DNA from: Longimicrobiales bacterium
GTDB lineage: Bacteria; Gemmatimonadota; Gemmatimonadetes; Longimicrobiales; Gaopeijiaceae
Assembly (NCBI GenBank): GCA_951828585.1
Contig: OX639991.1
Location: 3,566,576 to 3,630,575 of the forward strand
Reading direction: 5' to 3'
DNA: 64,000 bases
This document shows, piece after piece, positions 1-64,000 of this stretch. Within the stretch, counting starts at the first letter, position 1. Each line of letters starts with the position of its first letter. The notes beneath the pieces were generated by a model. It did not search any database. It saw only the letters and a program-made list of their open reading frames with translations, and was not told where the DNA came from. Made by a program: the position numbers and the translations under genes.

Positions 1-1
1 C

Positions 2-259
2 CGCAGCTTCCTGGTGGTCGATCCGATGCTGGGCACAGGGGGCACCGCCGCCGCCGCCGCGAGTGAGCTCAAGGAACGAGGCGCGCGCGACATCCGGCTA
101 ATGTGCCTGGTCGCGGCGCCGGAAGGTGCGGCCCGCATGGCCGAGATCCACCCCGATGTCCCCATCTACACGGCGGCTCTCGATCGTCAGCTCAACGATA
201 TCGGATACATCCTGCCAGGTCTGGGGGACGCGGGAGACCGGATCTTCGGGACGCACTGA
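2..259 (+). CDS. upp: Uracil phosphoribosyltransferase, C-terminal part
   Basis: Only the last 85 codons are in the window; the gene begins upstream. The visible part carries the UPRTase C-terminal signature: the PRPP-binding loop [11 protein letters not shown], the LVAAPEG segment and the terminal YTAALD...[17 protein letters not shown] block that binds uracil. The enzyme makes UMP from uracil and PRPP in the cytoplasm (pyrimidine salvage). The ending FGTH matches the normal end of the family, so the 3' end is intact. A tRNA gene follows 90 bases later on the same strand. Identity is secure from these motifs. Confidence 0.95.
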
Positions 260-348
260 GGTTCGTGAAGGCAACCCGCCGCGAATGCCCGGAGCCTCGC
301 TGATCCGGGGACTCTCCCTCCGCTCCCCCCGAAGCGTTATCGTTACGC

Positions 349-422
349 GGGCCCATAGCTCAGGCGGTTAGAGCAGCGGACTCATAATCCGACGGTCGGG
401 GGTTCAAGTCCCTCTGGGCCCA
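349..422 (+). tRNA. tRNA with CAU anticodon, probably tRNA-Ile2 (lysidine)
   Basis: A 74-base cloverleaf can be folded: acceptor stem GGGCCCA (349-355) pairs with TGGGCCC (415-421), the discriminator base is A422, the D arm contains AGCTCAGGCGGTTAGAGC, and the T arm contains GGTTCAAGTCC. The anticodon loop is CTCATAA with CAT at 383-385. CAU is shared by elongator Met and by Ile2, whose wobble C is converted to lysidine. The acceptor pairs C4-G and C5-G are the determinants that TilS recognises in Ile2, whereas elongator Met usually has other bases there, so Ile2 is favoured. CCA is not encoded after the discriminator base. Confidence 0.9.
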
Positions 423-552
423 TGATGACGATGTGCACTTCCAGGGATGCCGATGTGCATCTCCAGGGCGCTCATGCGCTTGACGATTGTGGTCCTGACA
501 GCTTCCTTTCACGCAGCACCACGGCGATCCGCTCCTCACAAGGTGGCTGAGT

Positions 553-915
553 TTGTTCATTTGCCATTCAGGCAATAGAGACTTGCAGCGCACGGCGATC
601 GCGTGTGTGGCCCTGTTGCAGATGGGGTCCACGGTCGCGCTTACCCACGCCGACGCGCTGCTGGATGGCGAGCGCATGGGAGCGCCGGACCACGTCGAGT
701 CGCCCGAAAACTCCGATTGCTCCGTCCACCACGGCCACCTCTTCTGTCAGGTGGTCAGATCGCTGTCCCAGGCCACAGTCTCGCCCGAGATCACGACCGA
801 GGCCGGTCCCGCGCCTCCCATCCTGGACGCGGAGGCCGATTGTGAATCGGGCGAAGTCAAGCGCGCACCGATCCTGTTCGGAGCGGTAAGCCCCCGGGGT
901 CCGCCCACCACGTAG
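553..915 (+). CDS. Small secreted Cys/His protein upstream of a ZnuD-like receptor
   Basis: About 120 codons if the TTG at 553 is used; GTG 607 or ATG 622 are alternatives and no clear ribosome binding site decides. The N-terminus contains a hydrophobic stretch (IACVALLQMGSTVAL), compatible with a signal peptide. A central segment is rich in Cys and His (SDCSVHHGHLFCQ) and the tail ends in a Pro-rich RGPPTT. Small proteins of this shape (signal peptide, DC..H..CQ core, RGPP-like end) are familiar to me next to TonB receptors in related genomes, but I know of no assigned function. The position 88 bases before a ZnuD-like receptor suggests a role in metal handling (inference). Frame choice rests on the motif pattern; confidence is moderate. 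Confidence 0.5.
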   Translation: MFICHSGNRDLQRTAIACVALLQMGSTVALTHADALLDGERMGAPDHVESPENSDCSVHHGHLFCQVVRSLSQATVSPEITTEAGPAPPILDAEADCESGEVKRAPILFGAVSPRGPPTT

Positions 916-1003
916 TCACCGGGGCCTGCCCCCCACCCTTCTTCCGCACCACCTGACCGACCTTGCCGTGCGTCTTGCGTTTCGGTGACCTGCATTGCGT
1001 CAT

Positions 1004-3253
1004 ATGCTTTCAAGCCCATATCAGACGGCCACTTCGGCCGGCCGGACGATCGTCCTGGCCGTGTCGGCCGGACTCGTCGTCCTCCCCGCGTCCGTCTCCG
1101 CCCAGGATCCGGAACACGAGGGCGAGATCGAGGGTGTGGTGCGCGACTCCGTGTCGGGGGAACCCCTGACGGGGTCGCTCGTGTCGGTGGTGGGTTCGGG
1201 AACCAGGGCGGTCACGCACGGAGACGGATCCTTCCACCTCACCGGTATCAAGGAGGGGGAGTACGAACTGCGCGTCGACCGGCTGGGATACCGTGGAACG
1301 ACGATCGGGGTCACGGTGGAGCATGGGTCGGCATACGTGGTCATCGAACTGGTCTCGTCACCGATCGCGCTTCAGGGCATGCTGGTCACCGCCACGCTCT
1401 CCGAGCGCCGGGCCGCGGACGCGCTCCGGCCGGTCGGGGTTATGGCGGGCGACGTTCTGCAACGCCAGATGGAGAGCACCGTGGCGGCGACGGTGGAGTC
1501 GATGCCGGGGATGGCGGCGACGAGCATGGGTCCGACCGTGACCCAGCCGGTAGTCCGAGGGCTGACCGGTGACCGCGTGCTCATGCTCGAGGACGGGGTC
1601 CGGGTAGGCGACGCGTCCAATTCCGGGTCAGACCACAGCACGGCGCTCGATCCCGCCTCCGCGCGGAGAATCGAGGTCGTGCGGGGCCCGGGCGCGCTCC
1701 TCTACGGCGGCAACGCGCTGGGCGGGGTCATCAACGTCATCCGTGACGAGATTCCTTCCAATGTTCCCCACCACGTGACAGGGTCGGGGACGTTGCAGAC
1801 GCAGACCGTGACAGGCTCGCTGGCCGGAAGCGCCACCACCGTGTTCGGCCTGACGGAACATGTGCCGGTGCGCGTGGAGGCGGCCGTGCGGCGAGGTGGT
1901 GACCTCAAAACACCCGTCGGCACGCTGCTCAACACCGACGGAGAAACGTTGAGCGGCGGGGCGGGTGCCGCGTTTATCGCGGAATGGGGCCACGTCGGGG
2001 CTTCCGTGCGCGGCTACCGGAACTACTACGGCATTCCCGGCGGTTTCGTGGGGGGGCACACCGACGGCGTGCGAATCGAGATGGAGCGTGGCTCGGCCAG
2101 GGTTCAGGCCATGGTCGACGATCCGGCCGGAATGTTCCGCCAGATCCGCTTCGACGCCAGTTACACCTGGTACGAGCACCGCGAGATCGAACCGCCGGAC
2201 ATTCTGGGAACGCTCTACACGCGCCAGACCCTGAACGGCGACGTGCTGGCCCGGCATGGGAAATGGGGCCCGTTCACGGCGGGAGCGCTCGGAGCCCGCG
2301 TTGCCTGGGGAGACTTCGGCTACGGCGGCGGTCTCTACACGCCGGATACGCGAAGGACCCAGGCGGCCGCCTATTTCCTGGAAGAGATGGATCTGGATCC
2401 GTTGCTGATCTCATGGGGTCTCCGGTACGACCTGGTTGGCACGGATCCGTTGGCAGAGGACCCGGACTCGGATATCGGTGAGATTCGGGACCGCACCTTC
2501 CACTCCCTCTCCGGATCGGTGGGAGTGCTGTACAGTGCCGGGTCGGGGCTCAGCCTCGGGGCCAGCGCGGCCCGGGCGTACCGGAGTCCCGACATCAATG
2601 AACTCTATTCGGAGGGGCCCCACCTGGCGGCCTACTCCTTTGAAGTGGGCAACCCGTCCCTGGAAGGCGAAGTCGGGAGGGGTCTCGACGTATTCCTGCG
2701 TTTCGAGTCCGAGCGGCTCAGAATGGAAGCGGCGGGATTCTTCAACGATATCAAGGGATATGTCTACGGCGAGGACACCGGCGAACTGAGCCGGGTGCTC
2801 CTTCCCATATATCAGTTCCGAAGCAACCACGCCGTGTTCAGGGGTTTCGAGGCGAGCGCGGACATTCACGCTGGAGGCGGATTGGCGGTGGAGGGGGTGG
2901 TTTCGTCGGTCAGGGGGAGCCTGAAGGATTCGGGCGATCCGCTGCCGCTGGTTCCACCCCTCAAAGGGCATGCGGCACTCAAGTACGAGCGCCCGGGATG
3001 GTGGGTCCGCGGAGAGGCCGAGATGGCTTCCCGTCAGGACCGTATCGGCGAGTTCGAGACGCAGACCGACGGGTACACCGTCCTCAATGCGTCGGCCGGG
3101 GTGCGCCTCACTCTGGCGGGACGTCTGAACGTCTTCACCGTGAGCCTGGACAATGTCACGGACACGGTATACCGCAACCACCTTTCCCGGGTCAAGGAGA
3201 TCATGCCCGCGGCCGGGAGGGGTCTGAGTGTGACCTATCGAGTCGTGTTCTGA
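1004..3253 (+). CDS. TonB-dependent receptor, ZnuD-like, with N-terminal carboxypeptidase-regulatory-like domain
   Basis: A 749-residue outer-membrane receptor. ATG 1004 is preferred over TTG 995 because the signal peptide (ending ASVSAQ) then starts normally. Order: signal peptide; carboxypeptidase-regulatory-like beta-sandwich (about 40-125: GVVRDSVSGEPLTGSLVSV...GYRG); TonB plug (about 130-245) with the VRGLTGDRVLMLEDGVR and RRIEVVRGPGALLYGGNALGGVINV signatures; a long beta-barrel ending in YRVVF, the usual aromatic C-terminus. The plug segment GDASNSGSDHS..LDP.SA.RIEVVRGP strongly resembles zinc receptors of the ZnuD type, so zinc or another divalent metal is the most likely ligand (inference). 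It is flanked by the small Cys/His protein and by a lipoprotein 69 bases downstream. Confidence 0.88.
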   Translation: MLSSPYQTATSAGRTIVLAVSAGLVVLPASVSAQDPEHEGEIEGVVRDSVSGEPLTGSLVSVVGSGTRAVTHGDGSFHLTGIKEGEYELRVDRLGYRGTTIGVTVEHGSAYVVIELVSSPIALQGMLVTATLSERRAADALRPVGVMAGDVLQRQMESTVAATVESMPGMAATSMGPTVTQPVVRGLTGDRVLMLEDGVRVGDASNSGSDHSTALDPASARRIEVVRGPGALLYGGNALGGVINVIRDEIPSNVPHHVTGSGTLQTQTVTGSLAGSATTVFGLTEHVPVRVEAAVRRGGDLKTPVGTLLNTDGETLSGGAGAAFIAEWGHVGASVRGYRNYYGIPGGFVGGHTDGVRIEMERGSARVQAMVDDPAGMFRQIRFDASYTWYEHREIEPPDILGTLYTRQTLNGDVLARHGKWGPFTAGALGARVAWGDFGYGGGLYTPDTRRTQAAAYFLEEMDLDPLLISWGLRYDLVGTDPLAEDPDSDIGEIRDRTFHSLSGSVGVLYSAGSGLSLGASAARAYRSPDINELYSEGPHLAAYSFEVGNPSLEGEVGRGLDVFLRFESERLRMEAAGFFNDIKGYVYGEDTGELSRVLLPIYQFRSNHAVFRGFEASADIHAGGGLAVEGVVSSVRGSLKDSGDPLPLVPPLKGHAALKYERPGWWVRGEAEMASRQDRIGEFETQTDGYTVLNASAGVRLTLAGRLNVFTVSLDNVTDTVYRNHLSRVKEIMPAAGRGLSVTYRVVF

Positions 3254-3322
3254 GGAAATCCGGGGCGCGATTCGGAGATTATCAATTGAACGAATCGAAA
3301 GAAAAACCAAGGAGAATACACG

Positions 3323-3793
3323 ATGAAGAAGTTGATTCACGGAAAAGCACTGGCCCTGGCAGCGATGGTCCTCGTCCTGGGCGCGTGTTCGGAGACGATG
3401 GAGCCGGTGGAGGAACACCCCGAGGCCGAGGGCGTCCAGCTGGTCATGGGCGGAAACGTGATCGCGTCGTACGATGGGGAGACGCAGGTGTGGACCGGCG
3501 AGCTCGAGGTCGATGCCGGCGAGGAGACCCCGCGCATCATGGTCGTCTTCGTGGACCACGAAGGAAACCCTGTCGAACTGGAGGAAGACACCTACCTGGA
3601 GGTCGACATCGGGGACATCGCAATCGCCGAGTTCGAGCAGGCTACGCCGGGAGAGTTCGGCGGATCCCTGCGCGGCCACATGGGAGGGGAGACGGATGTC
3701 AGCTTCAAACTCATGCACGGCTCGGTCGGGAGTGGGCACCCCGATTTCGTCACCCAACCCGTCCGCGCACAGGTGCATGAGCAAGAGGGGTAG
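3323..3793 (+). CDS. Lipoprotein, partner of the ZnuD-like receptor
   Basis: A 156-residue lipoprotein with a good ribosome binding site (AAGGAGAA at 3309-3316). The N-terminus MKKLIHGKALALAAMVLVLGAC gives a lipobox LGAC, so Cys becomes acylated after signal peptidase II cleavage. The mature part is acidic with a beta-sandwich look (GNVIASYDGETQVWTGELEVDAGEETPRIMVVFVDHEGN) and ends in a His-containing segment (GSVGSGHPDFVTQPVRAQV). Lipoproteins of this type often sit beside ZnuD-like receptors; they resemble all-beta domains that may bind ligand or present metal at the cell surface, but no activity is established. Same strand and short spacing to the receptor suggest one transcript. Confidence 0.75.
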   Translation: MKKLIHGKALALAAMVLVLGACSETMEPVEEHPEAEGVQLVMGGNVIASYDGETQVWTGELEVDAGEETPRIMVVFVDHEGNPVELEEDTYLEVDIGDIAIAEFEQATPGEFGGSLRGHMGGETDVSFKLMHGSVGSGHPDFVTQPVRAQVHEQEG

Positions 3794-3826
3794 AGCTGGA
3801 CGGAAGGACGGGGAGACGGCCGGGGC

Positions 3827-5128
3827 ATGACCACGCCAACCGGGTGCCCGCAGTGGAGGGAGCGCCGTGGGCGCCCGGATTCCCGCATGTGCACAGCACT
3901 TGCGACGGTTCTTACGGCCATCGCCTGTCTTGGCCTCATGTCCGCCGACTGCGGAAACGGCGGTCCCGCGGACACGATTGACCCCGACACGACCACGACG
4001 CCACCCGAGGCGCTCTACCGGGATGTGACCGGCACCCATCTGCCGTCCGGTGTGCTGACCGGCCTGAGCATGGATGCCGGGGCAGGGGACGTGGACGGCG
4101 ACGGGGACCTCGACATCGTGATCGCCAACGAGTTCAATCCCAACATCCTGCTCCTCAACGACGGCAACGGCCGGTTCAGCAACGGCAGCGCCCGCCTGCC
4201 GCCTGACATCCGCGATTCGGAGGATGTGGGCCTGGCGGACTTCGATGGGGACGGGGACCTGGACATCGTTGTCGTTAGCGAAGACGATCAGGTTAACGAA
4301 CTCTACTTCAACGACGGCTCCGGCCGCTTCAGCGACGAGGGCCACCGCCTGCCGGTCCAGGGAACCACGAACGGCGTGGTGGTCGCCGACCTTACGGGGG
4401 ACGGCTTCCCGGATATCCTGCTCGCGAACAACGGCCAGGACGCGTTTTTGGTCAACGACGGCGAGGGCAACTTCATCGATGAGACCGCCGGGCGGCTGCC
4501 GCGTTCGGGGGACGTGACCCAGGATCTGGAGCTGGGGGACGTGGACGGGGACGGCGATCTCGATCTGGTGGTGGGGAACGAGGGGCTCAATGCGCTCTAC
4601 ATCAACGACGGGGAGGGCCGCTTCGGCGATGAGACGGAGGAGCGGATCCCGGCGCTCGATGGTGACGAGGAGACGCGCGAGGCCGACTTCGGCGACATCG
4701 ACGGAGACGGCGACCTCGACCTCCTCTTTGCCAACGTCTCCGCCTTCGTGAGCGGCGCCGATCCGCGCAACCGCCTCCTCGTCAACGACGGCAGCGGCCA
4801 TTTCACCGACGAGACCGCATCACGGGCAACCTTCGTCAACATATCGTCCTTCGACGGCGACTTCGCGGATGTCGACGGCGACGGCGACCTGGACATCGTG
4901 ACCGCGAACGCCGACGTCGACCTCAGTGTGGGGCGGATCGCGCCGAGTCGGTACCGCGTGTACCTGAACGACGGGGAAGGGGTCTTCAGCGAGGCGTCAT
5001 CCGAGGTCTTCGGCGTCGTGATGGGGACCGGTCTCGACCTCGAATTCGCGGATCTTGACGGGGACGGGCAGGCGGACTTTTACCTGGCCAGCAGGGGGAC
5101 GGCCGACCGGCTGTTGCTGCGGCGCTGA
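3827..5128 (+). CDS. Secreted FG-GAP/VCBS repeat protein
   Basis: Up to 433 residues from ATG 3827; ATG 3887 gives a start directly on the hydrophobic export signal (TALATVLTAIACLGL) and may be the true one. The rest is a chain of about seven repeats of roughly 50-55 residues, each with a calcium-binding-like loop (DVDGDGDLDIV, DFDGDGDLDIV, DVDGDGDLDLV, DIDGDGDLDLL, DVDGDGDLDIV, DLDGDGQADFY) followed by LLLNDGNGRF-type strands. This is the FG-GAP/VCBS seven-bladed propeller found in secreted or surface proteins. The number of blades fits one closed propeller. No catalytic domain is visible, so a binding or adhesive role is likely (inference). It starts 33 bases after the lipoprotein gene and may be cotranscribed with it. 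Confidence 0.85.
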   Translation: MTTPTGCPQWRERRGRPDSRMCTALATVLTAIACLGLMSADCGNGGPADTIDPDTTTTPPEALYRDVTGTHLPSGVLTGLSMDAGAGDVDGDGDLDIVIANEFNPNILLLNDGNGRFSNGSARLPPDIRDSEDVGLADFDGDGDLDIVVVSEDDQVNELYFNDGSGRFSDEGHRLPVQGTTNGVVVADLTGDGFPDILLANNGQDAFLVNDGEGNFIDETAGRLPRSGDVTQDLELGDVDGDGDLDLVVGNEGLNALYINDGEGRFGDETEERIPALDGDEETREADFGDIDGDGDLDLLFANVSAFVSGADPRNRLLVNDGSGHFTDETASRATFVNISSFDGDFADVDGDGDLDIVTANADVDLSVGRIAPSRYRVYLNDGEGVFSEASSEVFGVVMGTGLDLEFADLDGDGQADFYLASRGTADRLLLRR

Positions 5129-5252
5129 GGTCGTACGGCCGGGCCCAGCGAGTCATCGGCGGCCATCCCCCGGCCGACTGGTACGCCGTCATCGCCGATC
5201 GGCCTGGTCCTTGCGACTATACCTGGTGCCGGCGGGCTCTCGCGGCCGGTCC

Positions 5253-7573
5253 TCAATTCCCGACCACATCGACCCGCATGTACCAGACGCGCCCGGCGAT
5301 TCCGTAGGGCGACTCCGACGGATAATCCATGGACCAGAGCTGCGCCACATGGTCGTCCGGCAGGCGGCTCGGGAGCCTGTCCAGGAAGTTGTTGGCGCCG
5401 AGACTTAGCCGGATGTGGTCGGCAACGCGGAAGTTAACCTCGGCGTCGGCGATCGTCGCGCCCTCGATCATGGTGGGTTGCTCGAAGATGAAGGGGGTCT
5501 CGACCTCGCCGATGCTCCTCATGCTCAGCCGCACCCCCGCACCAGCCGCGAAGCGAAGGTCGGCGCCGGCTCCCAGGCGCTGGTTCGGCTGGGCCGACTC
5601 GATCAGCATGGTTTGCGTCATCCCCATGAAGTCCGGGTTCCGGTTGTCGGTGATCTCCGTCCGGTTCCAGTGGTAGCTGGTCCACAGGTCGGCGGCGCCC
5701 CAGCCCCCTCCCCGCAGCCGCCAGTTGGCGACGATGTCTAAGCCCACGGTGCGGGTGTCGATGGCGTTGGTCCAGAAGGCAACCGCGTCCACCGGGCGAC
5801 CCTGGAACCGGGCGTTCGCGCGCAGGCCGTGATCCTGGGTGAGCGACTGGGTGAGGGCGATGGCATCCGAGACCGAAACCATGTACCCGTCAGCCGTCAC
5901 CTCCAGGCCGGCATCGCTCGAGTAGACGAGCCCGCCGGTCAGGCTCAGCGATGTCTCGTGGCCGAGCGAGCAGGCATCGAAGTCCTCGCAGGCGATCGGA
6001 TCGCCCTCCGGAAGAAAGCCGGCGCTCACGAGTCCGTCGCTGCCGCCCACGAAGCCAATCGTGTTGAAGCCGCGCTGGGCCAGGCGGGGGGCGCGGAAGC
6101 CGGTCGAAACGGCCGCCCTGAACGCGGCATTCGCTCCCATCCTGCGGCGGGCGGCCAACTTGCCGGTCAGCGAGGCGCCGGCATCGCTGTAGTGCTCGAA
6201 GCGCACGGCTCCGTTCACCATCGCGGCCTCGGAAGGGCGCAGCTCCATGTCGCCGTACGCACCGAAACTGTTGCGCTGGCGCTCGCTTCCCGCGGCTGAA
6301 GTGGTGCTGTAGCCCGGATAGCCCTGCATGCCGCAGCTGGCGAAGGTGGATCCGTCCGCGTTGAGGTGATGCGCGGCGGGGTAGCTCCCGGCATTGTCGC
6401 TCGGCCCGCAGGCCCAAGAGGCCCTGTCGCCCGCCTCCATCCAGTAGGAGTCCCGGCGAAACGCGCCCCCGACGGCCAGGAACGCGGGCGTGGATCCGAG
6501 TTCGAGGTCGCGCGAGGCGTCGGCATTCAAGGTCCACTGGCGAACGTTGAGTGCTCCGCTGAAGGCGTCCCTGGGCCCCGCGTTGGCAGAGATGGCGGCC
6601 CCGTCGGCACCCGGATTGTTGGCCAGGTACTCGGCCGCGTAGGCGGGGTTCGATACAGGCCATCCGAAACCGCCTCGCGCCCGGAATACCCCCCGAATGC
6701 GTACAGCTCGCCCGATTCCCCGACGGGGACCGACGCGTTGCCGAAGAACGCCGCCGACTCGTAGTCGGGTTCGCCGTTGCGCTGCAGCAGGATTCTCTTG
6801 CCGCCGTCGGCGCAGGGGGCGTAGTCGGGATTCGGGCCGAAGCAGGTGGGCGCCTCACTGGCGCGATTCGCGGCTCCCTGCCGCGCCACCTCGACGGTGA
6901 GGTTGAGAAAGCCGCCGGCGAAGGGGACGCCCGCGTTGGCGGATGTGAGCAGCCGTGCGCCGTCGCCGCGGGACGTGCGACCAAGGTAAGACGAGGAACT
7001 TACCCCATCGGCATGGTCCTTGAGCACGATATTGATCACGCCCGCGATCGCATCCGAGCCATACTGGGAAGCCGCCCCCTCACGCAGCACCTCGATGCGC
7101 TTGATCGCATGCACCGGAATCGCGCGCAGATCCGTACCCGTCGTCCCCTGTCCCACCGCGGCGAGCAACTTCGCAAAGGCAACAGGGTGGCGGCGCTTGC
7201 CGTTGACCAGCACCAGCACCTGGTCGCCGTTCATCCCCCTCAGAGTGGCGACGTGGAAGGCCGCCCCGTCACCGGCCGACAGGCGGGCCGAGTTGAAGGA
7301 CGGCGCGATTCGCCCGAGCACCTCGGCCAGATCGACCTCCCCGAGCCGCGCGATCTCCTCGGCGCCGTAGATGTCCACCGGGACCGGAAGCGTGAGTGGA
7401 TCCGTGATGCCCGCGCGGGAGCCGACCACGACCTCGATGCCGCCCAGGTCGACGGTATCGGGCGGGTCCTGGGCGAGGGCGGGCACCGTGAGCCATCCGA
7501 GAATCACGGGGACCGGCAGCGCGGATCGAAGCAGGCGGGGAGAAGCGGGGATTTGCGCGATGTTCCGAACCAT
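5253..7573 (-). pseudogene. TonB-dependent receptor split by a single frameshift
   Basis: Two minus-strand reading frames join into one receptor of about 772 residues. The N-terminal part (7573 down to about 6677) has a signal peptide ending PALAQ, a plug domain with VATLRGMNGDQVLVLVNGKRRHP and IKRIEVLREGAASQYGSDAIAGVINIVL, and the first barrel strands up to YAFGGYSGRE. The frame then changes at 6674-6676: reading on from GGC at 6674 gives GGFGWPVSNPAYAAEYLANNPGADG and the rest of the barrel to the stop at 5253. Loss of one G in a run (GAGGGC to GAGGC) explains it. An AGGAGA ribosome binding site lies just before the start. It is either a recent pseudogene or a sequencing error. It lacks an N-terminal carboxypeptidase-like domain, and its ligand is unknown. 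Confidence 0.85.
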
Positions 7574-7603
7574 GGTTATCTCCTTGCCTGGTATTGGATC
7601 CCA

Positions 7604-7617
7604 ACAATTTCAATTGT
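7604..7617. promoter_or_regulatory. Palindrome upstream of the broken TonB receptor gene
   Basis: ACAATT-TC-AATTGT is a perfect 6+6 inverted repeat with a 2-base centre, 31 bases before the receptor start codon on the minus strand and AT-rich against a GC-rich background. It may be an operator or part of a promoter (inference). No regulator gene lies next to it. Confidence 0.35.
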
Positions 7618-7747
7618 GCGCGGCCGGTTCGGGCGTTGCAACCGAAAACGTCCATGTCACAACGACTTGTGGGCGCACAATGGGGCACAACGGCGACGAC
7701 CCTCAATCGCAGTGGAGCGTAAACCGATGGAGCAAGGAAAGAGAATC

Positions 7748-9388
7748 GGTTCTTCCCCTTTTCTGGTGGGTAGCAGGTCATGTGCGCAGGCCATCGGGGT
7801 AGAGGTCGAGGCCGCCGAGGTGGAAGAGGATGGCGTTCGCGAAGCGTTCCCGGTTGCGAAAGCCGCGGCTGCGGACCTTGACTGTCTTGATCCGGCTGTT
7901 GATGCCTTCCGCCGGTCCGTTGGTGGCGCGGAGGATGATCGCATTGACGATTCCCCACAGATGCTCCCGGATCATCCGGGCGGTTTTCAGGACCGGCTCC
8001 AGATCGCAGTCCGATGCCCACTCCAGCCACCGGTGCCATCCGGCCAGCGCCCAGGTTCTGCTCCGGTAGTTCCAGAGGTTCGCGGCCGCTTCCTTCAGCT
8101 CCCAGGCCTGGGCGGTCCGGCGGGTGCCCGCACGGAGCCTCGCGAACGCCAGCTTTTCGGCGTGCGTCTTCCGTCTGGGGCCCTTCAGCCACTGCCACTT
8201 GGTGCCCACGAGGATCCCGTTGCCCTCCTTCACCAGCGCCCGGTGCTCCGCCCGCCGGACCTTGTCCACCGCGTCGCCGAGGTGCTTGGCCACGTGGAAC
8301 CGGTCGAACGCGATCTTCATCACGGCGTCCGGGATCATCGCCAGAGTCGCCGAGATGTAGGGCCCCCACATGTCCATGCTGACGCTCTCGACAGCCTCCC
8401 GGTACTTCTCTCCCATGCCCTCGTAGAACGCCAGGAGCACGTCCTTGCCCCGTCCCGGGGCGACATGCACGACGTGGCCCGTCTCCGGATTCGACACCAC
8501 GGTCACGTACTGGTGCCGGCGGCGGAACGAGGTCTCGTCCACCGAAAGGCGCCGAACCGCCTTCGTCTTGCGGCGCGCAAGTCCCCGCGCCACTGCACGT
8601 TGCATGATTCCGTCCACCGCGTTCCAGCTCAGCCGCATCCGGCTGGCGACCGCCTGTACGCTCGCCACCTTGAGCCACCGGATCACCTCCGCCTCGAACT
8701 CCATCGTGTACCTCGTGCTCCCCTCCGCCCACGGCACCTGAATCGTGACCACCCCGTGCTCCGGGCACTGGACCCGCGGGACATTGCAGACCAGAAAGGT
8801 CTTGTAGCCCCAGGCATCCAGGTTCCGCCACTCGCGGCGGCGCGTATCGTAGCCCGGGCACGCCTCGCCGCAGTGAGGACACCTCAACGGGCTCCCTCCG
8901 GTCCGTTGCAACTCCACCCGAAGTTCCTTGGGGTCCCGGGTCGGCTCCACCCTCGTGACCTTCCACTCCGGACCCAGGCCCAGAACGGCGTCCAGCCAGT
9001 CTCTTCCGGCCATGTCTGCGAGTTCCCTTCCGTCTCGTTGTGGACACCTGCCGGGAGCGAGCGCTCCGCGGCCTGACCACGCAATTTCCTCCGAGTCTCG
9101 CGATCCCGAAAGGCAACCCGCTACTCTCCTCCCCGTTCAGCACCAGCGCCGGTGGCTTCCGCGCCCAACCAAGTCGTTGTGCGAGGAGTGGTCGAGAGGG
9201 TCACCCCGGCCGGTCGGCGGCACGTCAGCCTTCGCCGAAGGGGATCGCCCCTCCCGTCGTCTACTACATCCTCGCTGTTCCACTCTCTCCACCCACGCTC
9301 ATCCCACCGCCGCTGTTGCGAAAGCCCGCCAACCCGCCCCATAATTCGACCCTCCCCCTTGCCCGCCCACCACGACAGGGGAAGAACC
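7748..9388 (-). mobile_element. ISL3-family insertion sequence with 8-bp target duplication
   Basis: A 1641-bp element. Terminal inverted repeats start GGTTCTTCCCCT at 7748 and, on the other strand, at 9388; over 26 positions about 21 match. Directly outside both ends is the same 8-mer AGAGAATC (7740-7747 and 9389-9396), the 8-bp duplication known for ISL3 elements. It carries one transposase gene on the minus strand. The 364 bases between the transposase start and the right end (9014-9377) hold no gene I can support. The element landed immediately before the start codon of the M16 peptidase gene. Intact ends, intact transposase and exact duplications indicate a recent insertion. Confidence 0.93.
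7778..9013 (-). CDS. ISL3-family transposase
   Basis: A 411-residue transposase, full length for the family. The N-terminus has a zinc-finger-like set of cysteines (CPHCGEACPGYD...VCNVPRVQCPEHG, about residues 44-87), followed by a helix-turn-helix region (VQAVASRMRLSWNAVDGIM) and the DDE catalytic core: RLSVDETSFRRRHQYVTVV (first Asp), SMDMWGPYISA (second Asp), FDRFHVAKHL, and the C-terminal NGPAEGINSRIKTVKVRSRGFRNRERF with the last acidic residue. It catalyses cut-and-paste movement of the surrounding 1641-bp IS. It is the only gene of the element and appears intact. Confidence 0.95.
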   Translation of the reverse strand: MAGRDWLDAVLGLGPEWKVTRVEPTRDPKELRVELQRTGGSPLRCPHCGEACPGYDTRRREWRNLDAWGYKTFLVCNVPRVQCPEHGVVTIQVPWAEGSTRYTMEFEAEVIRWLKVASVQAVASRMRLSWNAVDGIMQRAVARGLARRKTKAVRRLSVDETSFRRRHQYVTVVSNPETGHVVHVAPGRGKDVLLAFYEGMGEKYREAVESVSMDMWGPYISATLAMIPDAVMKIAFDRFHVAKHLGDAVDKVRRAEHRALVKEGNGILVGTKWQWLKGPRRKTHAEKLAFARLRAGTRRTAQAWELKEAAANLWNYRSRTWALAGWHRWLEWASDCDLEPVLKTARMIREHLWGIVNAIILRATNGPAEGINSRIKTVKVRSRGFRNRERFANAILFHLGGLDLYPDGLRT

Positions 9389-9396
9389 AGAGAATC

Positions 9397-12300
9397 ATGA
9401 CCGTGAGACGCACGCTGGCCCTGGCCGGCGCCACCTGCCTGGCAGCCCGCGGACAAAACCCTCACGGCATTCGAACGGCGATGCATCCGTGCCGGACCGC
9501 TTCGCTCTGCGTTGCTCCTCGGGCGAATAGCCGTGCTATTCCCCTCTCGTCGCGCCTTGCCGGCTCGGCGCCTCGCCGCTCTCGGTGCGCGCGCGGGTTT
9601 ATCCACGGGCTGCTGGCCCTCCTGTCCACCGCCTGCGCCACCGATTCCGGCGGCGGGAGCGGTGCGGACTTCGCCATCGACTTCGAGCGCTACGAACTCG
9701 ACAACGGTCTCGAAGTCATCCTGCACGTCGACGACTCGGATCCCCTGGCCGCCGTCGCGATGACCTTCCACGTCGGCTCGGCCCGTGAGGTGGAGGGGCT
9801 CACCGGCTTCGCGCACCTCTTCGAGCACCTCTTCTTCCTCGACTCGGAGAACCTGGGCTCGGGTGGACTGGACCGGCTCATGACCCGCGTCGGCAGCTCC
9901 ACCAACGGCTCGACCAGCCGCGACCGCACCAACTACTTCGAGGTCGTCCCCATCGACGGCCTCGAGAAGGCGATTTGGGCCGAGGCGGACAAGCTCGGCT
10001 TCTTCATCAACACCGTGACCGAATCGGTGGTGGCCAAGGAGAAGCAGGTCGTCAAGAACGAGAAGCGGCAGAGCGTGGACAACCGCCCCTACGGCCACAA
10101 CGAGTACGTGATCGACCAGGCCATGTATCCGCGGGGCCACCCGTACCGTTGGCAGGTCATCGGCTCCCTGGCCGACCTCGACGCGGCCACCCTCGACGAC
10201 GCCAGGGAGTTCCACGCCGACTGGTACGGCCCCGGCAACGCCACCCTGGTGGTCGCCGGCGACCTCGACGTGGCCAGCACCAAAGCCTGGATTGAGAAGT
10301 ACTTCGGCGAGATCCCGGCGCGTGACATCCCCACCTCTCCCACCCCCCCCGAGGTGCGGCTCACCGAGTCGCCCCGCCTCTATCACGAGGACAACTTCGG
10401 AAACCTTCCCCTCCTCACCCTGTCCTGGCCCACGGTCCCCCGCTACCACCCCGACGCCTACGCCCTGAACGTCCTCTCGAGCCTGCTGACCGACGGCAAG
10501 TCCACCCCCCTCTACAAGGTTCTGGTCGAAGAGGAGGAAGTCACCCCGCAGGTGTCGACCTTCCACCGCGCACAGGAACTGGCGGGCCAGTTCAACTTCC
10601 AATCGCTGGCGTATGCGGGAACGGACCTCGACGACCTCCTCGCGGCTGTTGAAGCAGGGTTCGCGCGATTCGAGGAGGAAGGCGTCCCCGACTCCGAGCT
10701 GCGGCGGATCAAGGCCGGCACCGAGACCGGCTTCTACCGCGGGCTGTCCAGCGCGATCGGCAAGGCCTTCCAGCTGGCCGACTACGCCATCTTCGCGGGC
10801 GATCCGGGTTATGCGGGCGAGGACCTCCAGCGCATCCTCGCCGTCTCGGCGGAAGACGTGATGCGCGTGTACGAGACCTACCTGAAGGACCAGCCGCACG
10901 TGGCCAGCAGCTTTGTGCCGCGGGGCCAGGCGGAGCTGGCGCTGGAAGGTTCGGAGAAGGCCGAGGTGGTGATCGAGCCGATCGTGCAGGGCGCCGAGGG
11001 CGAATTGAACGTCGTGCGCGGCGAGGAGCGCACCCCGGCCGGGTCCTTCGACCGTTCCGTCGAGCCGCCCTTCGGACCGCCCCCCACCTTTCGGGCCCCC
11101 GAGGTATGGCGCGAGACCCTCGCCAACGGCCTCTCCGTTCTGGGCGTCGAGGACCGCGAGACCCCCATGGTCCAGTTCGAGCTGGACTTCCGCGGCGGCA
11201 TGCTCGTTGAAGCGCCGGGTCAAACCGGCGTTGCCAACCTGTTGGCCCAGACCATGATGGAAGGCACGGCAGAGCGCACCCCCGAGGAGCTGGAAGAGGC
11301 AATCGATCTGCTGGGCGCGGCGCTGAGCGTGTCGGCCGGAAACACGGGATTCAGCATCTCCGGCAGCGTCATGGCCCGCAACTACGACGAGACCATGGCC
11401 CTGGTCGAGGAGATCCTCCTGGAGCCGCGCTTCGACAGCGCCCGCTTCGAGCTCGCGCGCCAGAGGGTGCTCAACCTGATTCAGCGGCTCGACGCGGACC
11501 CGTCCTCCGTCGCCTCGCGGGCCTTCAACCGCCTCCTCTACGGCGACCACATCCTCGCGCAGAGCTCCTACGGCACAGTCGACGTCGTGAACGCCCTCAC
11601 CCTGGACGATCTCCGCGCCTACCACGCCTCCGCGCTCGTGCCGGACGCCGCCGCCTTCCTCGTCGCGGGCGCCGTGTCATCCACCGAAGCGACCGCCCCC
11701 CTGGCCAACCTCGCCGCACGCTGGGAGGACCGCCCCGCGCCCGAGATCCCCGCTCCCCCCACCTGGTCCGCCGACCGCGCGGGCCTGTACTTCATCGACG
11801 TCCCCGGCGCGGCCCAGTCCGTTCTCAACATCGGCTACCTGGCCCTGTCCCGCACCGACGACGACTACCACCCAGCAACCGTCATGAACTTCCGTCTCGG
11901 CGGCGGCGGCTTCGCATCCGACCTCACCCAGGTGCTGCGCGAAGGCAAGGGATACACGTATGGAGTCGGATCGCGCTTCGGCGGCGGCCACTACCCGGGA
12001 CCATTCAGCATTAGCAGTTCGGTGCGCTCCAACGTCACCCTGGAATCGCTCGAGATCATCAGGGACATGCTGGAGAGCTACGGCCCCACCTTCGACGACG
12101 AGGATCTGGAGACCACGCAGGGTTTCCTGCTACGTTCCAATGCCCGCGCCTTCGAGACGCTGGGCGCCAAGCTCGGCGTGGTGCGCGCCGTGAGCGACTA
12201 CGGCTTCCCGCCGGACTACGTGCTGCAGCAGGAACAGACCGTGCGCGACATGACGGTGGAGCGCGTGGCGGATCTGGCGGCCCGGTACCTGGGCGGCGGC

Positions 12301-12408
12301 ATGATCTGGCTCGTCGTCGGGGATGCGGCCACGCAGATGGGCCGTCTCGAAGCGCTGGGGCTGGGTACGCCCGTCCTGCTGGATCGTTCCGGACGTCCAG
12401 TTGGCTGA
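9397..12408 (+). CDS. M16-family zinc metallopeptidase (two-domain), probable lipoprotein
   Basis: About 1003 residues from ATG 9397. The inverzincin motif HLFEH is at residues 140-144 within GFAHLFEHLFF, followed by the conserved NGSTSRDRTNYF..V segment and the downstream glutamate region. The second half (about residues 570-1000) is the non-catalytic M16 domain (NGLSVLGVEDRETPMVQFELDFRGG, later YTYGVGSRF). The export signal is odd: a hydrophobic start (TLALAGATCLA) is separated from a second hydrophobic stretch with a possible lipid-modified Cys80 (LLALLSTAC) by about 50 Arg-rich residues encoded by a palindromic insert at 9449-9606. An ISL3 element sits directly before the start codon: the native AAGGAAAG ribosome binding site is now at 7734-7741, and only GGGGAAG of the IS end (9378-9384) could replace it. 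The enzyme would degrade peptides in the periplasm or at the membrane; expression and export may be impaired (inference). Confidence 0.85.
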   Translation: MTVRRTLALAGATCLAARGQNPHGIRTAMHPCRTASLCVAPRANSRAIPLSSRLAGSAPRRSRCARGFIHGLLALLSTACATDSGGGSGADFAIDFERYELDNGLEVILHVDDSDPLAAVAMTFHVGSAREVEGLTGFAHLFEHLFFLDSENLGSGGLDRLMTRVGSSTNGSTSRDRTNYFEVVPIDGLEKAIWAEADKLGFFINTVTESVVAKEKQVVKNEKRQSVDNRPYGHNEYVIDQAMYPRGHPYRWQVIGSLADLDAATLDDAREFHADWYGPGNATLVVAGDLDVASTKAWIEKYFGEIPARDIPTSPTPPEVRLTESPRLYHEDNFGNLPLLTLSWPTVPRYHPDAYALNVLSSLLTDGKSTPLYKVLVEEEEVTPQVSTFHRAQELAGQFNFQSLAYAGTDLDDLLAAVEAGFARFEEEGVPDSELRRIKAGTETGFYRGLSSAIGKAFQLADYAIFAGDPGYAGEDLQRILAVSAEDVMRVYETYLKDQPHVASSFVPRGQAELALEGSEKAEVVIEPIVQGAEGELNVVRGEERTPAGSFDRSVEPPFGPPPTFRAPEVWRETLANGLSVLGVEDRETPMVQFELDFRGGMLVEAPGQTGVANLLAQTMMEGTAERTPEELEEAIDLLGAALSVSAGNTGFSISGSVMARNYDETMALVEEILLEPRFDSARFELARQRVLNLIQRLDADPSSVASRAFNRLLYGDHILAQSSYGTVDVVNALTLDDLRAYHASALVPDAAAFLVAGAVSSTEATAPLANLAARWEDRPAPEIPAPPTWSADRAGLYFIDVPGAAQSVLNIGYLALSRTDDDYHPATVMNFRLGGGGFASDLTQVLREGKGYTYGVGSRFGGGHYPGPFSISSSVRSNVTLESLEIIRDMLESYGPTFDDEDLETTQGFLLRSNARAFETLGAKLGVVRAVSDYGFPPDYVLQQEQTVRDMTVERVADLAARYLGGGMIWLVVGDAATQMGRLEALGLGTPVLLDRSGRPVG
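9449..9606. repeat. 158-bp palindromic element inside the M16 gene
   Basis: The stretch is bounded by imperfect inverted ends, GCGGACAAAACCC (9449-9461) and GGGTTTATCCAC (9595-9606), and has a central hairpin GAATAG-CCGTG-CTATTC (9525-9541) close to its midpoint. It separates the two halves of the expected signal peptide of the M16 protein and codes for an Arg/Ser/Ala-rich peptide unlike the rest of the protein. This fits a small non-coding repeat (MITE or REP-like) that inserted while keeping the frame open. Whether other copies exist in the genome cannot be seen here. Confidence 0.55.
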
Positions 12409-12414
12409 GCCAAA

Positions 12415-12453
12415 TGTAAATCAGACATTACTTAATGTAAACTCAACATGACA
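12415..12453. promoter_or_regulatory. Four-half-site operator, copy 1, overlapping the DUF5916 start
   Basis: Half-sites in order: TGTAA (12415-12419), TTACT (12428-12432), TGTAA (12436-12440), TGACA (12449-12453), spaced 8, 3 and 8 bases. The same layout recurs at 41113-41151 and 56446-56484. The last half-site overlaps the ATG at 12448, so a bound protein should block transcription or initiation. The spacing between equivalent half-sites is 21 bases, two helical turns. The regulator is not in the window. Confidence 0.6.
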
Positions 12454-14745
12454 CAACTCCGTCCCCTCTCACGCGTGGCGGCAACCATCCTCGCCACCGC
12501 GGCGCTCCTCGCCGCGCCGGCGATCTGCCCGGCCACATCCGCCGGCGCCCAGCAGGGCACAGGCAACGGAGGCACCGGGCCCGGCGGCGACGACGCCCCC
12601 GGCACCGCCACCGCCGTCCGCACCGGCGCCCCCCCAGTCATCGACGGCGTCCCCGACGACGCGGCCTGGTCCGCCGCCACCCCGCTGGCCGACTTCACCC
12701 AGCGCGAACCCTCCGACGGCGACCCCGCCTCGGAGCCCACCGAAGTGCGCATCCTCTTCGACACCGACGCAATCTACGTCGCGGTCTGGGCCTGGGACTC
12801 GCAGCCCGGCGCCATCGTCCCCGGCGACGCCATCCGCGACTACGAGGTCAGCGACGCGGACGCGGTCATCATGGTCTTCGACACCTACAACGACCAGCAG
12901 AACGGCTTCGTCTTCGGCACGACCCCCGCCGGGATCGAGTACGACGGGCAGGTCGCCTCGCAGGGAGGCGGGGGAGGGTTCTTTCTGGGCGGCGGGATGA
13001 ATAACACGCGCCGCTTCCAGGCCGGCGCCGGCGGCGGCTTCAACAAGAACTGGGACGGCAGCTGGACCGTTGCCACGACCCGCGACGACAAGGGCTGGTA
13101 CGCCGAGTTCCGCATCCCCTTCAGCACGCTCCGCTACGGGTCCGAGAACGACACCTGGGGCTTCAACGTGTCACGCCGCATCCGGCGCCTGAACGAGGAG
13201 GACTTCTGGTCCGCGGTGCCCCGTGAGTTCGGGCTGTACCGGCTGGACTTCGCGGGACAGCTGGCGGGGGTGGAGCCGCCCTTCCGGCGTGCGGCGACCG
13301 TGACCCCGTACGTGCTGGGGTCCACTGTGCGCGACTACACCGACCCCGTGCAGACCGCCTTCGGTCGCGACGGCGAGATCGGCGGCGAGGCCAAGCTGCA
13401 GGTCACCCAGGGACTCACCCTGGACATGACTGTCAACACCGATTTCGCGCAGGTCGAGGTCGACGACCAGCAGGTCAACCTGACGCGCTTTTCGCTACTC
13501 TTTCCCGAGAAGCGTCCCTTCTTCCTGGAGAACGCGGGTTTCTTCGCCGTGGGTGGCGGCGGCGCGGACCTCTTCTTCAGCCGCCGCATCGGCATCTCGG
13601 GCGGGCATCCGGTGCCGATCAAGGGTGGGGGGCGGCTGTCGGGACGCACGGCCGGGCTGAACCTGGGCCTGCTGCACATCCTGACCGGCAACAACGAGGT
13701 GGACGGCCCCGAGAACGCCTACTCGGTGGCCCGGGTGGCGAAGGAACTTCCCAACCGTTCCCGTTTCGGCGGTCTTCTCGTCAACCGCGCCAGCAACCTG
13801 GACGACGACTACAACCGCACCTACGCGGTGGACGGACAGGTCGGGGTCGGCGACAACTTCACCCTGACGTCCTTCGCCGCGCGCACCGAGACCCCCGGCC
13901 TGGAGGGCGCCGACCACGCCTGGAACCTGACCGCCGGGTGGAGCAGTCGCAGCCTGCGCGCCAACGCCACCGTCCGCGAGATCGGCGAGAACTTCAACCC
14001 CGAGGTGGGGTTCGTGCCCCGCAACGGCCACCGCTACCTGCAGTTCTTCGTCCTCCAAAACATCCGCCCCACGCGCTTCTTCCGCGAACTCCGCCCGCAC
14101 ATCTCCTACTTCACCTACCGCAGCCTGCGTTCGGGTGTGGAAAGCAATTTCAACGAGTCCTCGCGCGTGCACATCGACAACCACTGGGAGTGGCCGTCCG
14201 GGATGGAGCTGCACACCGGCGCCAACTACAACACCGAGGGCCTCTACGAGCCCTTCGCGATCCCCGGCACCGAGGTCGTGGTGCCCGAGGGCAGCTACTC
14301 GGGGTGGGAGTCGCAGGTCGTCTTCTTCACCGACCAGTCCCGCCCCGTATCCTTCAACTCGCGCCTGAACTGGGGCGGCTTCCTGTCGGGCAGCAAGCGG
14401 ACCACCAGCGCCGACATGACATTCCGCGGAGGCACGCGCGCCAGCGCCACGGTCCGCGTCTCCTACAACGACGTAACGCTCCCCGAGGGCGACTTCACCA
14501 CCATGCTGGCCGGGGTCAACCTGGGCTGGTTCTTCACCCCGCGCGTCTACATCCAGTCGCTCGTCCAGTACTCCGACCAGATCGACACCTGGTCGGCCAA
14601 CGTGCGTTTCGGGTGGCTGAACACGGCGGGGACGGGGCTCTTCCTGGTGTACAACGAGGTGCAGGGGATCGAGGATCTGACGGGGGCGCTGGGAAGGTCG
14701 CTGTATTTGAAGTTCACGCGGCAGGTGAACGTGTTTGGCGGGTAG
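12448..14745 (+). CDS. DUF5916 outer-membrane protein with N-terminal CBM9-like domain
   Basis: A 765-residue exported protein: signal peptide to about residue 36, a low-complexity Gly/Thr linker, then a carbohydrate-binding-module-9-like beta-sandwich (about 50-230: PPVIDGVPDDAAWSAATPL, then VRILFDTDAIYVAVWAWDS, then WYAEFRIPFSTLRY). The C-terminal two thirds is the DUF5916 region (ITPYVLGS-like strands, NTDFAQVEVDDQQVNLTRFSLLFPEKRPFFLENAG), predicted as a beta-barrel with alternating strands and a Phe-containing C-terminus. Function is not established; the CBM9-like part suggests glycan or peptide ligand binding at the surface. Its start codon overlaps the operator at 12415-12453. The next gene begins 10 bases after its stop. 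Confidence 0.88.
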   Translation: MTQLRPLSRVAATILATAALLAAPAICPATSAGAQQGTGNGGTGPGGDDAPGTATAVRTGAPPVIDGVPDDAAWSAATPLADFTQREPSDGDPASEPTEVRILFDTDAIYVAVWAWDSQPGAIVPGDAIRDYEVSDADAVIMVFDTYNDQQNGFVFGTTPAGIEYDGQVASQGGGGGFFLGGGMNNTRRFQAGAGGGFNKNWDGSWTVATTRDDKGWYAEFRIPFSTLRYGSENDTWGFNVSRRIRRLNEEDFWSAVPREFGLYRLDFAGQLAGVEPPFRRAATVTPYVLGSTVRDYTDPVQTAFGRDGEIGGEAKLQVTQGLTLDMTVNTDFAQVEVDDQQVNLTRFSLLFPEKRPFFLENAGFFAVGGGGADLFFSRRIGISGGHPVPIKGGGRLSGRTAGLNLGLLHILTGNNEVDGPENAYSVARVAKELPNRSRFGGLLVNRASNLDDDYNRTYAVDGQVGVGDNFTLTSFAARTETPGLEGADHAWNLTAGWSSRSLRANATVREIGENFNPEVGFVPRNGHRYLQFFVLQNIRPTRFFRELRPHISYFTYRSLRSGVESNFNESSRVHIDNHWEWPSGMELHTGANYNTEGLYEPFAIPGTEVVVPEGSYSGWESQVVFFTDQSRPVSFNSRLNWGGFLSGSKRTTSADMTFRGGTRASATVRVSYNDVTLPEGDFTTMLAGVNLGWFFTPRVYIQSLVQYSDQIDTWSANVRFGWLNTAGTGLFLVYNEVQGIEDLTGALGRSLYLKFTRQVNVFGG

Positions 14746-14755
14746 GCGGGAACCG

Positions 14756-15982
14756 ATGAAGCGGCACCTGACAACGTTCGCCAAGGCGGTGGCCGCATCG
14801 ATGACGGTCTTCTGCGGTGGGGTTGACGGAGGTGCCGCATCGGCCCAGGAGATCAAGATCGACAGCACCGAGGTCAGGATCGTCTCCTTCGATCCAATCG
14901 GTTCCGATGCCACGTGTTCACTGGGCGAAGAACCGACATTCCTTGTCGGTGACGACGAGGGCACCGATGAGCTGTGGTTCTCGCGCGTCCTTGGTGTCGT
15001 CAGGCTCTCCGACGGATCCGTGGCGGTTGCGGATGACGTGTCCAGCGAGGTGCGAATCTTCGACGCGGCGGGCAACCACCTCCGGTCAATGGGACGCAGG
15101 GGCGAGGGCCCCGGGGAGTTCGATCATCTCTGGTTCATGTGGCGCGTTCCGGGTGACACGCTGTGGGTGGGCGACTACAGACCCTGGCGCTACCACCTCT
15201 ACGCCCCGACCGGGAAGCATGTCAGAACGGTGACGATGGATCCGCTCTACGAGAACCGGGCCCGTGGCGGCGGAGTCCTTGAGAACGGCATTTCGATCAA
15301 TGTGCGGCTCGAGACGGCCATGCGGCGAGACTTCAAGACGCCCGATGCCTGGCACGTCGAAGCCCACGGATCGGACGGGAACCTGCTGGGAACACTCATG
15401 ACCCTCCCCGGGCGGACATTCGGCCGCGTGGGTGGCGAAACATCAAACTTCTATGGCAGCCCCATGTTCGACGCCAGCTCATCTATCGACGTGGTGGGCC
15501 GAACGATCGTCATTGCCAACGGTCGGGACCCCGAAGTCAAGGTTTTGGACGAAGAACTGCGGCTGCGCCTGATCGTGCGCTGGGACGACCCCGGGAGGGA
15601 AGTGACGAGCGGACACATTCGGTCCACGAGGGAGGCCGCGAGGCGCCGGGCCACGGAAGCCGGGAGATCGCCGCTGGAAAGGGGCTACCTGAACTCGGAG
15701 CGGCCCGCAGCGGGGTTCTTTCCCGCGGTCAGCTCGGTCAAGGCAGGTGTGGACGGGACCGTGTGGGTGTGGCGCTATCCCCACCCAGGGGTGCCCGCAC
15801 GGTCACGGGTGATGGCCTTCGGCCCCGATGGGGACTTCCTGTGTTACCTGTCCACCAGGAAGGACAACTACAGGATCTGGGAGTACGGCGCGGACTACGT
15901 GCTCGGGGTCCACACAACCGATCTCGGCGTGGAACACGTGGCCATGTACGACCTGATTCGGCCAGCGGACCCACCACGGTAG
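14756..15982 (+). CDS. Secreted 6-bladed beta-propeller protein
   Basis: 408 residues from ATG 14756, 10 bases after the DUF5916 stop, so probably in the same transcript. A signal peptide (AVAASMTVFCGGVDGGAASAQ) leads into a propeller with NHL/6-bladed-type blades: RLSDGSVAVADDVSSEVRIFDAAGNHLRSMGR-GEGPGEF, GDTLWVGDYRPWRYHLYAPTGKHVRTV, and C-terminal GADYVLGVHTTDLGVEHVAMYDL. The GxGPGEF turn is typical of this group. No catalytic residues are recognised; such proteins are common secreted components in this kind of genome and probably bind partners or ligands. A close paralog at 19096 is broken by an IS, and a fragment of a third follows directly. Confidence 0.85.
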   Translation: MKRHLTTFAKAVAASMTVFCGGVDGGAASAQEIKIDSTEVRIVSFDPIGSDATCSLGEEPTFLVGDDEGTDELWFSRVLGVVRLSDGSVAVADDVSSEVRIFDAAGNHLRSMGRRGEGPGEFDHLWFMWRVPGDTLWVGDYRPWRYHLYAPTGKHVRTVTMDPLYENRARGGGVLENGISINVRLETAMRRDFKTPDAWHVEAHGSDGNLLGTLMTLPGRTFGRVGGETSNFYGSPMFDASSSIDVVGRTIVIANGRDPEVKVLDEELRLRLIVRWDDPGREVTSGHIRSTREAARRRATEAGRSPLERGYLNSERPAAGFFPAVSSVKAGVDGTVWVWRYPHPGVPARSRVMAFGPDGDFLCYLSTRKDNYRIWEYGADYVLGVHTTDLGVEHVAMYDLIRPADPPR

Positions 15983-16101
15983 TCGACTTCGACATCTGGG
16001 AGGTGGGCACCGACTACGTGCTCGGGATCCTCGAGCGCGAGTTCGACGTGCAGCTGGTGGCCAAGTACGACCTGACGCGGCCGGGCGCCCTGCCTGCCTG
16101 A
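15977..16101 (+). pseudogene. Remnant of the C-terminus of another beta-propeller gene
   Basis: In a different frame from the preceding gene, and starting at its stop codon, the sequence encodes WEVGTDYVLGILEREFDVQLVAKYDLTRPG and a stop at 16101. This aligns with the last blade of the neighbouring propeller protein (WEYGADYVLGVHTTDLGVEHVAMYDLIRP). Only about 40 codons remain and there is no start or upstream blade. It looks like the scar of a deletion or recombination between tandem propeller genes. The following 64 bases up to the IS show nothing. Confidence 0.7.
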
Positions 16102-16463
16102 CCGGCGAACGCGCGATTCTGCCGCGCGGGACGGGATGTGTAGCGAAGGTGCACTCTGCCCGGGGTGAAGTGGTCCTACTTCGTTGGACAGTCCGAGGGC
16201 AAAGCTAAGGTGGACTCCGACTGGTTCTGAGAGCCCTCGGGAGCTTTCGCTTGGTTCTGTCTTGAAAGGGATGTTAGACGCTGAAGTCCTCTCCGGCAAG
16301 GAGAAGGACGGATGCCGGGATGAGCCCCGCTCGCCGGGAGGGGGACCCGACCGGCGAGCGGGGCTTGGACACCTGTGGCGCGCGGCGCGCAGGATGGGTG
16401 TATCACCCGCTCCCCGCGACTGTCTCGCGAGGGTGTCCGCCAGCCCCCGTGGTGATCCGCAGT

Positions 16464-17279
16464 TCACATCACCCTCGTGCCGTTGCGGTAGGTCTCGCCT
16501 GGCGTGCGCCCGGCCAGCGCCGAGTGCGGGCGTACCTCGTTGTAGAAGTCGATCCACGTCCCGATGAGCCGACCGGCTTCCGTGCCGTCGCGAAGCTCGT
16601 GCAGGTACACCGCCTCGTACTTCAGCGACCGCCACAGTCGTTCGATGAAGATGTTGTCGAGGAAGCGGCCCCGGCCGTCCATCGAGAACGCCACGCCCGC
16701 ACCCAGCACCCGGTCGGCGAACGCCTCGCTGGTGAACTGCGAGCCCTGGTCCGTATTCAGGATCTCCGGAGTCGTATGGATGAGCGCGTCGTCCAGAGCC
16801 CCGATGCAGAACGAGGCGTCCATCGTGTTGGACAACCGCCAGGAGAGGACGTGCCGGGTGGCCCAGTCCATCACGGCCACAAGGTAGAAAAACCCTTGCG
16901 TCACAGGGATATAGGTGATGTCGGCGCACCACACGTGGTCCGCACGGAAGATCTCGAGGCCGCGCAGCAGGTAGGGAAAGATCCGGTGCTCCGGGTTCGC
17001 CACGCTCGTGCGCGGCCGCCGGTAGGTCGCCTCCATCCCCATGAGCCGCATGAGCCGCCGGATCCGGTGCCGGCCAGCCGTGACACCCTCGCGGCGGAGA
17101 TGCCGCATCATCTGCCGGCTCCCGTAGAACGGATAGTCCATGTGGAGCTCGTCCATCCGTCGCATCAGGGCCAGGTTCTGCGCGCTCTCCCCCTTCGGCC
17201 GGTAGTAGAGCGACGACCGGCTCACGCCCAGCAGCACGCTCTGCCTCGACAGGCTCAGCGGTCCATCCGGCTCGATCAT
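16464..17279 (-). CDS. IS3-family transposase OrfB (DDE integrase core), copy A
   Basis: 271 residues. An N-terminal HTH_21-type segment (MRRMDELHMDYPFYGSRQM...HRIRRLMRLMGM) precedes the rve integrase core with the DDE triad: WCADITYIPV (first Asp), ILNTDQGSQFTSEAF (second Asp), and DNIFIERLWRSLKYE (Glu), followed by YNEVRPHSALAGRTP. It is probably made mainly as an OrfAB fusion: a -1 slip on the T7 run at 17321-17327 carries ribosomes from OrfA into this frame, which stays open through the junction. It differs from copy B by only a few residues. Confidence 0.95.
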   Translation of the reverse strand: MIEPDGPLSLSRQSVLLGVSRSSLYYRPKGESAQNLALMRRMDELHMDYPFYGSRQMMRHLRREGVTAGRHRIRRLMRLMGMEATYRRPRTSVANPEHRIFPYLLRGLEIFRADHVWCADITYIPVTQGFFYLVAVMDWATRHVLSWRLSNTMDASFCIGALDDALIHTTPEILNTDQGSQFTSEAFADRVLGAGVAFSMDGRGRFLDNIFIERLWRSLKYEAVYLHELRDGTEAGRLIGTWIDFYNEVRPHSALAGRTPGETYRNGTRVM

Positions 17280-17299
17280 CCCGAAGCGCTCCGTCCGGC

Positions 17300-17587
17300 T
17301 CAGCGCTTCAACCCGCGCCGAAAAAAATCCCGCTCGACGGTGAGCTCTCCGATCTTGGCGTGCAGGTCGTGGACCTTTGCCTCATGCTCCTTGGCGAGCT
17401 TCCGGCTCCCGCCTTTGGCAAACACCTCCGGCACGGCGTCGAGCAGCTGCCGCTTCCAGGCGCTCACCTGGTTCGGATGAAGTTCATGCCGCGCGGCGAT
17501 CGCCTGCACGCTGTCGCGCTCCTGAAGCGCTTCCAGCGCCACCCGGCCCTTGAACTCCGCTGTGAATCGTCGTCTCTTCCTGGCCAT
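17300..17587 (-). CDS. IS3-family transposase OrfA (helix-turn-helix), copy A
   Basis: 95 residues: an HTH_Tnp_1 DNA-binding domain (RRFTAEFKGRVALEALQERDSVQAIAARHELHPNQVSAWKRQLL) and a C-terminal leucine-zipper-like coiled coil (LAKEHEAKVHDLHAKIGELTVERDFF). It binds the IS ends. Near its 3' end GAT-TTT-TTT-CGG provides a T_TTT_TTT slippery heptamer, the usual site of -1 frameshifting that yields the OrfAB transposase. OrfB starts 20 bases after its stop. Confidence 0.93.
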   Translation of the reverse strand: MARKRRRFTAEFKGRVALEALQERDSVQAIAARHELHPNQVSAWKRQLLDAVPEVFAKGGSRKLAKEHEAKVHDLHAKIGELTVERDFFRRGLKR

Positions 17588-17690
17588 CTCGGTGCCTCCT
17601 GTTCAATCCTGGAATCCACCTTAACGACCTGTCCAAAAAACCGGGACCACCTCAGGGCTTGGTGCAGTTGTTGGAACGAGAGAGGTGTTG

Positions 17691-17722
17691 ATCTAAATTT
17701 AGGAAATACACTAACTTTAGAT
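17691..17722. promoter_or_regulatory. Inverted-repeat operator upstream of the AAA ATPase gene
   Basis: ATCTAAATTTAG (17691-17702) and CTAACTTTAGAT (17711-17722) form a 12+12 inverted repeat with one mismatch and an 8-base spacer, in an AT-rich island between the IS and the ATPase start at 17760. It probably binds a dimeric regulator or overlaps the promoter (inference). Confidence 0.5.
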
Positions 17723-17759
17723 TTCATTCTAACAACACCTAACGATCGGGTGGACGCCG

Positions 17760-19010
17760 ATGGAAGCTGCAATTGGATTTCGGAACCCATTCCGTCCCGG
17801 GGCTGGCCACACGCCCCCGTATCTCGCCGGAAGGAAGGACGAGCGAAAGGAGTTTCTCAAGCGCCTGAAACAGGACGTCGTTCTTTCCAACCTCGTCCTC
17901 ACCGGACTCCGCGGCGTGGGCAAGACGGTTCTTCTCGACACCTTCAAGCCACTGGCCGTGCGGGAAGGCTGGCTCTGGGTGGGCGCGGACCTTTCAGATA
18001 GCACGACGGTCGACGAGGAGCGCCTGGCCACAAGGATCCTCACCGATGTGGCCCTGGCAACGTCCAACTTCGTCTACGACAGAAAGGAGGTTCGCCGTCC
18101 CGGTTTCGGCCACCAGGCGGACCTGCTCGACGCCACCCTCAACTACCCAACCCTCCGCGCGGTGTACGAACAGACGGGAGGCCTGGTCGCCGATCGATTG
18201 AAGGCCACGCTGACATTCGCTTGGCTGGCTTTGCGCGCATCGCCGAGCCCACCCCGAGGAATCGTCTTCGCCTACGACGAAGCCCAGAACATGGCGGACC
18301 ATGCCGGGAAGGAGGAATACCCGCTCTCGGTGATGCTCGACGTGTTCCAGTCCATCCAGAGACAGGGTGCTCCGCTTCTCCTGGCCCTGGCCGGTCTGCC
18401 CACGCTCTTCTCCAAGCTGGTCGATGCCAGAACCTACTCCGAACGAATGTTCCGCGTGCTTTTTCTCAATCGCCTGGATCCCCCCGACGTTCGAGAGGCG
18501 ATCGTGAGGCCGATCCAGGAGGATGACTGCCCGATCACATTCACCGAGGAATCCATCCGCCAGATCGAGAAGCACTCAAGCGGATACCCGTACTTCATCC
18601 AGTTCATCTGCCATGAGGCCTTCGACGTCTTCGTGTCGCAGATCACCACCGGATCGAGCAACCCGAGCGTCCCGATTGACGCGATCACGGCAAGGTTGGA
18701 CAGCGATTTTTTTGCGGGCCGGTGGTCGAGGGTGACCGACCGGCAGCGCGATCTCCTGAATGTCGTGTCGAGGCTGGACGACCCCGGATCCGAGTTCAGC
18801 GTTCAGGAGATCGTGGAGCTTTCCAGAAAACTGCCGGTGAAGGGGTTCAGCCCCAGCCACGCGAGCCAGATCCTTGCGGCGCTCATCAACTCAGGCGTCG
18901 TCTTCAGGAACCGGCACGGCAAGTACTCCTTCGCAGTTCCTCTTCTTGGGGACTTCATCCGGCGGCAGTACACGGACGAACAGTCCGAACTCATTGATGA
19001 GGCAGGCTGA
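17760..19010 (+). CDS. AAA ATPase of the Orc1/Cdc6-like (AAA_16) type
   Basis: 416 residues. Walker A GLRGVGKT is at residues 49-56, Walker B is GIVFAYDEAQN (about 165-175), then a sensor-like LLLALAGLPTL and LDPPDVREAIVRP. The C-terminal part looks like a winged helix (FSVQEIVELSRKLPVKGFSPSHASQILAALINSGVVFRNRHGKYSFAVPLLGDFIRR). This is the architecture of stand-alone Orc/Cdc6-like ATPases widespread in prokaryotes and often carried on mobile or defence regions. It has no partner gene on either side and lies between two IS3 copies, which fits horizontal acquisition. DNA binding is likely from the winged helix; its role is unknown. Confidence 0.8.
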   Translation: MEAAIGFRNPFRPGAGHTPPYLAGRKDERKEFLKRLKQDVVLSNLVLTGLRGVGKTVLLDTFKPLAVREGWLWVGADLSDSTTVDEERLATRILTDVALATSNFVYDRKEVRRPGFGHQADLLDATLNYPTLRAVYEQTGGLVADRLKATLTFAWLALRASPSPPRGIVFAYDEAQNMADHAGKEEYPLSVMLDVFQSIQRQGAPLLLALAGLPTLFSKLVDARTYSERMFRVLFLNRLDPPDVREAIVRPIQEDDCPITFTEESIRQIEKHSSGYPYFIQFICHEAFDVFVSQITTGSSNPSVPIDAITARLDSDFFAGRWSRVTDRQRDLLNVVSRLDDPGSEFSVQEIVELSRKLPVKGFSPSHASQILAALINSGVVFRNRHGKYSFAVPLLGDFIRRQYTDEQSELIDEAG

Positions 19011-20092
19011 TGGACTCTCCTGGAAAACCATTCCCGCTCGATGCGCGTAGTTGGATGCGGGATCCGATGCGTATTTCAACCCAGGGACAAATGACATGAC
19101 ACGGTGGAATGGAATCAAGTCGGGTACACCGTCCGTAGCGGTTGCCGCGGCCTTGACGCTGATGCTCGGCATTGGCTGCGACGACCAACCCGCCCCGACC
19201 CCGCGGATCGAGATCGACAGTGCCGGGGTCAGGATCGTCACCATCGATCCGCTCGCTTCCGACGCGATGTGCTCCCTGGGCGAGGAATCCACCTTCTACG
19301 TTGGCGACAGCGAGGACAGTGATGAGCAGTGGTTCACCCGCGTCCTGGGCGTGGCCCGGCTTTCCGATGGTTCCGTCGCGGTTGCCGACGACCACTCCAT
19401 GGAGGTCCGCATCTTCGACGAGTCGGGTGCGCATGTCCGCTCCATGGGGCGGGAGGGCGAGGGTCCGGGGGAGTTCAAGCGCCTCTGGCTCCTTTGGCGT
19501 CTCCCGGGGGATACCCTGTGGGTGGGGGACTACAGGCCCTGGCGGTACCAGGTGTACACCTCGAGCGGGGAGTGGATCCGGACGGTGACGATGGATCCGG
19601 TCTACCCGAACCCGACCCGGGGAGGAGGAGGGGTGCTCGCCAACGGCCTTTCGATCAACGTGCGGCAAGAAAGCGCCGCGACGCGGGACTTCAACACCCC
19701 CGACAAGAGCCACGTCGAGGCCCACGCACCGGACGGGAAGCTGCTCGGCATCCTCGCAACCGTGCGGGGCCGCAGCTTTGGCCAGGTGGATGATGTGAAG
19801 TGGTCCTACTTCGTTGGACAGTCCGAGGGCAAAGCTAAGGTGGACTCCGACTGGTTCTGAGAGCCCTCGGGAGCTTTCGCTTGGTTCTGTCTTGAAAGGG
19901 ATGTTAGACGCTGAAGTCCTCTCCGGCAAGGAGAAGGACGGATGCCGGGATGAGCCCCGCTCGCCGGGAGGGGGACCCGACCGGCGAGCGGGGCTTGGAC
20001 ACCTGTGGCGCGCGGCGCGCAGGATGGGTGTATCACCCGCTCCCCGCCGCTGCCTCGCGAGGGCGGTCGCCAGCCCCGCAATGATCCGCTGT

Positions 20093-20908
20093 TCACATCA
20101 CCCTCGTGCCGTTACGGTAGGTCTCGCCTGGCGTGCGCCCGGCCAGCGCCGAGTGCGGGCGCACCTCGTTGTAGAAGTCGATCCACGTCCCGATGAGCCG
20201 ACCGGCTTCCGGGCCGTCGCGAAGCTCGTGCAGGTACACGGCCTCGTACTTCAGCGACCGCCACAGCCGTTCGATGAAGATGTTGTCGAGAAAGCGGCCC
20301 CGGCCGTCCATCGAGAACGCCACGCCCGCACCCAGCACCCGGTCGGCGAACGCCTCGCTGGTGAACTGCGAGCCCTGGTCCGTATTCAGGATCTCCGGAG
20401 TCGTCCGGATGAGCGCGTCGTCCAGAGCCCCGATGCAGAACGAGGCGTCCATCGTGTTGGACAACCGCCAGGAGAGGACGTGCCGGGTGGCCCAGTCCAT
20501 CACGGCCACAAGGTAGAAAAACCCTTGCGTCACAGGGATATAGGTGATGTCGGCGCACCACACGTGGTCCGCACGGAAGATCTCGAGGCCGCGCAGCAGG
20601 TAGGGAAAGATCCGGTGCTCCGGGTTCGCCACGCTCGTGCGCGGCCGCCGGTAGGTCGCCTCCATCCCCATGAGCCGCATGAGCCGCCGGATCCGGTGCC
20701 GGCCAGCCGTGACACCCTCGCGGCGGAGATGCCGCATCATCTGCCGGCTCCCGTAGAACGGATAGTCCATGTGGAGCTCGTCCATCCGTCGCATCAGGGC
20801 CAGGTTCTGCGCGCTCTCCCCCTTCGGCCGGTAGTAGAGCGACGACCGGCTCACGCCCAGCAGCACGCTCTGCCTCGACAGGCTCAGCGGTCCATCCGGC
20901 TCGATCAT
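20093..20908 (-). CDS. IS3-family transposase OrfB, copy B
   Basis: 271 residues, identical to the copy A protein except for isolated changes (for example DALIRTTPE here against DALIHTTPE, and RDGPEAG against RDGTEAG). The DDE core is complete (CADITY, NTDQGSQ, ERLWRSLKYE). It is read after OrfA by -1 frameshifting at the T7 run (20950-20956). Intact, so the copy may still be active. Confidence 0.95.
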   Translation of the reverse strand: MIEPDGPLSLSRQSVLLGVSRSSLYYRPKGESAQNLALMRRMDELHMDYPFYGSRQMMRHLRREGVTAGRHRIRRLMRLMGMEATYRRPRTSVANPEHRIFPYLLRGLEIFRADHVWCADITYIPVTQGFFYLVAVMDWATRHVLSWRLSNTMDASFCIGALDDALIRTTPEILNTDQGSQFTSEAFADRVLGAGVAFSMDGRGRFLDNIFIERLWRSLKYEAVYLHELRDGPEAGRLIGTWIDFYNEVRPHSALAGRTPGETYRNGTRVM

Positions 20909-20928
20909 CCCGAAGCGCTCCGTCCGGC

Positions 20929-21216
20929 TCAGCGCTTCAACCCGCGCCGAAAAAAATCCCGCTCGACGGTGAGCTCTCCGATCTTCGCGTGCAGGTCGTG
21001 GACCTTCGCCTCATGCTCCTTGGCGAGCTTCCGGCTCCCGCCCTTGGCAAACACCTCCGGCACGGCGTCGAGCAGCTGCCGCTTCCAGGCGCTCACCTGG
21101 TTCGGATGAAGCTCATGCCGCACGGCGATCGCCTGCACGCTGTCGCGCTCCTGAAGCGCCTCCAGCGCCACCCGGCCCTTGAACTCCGCTGTGAACCTCC
21201 GTCTCTTCCTGGCCAT
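20929..21216 (-). CDS. IS3-family transposase OrfA, copy B
   Basis: 95 residues with the HTH_Tnp_1 domain and a C-terminal coiled coil; one visible change from copy A (AIAVRHELH instead of AIAARHELH). The slippery T_TTT_TTT site for OrfAB production is preserved near the 3' end. Confidence 0.93.
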   Translation of the reverse strand: MARKRRRFTAEFKGRVALEALQERDSVQAIAVRHELHPNQVSAWKRQLLDAVPEVFAKGGSRKLAKEHEAKVHDLHAKIGELTVERDFFRRGLKR

Positions 21217-21878
21217 CTCGGTGCCTCCTGTTCCATAGTGGAATCCACCTTAACGACCTGTCCGAAAAACCGGGACCACCTCAGATGGGACGCTCAACTA
21301 CTACCTCGGTCCCTGGTACGACTCCAGTCCTTCGATCGACGCGGAGGGCCGAACGATCGTGATCGCCAACGGCCGAGATCCCGAGGTCAGGGTTCTGGAC
21401 GAAGAAATGCGGCTTCGCCTGATCATCCGCTGGGACGACCCCGGCGGGAGAGTGACCTCCGCGGACATTGAGGCGGCCAGGGAAGCCTCAAGGCGCCGGG
21501 CCCTGGAGGACGGAGAGATCGGGCGGTTCGAAGAGGCCAACCTCAGCCCGAAACGTCCTGCGGCGGATGTCTTTCCGGCGGTCAGCTCGGTCATGGCGGG
21601 CGTGGACGGAACCGTGTGGGTGTGGCGATATCGCAGGCCGGGGGCGGCTGCACGGCCACGGCTGATGGCGTTCGGCCCGGACGGGGAGTTCGTCTGTCAC
21701 CTGGCGACCGGGAAGAGCGATTTCACGGTCAGGGAGTTCGGGGCCGACTATGTGCTCGGGGTGCACACGACCGAATTCGGCGTGCAGCATGTGGCGATGT
21801 ACGACTTGGAGCGACCGGGGTCGCCACCGGAGTAGCCAGGGTGCAACTCCAGCAGCAGCACGATCTGCCAGAGAGCGC

Positions 21879-22451
21879 TCACGACGACCTGCCGTTACGG
21901 ACGACATCCTGGAAGCGCGCAAAACTCGTGCTTTTCGCAGTAATCGTGGTTGCGTCCAGATTACGGGATATCCTCTCCGCCATCTCCGCCGTATAGAGCC
22001 TCCCAGCCAGCAGGTTCCTCAGGTGGAGCTTCGGGTTGTCGATGCGGTCCGGTTGCGACGCGTCCACGTTCCCGAGATTCTTGCCCAAGTGCTCGCGGAG
22101 GCCTGACTCGTCCGCGAAGAACCACGCCTCGAGATGCCACTGTGCATACGCGTAGGAGACCTTGAGGTCCAGATCGTCAAGTGACCGTCCGATCCGACGC
22201 TGAAGCGGCTCCAGCTGCTCCTCGGGATCCCGACCATCAGCGTCAAGCAAGACCACCAACTTGTGAGGCCGTGGGACACTCCAATAGCAGGCGTTGGCTA
22301 TCTTGATTGCCACATCGCTCGAAATCGCTCGGTGACGCGGCGGCTTGCGGACTTCAACGGATATTTCCTCGTGTCGCAGGTGACGGAGGAGATTGGGCAG
22401 AGCTCGTCGTTCGGTCTCTCCCGACGCCAGGATGACGACGTGTCTGGACAC
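21879..22451 (-). CDS. DUF4276 (TOPRIM-like) protein of an AAA/DUF4276 pair
   Basis: 190 residues. The start ILASGETERRALPNLLRHL and the segment KLVVLLDADGRDPEEQ match the TOPRIM-like pattern of DUF4276 (a glutamate near the N-terminus and a DxD-like acidic pair after a hydrophobic strand), followed by YAYAQWHLEAWFFADE. Proteins of this family usually follow an OLD-like AAA ATPase, as here: its ATG is 3 bases after the ATPase stop, so the two are translationally coupled. By analogy with other ATPase/TOPRIM pairs (OLD, Gabija, PARIS) a nuclease effector in phage or plasmid defence is likely, but this is inference. Confidence 0.8.
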   Translation of the reverse strand: MSRHVVILASGETERRALPNLLRHLRHEEISVEVRKPPRHRAISSDVAIKIANACYWSVPRPHKLVVLLDADGRDPEEQLEPLQRRIGRSLDDLDLKVSYAYAQWHLEAWFFADESGLREHLGKNLGNVDASQPDRIDNPKLHLRNLLAGRLYTAEMAERISRNLDATTITAKSTSFARFQDVVRNGRSS

Positions 22452-22454
22452 CGC

Positions 22455-23582
22455 TCAGCCTCCAAAACCCTTGGTCTCGTGCCATTCGCCCAGTCGGAAG
22501 CCGGACGCATCAAGGGCCGTGCGGACGAGTTGGGGATCCGATTCCCCAACCACCTTTGTACCGCTCTCAGTACGTCGCACCAACAGGATCGCCTCGGGCA
22601 GGTCAAGCACATCCAGCAATTGCGGGGAATGGGTCGTGATGACGATCTGTGCCCCGTGCTCCACCCGCAGGATATGCTCGGTGAACGCCGAAAGCGCACC
22701 CGGATGGATGTAGTTCTCCGGTTCCTCAATGCCTATGAGAGTGCGCGTCGTCCCCAATAGCGCCGTCGCGATGGCCAGCATCCGCAGGGTGCCGCTCGAT
22801 CCCCCGGCTTGATGGATTCGGTACTTCAGCCCCGTTTCATTGAACAATAGAGCCACCCGGCCGCCGTCATCGAAAGTGCGGAAGGTGATCTCTTCGGGAA
22901 CCCCCAGGATGTCGCGCGTGGCCGAGTGAATGCGCTCGAACCGCATGCGGTCGGTCCTCTTCAGGGTGTGGAGGCGAGCGGCCAGGTTCTGACCGTAACC
23001 CGCCAAGGCGGACGAATCGCTTTCCGCCGATGCTCGGCGCAACGCTCCTGGATTGGGATCGAAGAACCCCCAACCCCTTACGAAATCCGCCACGGCGCGA
23101 GCAGGGAACGACGCGTCCGCAGCGGCGGCAGCCAATGCGCTCCCTTCTGGGCGCTCTCTGAGTTGCACTTTTCCCTCGCTCCCCGACCACCACCAGCCCG
23201 CGCCGTCCTCGGTCCTCTTGAGAAGCTGGTGAGGGGGCTGGCCTTCGCGCAGACGGGACACCTCTTCGCGAACCGTGAAATCGAACTCCCGCCTCACGAG
23301 GGCGACCGACCACTCGAACGCTTGATCGTCATCCCGGAAAGTCGTGACGAGACGCACTTCCCGCGCCTCCGACGCCTTGCAGGCCAAATGGACAAATCCG
23401 CCGCGGGACGTGACCGCGAATTGGAAGTCCCGCCGGATCGCATCGCGCAGGAAGCGCAGGGCATCCATGACGTTGCTCTTGCCCGACGCGTTGGTGCCGA
23501 TCAGAACATTGAGCCGACCCAGCGAGACGTCCTCGTTCTGAACACTCAGATAGTTCCGGAGCTTCAGAGACACGACTTGCAA
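22455..23582 (-). CDS. OLD/AAA_21-type ATPase of an AAA/DUF4276 pair
   Basis: 375 residues with the SMC/ABC-like fold: Walker A GTNASGKS at 29-36 after LRNYLSVQNEDVSLGRLNVLI, a signature-like GGSSGTLRM (about 282), Walker B LIGIEEPENYIHPGAL, and the switch region QIVITTHSPQLLDVLD. No TOPRIM domain is fused; that function is probably supplied by the DUF4276 gene directly downstream. Such ATPases sense DNA ends or phage proteins and gate the effector. The pair sits among IS elements, as defence modules often do. The 150 bases upstream (23583-23732) are not coding and should hold the promoter. Confidence 0.85.
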   Translation of the reverse strand: MQVVSLKLRNYLSVQNEDVSLGRLNVLIGTNASGKSNVMDALRFLRDAIRRDFQFAVTSRGGFVHLACKASEAREVRLVTTFRDDDQAFEWSVALVRREFDFTVREEVSRLREGQPPHQLLKRTEDGAGWWWSGSEGKVQLRERPEGSALAAAAADASFPARAVADFVRGWGFFDPNPGALRRASAESDSSALAGYGQNLAARLHTLKRTDRMRFERIHSATRDILGVPEEITFRTFDDGGRVALLFNETGLKYRIHQAGGSSGTLRMLAIATALLGTTRTLIGIEEPENYIHPGALSAFTEHILRVEHGAQIVITTHSPQLLDVLDLPEAILLVRRTESGTKVVGESDPQLVRTALDASGFRLGEWHETKGFGG

Positions 23583-23732
23583 GGTGGGCGATTCCCTCCG
23601 GAATGGACCGATTCCGTGGACTGAAAGGTGTCCAGCACCGACGCTGGGCGGTCTACGATCTGGGTGGGCGGTTGGTGGTCAAACATCGTAACGAAGCCCC
23701 ATCAACCCGGTCAACCGATGAGGGGGCGTACT

Positions 23733-24416
23733 TCAGGAGCGACCGGCGCGCCACCCGGCATTGGACGCCCACTCATCGCGGGCGTCTACGTACGCTCGGT
23801 AGTCTGCCGGAGGTCGCTGTCCCTCGGCGGTCGCCCGGCTCCGAACTTCCTCGATTTGTTCTTCCAGCCGCGGGAGGCCGACGGCGTCTCGGCGTTCTGC
23901 AAGCTTCTGCGGATCCTCCACCTCGCCCGTCGAGAGGCTGCCGTCGGCGTCCCAATCGAACTGCGTGCCGTAGCGCTGCGGGCGGCCCTCGAAGAATCGG
24001 ATCCGGTCCTCCAGCATGGCGGCGTGCGCGGGACTCGCCTTCCCTTCTCGTGCCGCTGTCGTGAGGAGCGGCAGGGCTCCGCGGAGCAGGTCGGGCTCCG
24101 AGATCGCGTGCTGGAGTACCAGCCAGGCCGCTTCCGCCCCGTCACCGCCGACCAGATCCGAACCCGGCCATCCGACCGACTCGATGATTCGCCGGAGACG
24201 CCGGGCATTGCGTTGGTGCACCCGAGCCATCCGAGGTTCATAGCCCGCGTTGAAGAGCCTGCCGGAGGCTGCAAGTTCGGCCCGCACGGAGTGATCCAAC
24301 CGGGCCATGTCCAGGAGGTCGCAGCGCAGCGCCCGGGGCCGGCTCGACGCGCTTTCCCTGTCCGATCCGCCGGTCACGGCACCGGCAGGATTGGAGCCCG
24401 CATTGCCTTTGGTCAT
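23733..24416 (-). CDS. DUF6624 family protein
   Basis: 227 residues from ATG 24416, chosen because GGGAGG lies at the right distance upstream. The core LLDMARLDHSVRAEL...ARVHQRNARRLRRIIESVGWPGSDLVGGDGAEAAWLVLQHA..EPDLLRGALPLL...GKASPAHAAMLEDRIRFFEGRPQRYGTQF is the DUF6624 pattern: an all-helical domain with conserved HQRN, GWP and QHA. The function of the family is unknown. No signal peptide, so it is probably cytoplasmic. It is divergent from recQ with a 169-base gap. Confidence 0.8.
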   Translation of the reverse strand: MTKGNAGSNPAGAVTGGSDRESASSRPRALRCDLLDMARLDHSVRAELAASGRLFNAGYEPRMARVHQRNARRLRRIIESVGWPGSDLVGGDGAEAAWLVLQHAISEPDLLRGALPLLTTAAREGKASPAHAAMLEDRIRFFEGRPQRYGTQFDWDADGSLSTGEVEDPQKLAERRDAVGLPRLEEQIEEVRSRATAEGQRPPADYRAYVDARDEWASNAGWRAGRS

Positions 24417-24585
24417 CGTTTCCTCCCAATGCTGGTGTAGTAGCCTAGTGCCTTCACCCGGGACCCGACAACGGTCCCCTGCGCCCGTCGCGCTGACCAA
24501 CTTTTGACCCCCGCCCTTACATTCCAGGGGCGACCCAGCCACCCGCGCACGCCCCATGTCGCCAGGAGCAACATTCCCACCACCC

Positions 24586-26400
24586 ATGCCCCAGAACATT
24601 CACGAAGTCCTCCACCGCGTCTTCGGCTTCCCGGATTTCCTCGGCCAGCAGGAGGCCGTGATCGAGCACACCGTGGCCGGGGGCGACAGCCTGGTCCTCA
24701 TGCCCACCGGCGGCGGCAAGTCACTCTGCTACCAGATTCCGGCGATCGTGCGCGACGGGGTGGGCGTGGTCGTCTCGCCGCTGATCGCGCTCATGCGGGA
24801 CCAGGTGGAGGGCCTGCGGCAGACGGGCGTCCGCGCCGCCTGCCTCAACTCGACCCTATCCTACCAGGAGGTGCTCGAGGTCGAGTCGGCGGTGCAGAAC
24901 GGCCGGCTCGACCTGCTCTACGTCGCCCCGGAGCGCCTGTTCGGCGAACGCACCCTGGAGCTCCTCGCGCGCACCCGCCTCGCTCTCTTCGCCATCGACG
25001 AAGCCCACTGCGTCTCTCAATGGGGGCACGACTTCCGCCCCGAGTACCTGCAGCTTTCGGCCCTGCGCGAACACTTCCCCGACATCCCCCGCATCGCGCT
25101 TACCGCGACCGCCGACGAACCCACCCGGCGCGAAATCGTGCACCGCCTGGGTCTGACCCGCGCCCCGCAGTTCGTGAGCGGCTTCGACCGTCCCAACATC
25201 CGGTACGCGGTCGTCCCGAAGAACCGGGCCCGGCAGCAGTTCCAGCGCTTCCTGGAGGAGCACCACCGCGGCAGCGCCGGCATCGTGTACTGCCTGTCGC
25301 GGCGCCGCGTCGACGACACCGCCGAGTGGCTGCGCGGCACCGGCGTGGACGCGCTGCCGTACCACGCGGGCCTGGGCGCGGAGGTGCGCCGCCGCAATCA
25401 GGACCGCTTCCAGCGCGAAGACGGCGTCGTGATCGTGGCCACCATCGCCTTCGGCATGGGGATCGACAAGCCGGACGTGCGTTTCGTCGCGCACCTCGAC
25501 CTGCCGAAGAGCATCGAGGCCTACTACCAGGAGACGGGGCGTGCGGGGCGCGACGGCGAGCCCGCCGACGCCTGGATGGTCTACGGACTGCAGGAGGTGG
25601 TCACGCTGCGCCAGATGGTGGAGGGGTCGAGCGCGGGGGACCAGCGCAAGCGTCTGGAGGTCCGCAAGCTCGACGCCATGCTCGGCTACTGCGAACTGAC
25701 CACCTGTCGGCGCCAGACCCTGCTCGCATACTTCGGCGAGACCCTCCCCGAACGCTGCGGCAACTGCGACAACTGCCTGACCCCGGTGGCCTCCTGGGAC
25801 GCGACCGAAGCCTCGCAGAAGGCGCTGTCCTGCGTGTACCGAACCGGCCAGCGCTTCGGCGCGGGATACCTGACTGACGTGCTCAGGGGACTCGGGAACG
25901 AACGAATCCGGAGTTTCGGCCACGACCAACTCCCGACCCACGGCGTCGGCGCGGACATCGACCCGTACCGCTGGCGCTCGGTCTTTCGCCAGCTGGTGGC
26001 GCGCGGTCTGCTCAGCGTGGACATGGAGGGGTACGGCTCACTCAGGCTGACCGAGGCGAGCTGGCCGGTGCTGCGCGGCGAGGAGGAGGTGCTCATGCGC
26101 CAGGACGTGCGGCCCGCACGCGCCAAGGCCGGGCGCAAGCCGAAGGAGCCACTCCCACCCCCCGATCCCGCCACCTGGGACGAGTCGCTCTGGGAGGCGC
26201 TCCGCACGCGGCGCACCGAGCTGGCCAAGGCCCAGTCCGTGCCGCCATACGTGATCTTCCACGATTCCACGCTGCGCGAGATGGTCCACCACCGTCCCCA
26301 CACTCTGGAGGAGTTCGCGCGCTTGAGCGGGGTGGGGGAGACGAAGCTGAGCCGCTACGGCGACGAGTTTCTGGAGGTGATCGGGGAGCACCCGGGATAG
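24586..26400 (+). CDS. recQ: ATP-dependent DNA helicase RecQ
   Basis: 604 residues from ATG 24586 (ATG 24556 is possible, but [15 protein letters not shown] is the normal start of the fold). Helicase lobe 1 has motif I MPTGGGKS (about 39-46), motif [21 protein letters not shown] and motif III LTATAD. Lobe 2 has [11 protein letters not shown] and [40 protein letters not shown]. The zinc site follows ([15 protein letters not shown]), then the RQC winged helix and a C-terminal HRDC domain ([26 protein letters not shown]). It unwinds DNA 3'-5' in recombination and fork repair. Complete and normal in length. Confidence 0.96.
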
Positions 26401-26465
26401 GGCCATCCCCTTGCGGGAGTCCCGGGGCCAGGGTGAGCGTACCTGGAGACAGGAGGCCGACAGCG

Positions 26466-27548
26466 ATGAAACACCACTTGGGGATGAGGGCGGGTTTGCT
26501 CCACCGGACGCGATGCCGGACCATCCTGCTGTCTCTCGGTGCTTGCCTGTCCGCCGAGTCTTTCCTGTCGCCGCCCGTTCTGACTGCTCAGGAGCCCGCT
26601 CCGGAGGCGGAGGCGGTCCGCGTGACCATGCAGGTACGCGACGCGGAGAGCAATGTGCCGTTGCTGGGCGCGCTGATCGAGCTGACCGGCCTGTCCAGCC
26701 GGTACGTCACCGGGATGGACGGTAGGGTCACCCTCGAAATCCCGGCGGGGCACTACACCTTTACCGCGCACAAGGGCGGATACGCGACGCTGCGGGGTGA
26801 TTTCGGGGTGATCGGCGCGAGTGAACTCACCGTCGTGATGCATCGATTGGGCGACGTGGACACGAGCATTCCGGAAAGGCTGCTCGTGCGGGTGGCGGAG
26901 TTCGGATCGGGGCGCCTGATCGAAGGGGCGGTCGTCTCGTTGCCGGGAGGGAGGGGCGGGCTCACCGATGGGAGCGGATGGGTCGAGTTCAGGGACCTGG
27001 ACGGGACCGTGGCCGAGGTCACCGTGCAGATGATCGGCTACAGGAAGCGCACCGAGCCGGTGACGCTGCACGAGGGGCGCACAACGGTCGTGGAGTTGGC
27101 GATGTCGATCGACGCCGTGGTCCTGTCACCCATCGCGGTGGAGGTGCGCTCGGGGTTCCTGGAGAGGCATGGGGTGTACTGGAGGATGGATCACGGCCAT
27201 GCGATGCATGTCTTCGACAGCCAGGATCTTATCGACCGCGGTGGCGTTCCCTACCTGGCCGAAGCTTTTCGAAGGATACCGAACCTGCATGTGTTCGGGG
27301 AAACGATCTTTGGGCGCCGGGGGTGCACGATTGCAATATACTGGGACGGGGTACCCCAGCAATTCGGTGACCACATTGTAAGGCCCATCCCGGGGGGACT
27401 AAACCACCTTGCGCCGGAAGAAATCGAATTGATCGAGGTCTATACGGGCATGCGGACGCCCTCCCGCTTCAGTCGGTGGCCGGGGGACCTAAACCACTGC
27501 GGCGCCATCGCCGTCTGGTCGAAGCGTCTCGCGGATCGAAGCCGTTAG
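26466..27548 (+). CDS. Plug-array protein A: two carboxypeptidase-regulatory-like domains plus TonB-plug-like domain
   Basis: 360 residues from ATG 26466, set by an AGGAGG ribosome binding site. Signal peptide to about residue 36 (ending VLTAQ). Domain 1 (about 45-130): VRVTMQVRDAESNVPLLGALIELTG...YTFTAHKGGYATL. A short linker DVDTSIPERL leads to domain 2 (about 138-225): LVRVAEFGSGRLIEGAVVSLPGG...GYRKRTEPVTLHEGRTTV. The C-terminal part resembles a TonB-receptor plug: PYLAEAFRRIPNLHVFG, GCTIAIYWDG, EIELIEVYTGMRTPSRF, CGAIAVWSKR. There is no beta-barrel. First of seven paralogs in the window; the next begins 6 bases after its stop. Barrel-less plug proteins of this sort have no assigned function. 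Most similar to the broken member at 41138. Confidence 0.8.
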   Translation: MKHHLGMRAGLLHRTRCRTILLSLGACLSAESFLSPPVLTAQEPAPEAEAVRVTMQVRDAESNVPLLGALIELTGLSSRYVTGMDGRVTLEIPAGHYTFTAHKGGYATLRGDFGVIGASELTVVMHRLGDVDTSIPERLLVRVAEFGSGRLIEGAVVSLPGGRGGLTDGSGWVEFRDLDGTVAEVTVQMIGYRKRTEPVTLHEGRTTVVELAMSIDAVVLSPIAVEVRSGFLERHGVYWRMDHGHAMHVFDSQDLIDRGGVPYLAEAFRRIPNLHVFGETIFGRRGCTIAIYWDGVPQQFGDHIVRPIPGGLNHLAPEEIELIEVYTGMRTPSRFSRWPGDLNHCGAIAVWSKRLADRSR

Positions 27549-27554
27549 CAGCCG

Positions 27555-28595
27555 GTGCGCTGCCGGCCGTCGATACCGCACCGGGGGACGACACTGTTCG
27601 CCCTGGCCCTCGCCTTCCTTCCGTCCGCCCCCGTCCTGACAGCCCAGGACCCCGACCTGCCCAGGGCGACGTTCCGCGTCACCGCCCACCTCCGCGACGC
27701 GGATACCGACGCCCCCCTGATGGGCGCGCTGATCGAGTTGTCGGGCCACTCGCGCCGGTACATCACCGCGATGAACGGCCGGGTGTCCTTCGAGGTCCCG
27801 GCGGATCGATACACCCTAACCGCGCAGAAGGGCGGGTACGCGACGCTGCGGGTTGACTTCCGGGTGCAGCGCGCGGGCGAGCTGGCCATTCTGATGCACC
27901 AACTCGGCGACCTGGACACGAGCATTCCCGAGAGGCTGCTGGTCAAGGTCACGGAATCCGGGTCGGGGCGCGTGATCGAGGGCGCGGCCGTTTCGCTCCC
28001 CGGAGGCCAGGCCCGGATGACCGACGCGCGGGGCTGGGTCGAGTTTGCGGGCCTGACCGGGACGGTTGCCGAGGTCACCGTGCAGAGCCTGGGCTACGAG
28101 ACTCACAGCCAACCCATCTCCCTGCAAGAAGGGCGCACGACGGTCATCGAGGTGGCGATGGCGATCGACGCAGTGGTCCTGCGGCCCATCGAGGTGAAGG
28201 CTCAGTCCCCGTTCCTGGAGAGGCAGGGAGTGTACTGGAGAATCGATCGGGGCTGGCCGGACAGGCTCCTGACGCGGGCGGAACTCGTGGAGCGAGCCGA
28301 TCCGCGTCTGGCGGATGCATTCCGGAACCTCTTTCCCGGGATTCGGCCGGACTACCAGGGGCACCTCACCTTCCTCGTGAACCACCTCGGCTGCCGAATA
28401 CCGGTCTACATGGATGGGCAGCCCCTGGGGTCGGACGTCAGGGGCTTGAATATTGACGATATCGGGCCGGAGGAACTGGAACTGGCCGAGTTCTACGAGC
28501 CGGGCCGGATCCCCGCCCGATTCGGAGGCGTGAGCAAATGCGGCCTCGTCCTGCTCTGGTCCGGCCGCCGGGCCGGGCGCGAAGGCCCTCGATGA
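27555..28595 (+). CDS. Plug-array protein B
   Basis: 346 residues starting at GTG 27555, only 6 bases after protein A, so translationally coupled to it. Same plan: signal peptide (ALALAFLPSAPVLTAQ), two Ig-like carboxypeptidase-regulatory domains joined by DLDTSIPERLLVKV, then the plug-like module (RLADAFRNLFPGIRPDY, GCRIPVYMDGQPL, IGPEELELAEFYEPGRIPARF, KCGLVLLWSGRR). The two C-terminal cysteines found in every member are present. Its linker and plug are closer to protein D (37841), which shares the WPDRLLTRAELVERADPRLADAF block, than to A. Confidence 0.8.
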   Translation: MRCRPSIPHRGTTLFALALAFLPSAPVLTAQDPDLPRATFRVTAHLRDADTDAPLMGALIELSGHSRRYITAMNGRVSFEVPADRYTLTAQKGGYATLRVDFRVQRAGELAILMHQLGDLDTSIPERLLVKVTESGSGRVIEGAAVSLPGGQARMTDARGWVEFAGLTGTVAEVTVQSLGYETHSQPISLQEGRTTVIEVAMAIDAVVLRPIEVKAQSPFLERQGVYWRIDRGWPDRLLTRAELVERADPRLADAFRNLFPGIRPDYQGHLTFLVNHLGCRIPVYMDGQPLGSDVRGLNIDDIGPEELELAEFYEPGRIPARFGGVSKCGLVLLWSGRRAGREGPR

Positions 28596-28661
28596 TCGGG
28601 TTGACGTGGGCCGCCTTCCGGCATGCGCCGCAGCCATGCCGCTGGGAGTGAGACTCTACTC

Positions 28662-30059
28662 CTACCCTGTCGGAGCGCGCGGGGTGCGCTTTTCGGCCTC
28701 ATCGAGCCCGCCGTCCAACCGGTGAATCCAATCCCGGGGCCCGATCTGCCGAAGTGGCGTGGGCAAGTCGAGGGAAGGAGGCGCTCGGCGCATGTCCGTT
28801 CCCACGTTCCCCAACTCGAGGCCCGTTGCTTCAACCCAGTCGAAGAATCCGCGGTTTCCGGTGGTTTCTCCGGCGGGCCACGTCACGAGGGTCACAGAGG
28901 TCGCGTCAGCCGACAAGACGGTGCCGGTAAGATCCAGTTGCATCAACTCCGTCGATCCGGCCGTTACGGTCAAGACTCCACCTTCAATGGTCACCGAAAC
29001 TTCAGTGAGGTCGCCGACATCCGCGATGGCGTCCGATTGTCCGTAGAAGCCGTCGTCGTAGGCCCAGAATGGTCCCGACTCGTCAAATATGAAGAATCGA
29101 TAATCCGTGTCACCCAGCCCAAAGCTGTTGCCATCCGCCCCGATCTGAATCATGTAAGCTGAAAACCGCTCGTGGTCCGCGCCGACCACCAGCCCCGCCC
29201 AGGCATTTGTCGTCGCGTTCCCCAGGGCCGCCGTGACTTCCCATCCAGTGGCAGAAAGCTGGTGGGAGGCAAAGCCCAGAAACCCGGATGCGGTATTCTC
29301 CAACCAGAACATTCCGTCCTCGACCCGTGCCGCCGAGTTGTCAGCTAGCGTCCAGTTCCCCAGGCTCTCTTCGGACTCGAAGTCGTCCCGCAGAAGGCGT
29401 TGACGTTCCACGATCAACACGCCGAAGGTCTGCGAGAAGCTGAGCCCGCCGGGATCGGTTGCGGTAACCGTGCCCGTTGCTGTCCCCGCATTGACGGCTG
29501 TCATGATCAGGGTTTCGTCGGCGACAGTTCCCGTCACGACACTCGGGTCCGAGAATTCGACGCGGTAGGCGAGTTCCTGCGCATCAGGGTCGACGAAGTA
29601 CTCGGAGAGAAAGATCGCGTGCGAACCGCCTGTGGGAAGACGTACATCGAGCATCGTCCGACCCAGCTCCGGTGGCCGATTGGGGACCACGACTTCGAAG
29701 CGCACCTCGCCCGTCAAACTGTCTGGATCGGTGGCGGTGACCGTGATCGTTGCGCTGCCCGGAGAATTGGCCTGGAGCCTCACCCGATCTCCCGAGATGC
29801 TCGCGCCCGCCACTTCGCGGCTGGACGACTCGGCCGTCAAACGGACTGCCTCCATTTCCGGGTCCTCGAAGCAGGGCGTGACAACTTCGGTTTCTCCTAC
29901 GTGGAGTGTCTGCTGCGGTATCGAGCCGCATGCGACCGGAGGCTGCGGATCACCACAGGCGGCGAGCCAGGCGACGGCCGCAAGCGCGAGGGGCCCGTGA
30001 AGCCTGCGAGCGCGACATTCCACAGGTGAAACGGCATGGCGGGAGTGGATGGGACGCAT
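28662..30059 (-). CDS. Lipoprotein with Ig/cadherin-like domains and a C-terminal jelly-roll
   Basis: 465 residues from ATG 30059 (GGAG upstream). The lipobox is in AVAWLAACGDP. Two cadherin-like/BIg-type beta domains follow (about 40-220), each with the SATITVTATDPDSLTGEVRFEVVVPNRPPEL and GTATGTVTATDPGGLSFSQTFGVLIV pattern. Then comes a concanavalin-like jelly-roll (LLRDDFESEESLGNWTLADNSAARVEDGMFWLEN...GWEVTAALGN...NAWAGLVVG), which typically binds glycans. Convergent with protein B and transcribed in the same direction as the cytochrome cluster to its right. Likely anchored in the outer membrane; the ligand is unknown. The last 35 residues are charged and may be a frayed tail. Confidence 0.75.
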   Translation of the reverse strand: MRPIHSRHAVSPVECRARRLHGPLALAAVAWLAACGDPQPPVACGSIPQQTLHVGETEVVTPCFEDPEMEAVRLTAESSSREVAGASISGDRVRLQANSPGSATITVTATDPDSLTGEVRFEVVVPNRPPELGRTMLDVRLPTGGSHAIFLSEYFVDPDAQELAYRVEFSDPSVVTGTVADETLIMTAVNAGTATGTVTATDPGGLSFSQTFGVLIVERQRLLRDDFESEESLGNWTLADNSAARVEDGMFWLENTASGFLGFASHQLSATGWEVTAALGNATTNAWAGLVVGADHERFSAYMIQIGADGNSFGLGDTDYRFFIFDESGPFWAYDDGFYGQSDAIADVGDLTEVSVTIEGGVLTVTAGSTELMQLDLTGTVLSADATSVTLVTWPAGETTGNRGFFDWVEATGLELGNVGTDMRRAPPSLDLPTPLRQIGPRDWIHRLDGGLDEAEKRTPRAPTG

Positions 30060-30267
30060 TTGCTGCTCCGGCGGGTGGGATCGGTGGGTGGCCACGGGAT
30101 ACGGAGTCTCGCAAGTTCCTAACCCTAAGGCGGCGCGAGTGGAACATAACGTGAACCGAGTCGTTTCCATGGATGATGGGGAATTGAACTGAAGGTTCCC
30201 CCGCGGTGCGGTCATCCCTCGGACTCGGACGGAAACGGCGGTGAGAATTGGTTGACGCCCCCTGCCA

Positions 30268-30831
30268 TTACCCCTCCCCATTCACCTCACGAAACGCCTC
30301 CGCAAACTCGCCCAGCTTCTTCTCCATCAGCCCCTTCAGCGCCTCCGCCACGCTACCCGCCTCCGCCACCCCCACCTCGCTGGCCCACCAGGTTACCGCC
30401 TCGGACAGGGTGATCTGCGTGTCGCGGATCATCTGGGTGGCCTGCTGGATCCGCACCGACACCGAGTAGCCCACCACCCCCGCCACCCCGCCACCGCACT
30501 CGAAGGTCACCCTCAGTTCGGGTATGCCCGGACTGGCGAGCATCTCCTCCCGGGTCAGCAGCGGCACCTCGGCCGCCTCCAGCGCGGTCACCGCGTCCGT
30601 CCGCATCGACTCGGCCGACACCCCCGCGCCCTCGCAGCCCAGGTTCGTCTCGGCGCGGACGTGCACGCCGGCGAGGCCCTCGAGCGTGTAGCGGTTCCAG
30701 GTCGTGTCTTGGGCCGCCCCCGCGACGGGGAGCGACATCGCCACCACCGAGGCCGCCGCGTACCGCGCCGCCGCCCCGGCTGGAACCCACCCCGCCCGTC
30801 CGGCCCGCCGCTCCTTCACCGGCCACCCCAT
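30268..30831 (-). CDS. Secreted hypothetical protein coupled to the ankyrin gene
   Basis: 187 residues. The ATG overlaps the stop of the ankyrin gene by one base (TGATG), so it is translated by coupling. A signal peptide (ARYAAASVVAMSLPVAGAAQ) precedes a mature part of about 147 residues with two cysteines (NLGCEGAGV, VTFECGGGV) and a helical C-terminus (VAEALKGLMEKKLGEFAEAFREVN). The pattern LxVxAETNLGC...T..VTALxxAxVPLLTxEEMxxSPGxPxLxV recalls small periplasmic proteins with no assigned role. The 208 bases before the next gene (30060-30267) show no gene. Confidence 0.75.
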   Translation of the reverse strand: MGWPVKERRAGRAGWVPAGAAARYAAASVVAMSLPVAGAAQDTTWNRYTLEGLAGVHVRAETNLGCEGAGVSAESMRTDAVTALEAAEVPLLTREEMLASPGIPELRVTFECGGGVAGVVGYSVSVRIQQATQMIRDTQITLSEAVTWWASEVGVAEAGSVAEALKGLMEKKLGEFAEAFREVNGEG

Positions 30832-32789
30832 CAATCGCTCCCGCACGTCCGGCACTGGTGGTTGTTCTTCGACCCGAGCTTCTCCAGGAGCGCGACCGTG
30901 GCAGGGTGCGGCTGGGCGCGCTGTTCGGGACTGTTGGCCAGGTCCGCCGTGGTCTGTCCGCGCCGGCTGATCGCATTCACGTCCGCGCCCCGGCTGACCA
31001 GGAACAGAATCGTGGCGTTGTCGCCCCGCGCGGCCGCGTGATGGATGGCGGTGTAGCCGTCCTTGTCGCGCAGGTTGGGGTCGATGCCGAGTTCGTCGAC
31101 CAGGTAGCGCACCGCGGGCAGCCATCCGTCGGGGACGCTGCGGTGCTGCTGCGCCACCCGTGAGGTGCCGAAGCCGACGCCGGAGGCCGCGTGCAGCGGG
31201 TGGATGGCCGGGCCGCCGTCGGGTACGGGGGGCAGCCCCGACGGGTCCTGCCGCTCTTCCTGCTGCTGCTGGGCCGGGACGTTCGCCCCGAAGAAGCGCC
31301 GCGACGGCAGCTTGATCGTCCAGATGTTCGGGTCGGCGCCGTATTCCACCAGAAGACGCATGGCCTCGACGTCGACCGCGTAGGCGGCGCGCCAGAAGGG
31401 CGTGGCCCCGGTGAAGTCGACGCCCATGCGGCCCGCGTTGTACGCCGCGTACCATATGTGCGTGCTGGTCCGCTGGTTGGGATCGGCGCCCGCCTCCAGG
31501 AGCAGCCTCATGAACTCGAGGTAGTGCGTCTCCTGCTGGCGGAAGGCCTGGGGCTGCGGGTACCAGGTCCTGAGCGACCACTCGATGTTGAGGGTGGCGA
31601 AGAGCGGGGCCGCGTTGTCGTCGCTGACCTGGTTGGGGTCGGCGCCGCGCTCCAGCAGGTCGCGGGCCAGGTCGTAGTTGCCGTTGATGACCGCGACCAG
31701 CATCGGGGGGGACTGGTCGCCGCCGGTGGGCTGGTTGATGTCGGCGCCGGCGTCGGCCAGCAGGGAGGCGGTGGAGCGGTGGCCTTCCCGGGCCGCGTAA
31801 TGCAGCGCGGTGAACCCGCCCTGTTTGCCGATCTGCTCGATCGAGCTGAGGGCTTTGGGGAGGGGCTCGGCGGGGGGCTCCGGGGCCGAATCGGGTGGGG
31901 TGGCAGCCGTATCCGCCGGGGTTGCCGGGGTCGCCGCCGCGGGGGCTGGCCGGGCGGGGGTGGGGGGCTGTGCGGGTGGAATCTGTTGCACCTGCACCTG
32001 AGCGCGCGGCTCCTCTTCCTCCTCCTCCTCCGGCTCCTCCGCCGCGGCCTTTACGCGTCCGCGCTGCCGCTGTTCGGCGCGCCAGGCGACGCTGATGGCC
32101 GGGTAGTCCTTGAGGGCCGTCTGTAGCGCCGGATCGGCACCGGACTCGAGGAGGGCGCTCAGCGCGGCGTCGGCTCCGCGTACCGCCGCGAACATGAGGG
32201 GGGTGCGCTCGGAGAAGGTGTCGCGGGCGTCGACATCGGCGCCGTGGGCGGCCAGCAGGGCCACGACCCCGGCCGCGTCGGCGTCGGCCGCGAAGTGCAT
32301 GGCGGTGACGCCGGTGGAGGTGAAGACATTCGGATCGGCTCCGGCCTCGAGAATCAGCTGTGCGACATCGGTGCTGCCGGAACGACTGGCCATGTGCAGG
32401 GGCGTGTAGCCGCCCAGGCGGGTCGTCGCGCGCGGGGTCGCGCCCGCGTAGAGGAGGATGCGCGCGATCTCGGCGTCGTTGTGGGTGGCGGCCCAGTGGA
32501 GCGCGGTCATGCCGTCGCTCTGGGCGGTGTTCACGTCGGCCCCGTCCCTGAGCAGGGTGCGCACCGCTTCCAGGTCACCCCGCTCGGTGGCATCCGCAAC
32601 CGGGGAATCGGCCGGCCCCACCGCACCGGTGAAGGCCAGCACGAGGATGAGGCTCGCCAGGCCCGCGAACCGGCGGCCGCTCGACCTCCGCCGCTCCGCC
32701 GTCCGCTTGCGTCCTCTCAGGACAGATTCCTGCCAGAATCTGTCATTACGCCTGTCCGCTGATCCGAGACGAGTGCTTTGGGTGGTCAT
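30831..32789 (-). CDS. Exported ankyrin-repeat protein
   Basis: 652 residues from ATG 32789. Charged start, then a hydrophobic segment (FAGLASLILVLAFTGAVG, about 42-60) as a long signal peptide or anchor. Ankyrin repeats run from about 68 to 215 (GDLEAVRTLLRDGADVNTAQSDGMTALHWAA and so on) and again from about 325 to 635, separated by an acidic and Pro/Ala-rich linker (EEPEEEEEEEP...PAQPPTPARPAPAAATPA). It ends with CRTC. The repeats form a binding scaffold. It lies in the minus-strand run cytochrome c - DUF1552 - ankyrin - hypothetical. A 24-bp palindrome (32721-32744) lies inside its first codons, so a downstream start is possible. Confidence 0.88.
   Translation of the reverse strand: MTTQSTRLGSADRRNDRFWQESVLRGRKRTAERRRSSGRRFAGLASLILVLAFTGAVGPADSPVADATERGDLEAVRTLLRDGADVNTAQSDGMTALHWAATHNDAEIARILLYAGATPRATTRLGGYTPLHMASRSGSTDVAQLILEAGADPNVFTSTGVTAMHFAADADAAGVVALLAAHGADVDARDTFSERTPLMFAAVRGADAALSALLESGADPALQTALKDYPAISVAWRAEQRQRGRVKAAAEEPEEEEEEEPRAQVQVQQIPPAQPPTPARPAPAAATPATPADTAATPPDSAPEPPAEPLPKALSSIEQIGKQGGFTALHYAAREGHRSTASLLADAGADINQPTGGDQSPPMLVAVINGNYDLARDLLERGADPNQVSDDNAAPLFATLNIEWSLRTWYPQPQAFRQQETHYLEFMRLLLEAGADPNQRTSTHIWYAAYNAGRMGVDFTGATPFWRAAYAVDVEAMRLLVEYGADPNIWTIKLPSRRFFGANVPAQQQQEERQDPSGLPPVPDGGPAIHPLHAASGVGFGTSRVAQQHRSVPDGWLPAVRYLVDELGIDPNLRDKDGYTAIHHAAARGDNATILFLVSRGADVNAISRRGQTTADLANSPEQRAQPHPATVALLEKLGSKNNHQCRTCGSD
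32721..32744. repeat. Palindrome, copy 1 (inside the ankyrin 5' region)
   Basis: GACAGATTC - CTGCCA - GAATCTGTC: perfect 9-base arms with a 6-base spacer. The same 22 bases recur 84 bases further right (32805). It lies in the first 25 codons of the ankyrin frame as annotated. Operator or REP-like repeat are both possible. Confidence 0.7.
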
Positions 32790-32802
32790 TCCAGCCTCCT
32801 TT

Positions 32803-32842
32803 GTGACAGATTCCTGCCAGAATCTGACCGCGAATCTGTCAC
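32803..32842. promoter_or_regulatory. Palindrome, copy 2, with a third arm, between the DUF1552 and ankyrin genes
   Basis: GACAGATTC-CTGCCA-GAATCTGAC (32805-32828) repeats copy 1 with one mismatch; a further GAATCTGTCAC (32832-32842) pairs perfectly with GTGACAGATTC (32803-32813). It sits 14 bases upstream of the ankyrin start and fills most of the 70-base gap, so it could regulate the ankyrin gene or terminate/attenuate the DUF1552 transcript. Confidence 0.6.
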
Positions 32843-32859
32843 AGGTTGCCCGTCGGCTC

Positions 32860-34248
32860 CTAGATTTCGTAGTGCCCCGTGCTGTTCCCGAACTTCTCGA
32901 TGTCGTCGGCGCCGAGCTTGTGGAGCAGGCTCAGCATGACGTTGGCCATGGGCGTTCCCGGCTGGGCGCGGATGTGCTGCTCGCCCTCCAGGATTCCGCT
33001 CGCGCCGCCGACCAGGAAGAGCGGGCAGCGGATGTGGTTGTGCAGGTTGCTGTCGCCCATCGCCGAACCGTACATGACCATGGTCTTGTCGAGGAGCGTC
33101 CCGTCGCCCTCGGTCGATTGCTGCAACTTCTCGAGAAAGTACGGCAGCATCGAAATGTGGTACTCGTTGATGCGGCCGAACTGCTGTACGCGCTCGGGTC
33201 GGCCGCCGTGGTGCGAGGCCGAGTGGAAGGGCGTTTCGACACCCGACTCGGGGTATACGCGGGGCGACGCATCGCGGCCCAGCTTCAGCGAAAAGACCCG
33301 GGTCGTGTCCGACTGGAAGGCGAGCACCTGCAGGTCGAACATCAGCTTGACGTGGTCCTCGAAGGAGTCGGGCACACCCACCGGCGCTTCGGGGATCTGC
33401 CGCTCCTCGCCGCTCACGTTCTGGGCCTCGATGCGCTGAATGCGCTGCTCCAGTTCGCGGATGTTCTGCGCGTACTGGTCCAGGCGGTGCACGTCGGCGG
33501 GATCCAGTTGGCGCCGCATGGACGACATCTCGCCCATCACCCAGTCCAGGATGCTGCGGTTGGTCACCAGGCGCTCGGCGCGCTGCTCGGCAGTTCCCCC
33601 GGCCCCGAAGAGCTGCTCGAAGACGGCCCGCGGGTCGCGGATCATGGGAAGCGGCTCGCTGGGCGAGGCCCAGCTGATGGTGTCGGTGTAGACGCAGGCG
33701 TAGCCGTAGGCGCAGCCCCCGGCCTGGTCGACGTTCTCGATGGAGAGCTGCATGGAGGGGATCGGCGTGTCGTTGCCGAAGCGCTGCACGTAAAGCTGGT
33801 CGAAGGAGGTGCCGACGCGGACGTCGGAGCCCTCCGTCTGCTTGGGGTGCGCCTGCGTGAGGAACACCGCGCTGGTTCGGAAGTGGTCTCCGCCGATCTC
33901 GGCGGGCGAGTAGGCGTCGGCCATGCGGGCGTCGGTGTCGCTGACGATCGTCAGGTACTTCCGGAAGGACTCGAGCGGTTTGAGGCTGCTGGGGGACAGG
34001 TCGAAGTTCTTCCCGGTCTCCGCGGGGGACCAGAGGTTCTGGCTGGCGCCCCAGTCATTGCAGCCGGCGGCCCCGTGCACCTGCTCGATGCAGACGAGGC
34101 GGGTGCGGTCGGCGGCCTTGCCCGCGGTTGTGGACGCCCACAGGCGGCCCGCGGGGATCATGGCGTCGAGGAGGGGCAGGCTGATGGCGGCCCCGGCTCC
34201 CTTGAGCATGGCGCGCCGCGAGATGTGCTTGCCGCTGAGGTATTTCAT
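32860..34248 (-). CDS. DUF1552 protein, Tat-exported
   Basis: 462 residues. A twin-arginine signal is visible (ISRRAMLKGAGAAISLPLLDAM). The body matches DUF1552, a member of the alkaline-phosphatase/sulfatase-like group common in Planctomycetes, Acidobacteria and Gemmatimonadota: IEQVHGAAGCNDWGAS, GGDHFRTSAVFLT, GTSFDQLYVQRFG, AHRLDQYAQNIRELEQRI-type helices, TRVFSLKLGRDASPRVYPESGV, FHSASHHGG, YGSAMGDSNLHNH. It almost always follows a DUF1592-type cytochrome c gene, as here (70 bases downstream of it). The pair is thought to act together in the periplasm; the substrate is unknown. Complete. Confidence 0.93.
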   Translation of the reverse strand: MKYLSGKHISRRAMLKGAGAAISLPLLDAMIPAGRLWASTTAGKAADRTRLVCIEQVHGAAGCNDWGASQNLWSPAETGKNFDLSPSSLKPLESFRKYLTIVSDTDARMADAYSPAEIGGDHFRTSAVFLTQAHPKQTEGSDVRVGTSFDQLYVQRFGNDTPIPSMQLSIENVDQAGGCAYGYACVYTDTISWASPSEPLPMIRDPRAVFEQLFGAGGTAEQRAERLVTNRSILDWVMGEMSSMRRQLDPADVHRLDQYAQNIRELEQRIQRIEAQNVSGEERQIPEAPVGVPDSFEDHVKLMFDLQVLAFQSDTTRVFSLKLGRDASPRVYPESGVETPFHSASHHGGRPERVQQFGRINEYHISMLPYFLEKLQQSTEGDGTLLDKTMVMYGSAMGDSNLHNHIRCPLFLVGGASGILEGEQHIRAQPGTPMANVMLSLLHKLGADDIEKFGNSTGHYEI

Positions 34249-34318
34249 TCGAATCAGTCCTCTTGGGTTGGGTGACTCGGGGGAATTCTGTTCACGGGCT
34301 GCTTTTCATTGGACACCG

Positions 34319-36796
34319 TCAGTTGCCTTCTCGTTGGGACTCGTGGCCGGGATCCTCCTCGGCCACCGGCGTGCCGACCCGCGCCATGCGGAAGGCGGGG
34401 CTGCCGACCACCCCCAGGACGAAGGACGACATGCGGTAGTCGTTCGTGGCCCCGTCGCGGATGATGGCCCGGATGGAGGGCATGTCGTAGTACTCGACGC
34501 GGCGGCCGAGGGCGAAGGCCATGAGGTTCTCGGTGAAGGTGCTGAGCACGACATCCGGGATGTCGAGAAGAGCGTTGCGCAGGTCGGCGGGGCTGGTGAG
34601 TTCCTTGCCGTTGTACATCATCCCGACCGGGTCGACCGGGTTGCCCTCGTCGCGGATCCGCCAGGACCCCGTCACGTCGAAGTTCTCGAGCGCCAGCCCC
34701 AGCGGGTCCATCACGTTGTGGCAGGAGCGGCACTGCGGGTTCTTGCTGTGCTCCTCCAGGCGTTCGCGCACGGTCAGGAAGCGCCCCTCCTCGGCGGCCG
34801 CGGTCTCCTCGAAGGCGGGGATGTCGGGGGGCGGGGGAGGGGGCGGCGTGCCGAGCAGCACCTCGAGGACCCACTTGCCGCGCAGCACGGGGGAGGTGCG
34901 GTCGGGGTGGGAGGTGAGGGTGAGGATGCTGCCGTGGCCGAGAAGGCCGCGGCGGTGGTCGCTGCGGTAGTCGACCTTCTGGAAGGCGGGCCCGGTGACC
35001 CCGGTGATTCCGTAGTGCCGGGCCAGGCGCTCGTTGACGAAGGTGTAGTCGGCCGTGAGCATCTCGAGGACGGAGCGGTCCTCCTTCACCAGGTGGTGGA
35101 AGAAGAGCTCGGTCTCGCGGTGCATCGCGTCGGCCAGCGTCTGGTCGAAGTAGGGGTAGGTGAGCGCGTCGGGGTGGATCTTCTCAAGGTCCTGCAGGCG
35201 CAGCCACTGGGCGGCGAAGCGGCTGGCGAGGGCCTCGGCGCGCGAGTCGGCCAGGAGGCGGCGCGCCTGCCGCTCGAGTTCGGCGGGGTCGGAGAGGGCG
35301 CCGGACCGGGCCAGCTTCAGGAGTTCGTCATCGGGGGGCGCGCCCCAGAGGAAGAACGACAGCCGTGACGCGAGGTCCGGGCCGGCGATCTCGTAGATGC
35401 CGTCGGGTCCCGTGTCGGCGGGCGTCCGTTCGACGCGGAAGACGAAGTGGGGGCTGGCCAGGATCGCCTGCAGGGCGGTGCGGATGCCCTTCTCGAAGCC
35501 GCCGTCGGCCGCGCCCATCTCGAAGAAGGGGAGGAGGCCGTCGATGTCGCTGTCCGTGGCGGGGCGGCGGTAGGCGCGGGTCGCGACCCGTTCGATGATC
35601 CGGCGGGCGCAGGGCAGGGCCTCTTCGGGCAGAGTCGGGCGGCAGGTAAAGACGCTGCGGCGCGCGGGGGTGTCCGAGACGCCGGTCACGTCGAAGGGGC
35701 CGAGCACGGTGAGCCGCTGCAGGTGCTGCTGGGTGGTGACGCCGTACCCGATCCCGATCTGTCCGTCGGCGAGGGTGTGGTCGATGGGGCGGATGAGGTC
35801 GTCGACCACGCCCTCGAACTGGCGGATGAAGGCGGCCGAAACGCGCTTCTGCCCGGCCGTCACGTAGATCGAGTCGGTGCGGATGTTCAGCCCGGTGGGC
35901 TCGGATTCCGACATCCAGCGGTCGATGGTGAGGAGCGCCACCCGCTCGCCGTCGATCGAGACCTCGATCTGCTCGGTTCCGAAGGTGCGCCCGAAGACCT
36001 CGCCCTCCACGGCGTTGTACGGCATGATGTGGAAGACGTACTTGCCGTCGGCGGGGAAGTTGTGCAGCACCGAGAGCCCGCCGCGCGTGCCGATCGGGGC
36101 GCCCTCCACCTGGTCCTTCTGCGACGCCACCCTGGGAATGCGGTATTCGGTGGAGGAGATCTCCGCCTCGGGGTCGCCCAGCGCCAGCCTGCTGACCTGT
36201 CCCGCCGCGCGCAGATACCCCTCCATGACCGTCGCCGAGGGCATCTGCACGTCGGCGATGTTGTCGAAGTTGGCGCTCTTGGTGTCGAGGGGGAGATAGG
36301 TCGCCACATCGATATCGAGACCGAGCAGGTCCTTCACCGCGGCGGCGTACTCGGCCCGGTTGAGTCGCTGGAAGGTCCTCCGCCCCGGGTTCGGGTCGCT
36401 GGCCGCGATGCGGTCCATGGTCTCTTCGAGCTCCGTGGCCATCTCGGCCAGAACCTCGGGCTCGGGCCGCGGCATCCCCTGGGGCGGCATCATCCCCGCG
36501 CGGAGCTTGCGGATCATCTTCTCGATCGTGGGGCGCCGCTGCGCGGCATCGGCGATGTCGAATCCCTCGAGCACGAGGTTCTGGATGCGGCGGCGCTCGT
36601 TGTGGCAGCGCACGCAGTACTGCGCGACGATTTCGTTCGGGCCCGGGCTGGCGAAATCCCCCGTCTCGATTGACGTTTGGGGGACCTGCCACGGAACCGC
36701 CGGGAGCGGGGCGGGGTATGAGCCCGGGGTTTCCCGCCCGGCGATGCCGATACCGAACGCACCGGCCACGAGGAACACTATGGCGTATCTGCTCAT
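34319..36796 (-). CDS. Planctomycete-type cytochrome c with DUF1587/1592/1588/1585 domains
   Basis: 825 residues from ATG 36796. After a signal segment (YAIVFLVAGAFGIGIAG) comes a c-type heme motif CVRCH (about residue 60) in the IVAQYCVRCHNERRR context. The domain series follows: DUF1587 (FQRLNRAEYAAAVKDLLGLDIDVATYLPLDTKSANFDN), DUF1595 (ARRIIERVATRAYRRPATDSDIDGLL), DUF1592 (GIRTALQAILASPHFVFRVE...LASRLSFFLWGAPPDDELL), DUF1588 (YRSDHRRGLLGHGSILTLTSHPDRTSPVLRGKWVLEVLLG...NPQCRSCHNVMDPLGLALENFD, with a second CxxCH) and DUF1585 at the end. It is a periplasmic multi-domain protein of unknown activity, partner of DUF1552. Divergent from plug protein C, with a gap of 36 bases or less. Confidence 0.93.
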   Translation of the reverse strand: MSRYAIVFLVAGAFGIGIAGRETPGSYPAPLPAVPWQVPQTSIETGDFASPGPNEIVAQYCVRCHNERRRIQNLVLEGFDIADAAQRRPTIEKMIRKLRAGMMPPQGMPRPEPEVLAEMATELEETMDRIAASDPNPGRRTFQRLNRAEYAAAVKDLLGLDIDVATYLPLDTKSANFDNIADVQMPSATVMEGYLRAAGQVSRLALGDPEAEISSTEYRIPRVASQKDQVEGAPIGTRGGLSVLHNFPADGKYVFHIMPYNAVEGEVFGRTFGTEQIEVSIDGERVALLTIDRWMSESEPTGLNIRTDSIYVTAGQKRVSAAFIRQFEGVVDDLIRPIDHTLADGQIGIGYGVTTQQHLQRLTVLGPFDVTGVSDTPARRSVFTCRPTLPEEALPCARRIIERVATRAYRRPATDSDIDGLLPFFEMGAADGGFEKGIRTALQAILASPHFVFRVERTPADTGPDGIYEIAGPDLASRLSFFLWGAPPDDELLKLARSGALSDPAELERQARRLLADSRAEALASRFAAQWLRLQDLEKIHPDALTYPYFDQTLADAMHRETELFFHHLVKEDRSVLEMLTADYTFVNERLARHYGITGVTGPAFQKVDYRSDHRRGLLGHGSILTLTSHPDRTSPVLRGKWVLEVLLGTPPPPPPPDIPAFEETAAAEEGRFLTVRERLEEHSKNPQCRSCHNVMDPLGLALENFDVTGSWRIRDEGNPVDPVGMMYNGKELTSPADLRNALLDIPDVVLSTFTENLMAFALGRRVEYYDMPSIRAIIRDGATNDYRMSSFVLGVVGSPAFRMARVGTPVAEEDPGHESQREGN

Positions 36797-36832
36797 CCTG
36801 ACGCTTTCATGATGAAGGTACGGGCTAAAGAT

Positions 36833-37825
36833 ATGCGACCGGCGCCCTGTTTCGCTACTGTCGCGACCCTCTTCTGCATGCAAATCGGTATTCCGGGGCT
36901 GGTGGAGCCGGCGGCGGCCCACGCTGGCGCGGGCCAGGACCACCCTGACGAAGTCGTCCGCCTGACCGCCCGGGTCATCGACGGCCGGAGCGAGGACGGG
37001 TTGCTGGGGGCGGTGATCGAGCTGTCCGGGCTGGTCGACCGCTACGTGACGGGCGTGGACGGCCGCGTCGTGATGGAGGTCCCGAAGGGGAGCTACGGGC
37101 TCACGGTGCGCAGGGGCCGGTACGAGGTGCTGTCGGGAAATCTGGACGTGCTCAGGCCGGGAGAGTTCACGCTGCCGCTGGATCGGGTCCGGACGATGGA
37201 CCCGAACGCGACCGCCACCCTGGAGGTCCGGGTCGTGGACCATGTGACCGGGGGTGGAGTCGGGGGGGCGCGGGTATCGGTTCTGGAGGGTCCGAGCGGC
37301 ATGGCCGACGAATGGGGGTACATCGAGTTCGATGCGCTCGACATGCTGGTTGCCGAGATCTCCGTGGAGATGAGCGGCTATGCGACGCGCACCGCGCCCG
37401 TGGCGCTGCATCCGTTTCGCACGGCGGCCGTGCGGGTGGCGATGACGGTCGCGGAGGCCGCGCCGGAACCGATCGAGGTCGTGGTGCGCACCCGCGCCAT
37501 GGACGTACTCGACTCCAACTACCTGGGGCGCCGGGGGGAGCGGGCGGCTCTGTTTACACGCCGAATGCTCAAGGAACTTGCGGTCGACAAGCTCTCCGAC
37601 GCGTTGGCGACGCTGGACGGTTTTCGAGTGGAACGCCCCAGATCCGACGAAGCGCGGCTGGTAGCGCCCCGGAATTGCACCCTTGGCGTGCGGGTGGACG
37701 GCATACGCAGAAGGTACGATCGGCTGAATATCGACGTTGTCCCGGTCAGCCAGGTGGAGAGGGTGGAGGTCCACGTGCTTCGGCAGCGTGGCTGCGGCGT
37801 CGTCCATATCCAGACCCGGCGTTGA
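36833..37825 (+). CDS. Plug-array protein C (shorter, divergent member)
   Basis: 330 residues from ATG 36833; ATG 36809 would add eight charged residues before the signal peptide (FATVATLFCMQIGIPGLVEPAAAHA) and leave only 12 bases to the divergent cytochrome gene. Two carboxypeptidase-regulatory-like domains (RLTARVIDGRSEDGLLGAVIELSG, LEVRVVDHVTGGGVGGARVSV) are linked by a variant of the usual linker (DPNATATLEV). The plug part is shortened: KLSDALATLDGFRVE, NCTLGVRVDGIRR, VSQVERVEVHVLRQRGCGVVHIQTRR. Both conserved cysteines are kept. The most divergent of the intact paralogs; it lies 15 bases before protein D. Confidence 0.78.
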   Translation: MRPAPCFATVATLFCMQIGIPGLVEPAAAHAGAGQDHPDEVVRLTARVIDGRSEDGLLGAVIELSGLVDRYVTGVDGRVVMEVPKGSYGLTVRRGRYEVLSGNLDVLRPGEFTLPLDRVRTMDPNATATLEVRVVDHVTGGGVGGARVSVLEGPSGMADEWGYIEFDALDMLVAEISVEMSGYATRTAPVALHPFRTAAVRVAMTVAEAAPEPIEVVVRTRAMDVLDSNYLGRRGERAALFTRRMLKELAVDKLSDALATLDGFRVERPRSDEARLVAPRNCTLGVRVDGIRRRYDRLNIDVVPVSQVERVEVHVLRQRGCGVVHIQTRR

Positions 37826-37840
37826 GGAGGGCGGTCTATC

Positions 37841-38881
37841 ATGGAGAAACGCCAGCGGTTTGCGCTCGCAGTCTGCCTCTCCGCCGGTTCTCTTGCATCC
37901 GCCTCCGGACTCGCGGCCCAGGAGCCTGCCCGGGAGGCCGAGATGGTCCGCATTACCGCCCACGTTCGCGACGCGGACGCCGACGGAGCGCTGCTGGGCG
38001 CGTTGATCGAGTTGTCGGGCCAAGCCGGGAGGTACGTCACCGGCATGAACGGGCAGACCTCCTTCGATATCCCCGTGGGCACCTACACCTTTTCCGTGCA
38101 CAAGGGCGGATACGCGACGGTGCGGGGTGATTTCCGGGCGGTCTACAACGGCGACCTCACCGTCACGATGCATGAACTGGGGGATGTGGACACGAGCATA
38201 CCCGAGAGGCTGCTGGTACGGGTTGCGGAGTTCGGATCGGGGCGGCTGGTCGAGGGAGTGGCCGTCTCGGTCACCGGGGGACGGGCGCGGATGACGGACG
38301 GGCAGGGGTGGCTCGAGTTCACGGACCTGAGCGGGCCGGTCGCCGAGGTCACCGTGAGAGGCTTCGGCTATCAGACCCGGACCGTGCCCATTCCGCTGCT
38401 CGAGGGACGCACGACGGTTGTCGAGGTGGCGATGGCGATCGACGCGGTAGTCCTGGCGCCAATCGAAGTGATGGCCGAATCCCGATTCCTGGAAAAGCAG
38501 GGCGTGTACTGGAGGATCGACCGGGGCTGGCCGGACAAGCTCCTGACGAGGGAGGAACTGGTGGAGCGGGCGGAGCCGCGCCTGGCGGATGCGTTCCGCG
38601 GTCTGTCGGGGGTTCGGGTAGATTACTGGGGGCCCTTCGCGTTCCTCATGACTCACACCGGTTGTCCGATACCGGTGTTCCTCGATGGGCGGGCACTGGG
38701 GTCGAATGTGGCAGAGTTGAATTTCGTCGTGGGGCTGAACATTGATGATATTCCGGCGGAAGAGGTGGAGTTGGCCGAGTTTTACGAGCCAGGCCGGGTG
38801 CCCGCGCGATTCGTAATGCCGTCGACGGACAACTGCGGCGCCGTCCTGCTCTGGTCCCGCCTGCGGGCCGGGAAGGGGTAG
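37841..38881 (+). CDS. Plug-array protein D
   Basis: 346 residues; GAGGAGG just upstream of ATG 37841. Signal peptide (LAVCLSAGSLASASGLAAQ), domain 1 (VRITAHVRDADADGALLGALIELSGQAGRYVTG..YTFSVHKGGYATV), linker DVDTSIPERL, domain 2 (LVRVAEFGSGRLVEGVAVSVTGG...GYQTRTVPIPLLEGRTTVVEVAMAIDAVV), and the plug-like end (LADAFRGLSGVRVDYWG, GCPIPVFLDGRAL, IPAEEVELAEFYEPGRVPARF, NCGAVLLWSRLR). The conserved phrase QGVYWRIDRGWPDKLLTREELVERAEPRLADAF is shared with protein B. Separated from C by 15 bases and from E by 55. Confidence 0.8.
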   Translation: MEKRQRFALAVCLSAGSLASASGLAAQEPAREAEMVRITAHVRDADADGALLGALIELSGQAGRYVTGMNGQTSFDIPVGTYTFSVHKGGYATVRGDFRAVYNGDLTVTMHELGDVDTSIPERLLVRVAEFGSGRLVEGVAVSVTGGRARMTDGQGWLEFTDLSGPVAEVTVRGFGYQTRTVPIPLLEGRTTVVEVAMAIDAVVLAPIEVMAESRFLEKQGVYWRIDRGWPDKLLTREELVERAEPRLADAFRGLSGVRVDYWGPFAFLMTHTGCPIPVFLDGRALGSNVAELNFVVGLNIDDIPAEEVELAEFYEPGRVPARFVMPSTDNCGAVLLWSRLRAGKG

Positions 38882-38936
38882 GGGACGAGTGGCGGGATTA
38901 CGGCGCGGTGATCGCACGCGGGACAGGTGGTCGCGA

Positions 38937-39989
38937 ATGATGACGGACTGCTCAGCTCGGCGGACGGAAGCGGGATGGGGCCGCTACCCGACCGCCCTGC
39001 TCGTGTGCGCGGCTTTTGCGTCCCCCGGTCTGTTCATGTCCGATTCCGTTCTGCGTGCCCAGGAGCCCGATCAGGACACAGAGTCGGTCCGCATGACCGT
39101 GCGCCTCCTTGAAGCGGAGACCAAAGGGGTACTGAGGGGCGGGTTGATCGAGCTGTCGGGCCTGCCCAGGCGGTACGTCACCGGCACGGACGGGCGGGTC
39201 ACCTTCGAAGTCCCTCCGGGATACTACACGCTGACCGCGCGCAAGGGCGGGTACGCGACGCTGCGAGGCGACTTCCGGGTGATGCTCTCCGGGGAGCTGA
39301 CCTTCCTGATGCATGAAGTGGGCGACGTGGACACGAGCATTCCCGGGAGGCTGCTGGTGAGGGTCGCGGAATTCGGCTCGGGCCGTCTGATCGAAGGGGC
39401 GTCCGTCTCGCTGCCGCAAGGCCGGGCGCGGATGACGGATGGACAAGGGTGGGTGGAGTTCAGGGATGTAAGCGGGCCGGTCGCCGAGGTCACCGTGGGG
39501 GCGCTTGGGTATGAGAAGCGTACCGAGCCCGTCCCGCTGCACGAGGGGCGCACGACGGTGCTGGAGGTGGCGATGTCGGTCGATGCCGTGATCCTCGCGC
39601 CCCTCGAGGTGACGGCTCAGTCCCGGTACCTGGAAAAGCAGGGCGTGTACTGGAGGATGGATCGCAATCGGGTGAACAAGGTCTTGACCCGCGAGGAAAT
39701 GGTGGAGCGGGGCGTCCCTTATCTGTCGGAAGCACTCCGGATTCGTCCGGGGGTCAGGGTGGAGCACCGGGAGGGCGAAGCCGTCCTCCTGGGTCGCGGA
39801 CGTTGTGAGATGAAGGTGTGGATGGATGGGTGGCCCCTGGCGTTCTGGGGGCTGAACATTGACGATATTGACGCGGAGGACCTGGCATTGGCCGAAGTGT
39901 TCTGGGCCGAGCGGACACCCGCGCGTTTCGATGTGGGAGGTTGCGGCGCCGTCGTATTCTGGTCGAAGCGCCGGGCCGGGGAAGGGTAG
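38937..39989 (+). CDS. Plug-array protein E
   Basis: 350 residues from ATG 38937 (GTG 38889 is also in frame, but the signal peptide fits the ATG). A leader GGGACAGGTGG precedes it, similar to the one before protein F. Domains: VRMTVRLLEAETKGVLRGGLIELSGLPRRYVTGTDG, linker DVDTSIPGRL, LVRVAEFGSGRLIEGASVSLPQG, then the plug-like end (PYLSEALRIRPGVRVEHREGEAVLLG, RCEMKVWMDGWPL, IDAEDLALAEVFWAERTPARF, GCGAVVFWSKRRAGEG). Complete. Confidence 0.8.
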   Translation: MMTDCSARRTEAGWGRYPTALLVCAAFASPGLFMSDSVLRAQEPDQDTESVRMTVRLLEAETKGVLRGGLIELSGLPRRYVTGTDGRVTFEVPPGYYTLTARKGGYATLRGDFRVMLSGELTFLMHEVGDVDTSIPGRLLVRVAEFGSGRLIEGASVSLPQGRARMTDGQGWVEFRDVSGPVAEVTVGALGYEKRTEPVPLHEGRTTVLEVAMSVDAVILAPLEVTAQSRYLEKQGVYWRMDRNRVNKVLTREEMVERGVPYLSEALRIRPGVRVEHREGEAVLLGRGRCEMKVWMDGWPLAFWGLNIDDIDAEDLALAEVFWAERTPARFDVGGCGAVVFWSKRRAGEG

Positions 39990-40051
39990 CGGATGGGCAA
40001 CAAGGACTACGAAACCGGGTGCACAGGACCCGGGACAGGAGGTGGAAAACG

Positions 40052-41101
40052 ATGACACCCCACACAATGCAGCTCGCTGGAGCGCCCCGTGGGGCTTGGT
40101 CCCGGGCCGCTCTGCTTGGCTTCGCGGCTTCCCTGGCCGTGGGTGCATCCGCACCCCACACGGTTCTGCGCGCCCAGGAGCCTACGACGGTCCGCATGAC
40201 CGTACAGATGCGCGACGCGCAGACCCAGGCGCCGTTGATGGGCGCCCTGATTCGGGTCCCGGGACAGGCCAGGCCGTACATCACCGGAGTGGACGGGCAG
40301 GTTTCCTTCGAGGTGCCGGCGGGGACATGGGTCATCACGGCACGCAAGGGTGGATACTTCACGGCGACCGAGGAACTCGAGGTGCGTGGCCCGGATGAGA
40401 TAACGATGCTGCTGAGACGGCTCGAGGAAGTGGAAGCCGGCCTGCCCGCGACACTGTTGGTCAGGGTTCGCGAGGCGGGGACGGGGCGATCGATCGAGGG
40501 GGCGGGGGTCTCGCTGGTCGGTGGCGAGACTCGAATCACCGACAAGCGCGGCAACGTCCAGTTCGCGACGCTGTCGGGGGAAGCGCGGCTCAACGTGGAG
40601 ATGATCGGCTATGCGAATCGTTCGGAGCCGGTATCGGTCCACTCCGACGGCACGACGGTCGTCGACCTGGCCATGGCGGTGGACGCGGTGGTCCTTGAGC
40701 CGATCAAGGTCGAAGTGCGCTCACGCCACCTGCTGGTCAACGGCGTATACCGGAGGATCGACAGCGGTCAGGTGATGCGGCTGCTCACGCGTGAAGATCT
40801 CGAGAAGTTCCCCGTGAGTTTCCTGTCGGATGCCTTCTCGAGTGTCCCGGGCGTCCAGGTAGACCGGGCAAGCGTGGGCGATACCAAGCTCATGGGGCCG
40901 GCCCGAGGGGACCCCAACGGCTGTGAGTTGAAGGTGTATGTGGACGGAATGCCCACGGATATGAACATCGACTCCTTCTCGCCAGAAATGGTGGAGTTGG
41001 CCGAGATCTACTGGGGGCTGCGCACGCCGATCCAGTACCGCGGGGTGAACGCGAGCAACTGCGGTGTGGTGCTGCTGTGGACGCGGCGGGGAGGGGGGTA
41101 G
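40052..41101 (+). CDS. Plug-array protein F
   Basis: 349 residues; strong AGGAGGTG ribosome binding site places the start at ATG 40052. Signal peptide (AALLGFAASLAVGASAPHTVLRAQ), domain 1 (VRMTVQMRDAQTQAPLMGALIRVPGQARPYITGVDGQ), an altered linker (EEVEAGLPATL), domain 2 (LVRVREAGTGRSIEGAGVSLVGGETRITDKRGNVQF), and the plug-like end (FLSDAFSSVPGVQVDR, GCELKVYVDGMPT, SPEMVELAEIYWGLRTPIQYRG, NCGVVLLWTRR). Its C-terminal part is the closest to true TonB-receptor plugs. The operator at 41113 lies between it and member G. Confidence 0.8.
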   Translation: MTPHTMQLAGAPRGAWSRAALLGFAASLAVGASAPHTVLRAQEPTTVRMTVQMRDAQTQAPLMGALIRVPGQARPYITGVDGQVSFEVPAGTWVITARKGGYFTATEELEVRGPDEITMLLRRLEEVEAGLPATLLVRVREAGTGRSIEGAGVSLVGGETRITDKRGNVQFATLSGEARLNVEMIGYANRSEPVSVHSDGTTVVDLAMAVDAVVLEPIKVEVRSRHLLVNGVYRRIDSGQVMRLLTREDLEKFPVSFLSDAFSSVPGVQVDRASVGDTKLMGPARGDPNGCELKVYVDGMPTDMNIDSFSPEMVELAEIYWGLRTPIQYRGVNASNCGVVLLWTRRGGG

Positions 41102-41112
41102 GTGATCCGTAA

Positions 41113-41151
41113 TGTACACTATAGATGACATAATGTAATGTCGTCTTTACA
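41113..41151. promoter_or_regulatory. Four-half-site operator, copy 2, overlapping the start of plug-array member G
   Basis: TGTAC (41113-41117), TGACA (41126-41130), TGTAA (41134-41138), TTACA (41147-41151), spaced 8, 3 and 8 bases. The right pair is part of a 22-base palindrome with arms AATGTAA/TTACATT. The ATG at 41138 lies inside the site, so binding should repress member G. Confidence 0.65.
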
Positions 41152-42239
41152 TTGCAGGCAGCGTGGGCGAGGAGGACCGGGACGGGGGGCCGGAGGGCTC
41201 AGCAGGACGGGATGGCGGACCGTCCTGCTGCCGCTGGTGGCTTCCCCGTGCCTCGCGACATTCGTGTCCGGCCCCGTCCTGTGGGCCCAGGAGCCGGATC
41301 GGGAGGTGGAGGCGGTCCCCGTGACAGTACAGGTGAGCGACGCGGAGAGCAGTGTGCCGTTGCTGGGCGCGCTGATCGAGTTGACCGGTCAGTCCAGGCG
41401 GTACGTCACGGGCATGGACGGGAAGGTCACCTTCGAGCTCCAGCCAGGGCACTACACCTTTACCGTGCACAAGGGCGGGTACGCGACGCTGCGCGGGGAC
41501 TTCGGGGTTGTCGGTGCGAGCGACCTGGCGGTCGTGATGCACGGATTGGGCGATGTGGACGCGAGCATTCCGGAAAGGCTGCTGGTGCGGGTCGCGGAGT
41601 TCGGAACGGGGCGCCTGATCGAAGGGGCGGCCATTTCGCTCCCCGGGGGGCAGGGGGGGCTCACCGACGGGAGCGGCTGGGTCGAGTTCAGGGATGTGGA
41701 CGGAGCGGTCGCCGAGGTCACCGTGCAGATGCTGGGCTACCGGAAACGCACCGAGCCGGTAACGCTGCACGAGGGGCGCACGACGGTCGTGGAGGTGGCG
41801 ATGTCGATCGATGCCGTGGTTCTCGCGCCGATCGAGGTAGAGGCGCGCTCGGGATTCCTGGAAGCGCAGGGTGTGTACTGGAGGATGGACCACGGTCGGA
41901 CGATGCATGTTTTTTGACGGCAAGGATCTCATCGAGCGCGGCGGTCGACCCTACCTTACCGAAGCTTTCAGGAAGATCCCGAACCTGCATGTCTACGGAG
42001 GAGGTCTGATCCTGGGGCGCCGGCAGTGCGAGCTTGCGGTGTACTGGGACGGGATGCCCTTGCGATTTGCGACCGTTCCGTGGTGGCAACTTTACGAAAT
42101 CCCGCCAGAGGAAATCGAACTGGTCGAGGTCTACACCGGCCTGCGGACGCCATTGCGCTTCAGACGCTGGCCGGGGGACATCAACGACTGCGGCGCCATC
42201 GCCTTCTGGTCGCGGCGGCGCGCGGATCGGAGCCGTTAG
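41138..42239 (+). pseudogene. Plug-array member G, frameshifted in a T6 run
   Basis: The first frame (41138-41917) encodes the signal peptide and both Ig-like domains (VTVQVSDAESSVPLLGALIELTGQSRRYVTG, then LVRVAEFGTGRLIEGAAISLPGG) and stops right after GVYWRMDHGRTMHVF. The second frame continues with FDGKDLIERGGRPYLTEAFRKIPNLHVYGGG, CELAVYWDGMPL, IELVEVYTGLRTPLRF and DCGAIAFWSRRRADRSR to 42239. The run TTTTTT at 41910-41915 is the switch: with five Ts the frame is continuous and matches protein A. One extra T may be a mutation, a sequencing error, or a length-variable tract. Confidence 0.82.
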
Positions 42240-42297
42240 TTTTCGGGGGGTCCAACCGCCACGGCGGGGACGCCGTCACACTCAAACACGCAACACA

Positions 42298-42783
42298 ATG
42301 GAGGCAGCCTTGAGCGGGCTCGAAGCGGGAACCAACGCGCCGGATTTCTCCCTCATGCGGGTGCTGGGCGAAGACCCGGTCACCCTGTCGGAACACCGGG
42401 GCGAGCCGGTGGTGCTGATGTTCGTGCCGCTGGCGTTCAGCGGCGTTTGCACGAAGGAGTTCTGCCACGTCGCGGAGAATTGGGAGGTGTGGGGCTCGCT
42501 GGGGGCGAAGGTCTACGGGATCAGCATCGATTCGCCGTTCGTTAATGTGAAGTGGGCCGAGGAGATGGGAGTGCCGTTCCCGATCCTCTCCGACTTCAAC
42601 AAGACTGCGGTTGCGGCGTACGGCGTGCTGCGGGAGGAGTTGGCGGGGTTGCGGGGTATCGCCAACCGGTCCGTATTCGTCGTCGATGCGGAGGGCCGGG
42701 TCAGCTACGCCTGGGTCAGCGAAGACCCGCACGTGCTGCCCCCCTTCGACGAGGTCGTGGACGCGGTTCGCGCGCTGCGGTAG
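42298..42783 (+). CDS. Peroxiredoxin (AhpC/TSA, AhpE-like)
   Basis: 161 residues from ATG 42298; a GGAGG directly inside it (42300-42304) points to TTG 42310 as the likelier start (157 residues, SGLEAGTNAPDFSL). The thioredoxin fold carries the peroxidatic motif PLAFSGVCTKEFC, with Cys in VCT; a second Cys four residues on (EFC) may act as the resolving residue. Further conserved parts: GISIDSPFVNVKWAEEMGVPFPILSDFN and RSVFVVDAEGRVSYAWV. It reduces peroxides in the cytoplasm at the expense of a thiol donor. Complete, with no partner reductase nearby. Confidence 0.93.
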   Translation: MEAALSGLEAGTNAPDFSLMRVLGEDPVTLSEHRGEPVVLMFVPLAFSGVCTKEFCHVAENWEVWGSLGAKVYGISIDSPFVNVKWAEEMGVPFPILSDFNKTAVAAYGVLREELAGLRGIANRSVFVVDAEGRVSYAWVSEDPHVLPPFDEVVDAVRALR

Positions 42784-42789
42784 GGTGCC

Positions 42790-43191
42790 GTGACGGGGGC
42801 TTTCGGCAGGGGGCGGCCGATGGGCCCGGCCGTGCGCATCTGCTTGGGGGTCGCGGCCGCGTAGGTCTGCGCTCCGGCGGCGGGCGTGTCGGCGCAGGAG
42901 GGGCCGGCGGCGGCGGTCGCCTTCACCGGGCAGGTCGTCGATACCTATTGGGGAGGCCCGTCGTCGACACCTACGAGGGGACCGCGCTGCGGGCCGCGGC
43001 CGACCTGAATGTGGCGCGCTACCTCGACAGCCAGGCGGGATTCGCCTTCGTCCCCTGTTTCGAGGGTGCCGCTTCGTCCGGCGGCACGGTTCGGCAGGCG
43101 CCCGACTGCATGCGTACCCCGGGGACCCTGGCGGAGCGTCCCCGGATCTTCATCGACGACGCGCCAGAGCGGGTTGCCGGGCAGGGACGTA
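42790..43191 (+). pseudogene. Decayed plug-type secreted protein
   Basis: The stretch between the peroxiredoxin and release-factor-like genes holds gene debris. A signal-peptide-like start (VRICLGVAAA) runs into an in-frame TAG and then GVSAQEGPAAAVAFTGQVVDTYWG. A short tandem duplication (GTCGTCGATACCTA, then GTCGTCGACACCTA) shifts the frame, and the next frame reads DTYEGTALRAAADLNVARYLDSQAGFAFVPCFEG...RIFIDDAPE. That last part recalls the plug module of the neighbouring array (a Cys and a YxDG/FIDD strand). Stop codon, duplication and missing end all show it is dead. The family assignment is tentative. Confidence 0.45.
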
Positions 43192-43202
43192 AGTCGGCCT
43201 TC

Positions 43203-43607
43203 TTACTCTTCCCGGTCCGGAGTCCCCCGGAGCCGCTTCAACCGCGACCGGCGCTTCTTCTCCTCCCGCCGTTTCCGCTTCTCCCGCCGCGGCACCCTGG
43301 TGGGCACGCGCGGCTTTTCGGGCCGGTTCCGCGCTTCCAGCTTCCGACGCAGCCGCTCGAGCGCGTCCTCGCGGTTTCGATGCTGGGACCGGTGCCTGCG
43401 CGACGTCACCACGAGTCCCGTGGGCCGGTGCATCAGCCGAACGCCGGACTCGACCTTGTTCTGATGCTGGCCGCCCTTGCCACCGGAACGGAAGGTGTCC
43501 ACGCGGCACTCGGCCAGCAGATCGGCACCCTCGCGGGGGCCGGATTCCCCCTCGCCGCCGGGATCCGCGGACGGGCCGTGGGGTTTTCGTGACGGCGCCT
43601 TGCTCAT
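43203..43607 (-). CDS. Release-factor-like GGQ protein (RF-1 domain)
   Basis: 134 residues from ATG 43607. The GGQ loop is at residues 45-47 within RSGGKGGQHQNKVESGVRLMHRPTGLVV, the peptidyl-tRNA hydrolysis motif of class I release factors, and is followed by SQHRNREDALERLRRKL and a very basic tail (RREKRKRREEKKRRSRLKRLRG). There is no codon-recognition domain. Proteins of this size act either as ribosome-rescue factors (ArfB-like, which insert a basic tail in the empty mRNA channel) or as RF-H-like proteins. The basic tail favours ribosome rescue (inference). Complete. Confidence 0.85.
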   Translation of the reverse strand: MSKAPSRKPHGPSADPGGEGESGPREGADLLAECRVDTFRSGGKGGQHQNKVESGVRLMHRPTGLVVTSRRHRSQHRNREDALERLRRKLEARNRPEKPRVPTRVPRREKRKRREEKKRRSRLKRLRGTPDREE

Positions 43608-43650
43608 AGACTGAAGATCACACCTTTGCGGGAGAGCGTTCGGTACCGAC

Positions 43651-44748
43651 GTGATGTTTTTCGACCAACAGGACCAGACTCCGGGTCTTCGCTTCCTCTT
43701 CACACTCGCGGTCGGGGTCATTCTGATCCAGGGTCTGCGTTTCGCTGAGCCTGTCGTGCTGCCGGTCGCGCTGGCCGGTTTTCTTGCGGTGATCTGCCTT
43801 CCGATCGTGCTGTGGCTGAGGAGCAGGGGACTTCCGGTGGTCGTGGCCGTCCCCCTGACCGTGCTGGCCGTCGCCGGTGTGTTCGGCCTGCTGATTCTGT
43901 TGGGAGCCCAGCAGGTGGCCGGGCTCCAGGCACGCTTGGTCGAACAGGGCGAGGCGCTCGTCACCTGGTTGGTCGGGATCGCGAAGAGCTTTCGGTTGCT
44001 GGAGGACGAGGAACTCGGTGCTACGGTTTTGGGCCTGCTCGACGTGTCCAGGCTCGCGACCATGGCCACCGCGGCAACCACCTGGGCGCTGTCCCTGGTC
44101 TCAAGCACCTTTCTCGTTTTCCTCATCCTCGCCTTCGCCCTCAGCGAGGCCGTGGTCTTTCCGCGCAAACTCGGCGTGATCGCGGGCGACGCGGTCGCCT
44201 CCAACGAGCGCCTGACCGCGATCGTCGACGAAGTCCAGGGCTACCTCGTGATCAAGACGCTCGTGAGTCTGGCCACGGGAATGCTGCTGGGTCTGTGGAC
44301 CTGGGCAATGGGCCTCGAACACTGGCTCCTCCTCGGCCTGATCGCCCTGGTTCTCAACTATATCCCCACGATCGGGTCGGTGATCGCCTCGGTGCCCGCG
44401 CTCGCGCTCGCCCTGATCGATGTCGATGCCGCCGGCGAATTCGTGCGCTTCGACGTGCAGCAAACCGTGATCGTGGGCCTCGGATACCTGACCGTCAACA
44501 TCGTCTTCGGGAACTGGCTCGAGCCGACCCTGATGGGGCGCCGGCTGGGACTGTCGACGTTAGTCGTCGTGCTCTCGCTGGTCTTCTGGGGGTGGCTGTG
44601 GGGACCGGTGGGGGCGGTGCTCTCGGTTCCCCTCACCATGGTGGTGAAGATCATGCTGGAAAACACCAGGGACCTGCAGTGGGTGGCGGTGCTGCTGGAC
44701 AAGGCGCCCCCGGCGGAGGTCCCGGCGGCCGGAGCGAAATCGTCGTGA
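43651..44748 (+). CDS. AI-2E family transporter (PerM/TqsA-like)
   Basis: 365 residues with seven to eight hydrophobic segments (RFLFTLAVGVILIQGL, VVLPVALAGFLAVICLPIVLWL, VVVAVPLTVLAVAGVFGLLILLG, SLVSSTFLVFLILAFALSE, WLLLGLIALVLNYIPTIGSVIASVPALALAL, LGYLTVNIVFGNWLEPTLMGRRLGLSTLVVVLSLVFWGWLWGPVGAVLSVPLTMVVKI). The LNYIPTIGS and NxxxP-LMGRRLGLS...WGWLWGP.G signatures define the AI-2E transporter family of the inner membrane. Members export small molecules such as autoinducer-2 or act as Na+/H+ antiporters; the substrate is not predictable here. Its stop overlaps the GTG start of the next gene (GTGA). Confidence 0.92.
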   Translation: MMFFDQQDQTPGLRFLFTLAVGVILIQGLRFAEPVVLPVALAGFLAVICLPIVLWLRSRGLPVVVAVPLTVLAVAGVFGLLILLGAQQVAGLQARLVEQGEALVTWLVGIAKSFRLLEDEELGATVLGLLDVSRLATMATAATTWALSLVSSTFLVFLILAFALSEAVVFPRKLGVIAGDAVASNERLTAIVDEVQGYLVIKTLVSLATGMLLGLWTWAMGLEHWLLLGLIALVLNYIPTIGSVIASVPALALALIDVDAAGEFVRFDVQQTVIVGLGYLTVNIVFGNWLEPTLMGRRLGLSTLVVVLSLVFWGWLWGPVGAVLSVPLTMVVKIMLENTRDLQWVAVLLDKAPPAEVPAAGAKSS

Positions 44749-45242
44749 GCACTGCAAGCCTGGAGGACTTTCCCGGAAGCGCCCGGATCTGGATCTTCGG
44801 CACGGATCGTGAACTCGGCACGGCGGAAACCGAAGAGCTGCTCGGCTCCGTAGACGGCTTCCTGCAAGGTTGGGCGGCACACGGCGTCCCGCTGCGGGCG
44901 ACGCGGTCATGGCGGCACGGACGCTTCCTGATCGTGGCGGTCGATCTGGAGCGCGCGCCGCCCTCGGGGTGTTCCATCGATGCCCTGGTCCATGTGCTGC
45001 GGGGCCTCGAGGACCGGTTGGGGGCACGCTTTCCGGGGAACGAGGCGGTATGGTACCGGGACGACACCGGCGCCATCCGGCGGGCATCCCGTCCAGAGTT
45101 TCGCCAACTTGCGCAACAGGGCGGGGTTACCCCCCGTTCCGTGGTCTTCAACAACTCCATTACCGTGCTGTCGGAGCTGCGCGCCGGCCGCTGGGAGGGC
45201 CCCGCTTCAGATAGCTGGCATGGGGCGCTCCTTGACAGGTAG
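44745..45242 (+). CDS. Conserved hypothetical protein coupled to the AI-2E transporter
   Basis: 165 residues from GTG 44745, overlapping the transporter stop by three bases. The pattern ARIWIFGTDRELGTAETEELLGSVDGFLQGWAAHGVPLRAT, RFLIVAVDLERAPPSGCSIDALVHVLRGLE and ITVLSELRAG resembles a small cytoplasmic family, sometimes annotated as an ABC transporter ATPase although it has no Walker motifs. The SGCSID motif is its most conserved part. Function unknown. A strong terminator follows. Confidence 0.8.
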   Translation: MSTASLEDFPGSARIWIFGTDRELGTAETEELLGSVDGFLQGWAAHGVPLRATRSWRHGRFLIVAVDLERAPPSGCSIDALVHVLRGLEDRLGARFPGNEAVWYRDDTGAIRRASRPEFRQLAQQGGVTPRSVVFNNSITVLSELRAGRWEGPASDSWHGALLDR

Positions 45243-45250
45243 CGCAAAAG

Positions 45251-45283
45251 AAGAGGCCGGCGGGGCAACCCCGCCGACCTCTT
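45251..45283. terminator. Bidirectional hairpin terminator
   Basis: A 15-base stem with one mismatch (45251-45265 with 45269-45283) and the loop CAA: AAGAGGCCGGCGGGG pairs with CCCCGCCGACCTCTT. AAAAG lies on the left side and CTTTA on the right. It separates the convergent hypothetical gene (ending 45242) and cold-shock gene (ending 45325) and can serve both. Confidence 0.8.
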
Positions 45284-45324
45284 TACGCGATTGGTACGAA
45301 GCGGACGCTTCGTGTGTTGTTACT

Positions 45325-45537
45325 CTAGTTTCCCACGCGGATCACGTTCTCCGCTGCGGGTCCCTTGGGACCGTTGACCATGTCGAACTCGACCTGGTCG
45401 CCCTCTGCCAGGCTCCGGAAGCCCTCACCCTCGATGGCCGAATAGTGAACGAAACAATCTCGCTCGCCGGCCGTCGGGCTGATGAAACCGAAGCCCTTCG
45501 CGTCATTGAACCACTTGACGGTTCCCGTGGTCCGCAT
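45325..45537 (-). CDS. Cold-shock protein (CspA family)
   Basis: 70 residues, the normal length. RNP1-like GFGFI and RNP2-like CFVHYSAI (usually VFVH) are present, with [15 protein letters not shown] at the start and [18 protein letters not shown] at the end. A single-stranded RNA/DNA-binding chaperone of the cytoplasm. The Asp-Cys before FVH is a mild variation. The 221 bases from its start to the TolC gene (45538-45758) are not coding and probably contain a long cold-shock 5' leader. Confidence 0.95.
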
Positions 45538-45758
45538 CCTCTGCTCCTTCAGGTAAGCTGTACTTTGCCCCGTCCTTCGCCACCTGCGAAGGCCGTCCGG
45601 CGGCTCGTAGCGATTCCGTACCGTGCCGCCGACTACATGTTTCTGACCCTATGTGAAGGTGCGGGATCAGTCAAGGACCTACCGGCCCGGTCAACGAAGT
45701 CGCAGCGGCAGGTGTCTTGAGTTCCGGTCATCGTTTCAGGAAAGGACAAGTTGTTGGT

Positions 45759-47342
45759 ATGGATACGTATATGGATACAAACAGTGACGGAATCTCCACG
45801 CGGGGAGGCCACAGCCAGGGACCCCGGCGGGCGCTCCCGGCACCAGTTCCGCGCGTCACCATGTCGTTGGTGGCAGCGCTGGCCTGCGCCTCCTTTCCCA
45901 CTGGCTCCGCAGGGGCACAGGAAAGCGCCGCCCCTCCGGAGCTCGGCGAAACCCCCGTCCTCCTGAGCGCGTTGGTCCGGGTGGCGCTGGAGCGCAACCG
46001 CGATGTCCTGGACGCCGAGTACCAGGTGGCCGTCGCGGGTGAACAGGTGGCCGAAGCTTGGAGCAACGTCTACCCGACTGTGGACCTATCGAGCTCGTTC
46101 ACCCGCAATGTGGCGCCCCAGGTCAGCTTTCTGCCGGCCCAGATCTTCAACCCCAACGCCAACGAGGGCGATTTCATCCCGGTTCAGTTCGGCGCGGACA
46201 ACATCTGGAACCTGTCGCTCAACGCGGAGCAGAAGCTCTTCGATCCAAGGGTCTTCGTCGGCGTGGGCGCCGCGGCCAGTTTCGAGCGGGTACAGCGGGA
46301 GGCGCTGCGCGGACGGACGCAACAGGCGGTGACCCGCATCCGGATGGCCTTCTACGAGCTGCTGCTCGGGCAGGAGGAGGTGCGCCTGACCGAGAACTCC
46401 CTGAAGCGGGTGCGTCAGTCGCTCAATGAGACCCGGGCCATGCAGGAAGCGGGACTGTCTCCGGTCTACGACGTGCTGCGTCTCGAGGTCGAGCTCGCGA
46501 ACCTGGAGCCCAACCTGCGGCGCGCCCGCAACCGCATGAAGTCGGCCCGCAGGGAGCTTGCGGTGGAGCTCGCGCTCGACCCCGAGGCCCGCTTCGAGGC
46601 CGCCGGGTCGCTGGCCCATATCGACCTGGAGAGCTTCGACGCCAACTCCCCGGCCAATCGGGACATTCTGGACTTCAACGGGGTACCGGACATGGATGAG
46701 GCAGAGGTCGCGGAGTTTGTGCGCCGGAGTGCCGCCGACAGGTCCGATCTCCGGCAGCTGGAAATGACCCGCGATCTGCGCCACGCCGAGTTGCGGATCG
46801 AGCAGGTCGAGTATCTGCCCAAGGTGTTCGCCTTCGGGACCTACGGCCTCGCGGCGCAGCAGAACGGCGCGCCGGACTTCTTCGGGAGCAGCGCCCAGCG
46901 CGGTTCGTCCAAGCAGGTGGGGCTCCGGGTGACCATCCCCGTCTTCTCGGGGTTCGGGCGCGACGCGCGGATCGATCAGAAGCGGGCCGCGCTCCGCCAG
47001 GCCGAGGCCGAGACGCGCTTGGCGGCGGACCAGGCGGAGGTGCAGTTGCGCAACCTGGTCGACGAGGTGCATGAAGCGCACGCACGCGCAACGGGGCAAC
47101 GGCTGGCGGTCGCGCATGCGCACCGGGGGTACGAGATCGCGAGCGCGCAGTATAGGGAAGGACTGGGGAGCCAGCTCGAGCTGACGGACGCCGAGGTCGC
47201 GCTACGGCAGAGCGAGTTCAACTACGCGCAGGCGGTGTACGACTATCTTGCGGCACGGGCGCGTCTCGACGAGGCAGCCGGACGGGTGCCGATGGTGGGT
47301 ATTGACTGGGACGGAGCCAGCGAAGAGGGTTCGGAACGATGA
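45759..47342 (+). CDS. TolC-family outer-membrane efflux protein
   Basis: 527 residues from ATG 45759 (AAGGACAAG upstream; TTG 45717 would add 14 charged residues). Signal peptide to GAQES. Two long helical hairpin repeats are visible: LSALVRVALERNRDVLDAEYQVAVAGEQVAEAWSNVYPTVDLSSSF and ...TRAMQEAGLSPVYDVLRLEVELANLEPNLRRARNRMKSARRELAVEL, then RKLGLRVTIPVFSGFGRDARI-type strands and EGLGSQLELTDAEVALRQSEFNYAQAVYDYLAARARLDEAAG. It forms the trimeric outer-membrane channel of the RND pump encoded downstream. Its stop overlaps the next start (ATGA). Confidence 0.93.
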   Translation: MDTYMDTNSDGISTRGGHSQGPRRALPAPVPRVTMSLVAALACASFPTGSAGAQESAAPPELGETPVLLSALVRVALERNRDVLDAEYQVAVAGEQVAEAWSNVYPTVDLSSSFTRNVAPQVSFLPAQIFNPNANEGDFIPVQFGADNIWNLSLNAEQKLFDPRVFVGVGAAASFERVQREALRGRTQQAVTRIRMAFYELLLGQEEVRLTENSLKRVRQSLNETRAMQEAGLSPVYDVLRLEVELANLEPNLRRARNRMKSARRELAVELALDPEARFEAAGSLAHIDLESFDANSPANRDILDFNGVPDMDEAEVAEFVRRSAADRSDLRQLEMTRDLRHAELRIEQVEYLPKVFAFGTYGLAAQQNGAPDFFGSSAQRGSSKQVGLRVTIPVFSGFGRDARIDQKRAALRQAEAETRLAADQAEVQLRNLVDEVHEAHARATGQRLAVAHAHRGYEIASAQYREGLGSQLELTDAEVALRQSEFNYAQAVYDYLAARARLDEAAGRVPMVGIDWDGASEEGSER

Positions 47343-48505
47343 CGGGGAGACAACCACTGAGCGGAGCGAGTACGATCATGACCGGCGGCGAGGGCGCTTC
47401 AGGGCGGACGGAACGGCGGACCGGCGCCTCGTGCCTCCTGTTACCAGCCCTGCTGGCCGGTGGTCTGGCCGGGTGCGGGGGGGCGCAGGGCGAGCCTTCG
47501 GAGGAAGCGGGGAATGCGGGCGAGGACTATCGCCGGGTGGTCAACGTCGAGGTGGAGCGTGTGGAGGGGCGGGACTTCACCAGCACCATCCGGCTCACGG
47601 GTGTGGCCCTGGCCAAGCGCGACGTGATGGTGTCGGCGGAGGAGGCTGGGGTGGTGCGCCGGGTAGTGCTCGAGAAGGGGAGCCCGGTTCGGGTGGGCAA
47701 TGCGATTCTCCGTCTGGACGACACGATCCTGAAGGCACAGGTCCTGACCGCGACCGCGCAGGCGGAGTACAACGACAAAGTGTGGCAGAGCCGCAAGAAG
47801 CTCTACGAGGAGGACGGGGTCGGTTCGGAGCTGGCCTACCACGAAGCCCAGCACGCCGCGGAGCAGAGCCGGGGGAACCTCGCAGCGCTCGAGGCCCGCC
47901 TCGCCCGCACGACCATACGTGCGCCCATTCGCGGCGTCCTGAACGACCGGTTCGTCGAGGTGGGCACCATGGTATCGCCGGGTACGGTGGTGGCCAGGGT
48001 CATCCAAGCGGACACGATCAAGATCATGTCCGGGGTCCCCGAACGCTACGCGCTCCATGTGTCCGTGGGAGCCGATGCATCCGTCTCCTTCGACGTGCTC
48101 CCGGATGAGGTCTTCGCCGGGTCCATGACCTACGTGGGCTTGGCGGTGGACCTGGACGCGCGCACCTTTCCGATTGAGCTGACGCTTCCCAACCCAGGCG
48201 GACGGATCAAGCCGGGTATGGTTGCCGAAGTGTCCGTGACCCAGGGCGAATTGGCCGACGCCATCGTGGTGCCGCGCCAGGCGCTCGTTTCCATGGAGGA
48301 CAGGCAGGTCGTCTACGTGGTCGAGGAGGCCGGGGGCGAGACCGTGGCGGCCGCGCGCAGGGTGGAGGTGGCGGCGAGCCAGGGCAACGACGTCATCATC
48401 GGGTCGGGACTTGTGTCGGGTGACCGGCTGGTTGTCGTGGGACAGCAGGATCTGACCGACGGCGACCGCGTGCGGGTGGTGGCCGGGGAAGGCGGTGCCC
48501 GGTGA
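47339..48505 (+). CDS. RND efflux periplasmic adaptor (MFP/HlyD family), lipoprotein
   Basis: 388 residues from ATG 47339 (overlapping the TolC stop); ATG 47378 gives a conventional lipoprotein signal (LLLPALLAGGLAGC). Lipoyl/barrel-sandwich halves (VMVSAEEAGVVRRVVLEKGSPVRVGNAILRLDD and ARTTIRAPIRGVLNDRFVEVGTMVSPGTVVARV) flank an alpha-hairpin (ALEARLA). The beta-barrel and membrane-proximal domain follow (GRIKPGMVAEVSVTQGELADAIVVPRQALV). It bridges the RND pump and the TolC channel. The GTG start of the RND gene overlaps its stop. Confidence 0.93.
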   Translation: MTGRQPLSGASTIMTGGEGASGRTERRTGASCLLLPALLAGGLAGCGGAQGEPSEEAGNAGEDYRRVVNVEVERVEGRDFTSTIRLTGVALAKRDVMVSAEEAGVVRRVVLEKGSPVRVGNAILRLDDTILKAQVLTATAQAEYNDKVWQSRKKLYEEDGVGSELAYHEAQHAAEQSRGNLAALEARLARTTIRAPIRGVLNDRFVEVGTMVSPGTVVARVIQADTIKIMSGVPERYALHVSVGADASVSFDVLPDEVFAGSMTYVGLAVDLDARTFPIELTLPNPGGRIKPGMVAEVSVTQGELADAIVVPRQALVSMEDRQVVYVVEEAGGETVAAARRVEVAASQGNDVIIGSGLVSGDRLVVVGQQDLTDGDRVRVVAGEGGAR

Positions 48506-51500
48506 GCGACAGCCGCCATCGGTCCCCCGAGGGACGAGACCCCGGCTCCTTCAAGGAATTCGTACTGACATCGCTGGCGGTCGAGAACCGGACGTCGGTC
48601 GTCGTTCTCTTCTTCTTCATCACGATCGCCGGCCTGGTCTTCTACCGCGCCATCCCGAAGGAGTCGTTCCCCGAGACCGAGATCCCCTCGATCGCGGTCA
48701 ACACGGTCTATCCGGGCGTGTCGCCGTCCGATATCGAGAGCCTGGTCACGCGGAAGATCGAGGAGGAACTCAACACGATCTCCGGGCTCAAGGAGCTCAC
48801 GTCGACCTCGGTCGAGGGGTACTCGTCGATCATCGCCGAGTTCGAGACCTCGACCAACATGGACGAGGCTCTGCAGAAGATCAGGGAGAAGGTGGACCTG
48901 GCCCGGCCCGAAATCCCCTCGGACGCGGAAGACCCGTTCATCCTCGAGTTTTCGATGAGCGACGCGCCCGTCATGCAGGTCAACATCGCGGGCGGGTACG
49001 GACTGGTCAGGCTCAAGGAGCTGGGCGAGGATCTGCAGGAGCGCATCGAGGCGATCCCAGCTGTTCTCCGGGTGGACCTGCGGGGCGGACTGGAACGTGA
49101 AGTAAAAGTTGAGGTCAACCTATCCAAGTTGCAGTACTACAACGTTTCTTTTGACGATGTGCTAAGTGCGATCCGGCAGGAGAACGTCAACATCCCGGGC
49201 GGGTCGATCGATGTGAACGGGGTGAAGTACCTGGTGCGCGTGGACGGGGAGTTCGACGATCCGTCGGTGGTGGCGGACCTGGTCGTCGAGACGGTTGGGG
49301 GCCGCCCGATCTACGTACGCGACGTGGCCAACGTGGAGTTCGGCTTTGCCGAGCAAGTGAGCTACGCTCGCCTGGACGAGGAACCGGTGGTCACGCTGGA
49401 CGTGGTCAAGCGCTCCGGCGAGAACATCATCGCGACCGCCGCGGCGGTGCGGGCCGAGATCGAGGCCATGCAGCCGCTCTTCCCCCCATCCACCGTCGTC
49501 TCCATCACCTCGGACATGTCCGCCGACATCGGCGACATGGTGAGCAGCCTGCAGAACAACATCATCTCGGGGCTGATCCTGATCGTTGGCGTGCTCCTCT
49601 TCGTGCTGGGCCTGCGCACCTCGATCTTCGTGGCGATCTCGATCCCAACCTCGATGTTCCTCTCCTTCATCGTGCTCTGGGCCATGGGCGTCTCGATGAA
49701 CATGGTGGTCCTTTTCTCGCTGATCCTCGCGCTCGGCATGCTCGTCGACAACGCGATCGTGATCGTCGAGAACATCTACCGCTTCATGGAGGAGGGGTGG
49801 GACCGCAGGACGGCGGCGAAGAAGGCGACAGGAGAAGTGGCGGTCCCGGTCATCGCGGCCACCGCGACCACCCTGGCCGCTTTCACCCCGCTCCTCTTCT
49901 GGCCCGGCATGGCGGGGCAGTTCATGCAGTACCTGCCGCTCACCCTGATCGTCACCCTGTCGAGTTCGCTCTTCGTGGCCCTGGTGATCGTGCCGACGCT
50001 GTGCTCGCTCTTCATGGACCCCGAGAGTTCCCGGCCACGGCGGCTTTCGAGGCGTGCGCGGGTGTTGCTCATCTTCCTTGCGGGGCTCGTTCTGCTCCCG
50101 GTGGGAATCGCGAATCCGCTCACCCCGCTACTCTTCGTGGTCACCGCGGCGGGACTGTGGCTCCTGCACGCGAAGCTCCTGGATCGCATGGGCAAGGCCT
50201 TCATGGCGCGCGGCTTCCCGCGTCTGGTCGGTTGGTACGAGCGGAGGCTGTGCTGGGCGCTGGACCATCGCGCGCTGGTGCTGTCGGGCTCGGTCCTGGC
50301 CCTGGTGGGCACCGTCATGATCTACGGTCGGTTTGCGGCCCCGGTCGAGTACTTCCCCGAGGACATCCCGCCCGCGACAGTCTATGTGGCGGTCGAAGCC
50401 CCGGTGGGCACCTCGGCGGCGGTCACCGACGGCTACGCGCGCCGGCTGAAGGCGGAACTGGCTGGGATCGCCGGGCTCGAGGACGCGGAGACCGTCGTCT
50501 CGACCGTGGGATCGGGAGGCGGCGGCAACCCGATGGACGGCGGTGGACCGTCGGGCCCGGAGGCCGGCCGGATCACGGTCAGCATGGTGGACTACCAGGA
50601 CCGGCGCTTCGATGTCTTCGGCACGCTGGCCGACATGCAGGAACGGGTGGGGAGGGACCTGGCCGGCGCCGAGGTGCGCGTCGACAAGGTCACCGAGGGG
50701 CCGCCGTCGGGGCCGCCGGTGAATATCGAGATCAGCGGCGAGGACCCGGTGCTTCTCGAGGAACTGGCCAACGAGGCCGTCGACCTGATCGAGGGCGCGC
50801 CGGTATACGCCCGTCTGGTCGGCCTGGAGAGCGACATGGACGACGCGCGGCCCGAGCTGCGCGTCGAGGTGGACCGCGAAAGGGCCAGCCTGTACGGCCT
50901 CTCGACCAACGACGTGGGATTCGTGGTCCGCGGAGCCATCAACGGGCTTGAGGCGGCCAAGTACCGCACCGGCAACGACGAGTACGACATCATCGTGCGC
51001 CTGCGCGAAGAGGATCGCAGGGAGCTGACGGACCTCAACCATCTGACCGCCTTCGCCGACGGGATCCAGATCCCGCTGCTGTCGGTGGCCGACTGGACCG
51101 TGGGCGAGGGGTACAGCTCGATTCGCCGCAAGGACATGGACCGCGTCGCGACCGTGAGCGCGGAGGTGGCCGCCGGCTTCAACAGCAACGACGTGCTTGG
51201 CGAGGTGGAGGCGCTGCTGGCGGACTTCGGCGCGGGTCTTCCTCCGGGGTACGCCATGGCCTTCACCGGCGAGCAGGAGGACCAGCAGGAGGCGCAGGAG
51301 TTCCTCATGACCGCCTTCATGATGGCCCTCATGCTGATCGCGCTTATCCTGGTCACCCAGTTCAACTCGGTGGTGAAGCCGGTCATCATCCTGTCGTCGG
51401 TGATCATGTCCACGATAGGGGTCCTGATCGGCCTCATGGTCTTCCGGATGCCCTTCGTGATCATCATGACGGGGGTGGGGGTGATCTCGCTGGCGGGGAT

Positions 51501-51981
51501 CGTGGTGAACAACGCGATCGTGCTGATCGACTACATCGACGTGCTCAGGAAGCGGGACGGCATGGACCGTCGCGAGGCGGTGGTGCAGGGGGGGAAGACG
51601 CGCTTGCGCCCGGTGCTCCTCACCGCGCTGACCACCGCGCTCGGGCTGGTCCCGCTCGCCGTCGGGCTCAACTTCGACTTCTTCGGGCTCTTCGCCAGCC
51701 TGTCCCCGGAGCTGTTCTGGGGCGGGGAGCAGGCGGCCTGGTGGGGTCCGATGGCCGTAGCGGTGATCGTGGGGATCATTTTCGCCACCTTCCTTACGCT
51801 TGTTCTGGTGCCCGTGCTCTACAGCGTGGTGAGCGATGTGGCCCGCTTCTTCCGGCGCAGTGAACCGGAGGAGGGGGGCGGCCGGGACTCGCATGCCGGC
51901 GGCGATTCCGCCATTCTGGTGCCGCCGCCGATCCCCGAGCCCGAGCGCGAGGGGAAGGTGGCGGCGGTGGCGGGGAGCTGA
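48502..51981 (+). CDS. RND efflux transporter (HAE1 / AcrB-like permease)
   Basis: 1159 residues from GTG 48502. Twelve membrane segments with the RND hallmarks: the first helix VVVLFFFITIAGLVFYRAIPKESFPETEIP, then the porter domains with YPGVSPSDIESLVTRKIEE, TM4-TM6 with ALGMLVDNAIVIVENIYRFMEEG (the proton-relay DN pair), and in the second half GIVVNNAIVLIDYIDVLR and TRLRPVLLTALTTALGLVPLA. Length is a little above the family mean, because of an insertion of about 80 residues around 500-570 with extra hydrophobic helices (LLIFLAGLVLLPVGIANPLTPLLFVVTAAGLWLLHAKL). It expels hydrophobic compounds using the proton gradient. The substrate is unknown; no regulator gene is adjacent. Confidence 0.95.
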   Translation: MSDSRHRSPEGRDPGSFKEFVLTSLAVENRTSVVVLFFFITIAGLVFYRAIPKESFPETEIPSIAVNTVYPGVSPSDIESLVTRKIEEELNTISGLKELTSTSVEGYSSIIAEFETSTNMDEALQKIREKVDLARPEIPSDAEDPFILEFSMSDAPVMQVNIAGGYGLVRLKELGEDLQERIEAIPAVLRVDLRGGLEREVKVEVNLSKLQYYNVSFDDVLSAIRQENVNIPGGSIDVNGVKYLVRVDGEFDDPSVVADLVVETVGGRPIYVRDVANVEFGFAEQVSYARLDEEPVVTLDVVKRSGENIIATAAAVRAEIEAMQPLFPPSTVVSITSDMSADIGDMVSSLQNNIISGLILIVGVLLFVLGLRTSIFVAISIPTSMFLSFIVLWAMGVSMNMVVLFSLILALGMLVDNAIVIVENIYRFMEEGWDRRTAAKKATGEVAVPVIAATATTLAAFTPLLFWPGMAGQFMQYLPLTLIVTLSSSLFVALVIVPTLCSLFMDPESSRPRRLSRRARVLLIFLAGLVLLPVGIANPLTPLLFVVTAAGLWLLHAKLLDRMGKAFMARGFPRLVGWYERRLCWALDHRALVLSGSVLALVGTVMIYGRFAAPVEYFPEDIPPATVYVAVEAPVGTSAAVTDGYARRLKAELAGIAGLEDAETVVSTVGSGGGGNPMDGGGPSGPEAGRITVSMVDYQDRRFDVFGTLADMQERVGRDLAGAEVRVDKVTEGPPSGPPVNIEISGEDPVLLEELANEAVDLIEGAPVYARLVGLESDMDDARPELRVEVDRERASLYGLSTNDVGFVVRGAINGLEAAKYRTGNDEYDIIVRLREEDRRELTDLNHLTAFADGIQIPLLSVADWTVGEGYSSIRRKDMDRVATVSAEVAAGFNSNDVLGEVEALLADFGAGLPPGYAMAFTGEQEDQQEAQEFLMTAFMMALMLIALILVTQFNSVVKPVIILSSVIMSTIGVLIGLMVFRMPFVIIMTGVGVISLAGIVVNNAIVLIDYIDVLRKRDGMDRREAVVQGGKTRLRPVLLTALTTALGLVPLAVGLNFDFFGLFASLSPELFWGGEQAAWWGPMAVAVIVGIIFATFLTLVLVPVLYSVVSDVARFFRRSEPEEGGGRDSHAGGDSAILVPPPIPEPEREGKVAAVAGS

Positions 51982-52012
51982 AGGGGACCACAAACGGAGA
52001 TTCGAGACCCAG

Positions 52013-53737
52013 ATGAAGCCGCGTCAATTCTACCAATCCGTGCTGCTCCTGACGGCCCTCGTCGTCGCTACCTGTGCTGCTCCCGCCGCCGAGCCACCCG
52101 AGATCACCGTTGGGCAAGGCACCCTCGAGTCCGGTGGGGGGATGGTGGTCTCCGCGTATCCGCACGCGAGCCGTGCCGGGGCGGAGGTGCTGAGGGCGGG
52201 GGGCAACGCTGTTGATGCGGCCATCGCAACGGGGTTCGCGCTGGCGGTCACGCACCCCGCAGCGGGGAACATCGGCGGCGGCGGCTTCATGGTGATCCGC
52301 TTCCCCGACGGTTCCTCTACGGTCATGGACTTTCGGGAGAAGGCCCCACTGAGGGCCCACCCGGAGATGTTCCTGGACGAGGACGGCGAGTACTCCTTCC
52401 AGATCCACCACCGGAGCCATCTGGCGGTGGGCGTCCCGGGCACGGTGGCGGGTTTTGCGCAGGCCCACGAGAAGTATGGGTCCGCCGCGTGGGCCGGCCT
52501 GGTGGAACCCGCGGTCACCCTGGCGCGCGACGGCTTCGAAGTCAGCGAACGCCTCTCCAACTCGCTGTCCGGCCGGCTGGAAGCCTTCCGCGACTACCCG
52601 GCCACCTTCGCCCAGTTCTTCCGTGACGGCGAGCCCTACGCCCCCGGGGACACCTTGGTGCAAGCCGACCTGGCGGCGACCCTGCAACGCGTCCGCGACC
52701 AGGGCCGCGACGGCTTCTACGGCGGCGAGACGGCGCGTCTCCTCACCGAGGAGATGGAGCGCGGCGGCGGCTGGATCACCGAGGAGGATCTGGCGCGCTA
52801 CCAGGCCGTGGAGCGGGAACCGGTGCGTGGCACGTACCGGGGGTATGACATTATCAGCATGGCGCCGCCGTCCTCCGGCGGGACCGCGCTGGTGGAGATG
52901 CTGAACGTGCTCGAAGGCTTCGACGTGGCCGCGATGGGCGCGAACAGCCCCGCCCACGCACACCACCTCATCGAGGCCATGCGGCGCGCCTTCCGAGACC
53001 GCGCCACGCACCTGGCCGACGCGGACTTCTCCGACGTGCCGGTCGCGCGCCTGACCAGCAAGGAGTACGCGGCCGAGATCCGCGCCACGATCCAGGCCGA
53101 CGCCGCGAGCGTGTCCAATTCGGACGACGTGACGAGCGAACCCGGCTGGGAGAGCTCCGAGACGACACACTACTCCGTGGTCGACGCCGACGGGATGGCC
53201 GTTTCGGTCACCTACACGCTCGAGGGCGGATACGGGTCGTACATCACCGTGCCGGGCGCGGGCTTCCTCCTGAACAACGAGATGGGGGACTTCAACGCTC
53301 GTCCCGGTCTCACCAACGAGCGGGGACTGATCGGCACCGAGCCCAACCTGGCGCGCCCCGAGCAGCGCATGCTGTCGTCGATGACGCCCACGATCCTGGC
53401 CCGCGACGGAGAACTGGTGGCCGTGATCGGCAGCCCGGGGGGACGCACGATCATCAACACGGTGCTCCAGATCGTGGTGAATGTGGCTGACTTCGGGATG
53501 TCGCCCGGGGATGCGGTGGCGTCGAAGCGGCTGCATCACCAGTGGCTGCCGGATGTGGCGCGCCTGGAGGAGGGCTATATGAGCGAGGAGGACGCGGCCA
53601 CGTTGGCGGCGATGGGGCACGAGATCACGTGGAGCGGTCGCCAGGGGATCGCGCACTGCATCTTCGTGGGGGAGGGCGGGGGGCTGGTGGGGGTGCCGGA
53701 CCCGCGGGATTCGGACGGCACCGCGGCCGGTTACTGA
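52013..53737 (+). CDS. ggt: Gamma-glutamyltransferase
   Basis: 574 residues from ATG 52013. Signal/lipoprotein-like start (SVLLLTALVVATCAAP), then MVVSAYPHASRAGAEVLRAGGNAVDAAIATGFALAVTHPAAGNIGGGGFMV, the classic opening of the family. The autoprocessing nucleophile is the Thr of ETTHYSVVDADGMAVSVTYTL (about residue 381), followed by MLSSMTPTIL and GSPGGRTIINTVLQIVVNV. The precursor cleaves before this Thr into two subunits in the periplasm, where it hydrolyses glutathione and other gamma-glutamyl compounds. It lies 31 bases after the RND gene and may be cotranscribed with it. Complete. Confidence 0.96.
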   Translation: MKPRQFYQSVLLLTALVVATCAAPAAEPPEITVGQGTLESGGGMVVSAYPHASRAGAEVLRAGGNAVDAAIATGFALAVTHPAAGNIGGGGFMVIRFPDGSSTVMDFREKAPLRAHPEMFLDEDGEYSFQIHHRSHLAVGVPGTVAGFAQAHEKYGSAAWAGLVEPAVTLARDGFEVSERLSNSLSGRLEAFRDYPATFAQFFRDGEPYAPGDTLVQADLAATLQRVRDQGRDGFYGGETARLLTEEMERGGGWITEEDLARYQAVEREPVRGTYRGYDIISMAPPSSGGTALVEMLNVLEGFDVAAMGANSPAHAHHLIEAMRRAFRDRATHLADADFSDVPVARLTSKEYAAEIRATIQADAASVSNSDDVTSEPGWESSETTHYSVVDADGMAVSVTYTLEGGYGSYITVPGAGFLLNNEMGDFNARPGLTNERGLIGTEPNLARPEQRMLSSMTPTILARDGELVAVIGSPGGRTIINTVLQIVVNVADFGMSPGDAVASKRLHHQWLPDVARLEEGYMSEEDAATLAAMGHEITWSGRQGIAHCIFVGEGGGLVGVPDPRDSDGTAAGY

Positions 53738-53778
53738 GGCTGCAGCGCGGGCGGACTTCCGCCGCGGGTTGCGGGACC

Positions 53779-53937
53779 GTCGTCAGTTCAGGGGGGCCCA
53801 AGAGCATTGCTCCCGCCAAGCGGCTCGCGGCCGTCCGTCAATCCGGGCGGCCCGAGAGAATTGCTCCGGCAACCGGCTCGCGGCCTCCGTCAGTCAGGCC
53901 GCTCCGAGAGGATCTCTTCCGCCAACCGGCTGGCAGC
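53779..53937. repeat. Three degenerate 53-bp tandem copies of the glnS 3' end
   Basis: Units at about 53779-53831, 53832-53884 and 53885-53937 align: each contains CGTCAGT-like, CGAGAG..TTGCTCC and CGGCTCGCGGC blocks. Read on the minus strand each unit encodes ASRL.E..L..-P- followed by a stop at the same place. The right unit is the true C-terminus of glnS (ASRLAEEILSERPD); the other two lie after the stop codon, between the convergent ggt and glnS genes. Confidence 0.7.
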
Positions 53938-56256
53938 CCTGGGGTCGGCCTTGCCCCGCGTCCGGCGCATCACCTGTCCCACGAAAAACCCCAGCAGGCC
54001 GGTGCGACCGTTCCTATACGCGGCCGCCTTGTCCGGAAACTCCTCGACCAGGCCCTCGAGCATGGCGCGCAGGGTGGCCTCGTCGTCGATTTCCGTGAGG
54101 TCGACCGCTGCTCGGGCCTCCTCGAAGGAGCCACCCCGCTCGAGGAGCGCGGTCAGGACGGACCGGCCCTGACGGTGCGACAGCCCGCCCGTGTCCACTG
54201 CGCGGACGAGGTCGCCGAGGGCGGCGGGTTCGAGCCGCGCTGGATCGGCGCCGCCGTCACTGCCGAGCAGCCTTGTGAAATCATTCACAAGCCAGGCCGC
54301 GATCGATTCCGTCCCCTCGGGATACCGTGCGCAGGCGGCGCCGAAGAACTCCAGCGCGACCGGTGAGCGTACCAAGCTCGCCGCCGCCGCCTCGGTAACG
54401 CCCAGCGCCACCAGCTCCCGAAACCGCCGCCTGTCCCTACCTGAGTGGAGCGACTCTTCGGGGGTTGGCTGACGCCTTCCGCCGGTTCCCTCGCCGACGC
54501 CGCGTTTCCGGGCAGGGGCGGGGTGAGGACCATCCCGGTCGTCTCCTGTGCCGACGGCCGGGGAGATGCTGTGGCGAGACCCTTCCGCGCCCACCTGCGC
54601 CTTGCGAGCCCGCGCCCCCCAGCTGTCCCGCATCGTGACCGTGCGGTTGAACACAAGCCGGTCCCCGCGCGAGTCCACGGGATCGGTGAAGAAATACCCG
54701 TGCCGTTCGAACTGGTAGTGCGTGCCGGGAATCGTTCCCTCCACCCCCGGCTCCACCAGCGCGCCCGTCACGATCCTCTCCGAGTCCGGATTCAGCGCCC
54801 CGACGATGTCGTCCGGCGGGGGTTCCGGCACCGCGAACATCCGGTCGATGAGCCGCACCTCCGCCCGCACCGCCCGGTCCGCCTTCAGCCAGTGGATGAT
54901 TCCCCGCACGCGCCGCCCCTCCGGTGTCACGCCGCCCCGGGTCGCGGGGTCGAAGGAACAGCGGAGCTCGCTGACGCGCCCGGCCTCGTCCTTTACCACC
55001 TCGTCACAGCGAATTACATACGCGTACTTGAGCCGGACTTCGCCGCCGGGCCGGAGCCGGTGGAACCCTGGGGGCGGTTTCTCCGCGAAGTCCTCCCGGT
55101 CGATATGGAGCACCCGCCCGAAGGGAAGATCACGGGTCCCCCAGTCGCCATTACCACCCGGCATGCACGGCGCGGCAAAAGTCTCATCGAGCCCCGCCGG
55201 ATAGTTGGTCAACACCACCTTCAGCGGATCCAGCACGCAGAAGGCCCGGGACGCCCGCCTGTTCAGATCGTCGCGCACCGCGAATTCGAACTTTCCGAAA
55301 TCCACGCGCGACTGGGTTCGCGCCACCCCCACCATGTCGCACAGCCTCCGGATCGCCTCCGGGGTGACCCCCCGCCGCCTCAGCCCCGCCAGCGTGGGCA
55401 TGCGCGGGTCGTCCCAGCCCCGCATGTGCCCGGTCCGCACCAACTCCTTCAGCTTGCGCTTGCTGGTGATCACGTAGTCGAGGACCAGGGGGGCGAACTC
55501 GGTCTGCTCGGGGCGGGGGACCGGCGCGTCGACGTGCAGCAGCAGCCAGTCGTAGATCTCGCGGTTGTTCTCGAACTCGAGGGTGCAGAGGGAGTGGGTG
55601 ACCCGCTCCACCGAGTCGGACAGGCAGTGCGCGAAGTCGTACATGGGGTAAATCGGCCAGTCGTCGCCCTGCCGGTAGTGGTGGGAATGGCGGATGCGGT
55701 AGAGCAGGGGGTCGCGCATGATCATGTTGCGGTGGGCCATGTCGATCTTCGCCCTCAACACGTGGCTCCCGTCGGGGAACTCGCCGGCCCGCATGCGCTC
55801 GAGGAGATCCCGGTTCTCCTCGGGGGAACGGTCCCGCCACGGGCTATTGACGCCCGGCTCGGTCACGCTGCCGCGCCGCTCCCGAATCTCCTCCTCGGTG
55901 GACGAGTCCACGTAGGCCAGCCCCTTGTCGACAAGCACCAGGGCGTAGCGGTACAGCTGATCGAAGTAGTCCGAGGCGTGATACAGGTGCTCGCCCCAGT
56001 CGAAGCCGAGCCAGCGGATGTCGCGCTTCATGGCCTCGACGAACTCGGCCTTTTCGGTGTCGGGGTTGGTGTCGTCGAGGCGCAGGTGGCAGACACCGCC
56101 CCCATGCTCCTCGGCGAGCCCGAAGTTGAGGCAGATCGACTTGGCGTGGCCGATGTGCAGAAATCCGTTCGGCTCGGGGGGGAAACGGGTGACGACGCGC
56201 CCGTCGTACTTGCCCGTCTTCAGGTCCCGCGAAATCATGCTTCTGATGAAGTCCAT
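53890..56256 (-). CDS. glnS: Glutaminyl-tRNA synthetase with C-terminal YqeY/GatB-like domain
   Basis: 788 residues, longer than the usual 550. Class I motif HIGH is at 34-37 ([14 protein letters not shown]) and the KMSKS counterpart is [11 protein letters not shown] (about 270). The anticodon-binding beta-barrels run to about residue 550 ([36 protein letters not shown]). A low-complexity linker follows (about 555-600), then a helical tail ([23 protein letters not shown]...[31 protein letters not shown]...[34 protein letters not shown]), which is the GatB/YqeY tail domain. Deinococcus GlnRS carries such a YqeY domain, where it helps bind tRNA. Attaches glutamine to tRNA-Gln in the cytoplasm. 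Its 3' end overlaps a small tandem repeat array. Confidence 0.95.
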   Translation of the reverse strand: [788 protein letters not shown]

Positions 56257-56445
56257 GTCCGCCCCTCCGGTGCGGCGCAGCAGACCGGGCCCGCCCCGGC
56301 CGTCCGCTATCGCTACAACGCTCTCACGGGGCGGGCGGGTGCGTCAACCGGCAACTTCATGCTGACAGCGGGTGGACCAGAATCCCGCTGGCATTCGACC
56401 GGCGATGCATCCGGGCTGATCGCCTCGCTCAGGCTACCGGAGGGG

Positions 56446-56484
56446 AGTAATCCGCGCATGACATTTTGTAAAGCCGGGTTTACA
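56446..56484. promoter_or_regulatory. Four-half-site operator, copy 3, upstream of the leader ORF and hydrolase
   Basis: AGTAA (56446-56450), TGACA (56459-56463), TGTAA (56467-56471), TTACA (56480-56484), spaced 8, 3 and 8 bases. The right pair is a clean inverted repeat TGTAAAGCCGGGTTTACA. It lies in the divergent gap between glnS (start 56256) and the genes at 56602/56688. The 189 bases between glnS and the operator (56257-56445) show no gene. Confidence 0.6.
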
Positions 56485-56601
56485 GTGTGGTGAACCCGCT
56501 GGCGCTGAAATGGGCTGGCTGGTAGGCTACGAGCCGGTTCCGGCGGCGCCGCGAACCGCTCCGATGCCGCGAACCGCACATGACACCTGGAGCCCGACCC
56601 C

Positions 56602-56694
56602 ATGCCCCACAGATCGACCCTCTCCTTCCTGCTCCTCGTCACCCTCCTCGCCGCCGCCAGCAATCACGGCGAGCCCTACGGCATCGCATGGTGA
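56602..56694 (+). CDS. Short signal-peptide-like ORF overlapping the hydrolase start
   Basis: 30 codons: MPHRSTLSFLLLVTLLAA followed by a short polar tail ending GIAW. It looks like a Sec signal peptide with almost nothing after it. Its stop TGA (56692-56694) overlaps the first codons of the hydrolase, whose ATG is at 56688 in another frame. It may be a leader peptide that couples translation, or the leftover start of a lost secreted protein. Weak evidence: short, but the hydrophobic core is characteristic. Confidence 0.35.
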   Translation: MPHRSTLSFLLLVTLLAAASNHGEPYGIAW

Positions 56695-57419
56695 TCGAAG
56701 GAAAGGGCCACACCCCCGTCTCGGGGCTGCTGACCGAGGCGCGGTCTCCCTCCTGCCTCCTGGTCCTCGGGCACGGGGCCGGCGCGCCCATGACCCATCC
56801 GTGGATGGAGGCGCTGGCCGAGGCGCTTGCGGGCGAGGGGATCTCCACGCTGCGCTACAACTTCCAGTACATGGAGGTGGGGCGGAAGCGGCCCGATCAC
56901 CTCCGCCGTCTGCTCGCGGTGGTGGCTTCGGCTTTGCGCGCGGGGCGCGAGTACGCGAACGGGTTGCCCCTTTTCGCGGGGGGCAAGTCTATGGGGGGGA
57001 GAATGAGTTCCACGCTGGTCGCCGAGCGGGCACGGGCGGCGGCGTTGGTTGGTTCGGACGCGATCGGCCGCCCGCAAGCGGACGACGCCGAGGACACGGC
57101 GGGTTTGGTCTTCTTTGGCTTCCCCCTCCACGCGCCTGGGCGTCGCGAGAGCGTGCGCGGCGACCACCTCATGCACGTCCCCTGTCCCATGCTCTTCCAC
57201 CAGGGAACACGCGACCGTCTCGCCGACCTGGAGCTGCTCCGTCCCCTCCTGGAGCGCGTCGGGCCGCACGCCACGCTGCACGTTCTCGATGGCGGCGATC
57301 ACTCGCTCAAGATGATCAAGCGCTCGGGACGCACCGAGGACAATGTTCTCGCCGAGGTGGCAAGTGTCACACGGCGTTGGGTCGATCGGGTGCTTGCCGT
57401 GTCGGGCACCCAGCGGTGA
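56688..57419 (+). CDS. Alpha/beta hydrolase (KANL3/Tex30-like)
   Basis: 243 residues from ATG 56688. The fold signs are LLVLGHGAGAPMTHPWMEALAEALAGEGISTLRYNF (oxyanion loop HGAG), the nucleophile elbow GGKSMGGRMSS (Ser in GKSMG), LVFFGFPLHAPGRRESVRGDHL, PMLFHQGTRD (acid) and GGDHSLKM (His). The GKSMGGRM elbow is typical of the dienelactone-hydrolase-like group related to KANL3/Tex30. Cytoplasmic, substrate unknown. The stop overlaps the GTG start of the M3 peptidase (GTGA), so the two are coupled. No good ribosome binding site of its own, which fits coupling to the short upstream ORF. Confidence 0.88.
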   Translation: MVIEGKGHTPVSGLLTEARSPSCLLVLGHGAGAPMTHPWMEALAEALAGEGISTLRYNFQYMEVGRKRPDHLRRLLAVVASALRAGREYANGLPLFAGGKSMGGRMSSTLVAERARAAALVGSDAIGRPQADDAEDTAGLVFFGFPLHAPGRRESVRGDHLMHVPCPMLFHQGTRDRLADLELLRPLLERVGPHATLHVLDGGDHSLKMIKRSGRTEDNVLAEVASVTRRWVDRVLAVSGTQR

Positions 57420-59434
57420 GCCACCCCACCAACCCCCTCCTCGACCGCAACTTTCCCGTCCCCTTCGACCGCATCGGGCCCGGCGACATCGGCCCCGCGG
57501 TCGCCGAGACCCTCACGCGGGCCAGCGAGCGCATCGAAGAACTGGGCGCGGGGTCGGGTGGGTCATACGGCGACGTCGTCGGCGAACTCGACGCGCTCAC
57601 CGAAGAGGTGGAACGCACCTGGTCCCCCGTCTCCCACCTCCACAACGTCGACGCCACCCCCGAGCTGCGCGAAGCCTACGCGGCCGCGCTCCCCGAAATC
57701 ACCCGCTTCTCGAGCCGCCTCCACCACCACGAGGGACTCTACCGCCGGCTGCGCGACTACGCGGCCTCGCCCGAAGGCGCATCCCTGACCGGCTTGCGCC
57801 GCCGCCACCTCGACCGCACGCTCCGCGACTTCCGCCGCGCCGGCGCCGCCCTGAACCCCGCCGACAAGAAGACCTTGGAGGACCTCCGTCTCGAGCTCTC
57901 CGAATTGGGCCGCAGCTTCGAGGAGCACCTCCTCGAGGAGACCGCTGCCTACGCCAGGGTGATCACCGACCCGGACAGGGTGGCGGGCCTCCCGGATACC
58001 GCCCTCGAACGCGCGGCCCAGATGGCCGCCGACCGGGACGAAGAGGGCTGGCTGATCACCCTCGACATGCCCAGCGTCCAGGCCGTCCTCCAGCACGCCG
58101 ACGACGGTGCGCTCCGGCGCGAAATCCACGCGGCCTACCTGGACCGCTGCACGACCGGCGACCGTGACAACCGCCCACTGGTTGCCCGCATCCTCGAACT
58201 CCGCCGCCAGGTCGCCGAACTGCTCGGCTACCCCGACTTCCCCGACTACCGCCTCGAAACCCTGATGGCCCGTTCGGGCGGGCAGGTCCGCACCTTCCTC
58301 GACGAGCTCATCGGCCGCACCCGCCCCTTCCACGACCGCGACACCTCCGAACTGGAGGCCCACGCCCGCAGCTCCGGCCTGAGCACCCTCGAGCCCTGGG
58401 ACGTGGGCTGGCTCATGGAGAAGCTTCGCAAGGAGCGCTTCGACGTGGACGACGAGATGCTCCGTCCCTGGTTCCCCCTGGACGAGGTGCAGTCGGGGCT
58501 CTTCGAGATCGCGGAGCGCCTCTTCGGCCTCTCCGTCGAGCGGGTGGCCAACCCCGCCGTCTGGCACCCCGATGTCGGCTTCTACGAGGTGCGCGACGAA
58601 GCGGGCGTCCACCTCGGCTCCTTCTACACCGACTGGTTTCCGCGCGAGACCAAGCGCCAGGGCGCGTGGATGGACAGCCTCGTCTCGGGCGGGCCCACCC
58701 GGGACGGCGGCTTCGACCCCCACCTGGCCTTCATCGGCGGCAACTTCACCCCGCCCACCGCCACCCGTCCCGCCCTGCTCACCCACCGCGAGGTCCGCAC
58801 CCTCTTCCACGAGTTCGGCCACCTCCTCCACCACACCGCCTCCCGTGTCGAGATCCCCGCGCGAGGCGGCGTCAACGTCGCGTGGGACTGGGTCGAAGTC
58901 CCCTCGCAGATCATGGAGAACTGGTGCTGGGAACGCGAAGCCCTCGACCTCTTCGCGCGCCACTACGAGACCGCCGAGCCGCTTCCGGACGCCATGCTGG
59001 AGCGCCTCCTCGCCGCACGCCGCTTCATGGGCGGCTGGATGCAGATGCGGCAGCTCTCCTTCGCCAACCTCGACCTGGAGCTCCACCGCACCTGGCGCGG
59101 CGAAGTCCCCGTCATGGACTACGCGGCCGCGGCGCTCCGCCCCTTCGTACCCTCGGACCGCTTCGTCGAACGGCACATCCTCCCCTCCTTCGCCCATCTC
59201 TTCGGGGGCGGCTACGCGTCGGCCTACTACTCGTACATCTGGTCCGAGACGCTGGAGGCGGACGCTTTCTCCCGTTTTGCGGAGGAGGGGGTGCTGAATG
59301 CGGCGACGGGGCGGGCGTTTCGCGACTGCGTTCTGTCGCAGGGGGACCGGCGGGACCCGGAGGAGTTGTTCAGGGACTTCATGGGGCGGGGGCCGGATCC
59401 GGGGGCGCTGGTGAGGCGGAATCTGGGGGGGTAG
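57416..59434 (+). CDS. M3-family oligopeptidase (oligopeptidase A type)
   Basis: 672 residues from GTG 57416, overlapping the hydrolase stop. The start NPLLDRNFPVPFDRIGPGDIGPAVAETL is the normal opening of PrlC-like enzymes. The zinc site is HEFGH in LFHEFGHLLHHTAS, with the third ligand Glu downstream in VEVPSQIMENW. Further conserved parts are FYTDWFPRETKRQGAWMDSLVSG and ASAYYSYIWSETLEADAFSRF. It cleaves short peptides in the cytoplasm, for example signal-peptide fragments. The upstream part of the same frame (from 56510) is an accidental extension through the hydrolase gene. Complete. Confidence 0.95.
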   Translation: MSHPTNPLLDRNFPVPFDRIGPGDIGPAVAETLTRASERIEELGAGSGGSYGDVVGELDALTEEVERTWSPVSHLHNVDATPELREAYAAALPEITRFSSRLHHHEGLYRRLRDYAASPEGASLTGLRRRHLDRTLRDFRRAGAALNPADKKTLEDLRLELSELGRSFEEHLLEETAAYARVITDPDRVAGLPDTALERAAQMAADRDEEGWLITLDMPSVQAVLQHADDGALRREIHAAYLDRCTTGDRDNRPLVARILELRRQVAELLGYPDFPDYRLETLMARSGGQVRTFLDELIGRTRPFHDRDTSELEAHARSSGLSTLEPWDVGWLMEKLRKERFDVDDEMLRPWFPLDEVQSGLFEIAERLFGLSVERVANPAVWHPDVGFYEVRDEAGVHLGSFYTDWFPRETKRQGAWMDSLVSGGPTRDGGFDPHLAFIGGNFTPPTATRPALLTHREVRTLFHEFGHLLHHTASRVEIPARGGVNVAWDWVEVPSQIMENWCWEREALDLFARHYETAEPLPDAMLERLLAARRFMGGWMQMRQLSFANLDLELHRTWRGEVPVMDYAAAALRPFVPSDRFVERHILPSFAHLFGGGYASAYYSYIWSETLEADAFSRFAEEGVLNAATGRAFRDCVLSQGDRRDPEELFRDFMGRGPDPGALVRRNLGG

Positions 59435-59510
59435 GCGTGGTCGGGTTGCGTTAGGTTACCTCCGTTCCGTACCCCCGCTCCGCCGTGAGCTTGAGCGATC
59501 CGGAGAGTCC

Positions 59511-60515
59511 GTGTATCAGACCTGTATGTTCTGCAAGCAACCCCTCGGCGCCAACGAGGTGGTCGAGGCATTCCCGGTCGGCCGGCGGCTGGCCTTCGAC
59601 GCGGCCAAGGGTCGCCTGTGGGTCGTGTGTCGCACCTGTCAACGCTGGAATCTGACGCCGCTGGAAGAGCGCTGGGAGGCCGTCGAGACGTGCGAGAAGC
59701 TGTTTCGCGGGACGCGGGTACGCACCTCGTCCGACAACATCGGGCTGGCACGCCACGCCGAGGGACTCGAGCTCGTGCGGATCGGGAAGCCGCTCAGGCC
59801 CGAGTTTGCGGCATGGAGGTACGGCGACCAGTTCGGGCGGCGGCGGAGACGGATGATCGTGTATACGACCGGCACTGTCGCGGGGTCTGCCGGGGGCTGG
59901 GCGCTGATGGGCATCACCGGAAGCCTCGTGGGAATCATGGGAATGCAAATCGTGTCCTACGCCCAGCTTTGGCAGACCTACCGTCACTCGGTCCGTTTCC
60001 GGCCTTCCGACGGTTGGCTGCGCCGGATGAATCGACTGATTGCCTCCCAGACCCTGATCCGGTCGGACAGCGACGACGCCGGCTTCCTGGTCGGTGCAGG
60101 CCAGGGCTTGGTCAAGTCCCGAGAGACGGAGTGGTTCGCAGGGGAAGATGCCCGACGAGCCATCAACGCCATTCTGCCCGCGATCAACCGCGCAGGCGGA
60201 AACTTGAAGAAGGTTCACTCGGCGGTTTCGGAGATTGAGTCCCACGGGCATCCGGAACGATTCGTGCACCAGGCCGCGCAGCGCTGGCGGGAGTATCGGC
60301 ACAAGGGCACCCTCGGCCTCCTGGGTGCCATGCCGCATCACACCCGCCTGGCCTTTGAGATGGCGCTGCACGAGGAGGAGGAGCGCCGCGCGCTGCAGGG
60401 CGAGCTGTGGAGGCTGGAACAGGCCTGGCGCGAGGCGGAAGAGATCGCGGGAATTGCCGATGATCTGCTGTTGCCGGAGGGCGCTTCCGGGTTCGTCGAT
60501 CGCCACCGGCGGTAG
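59511..60515 (+). CDS. Hypothetical zinc-ribbon protein with membrane hairpin
   Basis: 334 residues from GTG 59511 (GGAGAG upstream). The N-terminus has two CxxC pairs (CMFCKQPLG...CRTCQRW, residues 5-8 and about 40-43) that can form a zinc ribbon. The middle holds a Gly-rich hydrophobic hairpin (YTTGTVAGSAGGWALMGITGSLVGIMGMQIVSYAQL, about 117-152). The C-terminal half is helical and charged (AINAILPAINRAGGNLKKV, FVHQAAQRWREYRHKGTLGLLGAMPHHTRLAFEMALHEEEERRALQGELWRLEQAWREAEEIAGI). No known domain recognised beyond this. It converges with LigD, 14 bases away. Confidence 0.75.
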   Translation: MYQTCMFCKQPLGANEVVEAFPVGRRLAFDAAKGRLWVVCRTCQRWNLTPLEERWEAVETCEKLFRGTRVRTSSDNIGLARHAEGLELVRIGKPLRPEFAAWRYGDQFGRRRRRMIVYTTGTVAGSAGGWALMGITGSLVGIMGMQIVSYAQLWQTYRHSVRFRPSDGWLRRMNRLIASQTLIRSDSDDAGFLVGAGQGLVKSRETEWFAGEDARRAINAILPAINRAGGNLKKVHSAVSEIESHGHPERFVHQAAQRWREYRHKGTLGLLGAMPHHTRLAFEMALHEEEERRALQGELWRLEQAWREAEEIAGIADDLLLPEGASGFVDRHRR

Positions 60516-60529
60516 GGCCGCTGCAGCTC

Positions 60530-63115
60530 CTACCCCACCACCCCCCCCAACCGCCCCAGACTGCCCCCCAGATCCGGCCGCATCTCCAACACCTCACGCA
60601 TCGGATCCCCCCGCGCCGCCATCCTCTCCGGCACCGTCCCGATCGTGTGATCCGCGATCGACAACCCGTCGTCCACCTCATCCCACTCCAGCGGAGCCGA
60701 CACCGGTGCCCCCGGCAGCGGCCTCACGCACAGCGGCGCCACGATCAACCGCCCGTGCCCGTTCTGCAGAAAGTCCACGTACACCTTCCCCTCTCGCTGG
60801 GAGGGCAGCCGCGCGACCGTCGCGATCTCCTCCAGCTCCCGCACCGCCATCAGCGCCAGCAGGTACCCGATGTTGCGCGACTGCTCGTAGGTCACCTGCC
60901 GCCCCAGAGGGACCAGCACGTGCAGTCCGGTTGAACCGCTCGTCTTCACGAAGGAGGGCAACCCGATGTCGTCGCACAGCTCCTTCAGAAACCGTGCGAT
61001 CCTCACCACGTCCGAGAAGGGCGCGTCCTTGGGATCCAGATCGAGTACGCAGAAGTCGGGCCGCGAAATGTCCGACACCCGGCTCTGCCAGATGTGGAGG
61101 GGGATGCTCGCGCTGTTGGCGACGTAGAGGAGCGATTCCAGGTCGTCGGCGACGAAATAGTCCAACTCGCGTTCCGACCCCTCGCTGTAGAGACGGATGC
61201 GCCGGATCCACGACGGCGCGAAATCGGGGGCGTTCTTCTGGAAGAATGACTTGCCGTGAATGCCGTCGGGGAAGCGGGTCAACACGACCGGGCGGTCGGC
61301 GAGGTAGGGGAGGATCCAGGGGGCGATCTGCCGGTAGTAGTCGACCAGGTCCCCCTTCACGTATCCCTCCTCGGGCCAGAAAGGCTTGTCGAGGTTGGTG
61401 AAGTGCACGACCCGCTCCGGGGCGGCCTCCACGGGCGGTGCGGGTTCGGCCAGCCGTCTGCCCGCGTCGACGGGAAGACAATCCTCCGGCGGCTTGTCGT
61501 CGCGCAGCCGCAGGAACGAGGGGTGCCGCAGGACACCGGCCTCGGTGATCTCCTTGTAGCGCACCTCCGCGACCAGCTCCGGCGACACCCAGTGGTGCTT
61601 TCCGCTTCCCGCCGCCTCCACGCCGGTCGGCGGAGCAACCTCCGGAAGACTTCGCAACTCGTCCCCCAACTCCTCGAGCATCCGCCCCGTGAACCCCGTC
61701 CCCACCCGTCCCGCGTACACGAACCTGTCATCCTCCCGGAACGCCAGGTGAAGCGCCCCGAACCCCGTCCTCCCGGCATCGGGCTCGGTGAATCCGTGAA
61801 TGGCGAAGTCGGCAGTGTGTATAATACACACCTTCAGCCACGAGCGGCTCCGGCCTCCCACGTACACCGAATCCGCGCGCTTCGCCACCACCCCCTCCAG
61901 CCCCATCCCCACCAGGTGCCGGAACATCTCCTCCCCCTTCTCGGGGATGTGGTCGGAGTAGCGAACGGGCCCCGTCGGCGGCAGCACCTCGCGCAGCAGC
62001 GCCTTGCGTTCCAGCAGCGGCAGGCTGCGCAGGTCGTAGCCCTCGAAGGCGAGCAGGTCGAAGGCGTAGTAGGTTGCCGGCAAGGCGACGGCGGCCCGCG
62101 CGATGTCCCGCTCGCGCTGCAGCCGGCCCCGTTTCTGGATCATCTGGAAGGAGGGGATCCCGGCGGCATCGTTCACCACCACCTCGCCGTCCAGCACCAC
62201 CGCGCGATACGGCAGCCTCCCGAGCACCAGCGCCACCTCGGGGAAGACCCGGGTGAGGTCGTTGCCGTTGCGCGAAATCAACTTCGCGTCGCCACCCCCC
62301 GCCTCCCCCAGCAGCCGGTACCCGTCGTACTTGATCTCGAAGACCCACCCGGCCCGCGAGAACGGCTCCTCTCGCCGCTCCGCGTGCATCACCTTCACCG
62401 TCCGGGCCTTCACCTCGCCCTCAACCGCCCCCGCCTCCACGCACAGCCCCCGGATCCGCGCCCCGAAGTCCCCCCCTTCACCCAGCTCCTCCACCGTCAA
62501 CCCCGACAGGATCGATGCATCCGGATAGTCCCCCGTCCCCCCCTCCGGATCCATGTACGCGTCGCGCTCCTTGATCAGGAGCCAGTGGTTGTCCCCGCCG
62601 CCCTTCGTCTTCACCAGCGTCCAGCGGCCGCGCAGCTTGTACCCCTTCAGGTCGAAGAGCAGCTTGCCCTTCTTCATCCCCTCGCGCGGGTCCTCGACCG
62701 CCGTCCACAACCCCCGGTCCCACACAATGGAGGGCCCCGCGCCGTAGTTGTCCTCCGGAATCACCCCCTCGAAGTCGGCGTACTCCAGCGGATGGTCCTC
62801 GACGTGGACCGCCAGCCGCTTGTCCGCCTGATTCGGCGACGGCCCCCGCGGCACCGCCCACGACACCAGCACCCCGTCCATCTCCAGCCGCAGATCCCAG
62901 TGCAGCGACGAAGCCCGGTGCTTCTGAACCACGAAGAGCCGCCCCCCGCCCGGCCTCGCTCCCCCAAAGGGCTCGGAGGTCGCCGACGCGGAACGCTTTT
63001 CGCGATAGCGCGTCAGGCGCTCCGCGGCCCCCGCGCGTCCAGAAGGCCCGCCAGGCACTCCGCGATCCACGGACGCGCCCGCCTCGGCCGCGCCCTCCCG
63101 CCCCCCCTCACCCAC
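60530..63115 (-). CDS. ligD: Multifunctional NHEJ DNA ligase LigD
   Basis: 861 residues from GTG 63115; about 35 extra Gly/Ala-rich residues precede the usual start (TRYREKRSASATSEP). Order of domains: 3'-phosphoesterase (about 60-200; FVVQKHRASSLHWDLRLEMDGVLVSWAVPRGP), ATP-dependent ligase (about 245-540; active-site Lys in FEIKYDGYRLLGE, then YYAFDLLAFEGYDLRSLPLLERK, GLEGVVAKRADSVY, SWLKV) and primase-polymerase (about 570-850; KPFWPEEGYVKGDLVDYY, DLDPKDAPFSDVV, SGSTGLHVLVPL). It repairs double-strand breaks together with Ku, encoded divergently 38 bases away. All three active sites are present. Confidence 0.95.
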   Translation of the reverse strand: MGEGGREGAAEAGASVDRGVPGGPSGRAGAAERLTRYREKRSASATSEPFGGARPGGGRLFVVQKHRASSLHWDLRLEMDGVLVSWAVPRGPSPNQADKRLAVHVEDHPLEYADFEGVIPEDNYGAGPSIVWDRGLWTAVEDPREGMKKGKLLFDLKGYKLRGRWTLVKTKGGGDNHWLLIKERDAYMDPEGGTGDYPDASILSGLTVEELGEGGDFGARIRGLCVEAGAVEGEVKARTVKVMHAERREEPFSRAGWVFEIKYDGYRLLGEAGGGDAKLISRNGNDLTRVFPEVALVLGRLPYRAVVLDGEVVVNDAAGIPSFQMIQKRGRLQRERDIARAAVALPATYYAFDLLAFEGYDLRSLPLLERKALLREVLPPTGPVRYSDHIPEKGEEMFRHLVGMGLEGVVAKRADSVYVGGRSRSWLKVCIIHTADFAIHGFTEPDAGRTGFGALHLAFREDDRFVYAGRVGTGFTGRMLEELGDELRSLPEVAPPTGVEAAGSGKHHWVSPELVAEVRYKEITEAGVLRHPSFLRLRDDKPPEDCLPVDAGRRLAEPAPPVEAAPERVVHFTNLDKPFWPEEGYVKGDLVDYYRQIAPWILPYLADRPVVLTRFPDGIHGKSFFQKNAPDFAPSWIRRIRLYSEGSERELDYFVADDLESLLYVANSASIPLHIWQSRVSDISRPDFCVLDLDPKDAPFSDVVRIARFLKELCDDIGLPSFVKTSGSTGLHVLVPLGRQVTYEQSRNIGYLLALMAVRELEEIATVARLPSQREGKVYVDFLQNGHGRLIVAPLCVRPLPGAPVSAPLEWDEVDDGLSIADHTIGTVPERMAARGDPMREVLEMRPDLGGSLGRLGGVVG

Positions 63116-63153
63116 CGTTGGCCCCCGGAACCATATGTTTGTACGTTACCCTC

Positions 63154-63972
63154 ATGGCTGCACGTCCGATCTCCACGTCGACCGTCTCCTTCGGTCTGGT
63201 CTCGCTGCCGGTCAAGCTCTATTCGACCGGACAGTCCTCCGCCAAGGTGCGCTTCAACTGGATCAACCGCGACACCGGAGCGCGCGTCAAGTACCAGTAC
63301 GTGGACAGCCAGAGCGGGGAACCGGTGGAGCGCGACAACATGGTCAAGGGCTACGAGTTCGCCAAGAACCAATATGTCACCTTCGAGCCCGACGAGCTGA
63401 AGGCGATCGAGGCCCAGGCGACCGAGATGATCGAGATCACCGAGTTCGTCCCCGCCGCCGACATCGACCGGATCTACCTGGAGCGCGCCTACTATCTCGG
63501 CCCCGCACGGGGGGGCGCGCGCGCCTACCGTCTCCTCTCCGCCGCGCTCACCGAGATGGAACGGGTGGCGATCGCGCGCCATTCGGCCCGCGGCAAGCAG
63601 CGGCTGGTCATGATCCGCCCCCTCGGCGACGGCCTCATCCTGGAACAGCTCTTCTACCCGGACGAGGTGCGCTCCTTCGACGAGGTGCCGGTCGAGCAGG
63701 GCGAGGTGAGCGACGCGGAGCTCGCGCTGGCCAGGCAGTTCATCGAACAGGCGGCAAGCGACGCCTTCGACCCGTCGCGCTACAGGGACGAGGTGAAGGA
63801 GCGCGTGCAGAACCTCATCGACCGCAAGATCGAGGGGGAACAGATCACGATGGCGCCCCAGGAGGAGCCGGAGACGAAGATCATCGACCTGATGGAGGCG
63901 CTGAAGGCGAGCCTGGGCGGGGCGGGGGAGAAGAGGGCAGACACCAGGGCGGAGGCGGTCGGCGCGGGGTAG
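63154..63972 (+). CDS. ku: Bacterial Ku DNA-end-binding protein
   Basis: 272 residues from ATG 63154; ATG-like starts further upstream in frame (63118) are less likely. The Ku core is clear: RPISTSTVSFGLVSLPVKLYSTGQ, VKYQYVDSQSGEPVERDNMVKGYEFAKNQYVTFEPDELKAIE, RIYLERAYYLGPARGGARAYRLLSAAL, MIRPLGDGLILEQLFYPDEVRSF, and the C-terminal FDPSRYRDEVKERVQNLIDRKIEGEQI. It forms a homodimeric ring around DNA ends and recruits LigD. Divergent with ligD across a 38-base gap that must hold both promoters. The short basic tail is at the lower end for the family. Confidence 0.95.
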   Translation: MAARPISTSTVSFGLVSLPVKLYSTGQSSAKVRFNWINRDTGARVKYQYVDSQSGEPVERDNMVKGYEFAKNQYVTFEPDELKAIEAQATEMIEITEFVPAADIDRIYLERAYYLGPARGGARAYRLLSAALTEMERVAIARHSARGKQRLVMIRPLGDGLILEQLFYPDEVRSFDEVPVEQGEVSDAELALARQFIEQAASDAFDPSRYRDEVKERVQNLIDRKIEGEQITMAPQEEPETKIIDLMEALKASLGGAGEKRADTRAEAVGAG

Positions 63973-64000
63973 GTCGTTCCCCTCCCGCGGGAGCCCTTCT

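Follow-up and report, generated by a model that had tools for sequence, protein, structure and literature searches.

A plug is familiar as the part that moves within a barrel. The Plug of the type IX secretion translocon is a protein of its own that associates with a barrel in the outer membrane, and the barrel-less proteins described here resemble it in being separate; there was no sign that they enter a barrel. The likeness to the TonB protein (PF03544, TonB_C) comes from relatives of family f5, in which TonB_C stands behind the plug, whereas the seven copies at the present locus are without TonB_C, no ExbB/ExbD anchor was identified, and TonB itself is without a plug. With the SusC/RagA-type transporter, for example BT1763 (PMC7782687), the proteins share an Ig domain of the NTE type (PF13715) and the plug; the TonB box that SusC has directly after the NTE has its counterpart in a TonB-box-like motif. 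In that transporter a 22-stranded outer-membrane beta-barrel follows the plug, while the free-plug proteins have no barrel, carry one or two NTE-type domains and have an invariant cysteine pair in the plug. Partner SusD genes lie beside some members of the family, as they do beside SusC, but not beside the copies at this locus. No role has yet been assigned to the NTE of SusC (PMC7782687). The STN domains of transducers such as FecA and FoxA (PMC11658791) are similar in being a periplasmic extra domain ahead of the TonB box, but their fold differs from that of the NTE (PMC7782687) and they belong to a complete receptor. In the neighbour tally, a sigma/anti-sigma pair was not a common neighbour of free-plug family members.

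A literature search found no published description of barrel-less plug proteins, and nothing relevant on a Gemmatimonadota plug domain or on a plug with BlaR1/M56; since most subscription journals lay outside this search, this absence is weak evidence of novelty. What seems new here, on that weak evidence, is the barrel-less arrangement of SusC-type parts that are themselves known.

The locus was analysed within a window of 64,000 nt, the whole stretch of DNA considered, from the forward strand of a Longimicrobiales bacterium (Gemmatimonadota; Gaopeijiaceae; GCA_951828585.1, OX639991.1, positions 3,566,576-3,630,575). An earlier note on this DNA had described a tandem array of seven paralogs on one plan. 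All seven starts proved to be those of real open reading frames with the plan described, all on the plus strand, but the seventh is broken by a frameshift, leaving six intact genes (Table 1). Short-gap runs on one strand were likewise found; they form two groups rather than one array, with two genes at 26466-28595 and five at 36833-42239, the latter separated by gaps of 15-62 bp. The 8.2 kb between them holds genes in opposite orientation, including ankyrin-type, DUF1552-like and DUF1592-like cytochrome-type proteins as judged from sequence and syntenic relatives. In the seventh copy the frame stops in a run of T, the shift being placed near 41914 (within 41900-41920). Since its counterparts in three other MAGs (L036, L037 and L038) are intact, the break was put down either to mutation at this locus or to an error in the assembly.

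Table 1. Coordinates of the free-plug genes and associated features in the window.
Feature	Position	Strand	Remarks
Free-plug protein 1 (P0001)	26466..27548	+	Signal peptide, two CarboxypepD_reg domains, TonB-box-like LSPIAVEV, plug; Pfam Plug 24.0 bits, over cut-off
Free-plug protein 2 (P0002)	27555..28595	+	GTG start, 6 bp after P0001; no Pfam Plug match
Free-plug protein 3 (P0003)	36833..37825	+	Most divergent copy; without the usual W and P..F near the end
Free-plug protein 4 (P0004)	37841..38881	+	Plug modelled alone
Free-plug protein 5 (P0005)	38937..39989	+	Complete mature protein modelled
TonB-box-like motif of P0005, LAPLEVTAQS	39594..39623	+	Disordered in model
Free-plug protein 6 (P0006)	40052..41101	+	Top Pfam Plug score of the set, 31.8 bits
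Free-plug gene 7, N-terminal portion before the frameshift	41138..41917	+	
Free-plug gene 7, plug portion, shifted frame	41871..42239	+	
AhpC/TSA-like peroxiredoxin gene, downstream neighbour	42298..42783	+	Named from sequence; neighbour in all syntenic relatives examined

The peroxiredoxin-like gene follows a free plug by 57-112 bp in the window and in all syntenic relatives examined (L115, L116, L120, L036 and L038). Between it and an AI-2E-type gene, relatives carry an intact one-domain CarboxypepD-type gene, of which a remnant was found at 42895-43166 of the window (two tblastn pieces, with 84% and 68% identity to L038:6637-7443).

In the free-plug proteins an export signal is followed by a pair of Ig domains of the SusC NTE type, then by a TonB-box-like motif and a TonB plug, after which comes a stop; the signal peptides of the window copies were assigned by eye. 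The two carboxypeptidase-regulatory-like (Ig-like) domains were borne out by Pfam matches (PF13620/PF13715) in all copies, P0003 giving one weak match. The DTSIPERL-type linker claimed for the set is present in five of the seven, but P0003 has DPNATATL and P0006 has EAGLPATL. Pfam Plug matches exceeded the cut-off in just two copies, P0001 and P0006; P0003, P0005 and the C-terminal frame of the seventh copy gave weak matches, and P0002 and P0004 none. In the window copies, and in those intact relatives that carry no extra domain, the frame closes 0-36 aa past the plug and no barrel stands behind it. The plug-like end without a barrel seen by the earlier note was thus upheld, by structure and profile for the plug and by the early stop for the missing barrel. 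No named NCBIfam family was matched over cut-off. Some intact relatives carry a further domain of about 133 aa behind the plug. An elongated form was also observed, a 918-aa protein (L074, 7124-9880 on the minus strand; also L040 and L041) with the free-plug architecture at its C terminus, preceded by more CarboxypepD_reg domains and a stretch that gave no match to Pfam.

The assignment of the C-terminal part as a TonB plug was made from predicted structures of single members. In the model of mature P0005, the N-domains match transthyretin-like domains and the SusC NTE (9hfj), the latter at Z 8.6 and rmsd 2.0 over 80 residues, and residues 190-305 align with CirA at Z 7.3 and rmsd 2.9 over 111 residues. 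A whole-protein Foldseek search against the PDB gave no transporter in the top 50, the matches being of pilin/CnaB type and others to the N-domains. This was deemed to result from the two N-domains filling the match list, and the plug was therefore modelled by itself, using P0004, which has no Pfam Plug match (25-row alignment, pLDDT 84.7, pTM 0.81). All 50 of the best PDB matches of this model were TonB-dependent transporters, BtuB, ChuA, PfeA, SusC, RagA and FhuA among them, with TM-scores by query of 0.47-0.60. In addition, the free-plug profile aligned with a barrel-plug profile of the same genomes at an hhalign probability of 96.5% (E 8e-10). On these models the C-terminal part is a TonB plug, and the possibility that it was unrelated to plug domains was not borne out.

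The plug differs from its barrel-bound counterparts in a pair of cysteines. Among 86 distinct free plugs, comprising the window copies and relatives, one Cys was found in all 86 and the other in 85, and the Cys count was two in 79 plugs and four in 7, never odd. Cys was absent at these two sites in barrel plugs. Together with the Cys pair, a Y, a P and a W are invariant beyond the barrel-plug pattern, and the sequence around the barrel-plug IRG motif is altered in most free plugs. The isolated FepA plug has been reported to be unfolded (PMC11658791), from which it was deduced that a free plug needs a scaffold other than the barrel. This scaffold is probably a disulfide between the two Cys, which would stand in for the barrel.

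Directly after the NTE-type domain stands the motif L.P[IL].V.[VA], in which the L was conserved in 63 of 74, the P in 66 of 75 and the V in 70 of 75 sequences. The segment has pLDDT below 50 and is disordered in both models (P0005 and the P0004 plug), so the fold gives no reason for its being conserved. The SusC TonB box stands at the same place (VDEVVV in BT1763) and is unstructured in solution (PMC7782687). A proline occupies the SusC acidic position in the motif, which counts against reading it as a site for TonB.

The family profile matched 156 of 200 Gemmatimonadota genomes at E <= 1e-10, the titles of the named relatives being those of Gemmatimonadetes, Gemmatimonadota and Longimicrobiales MAGs, so that the same architecture, when sought in other genomes, was found phylum-wide. 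The host genome has at least 14 free plugs in total, further members lying at C1:1681440, 2904141, 2168030-2175044, 4109493-4115150 and 2034461. In a tree of 85 plugs over 143 columns, built by a quick method, 71 free plugs and 14 barrel plugs fell on opposite sides of one branch (SH-aLRT 100). The suspicion that all copies might be truncated receptors was rejected on this split and on the invariance of the Cys pair; judged from sequence comparison, the window proteins are members of a Gemmatimonadota-wide family. A TonB-dependent receptor was also observed in the window at 5388-7393, lying in two frames (barrel match 5388-6536, plug match 7037-7393; open frames of 533 and 360 aa), and is probably frameshifted.

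Links to TonB and to SusCD transporters were found in relatives. The extension of about 133 aa was matched to TonB_C in L094, L099, L103, L128 and L131, all five over cut-off, and, among the matches listed, full-length ones reaching into TonB_C came from 39 genomes, all of family f5. The window copies gave no Pfam match to TonB_C and none is fused in the window's lineage, which counts against a TonB-related function. In favour of one, TonB-like proteins are encoded in the host genome, a TonB C-terminal domain lying for example at C1:2077848-2078072. Of the 113 genes that stand no more than two places from a family member, 8 are SusD and 9 carry Plug, and beyond SusC/SusD the tally gave no single common partner. 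Across 31 genomes, with orthologous operons counted repeatedly, 12 of 91 members have a SusD on their own strand no further than 7 kb away, against 0.66 expected. Tight SusC-SusD-plug operons were found in the host genome (L077) and in L107, L109 and L127, and the order plug:TonB_C-SusC-SusD in L094, L128, L165, L171 and L178. In L179 (6580-13791, plus strand) two fused free plugs flank one transporter pair, as plug:TonB_C-SusC-SusD-plug:TonB_C, and in L181 SusC-SusD is followed by two fused (plug:TonB_C) genes. A check of neighbours, as the earlier note had proposed, thus brought out SusC/SusD operons in a subset of relatives. A SusCD neighbour is absent for all seven window copies and for most family members, which again weighs against action on such transporters. 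The proposal that free plugs bind a partner barrel, the TonB box or a ligand may therefore hold in its barrel or TonB direction, to which the conserved box-like motif and the TonB_C fusions and SusCD operons of relatives point.

Since some relatives of the barrel-less plugs adjoin SusC/SusD genes or are fused to TonB_C, the proteins may assist or regulate the uptake of nutrients in a way not described before. We hypothesized that the window proteins are detached plugs, likely TonB-binding, that act in trans with SusCD-type transporters, and we put the probability of this reading at roughly 0.4. The proteins would be exported, most likely to the periplasm, as a stand-alone copy of the periplasm-facing half of a SusC-type transporter, with its NTE Ig domains, TonB box and plug. 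A disulfide of the Cys pair would let the plug fold without a surrounding barrel, the exposed box would bind TonB at its C-terminal domain, and the whole would work in trans with outer-membrane transporters, chiefly SusCD pairs, as an adaptor or competitor setting which transporter TonB engages. The broader proposal, that such soluble plugs (NTE, TonB box and disulfide-locked plug, in one family fused to TonB_C) constitute a phylum-wide undescribed class controlling TonB-powered SusCD transport in trans, is made more tentatively. Detached plugs would add a possible layer of control to TonB-driven uptake, whether as periplasmic competitor or adaptor. A barrel-free family that keeps a TonB-box-like motif and adds a Cys pair would also show how a plug stands alone, and the proteins would offer a soluble system for studying NTE, box and plug together.

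The strongest rival, somewhat less probable, is exaptation: the disulfide-locked plug, having given up TonB, would now serve as a soluble domain that binds a ligand or another protein and sits on an Ig-like stalk, either in the periplasm or secreted. Such a module would be consistent with the family-specific invariant residues, with the many members lacking a transporter neighbour, and with a lipoprotein-like relative whose box is degenerate (L101), which likewise counts against the detached-plug reading. Differing ligands would also suit sets of paralogues such as the window copies, whose pairwise identity is 33-79% over about 330 aa; given this identity and the conserved counterparts in other species, their likeness is beyond chance. 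Loss of TonB use is, however, harder to reconcile with a box-like motif conserved though disordered, with the existence of TonB_C fusions, and with SusCD operons in several branches. It was considered unlikely that the protein instead inserts from the periplasmic side into a partner transporter's barrel, replacing or doubling the plug there. The plug fold, the SusC genes adjoining some members and a few host-genome barrel matches without a detected plug would agree with this, but those SusC genes carry their own plug, the surroundings of the IRG motif have changed in most free plugs, and only about six plug-less barrel matches, several of them weak, were counted in the host genome against its free plugs. 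This count left no surplus barrels to pair with them.

That the genes are decaying receptor fragments, or fast-changing surface antigens without conserved function, is very improbable. The frameshift in the seventh copy and the strong differences between copies could be read in this way, but the other six frames are intact, free and barrel plugs are fully separated in the tree, and the same Cys pair is kept across the phylum. Furthermore, best-pair dN/dS against other MAGs lay at 0.18-0.26 for five copies (1, 2, 4, 6 and, over its N-terminal part, 7); copy 3 gave 0.38, and copy 5, for which no clear orthologue was seen, 0.49. Values mostly near 0.2 were taken to indicate purifying selection rather than antigenic drift, and the antigen-like diversification that had been suggested was rejected on this ground; single-copy relatives, moreover, occur through the phylum. 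The other suggestion, a substrate-specific set, is neither favoured nor disfavoured by the results. Between the DUF1592-like and peroxiredoxin-like genes, one free plug was found in L115 and L116 (same genus) and in L120 (another genus of the family), and the same slot holds five in the window and five to six in L036, L113 and L114. In these last three, six of the seven copies have best matches at 69-86% identity.

Two minor observations concern the assembled sequence. Near-identical copies of an insertion-sequence-like gene pair lie at 16464-17587 and 20093-21216 of the window. The same receptor was matched at both ends of G000:C1 (4931-7171 and 4466264-4468504) with equal scores and a constant offset, from which it was deduced that this circular-chromosome contig probably overlaps itself by about 11 kb.
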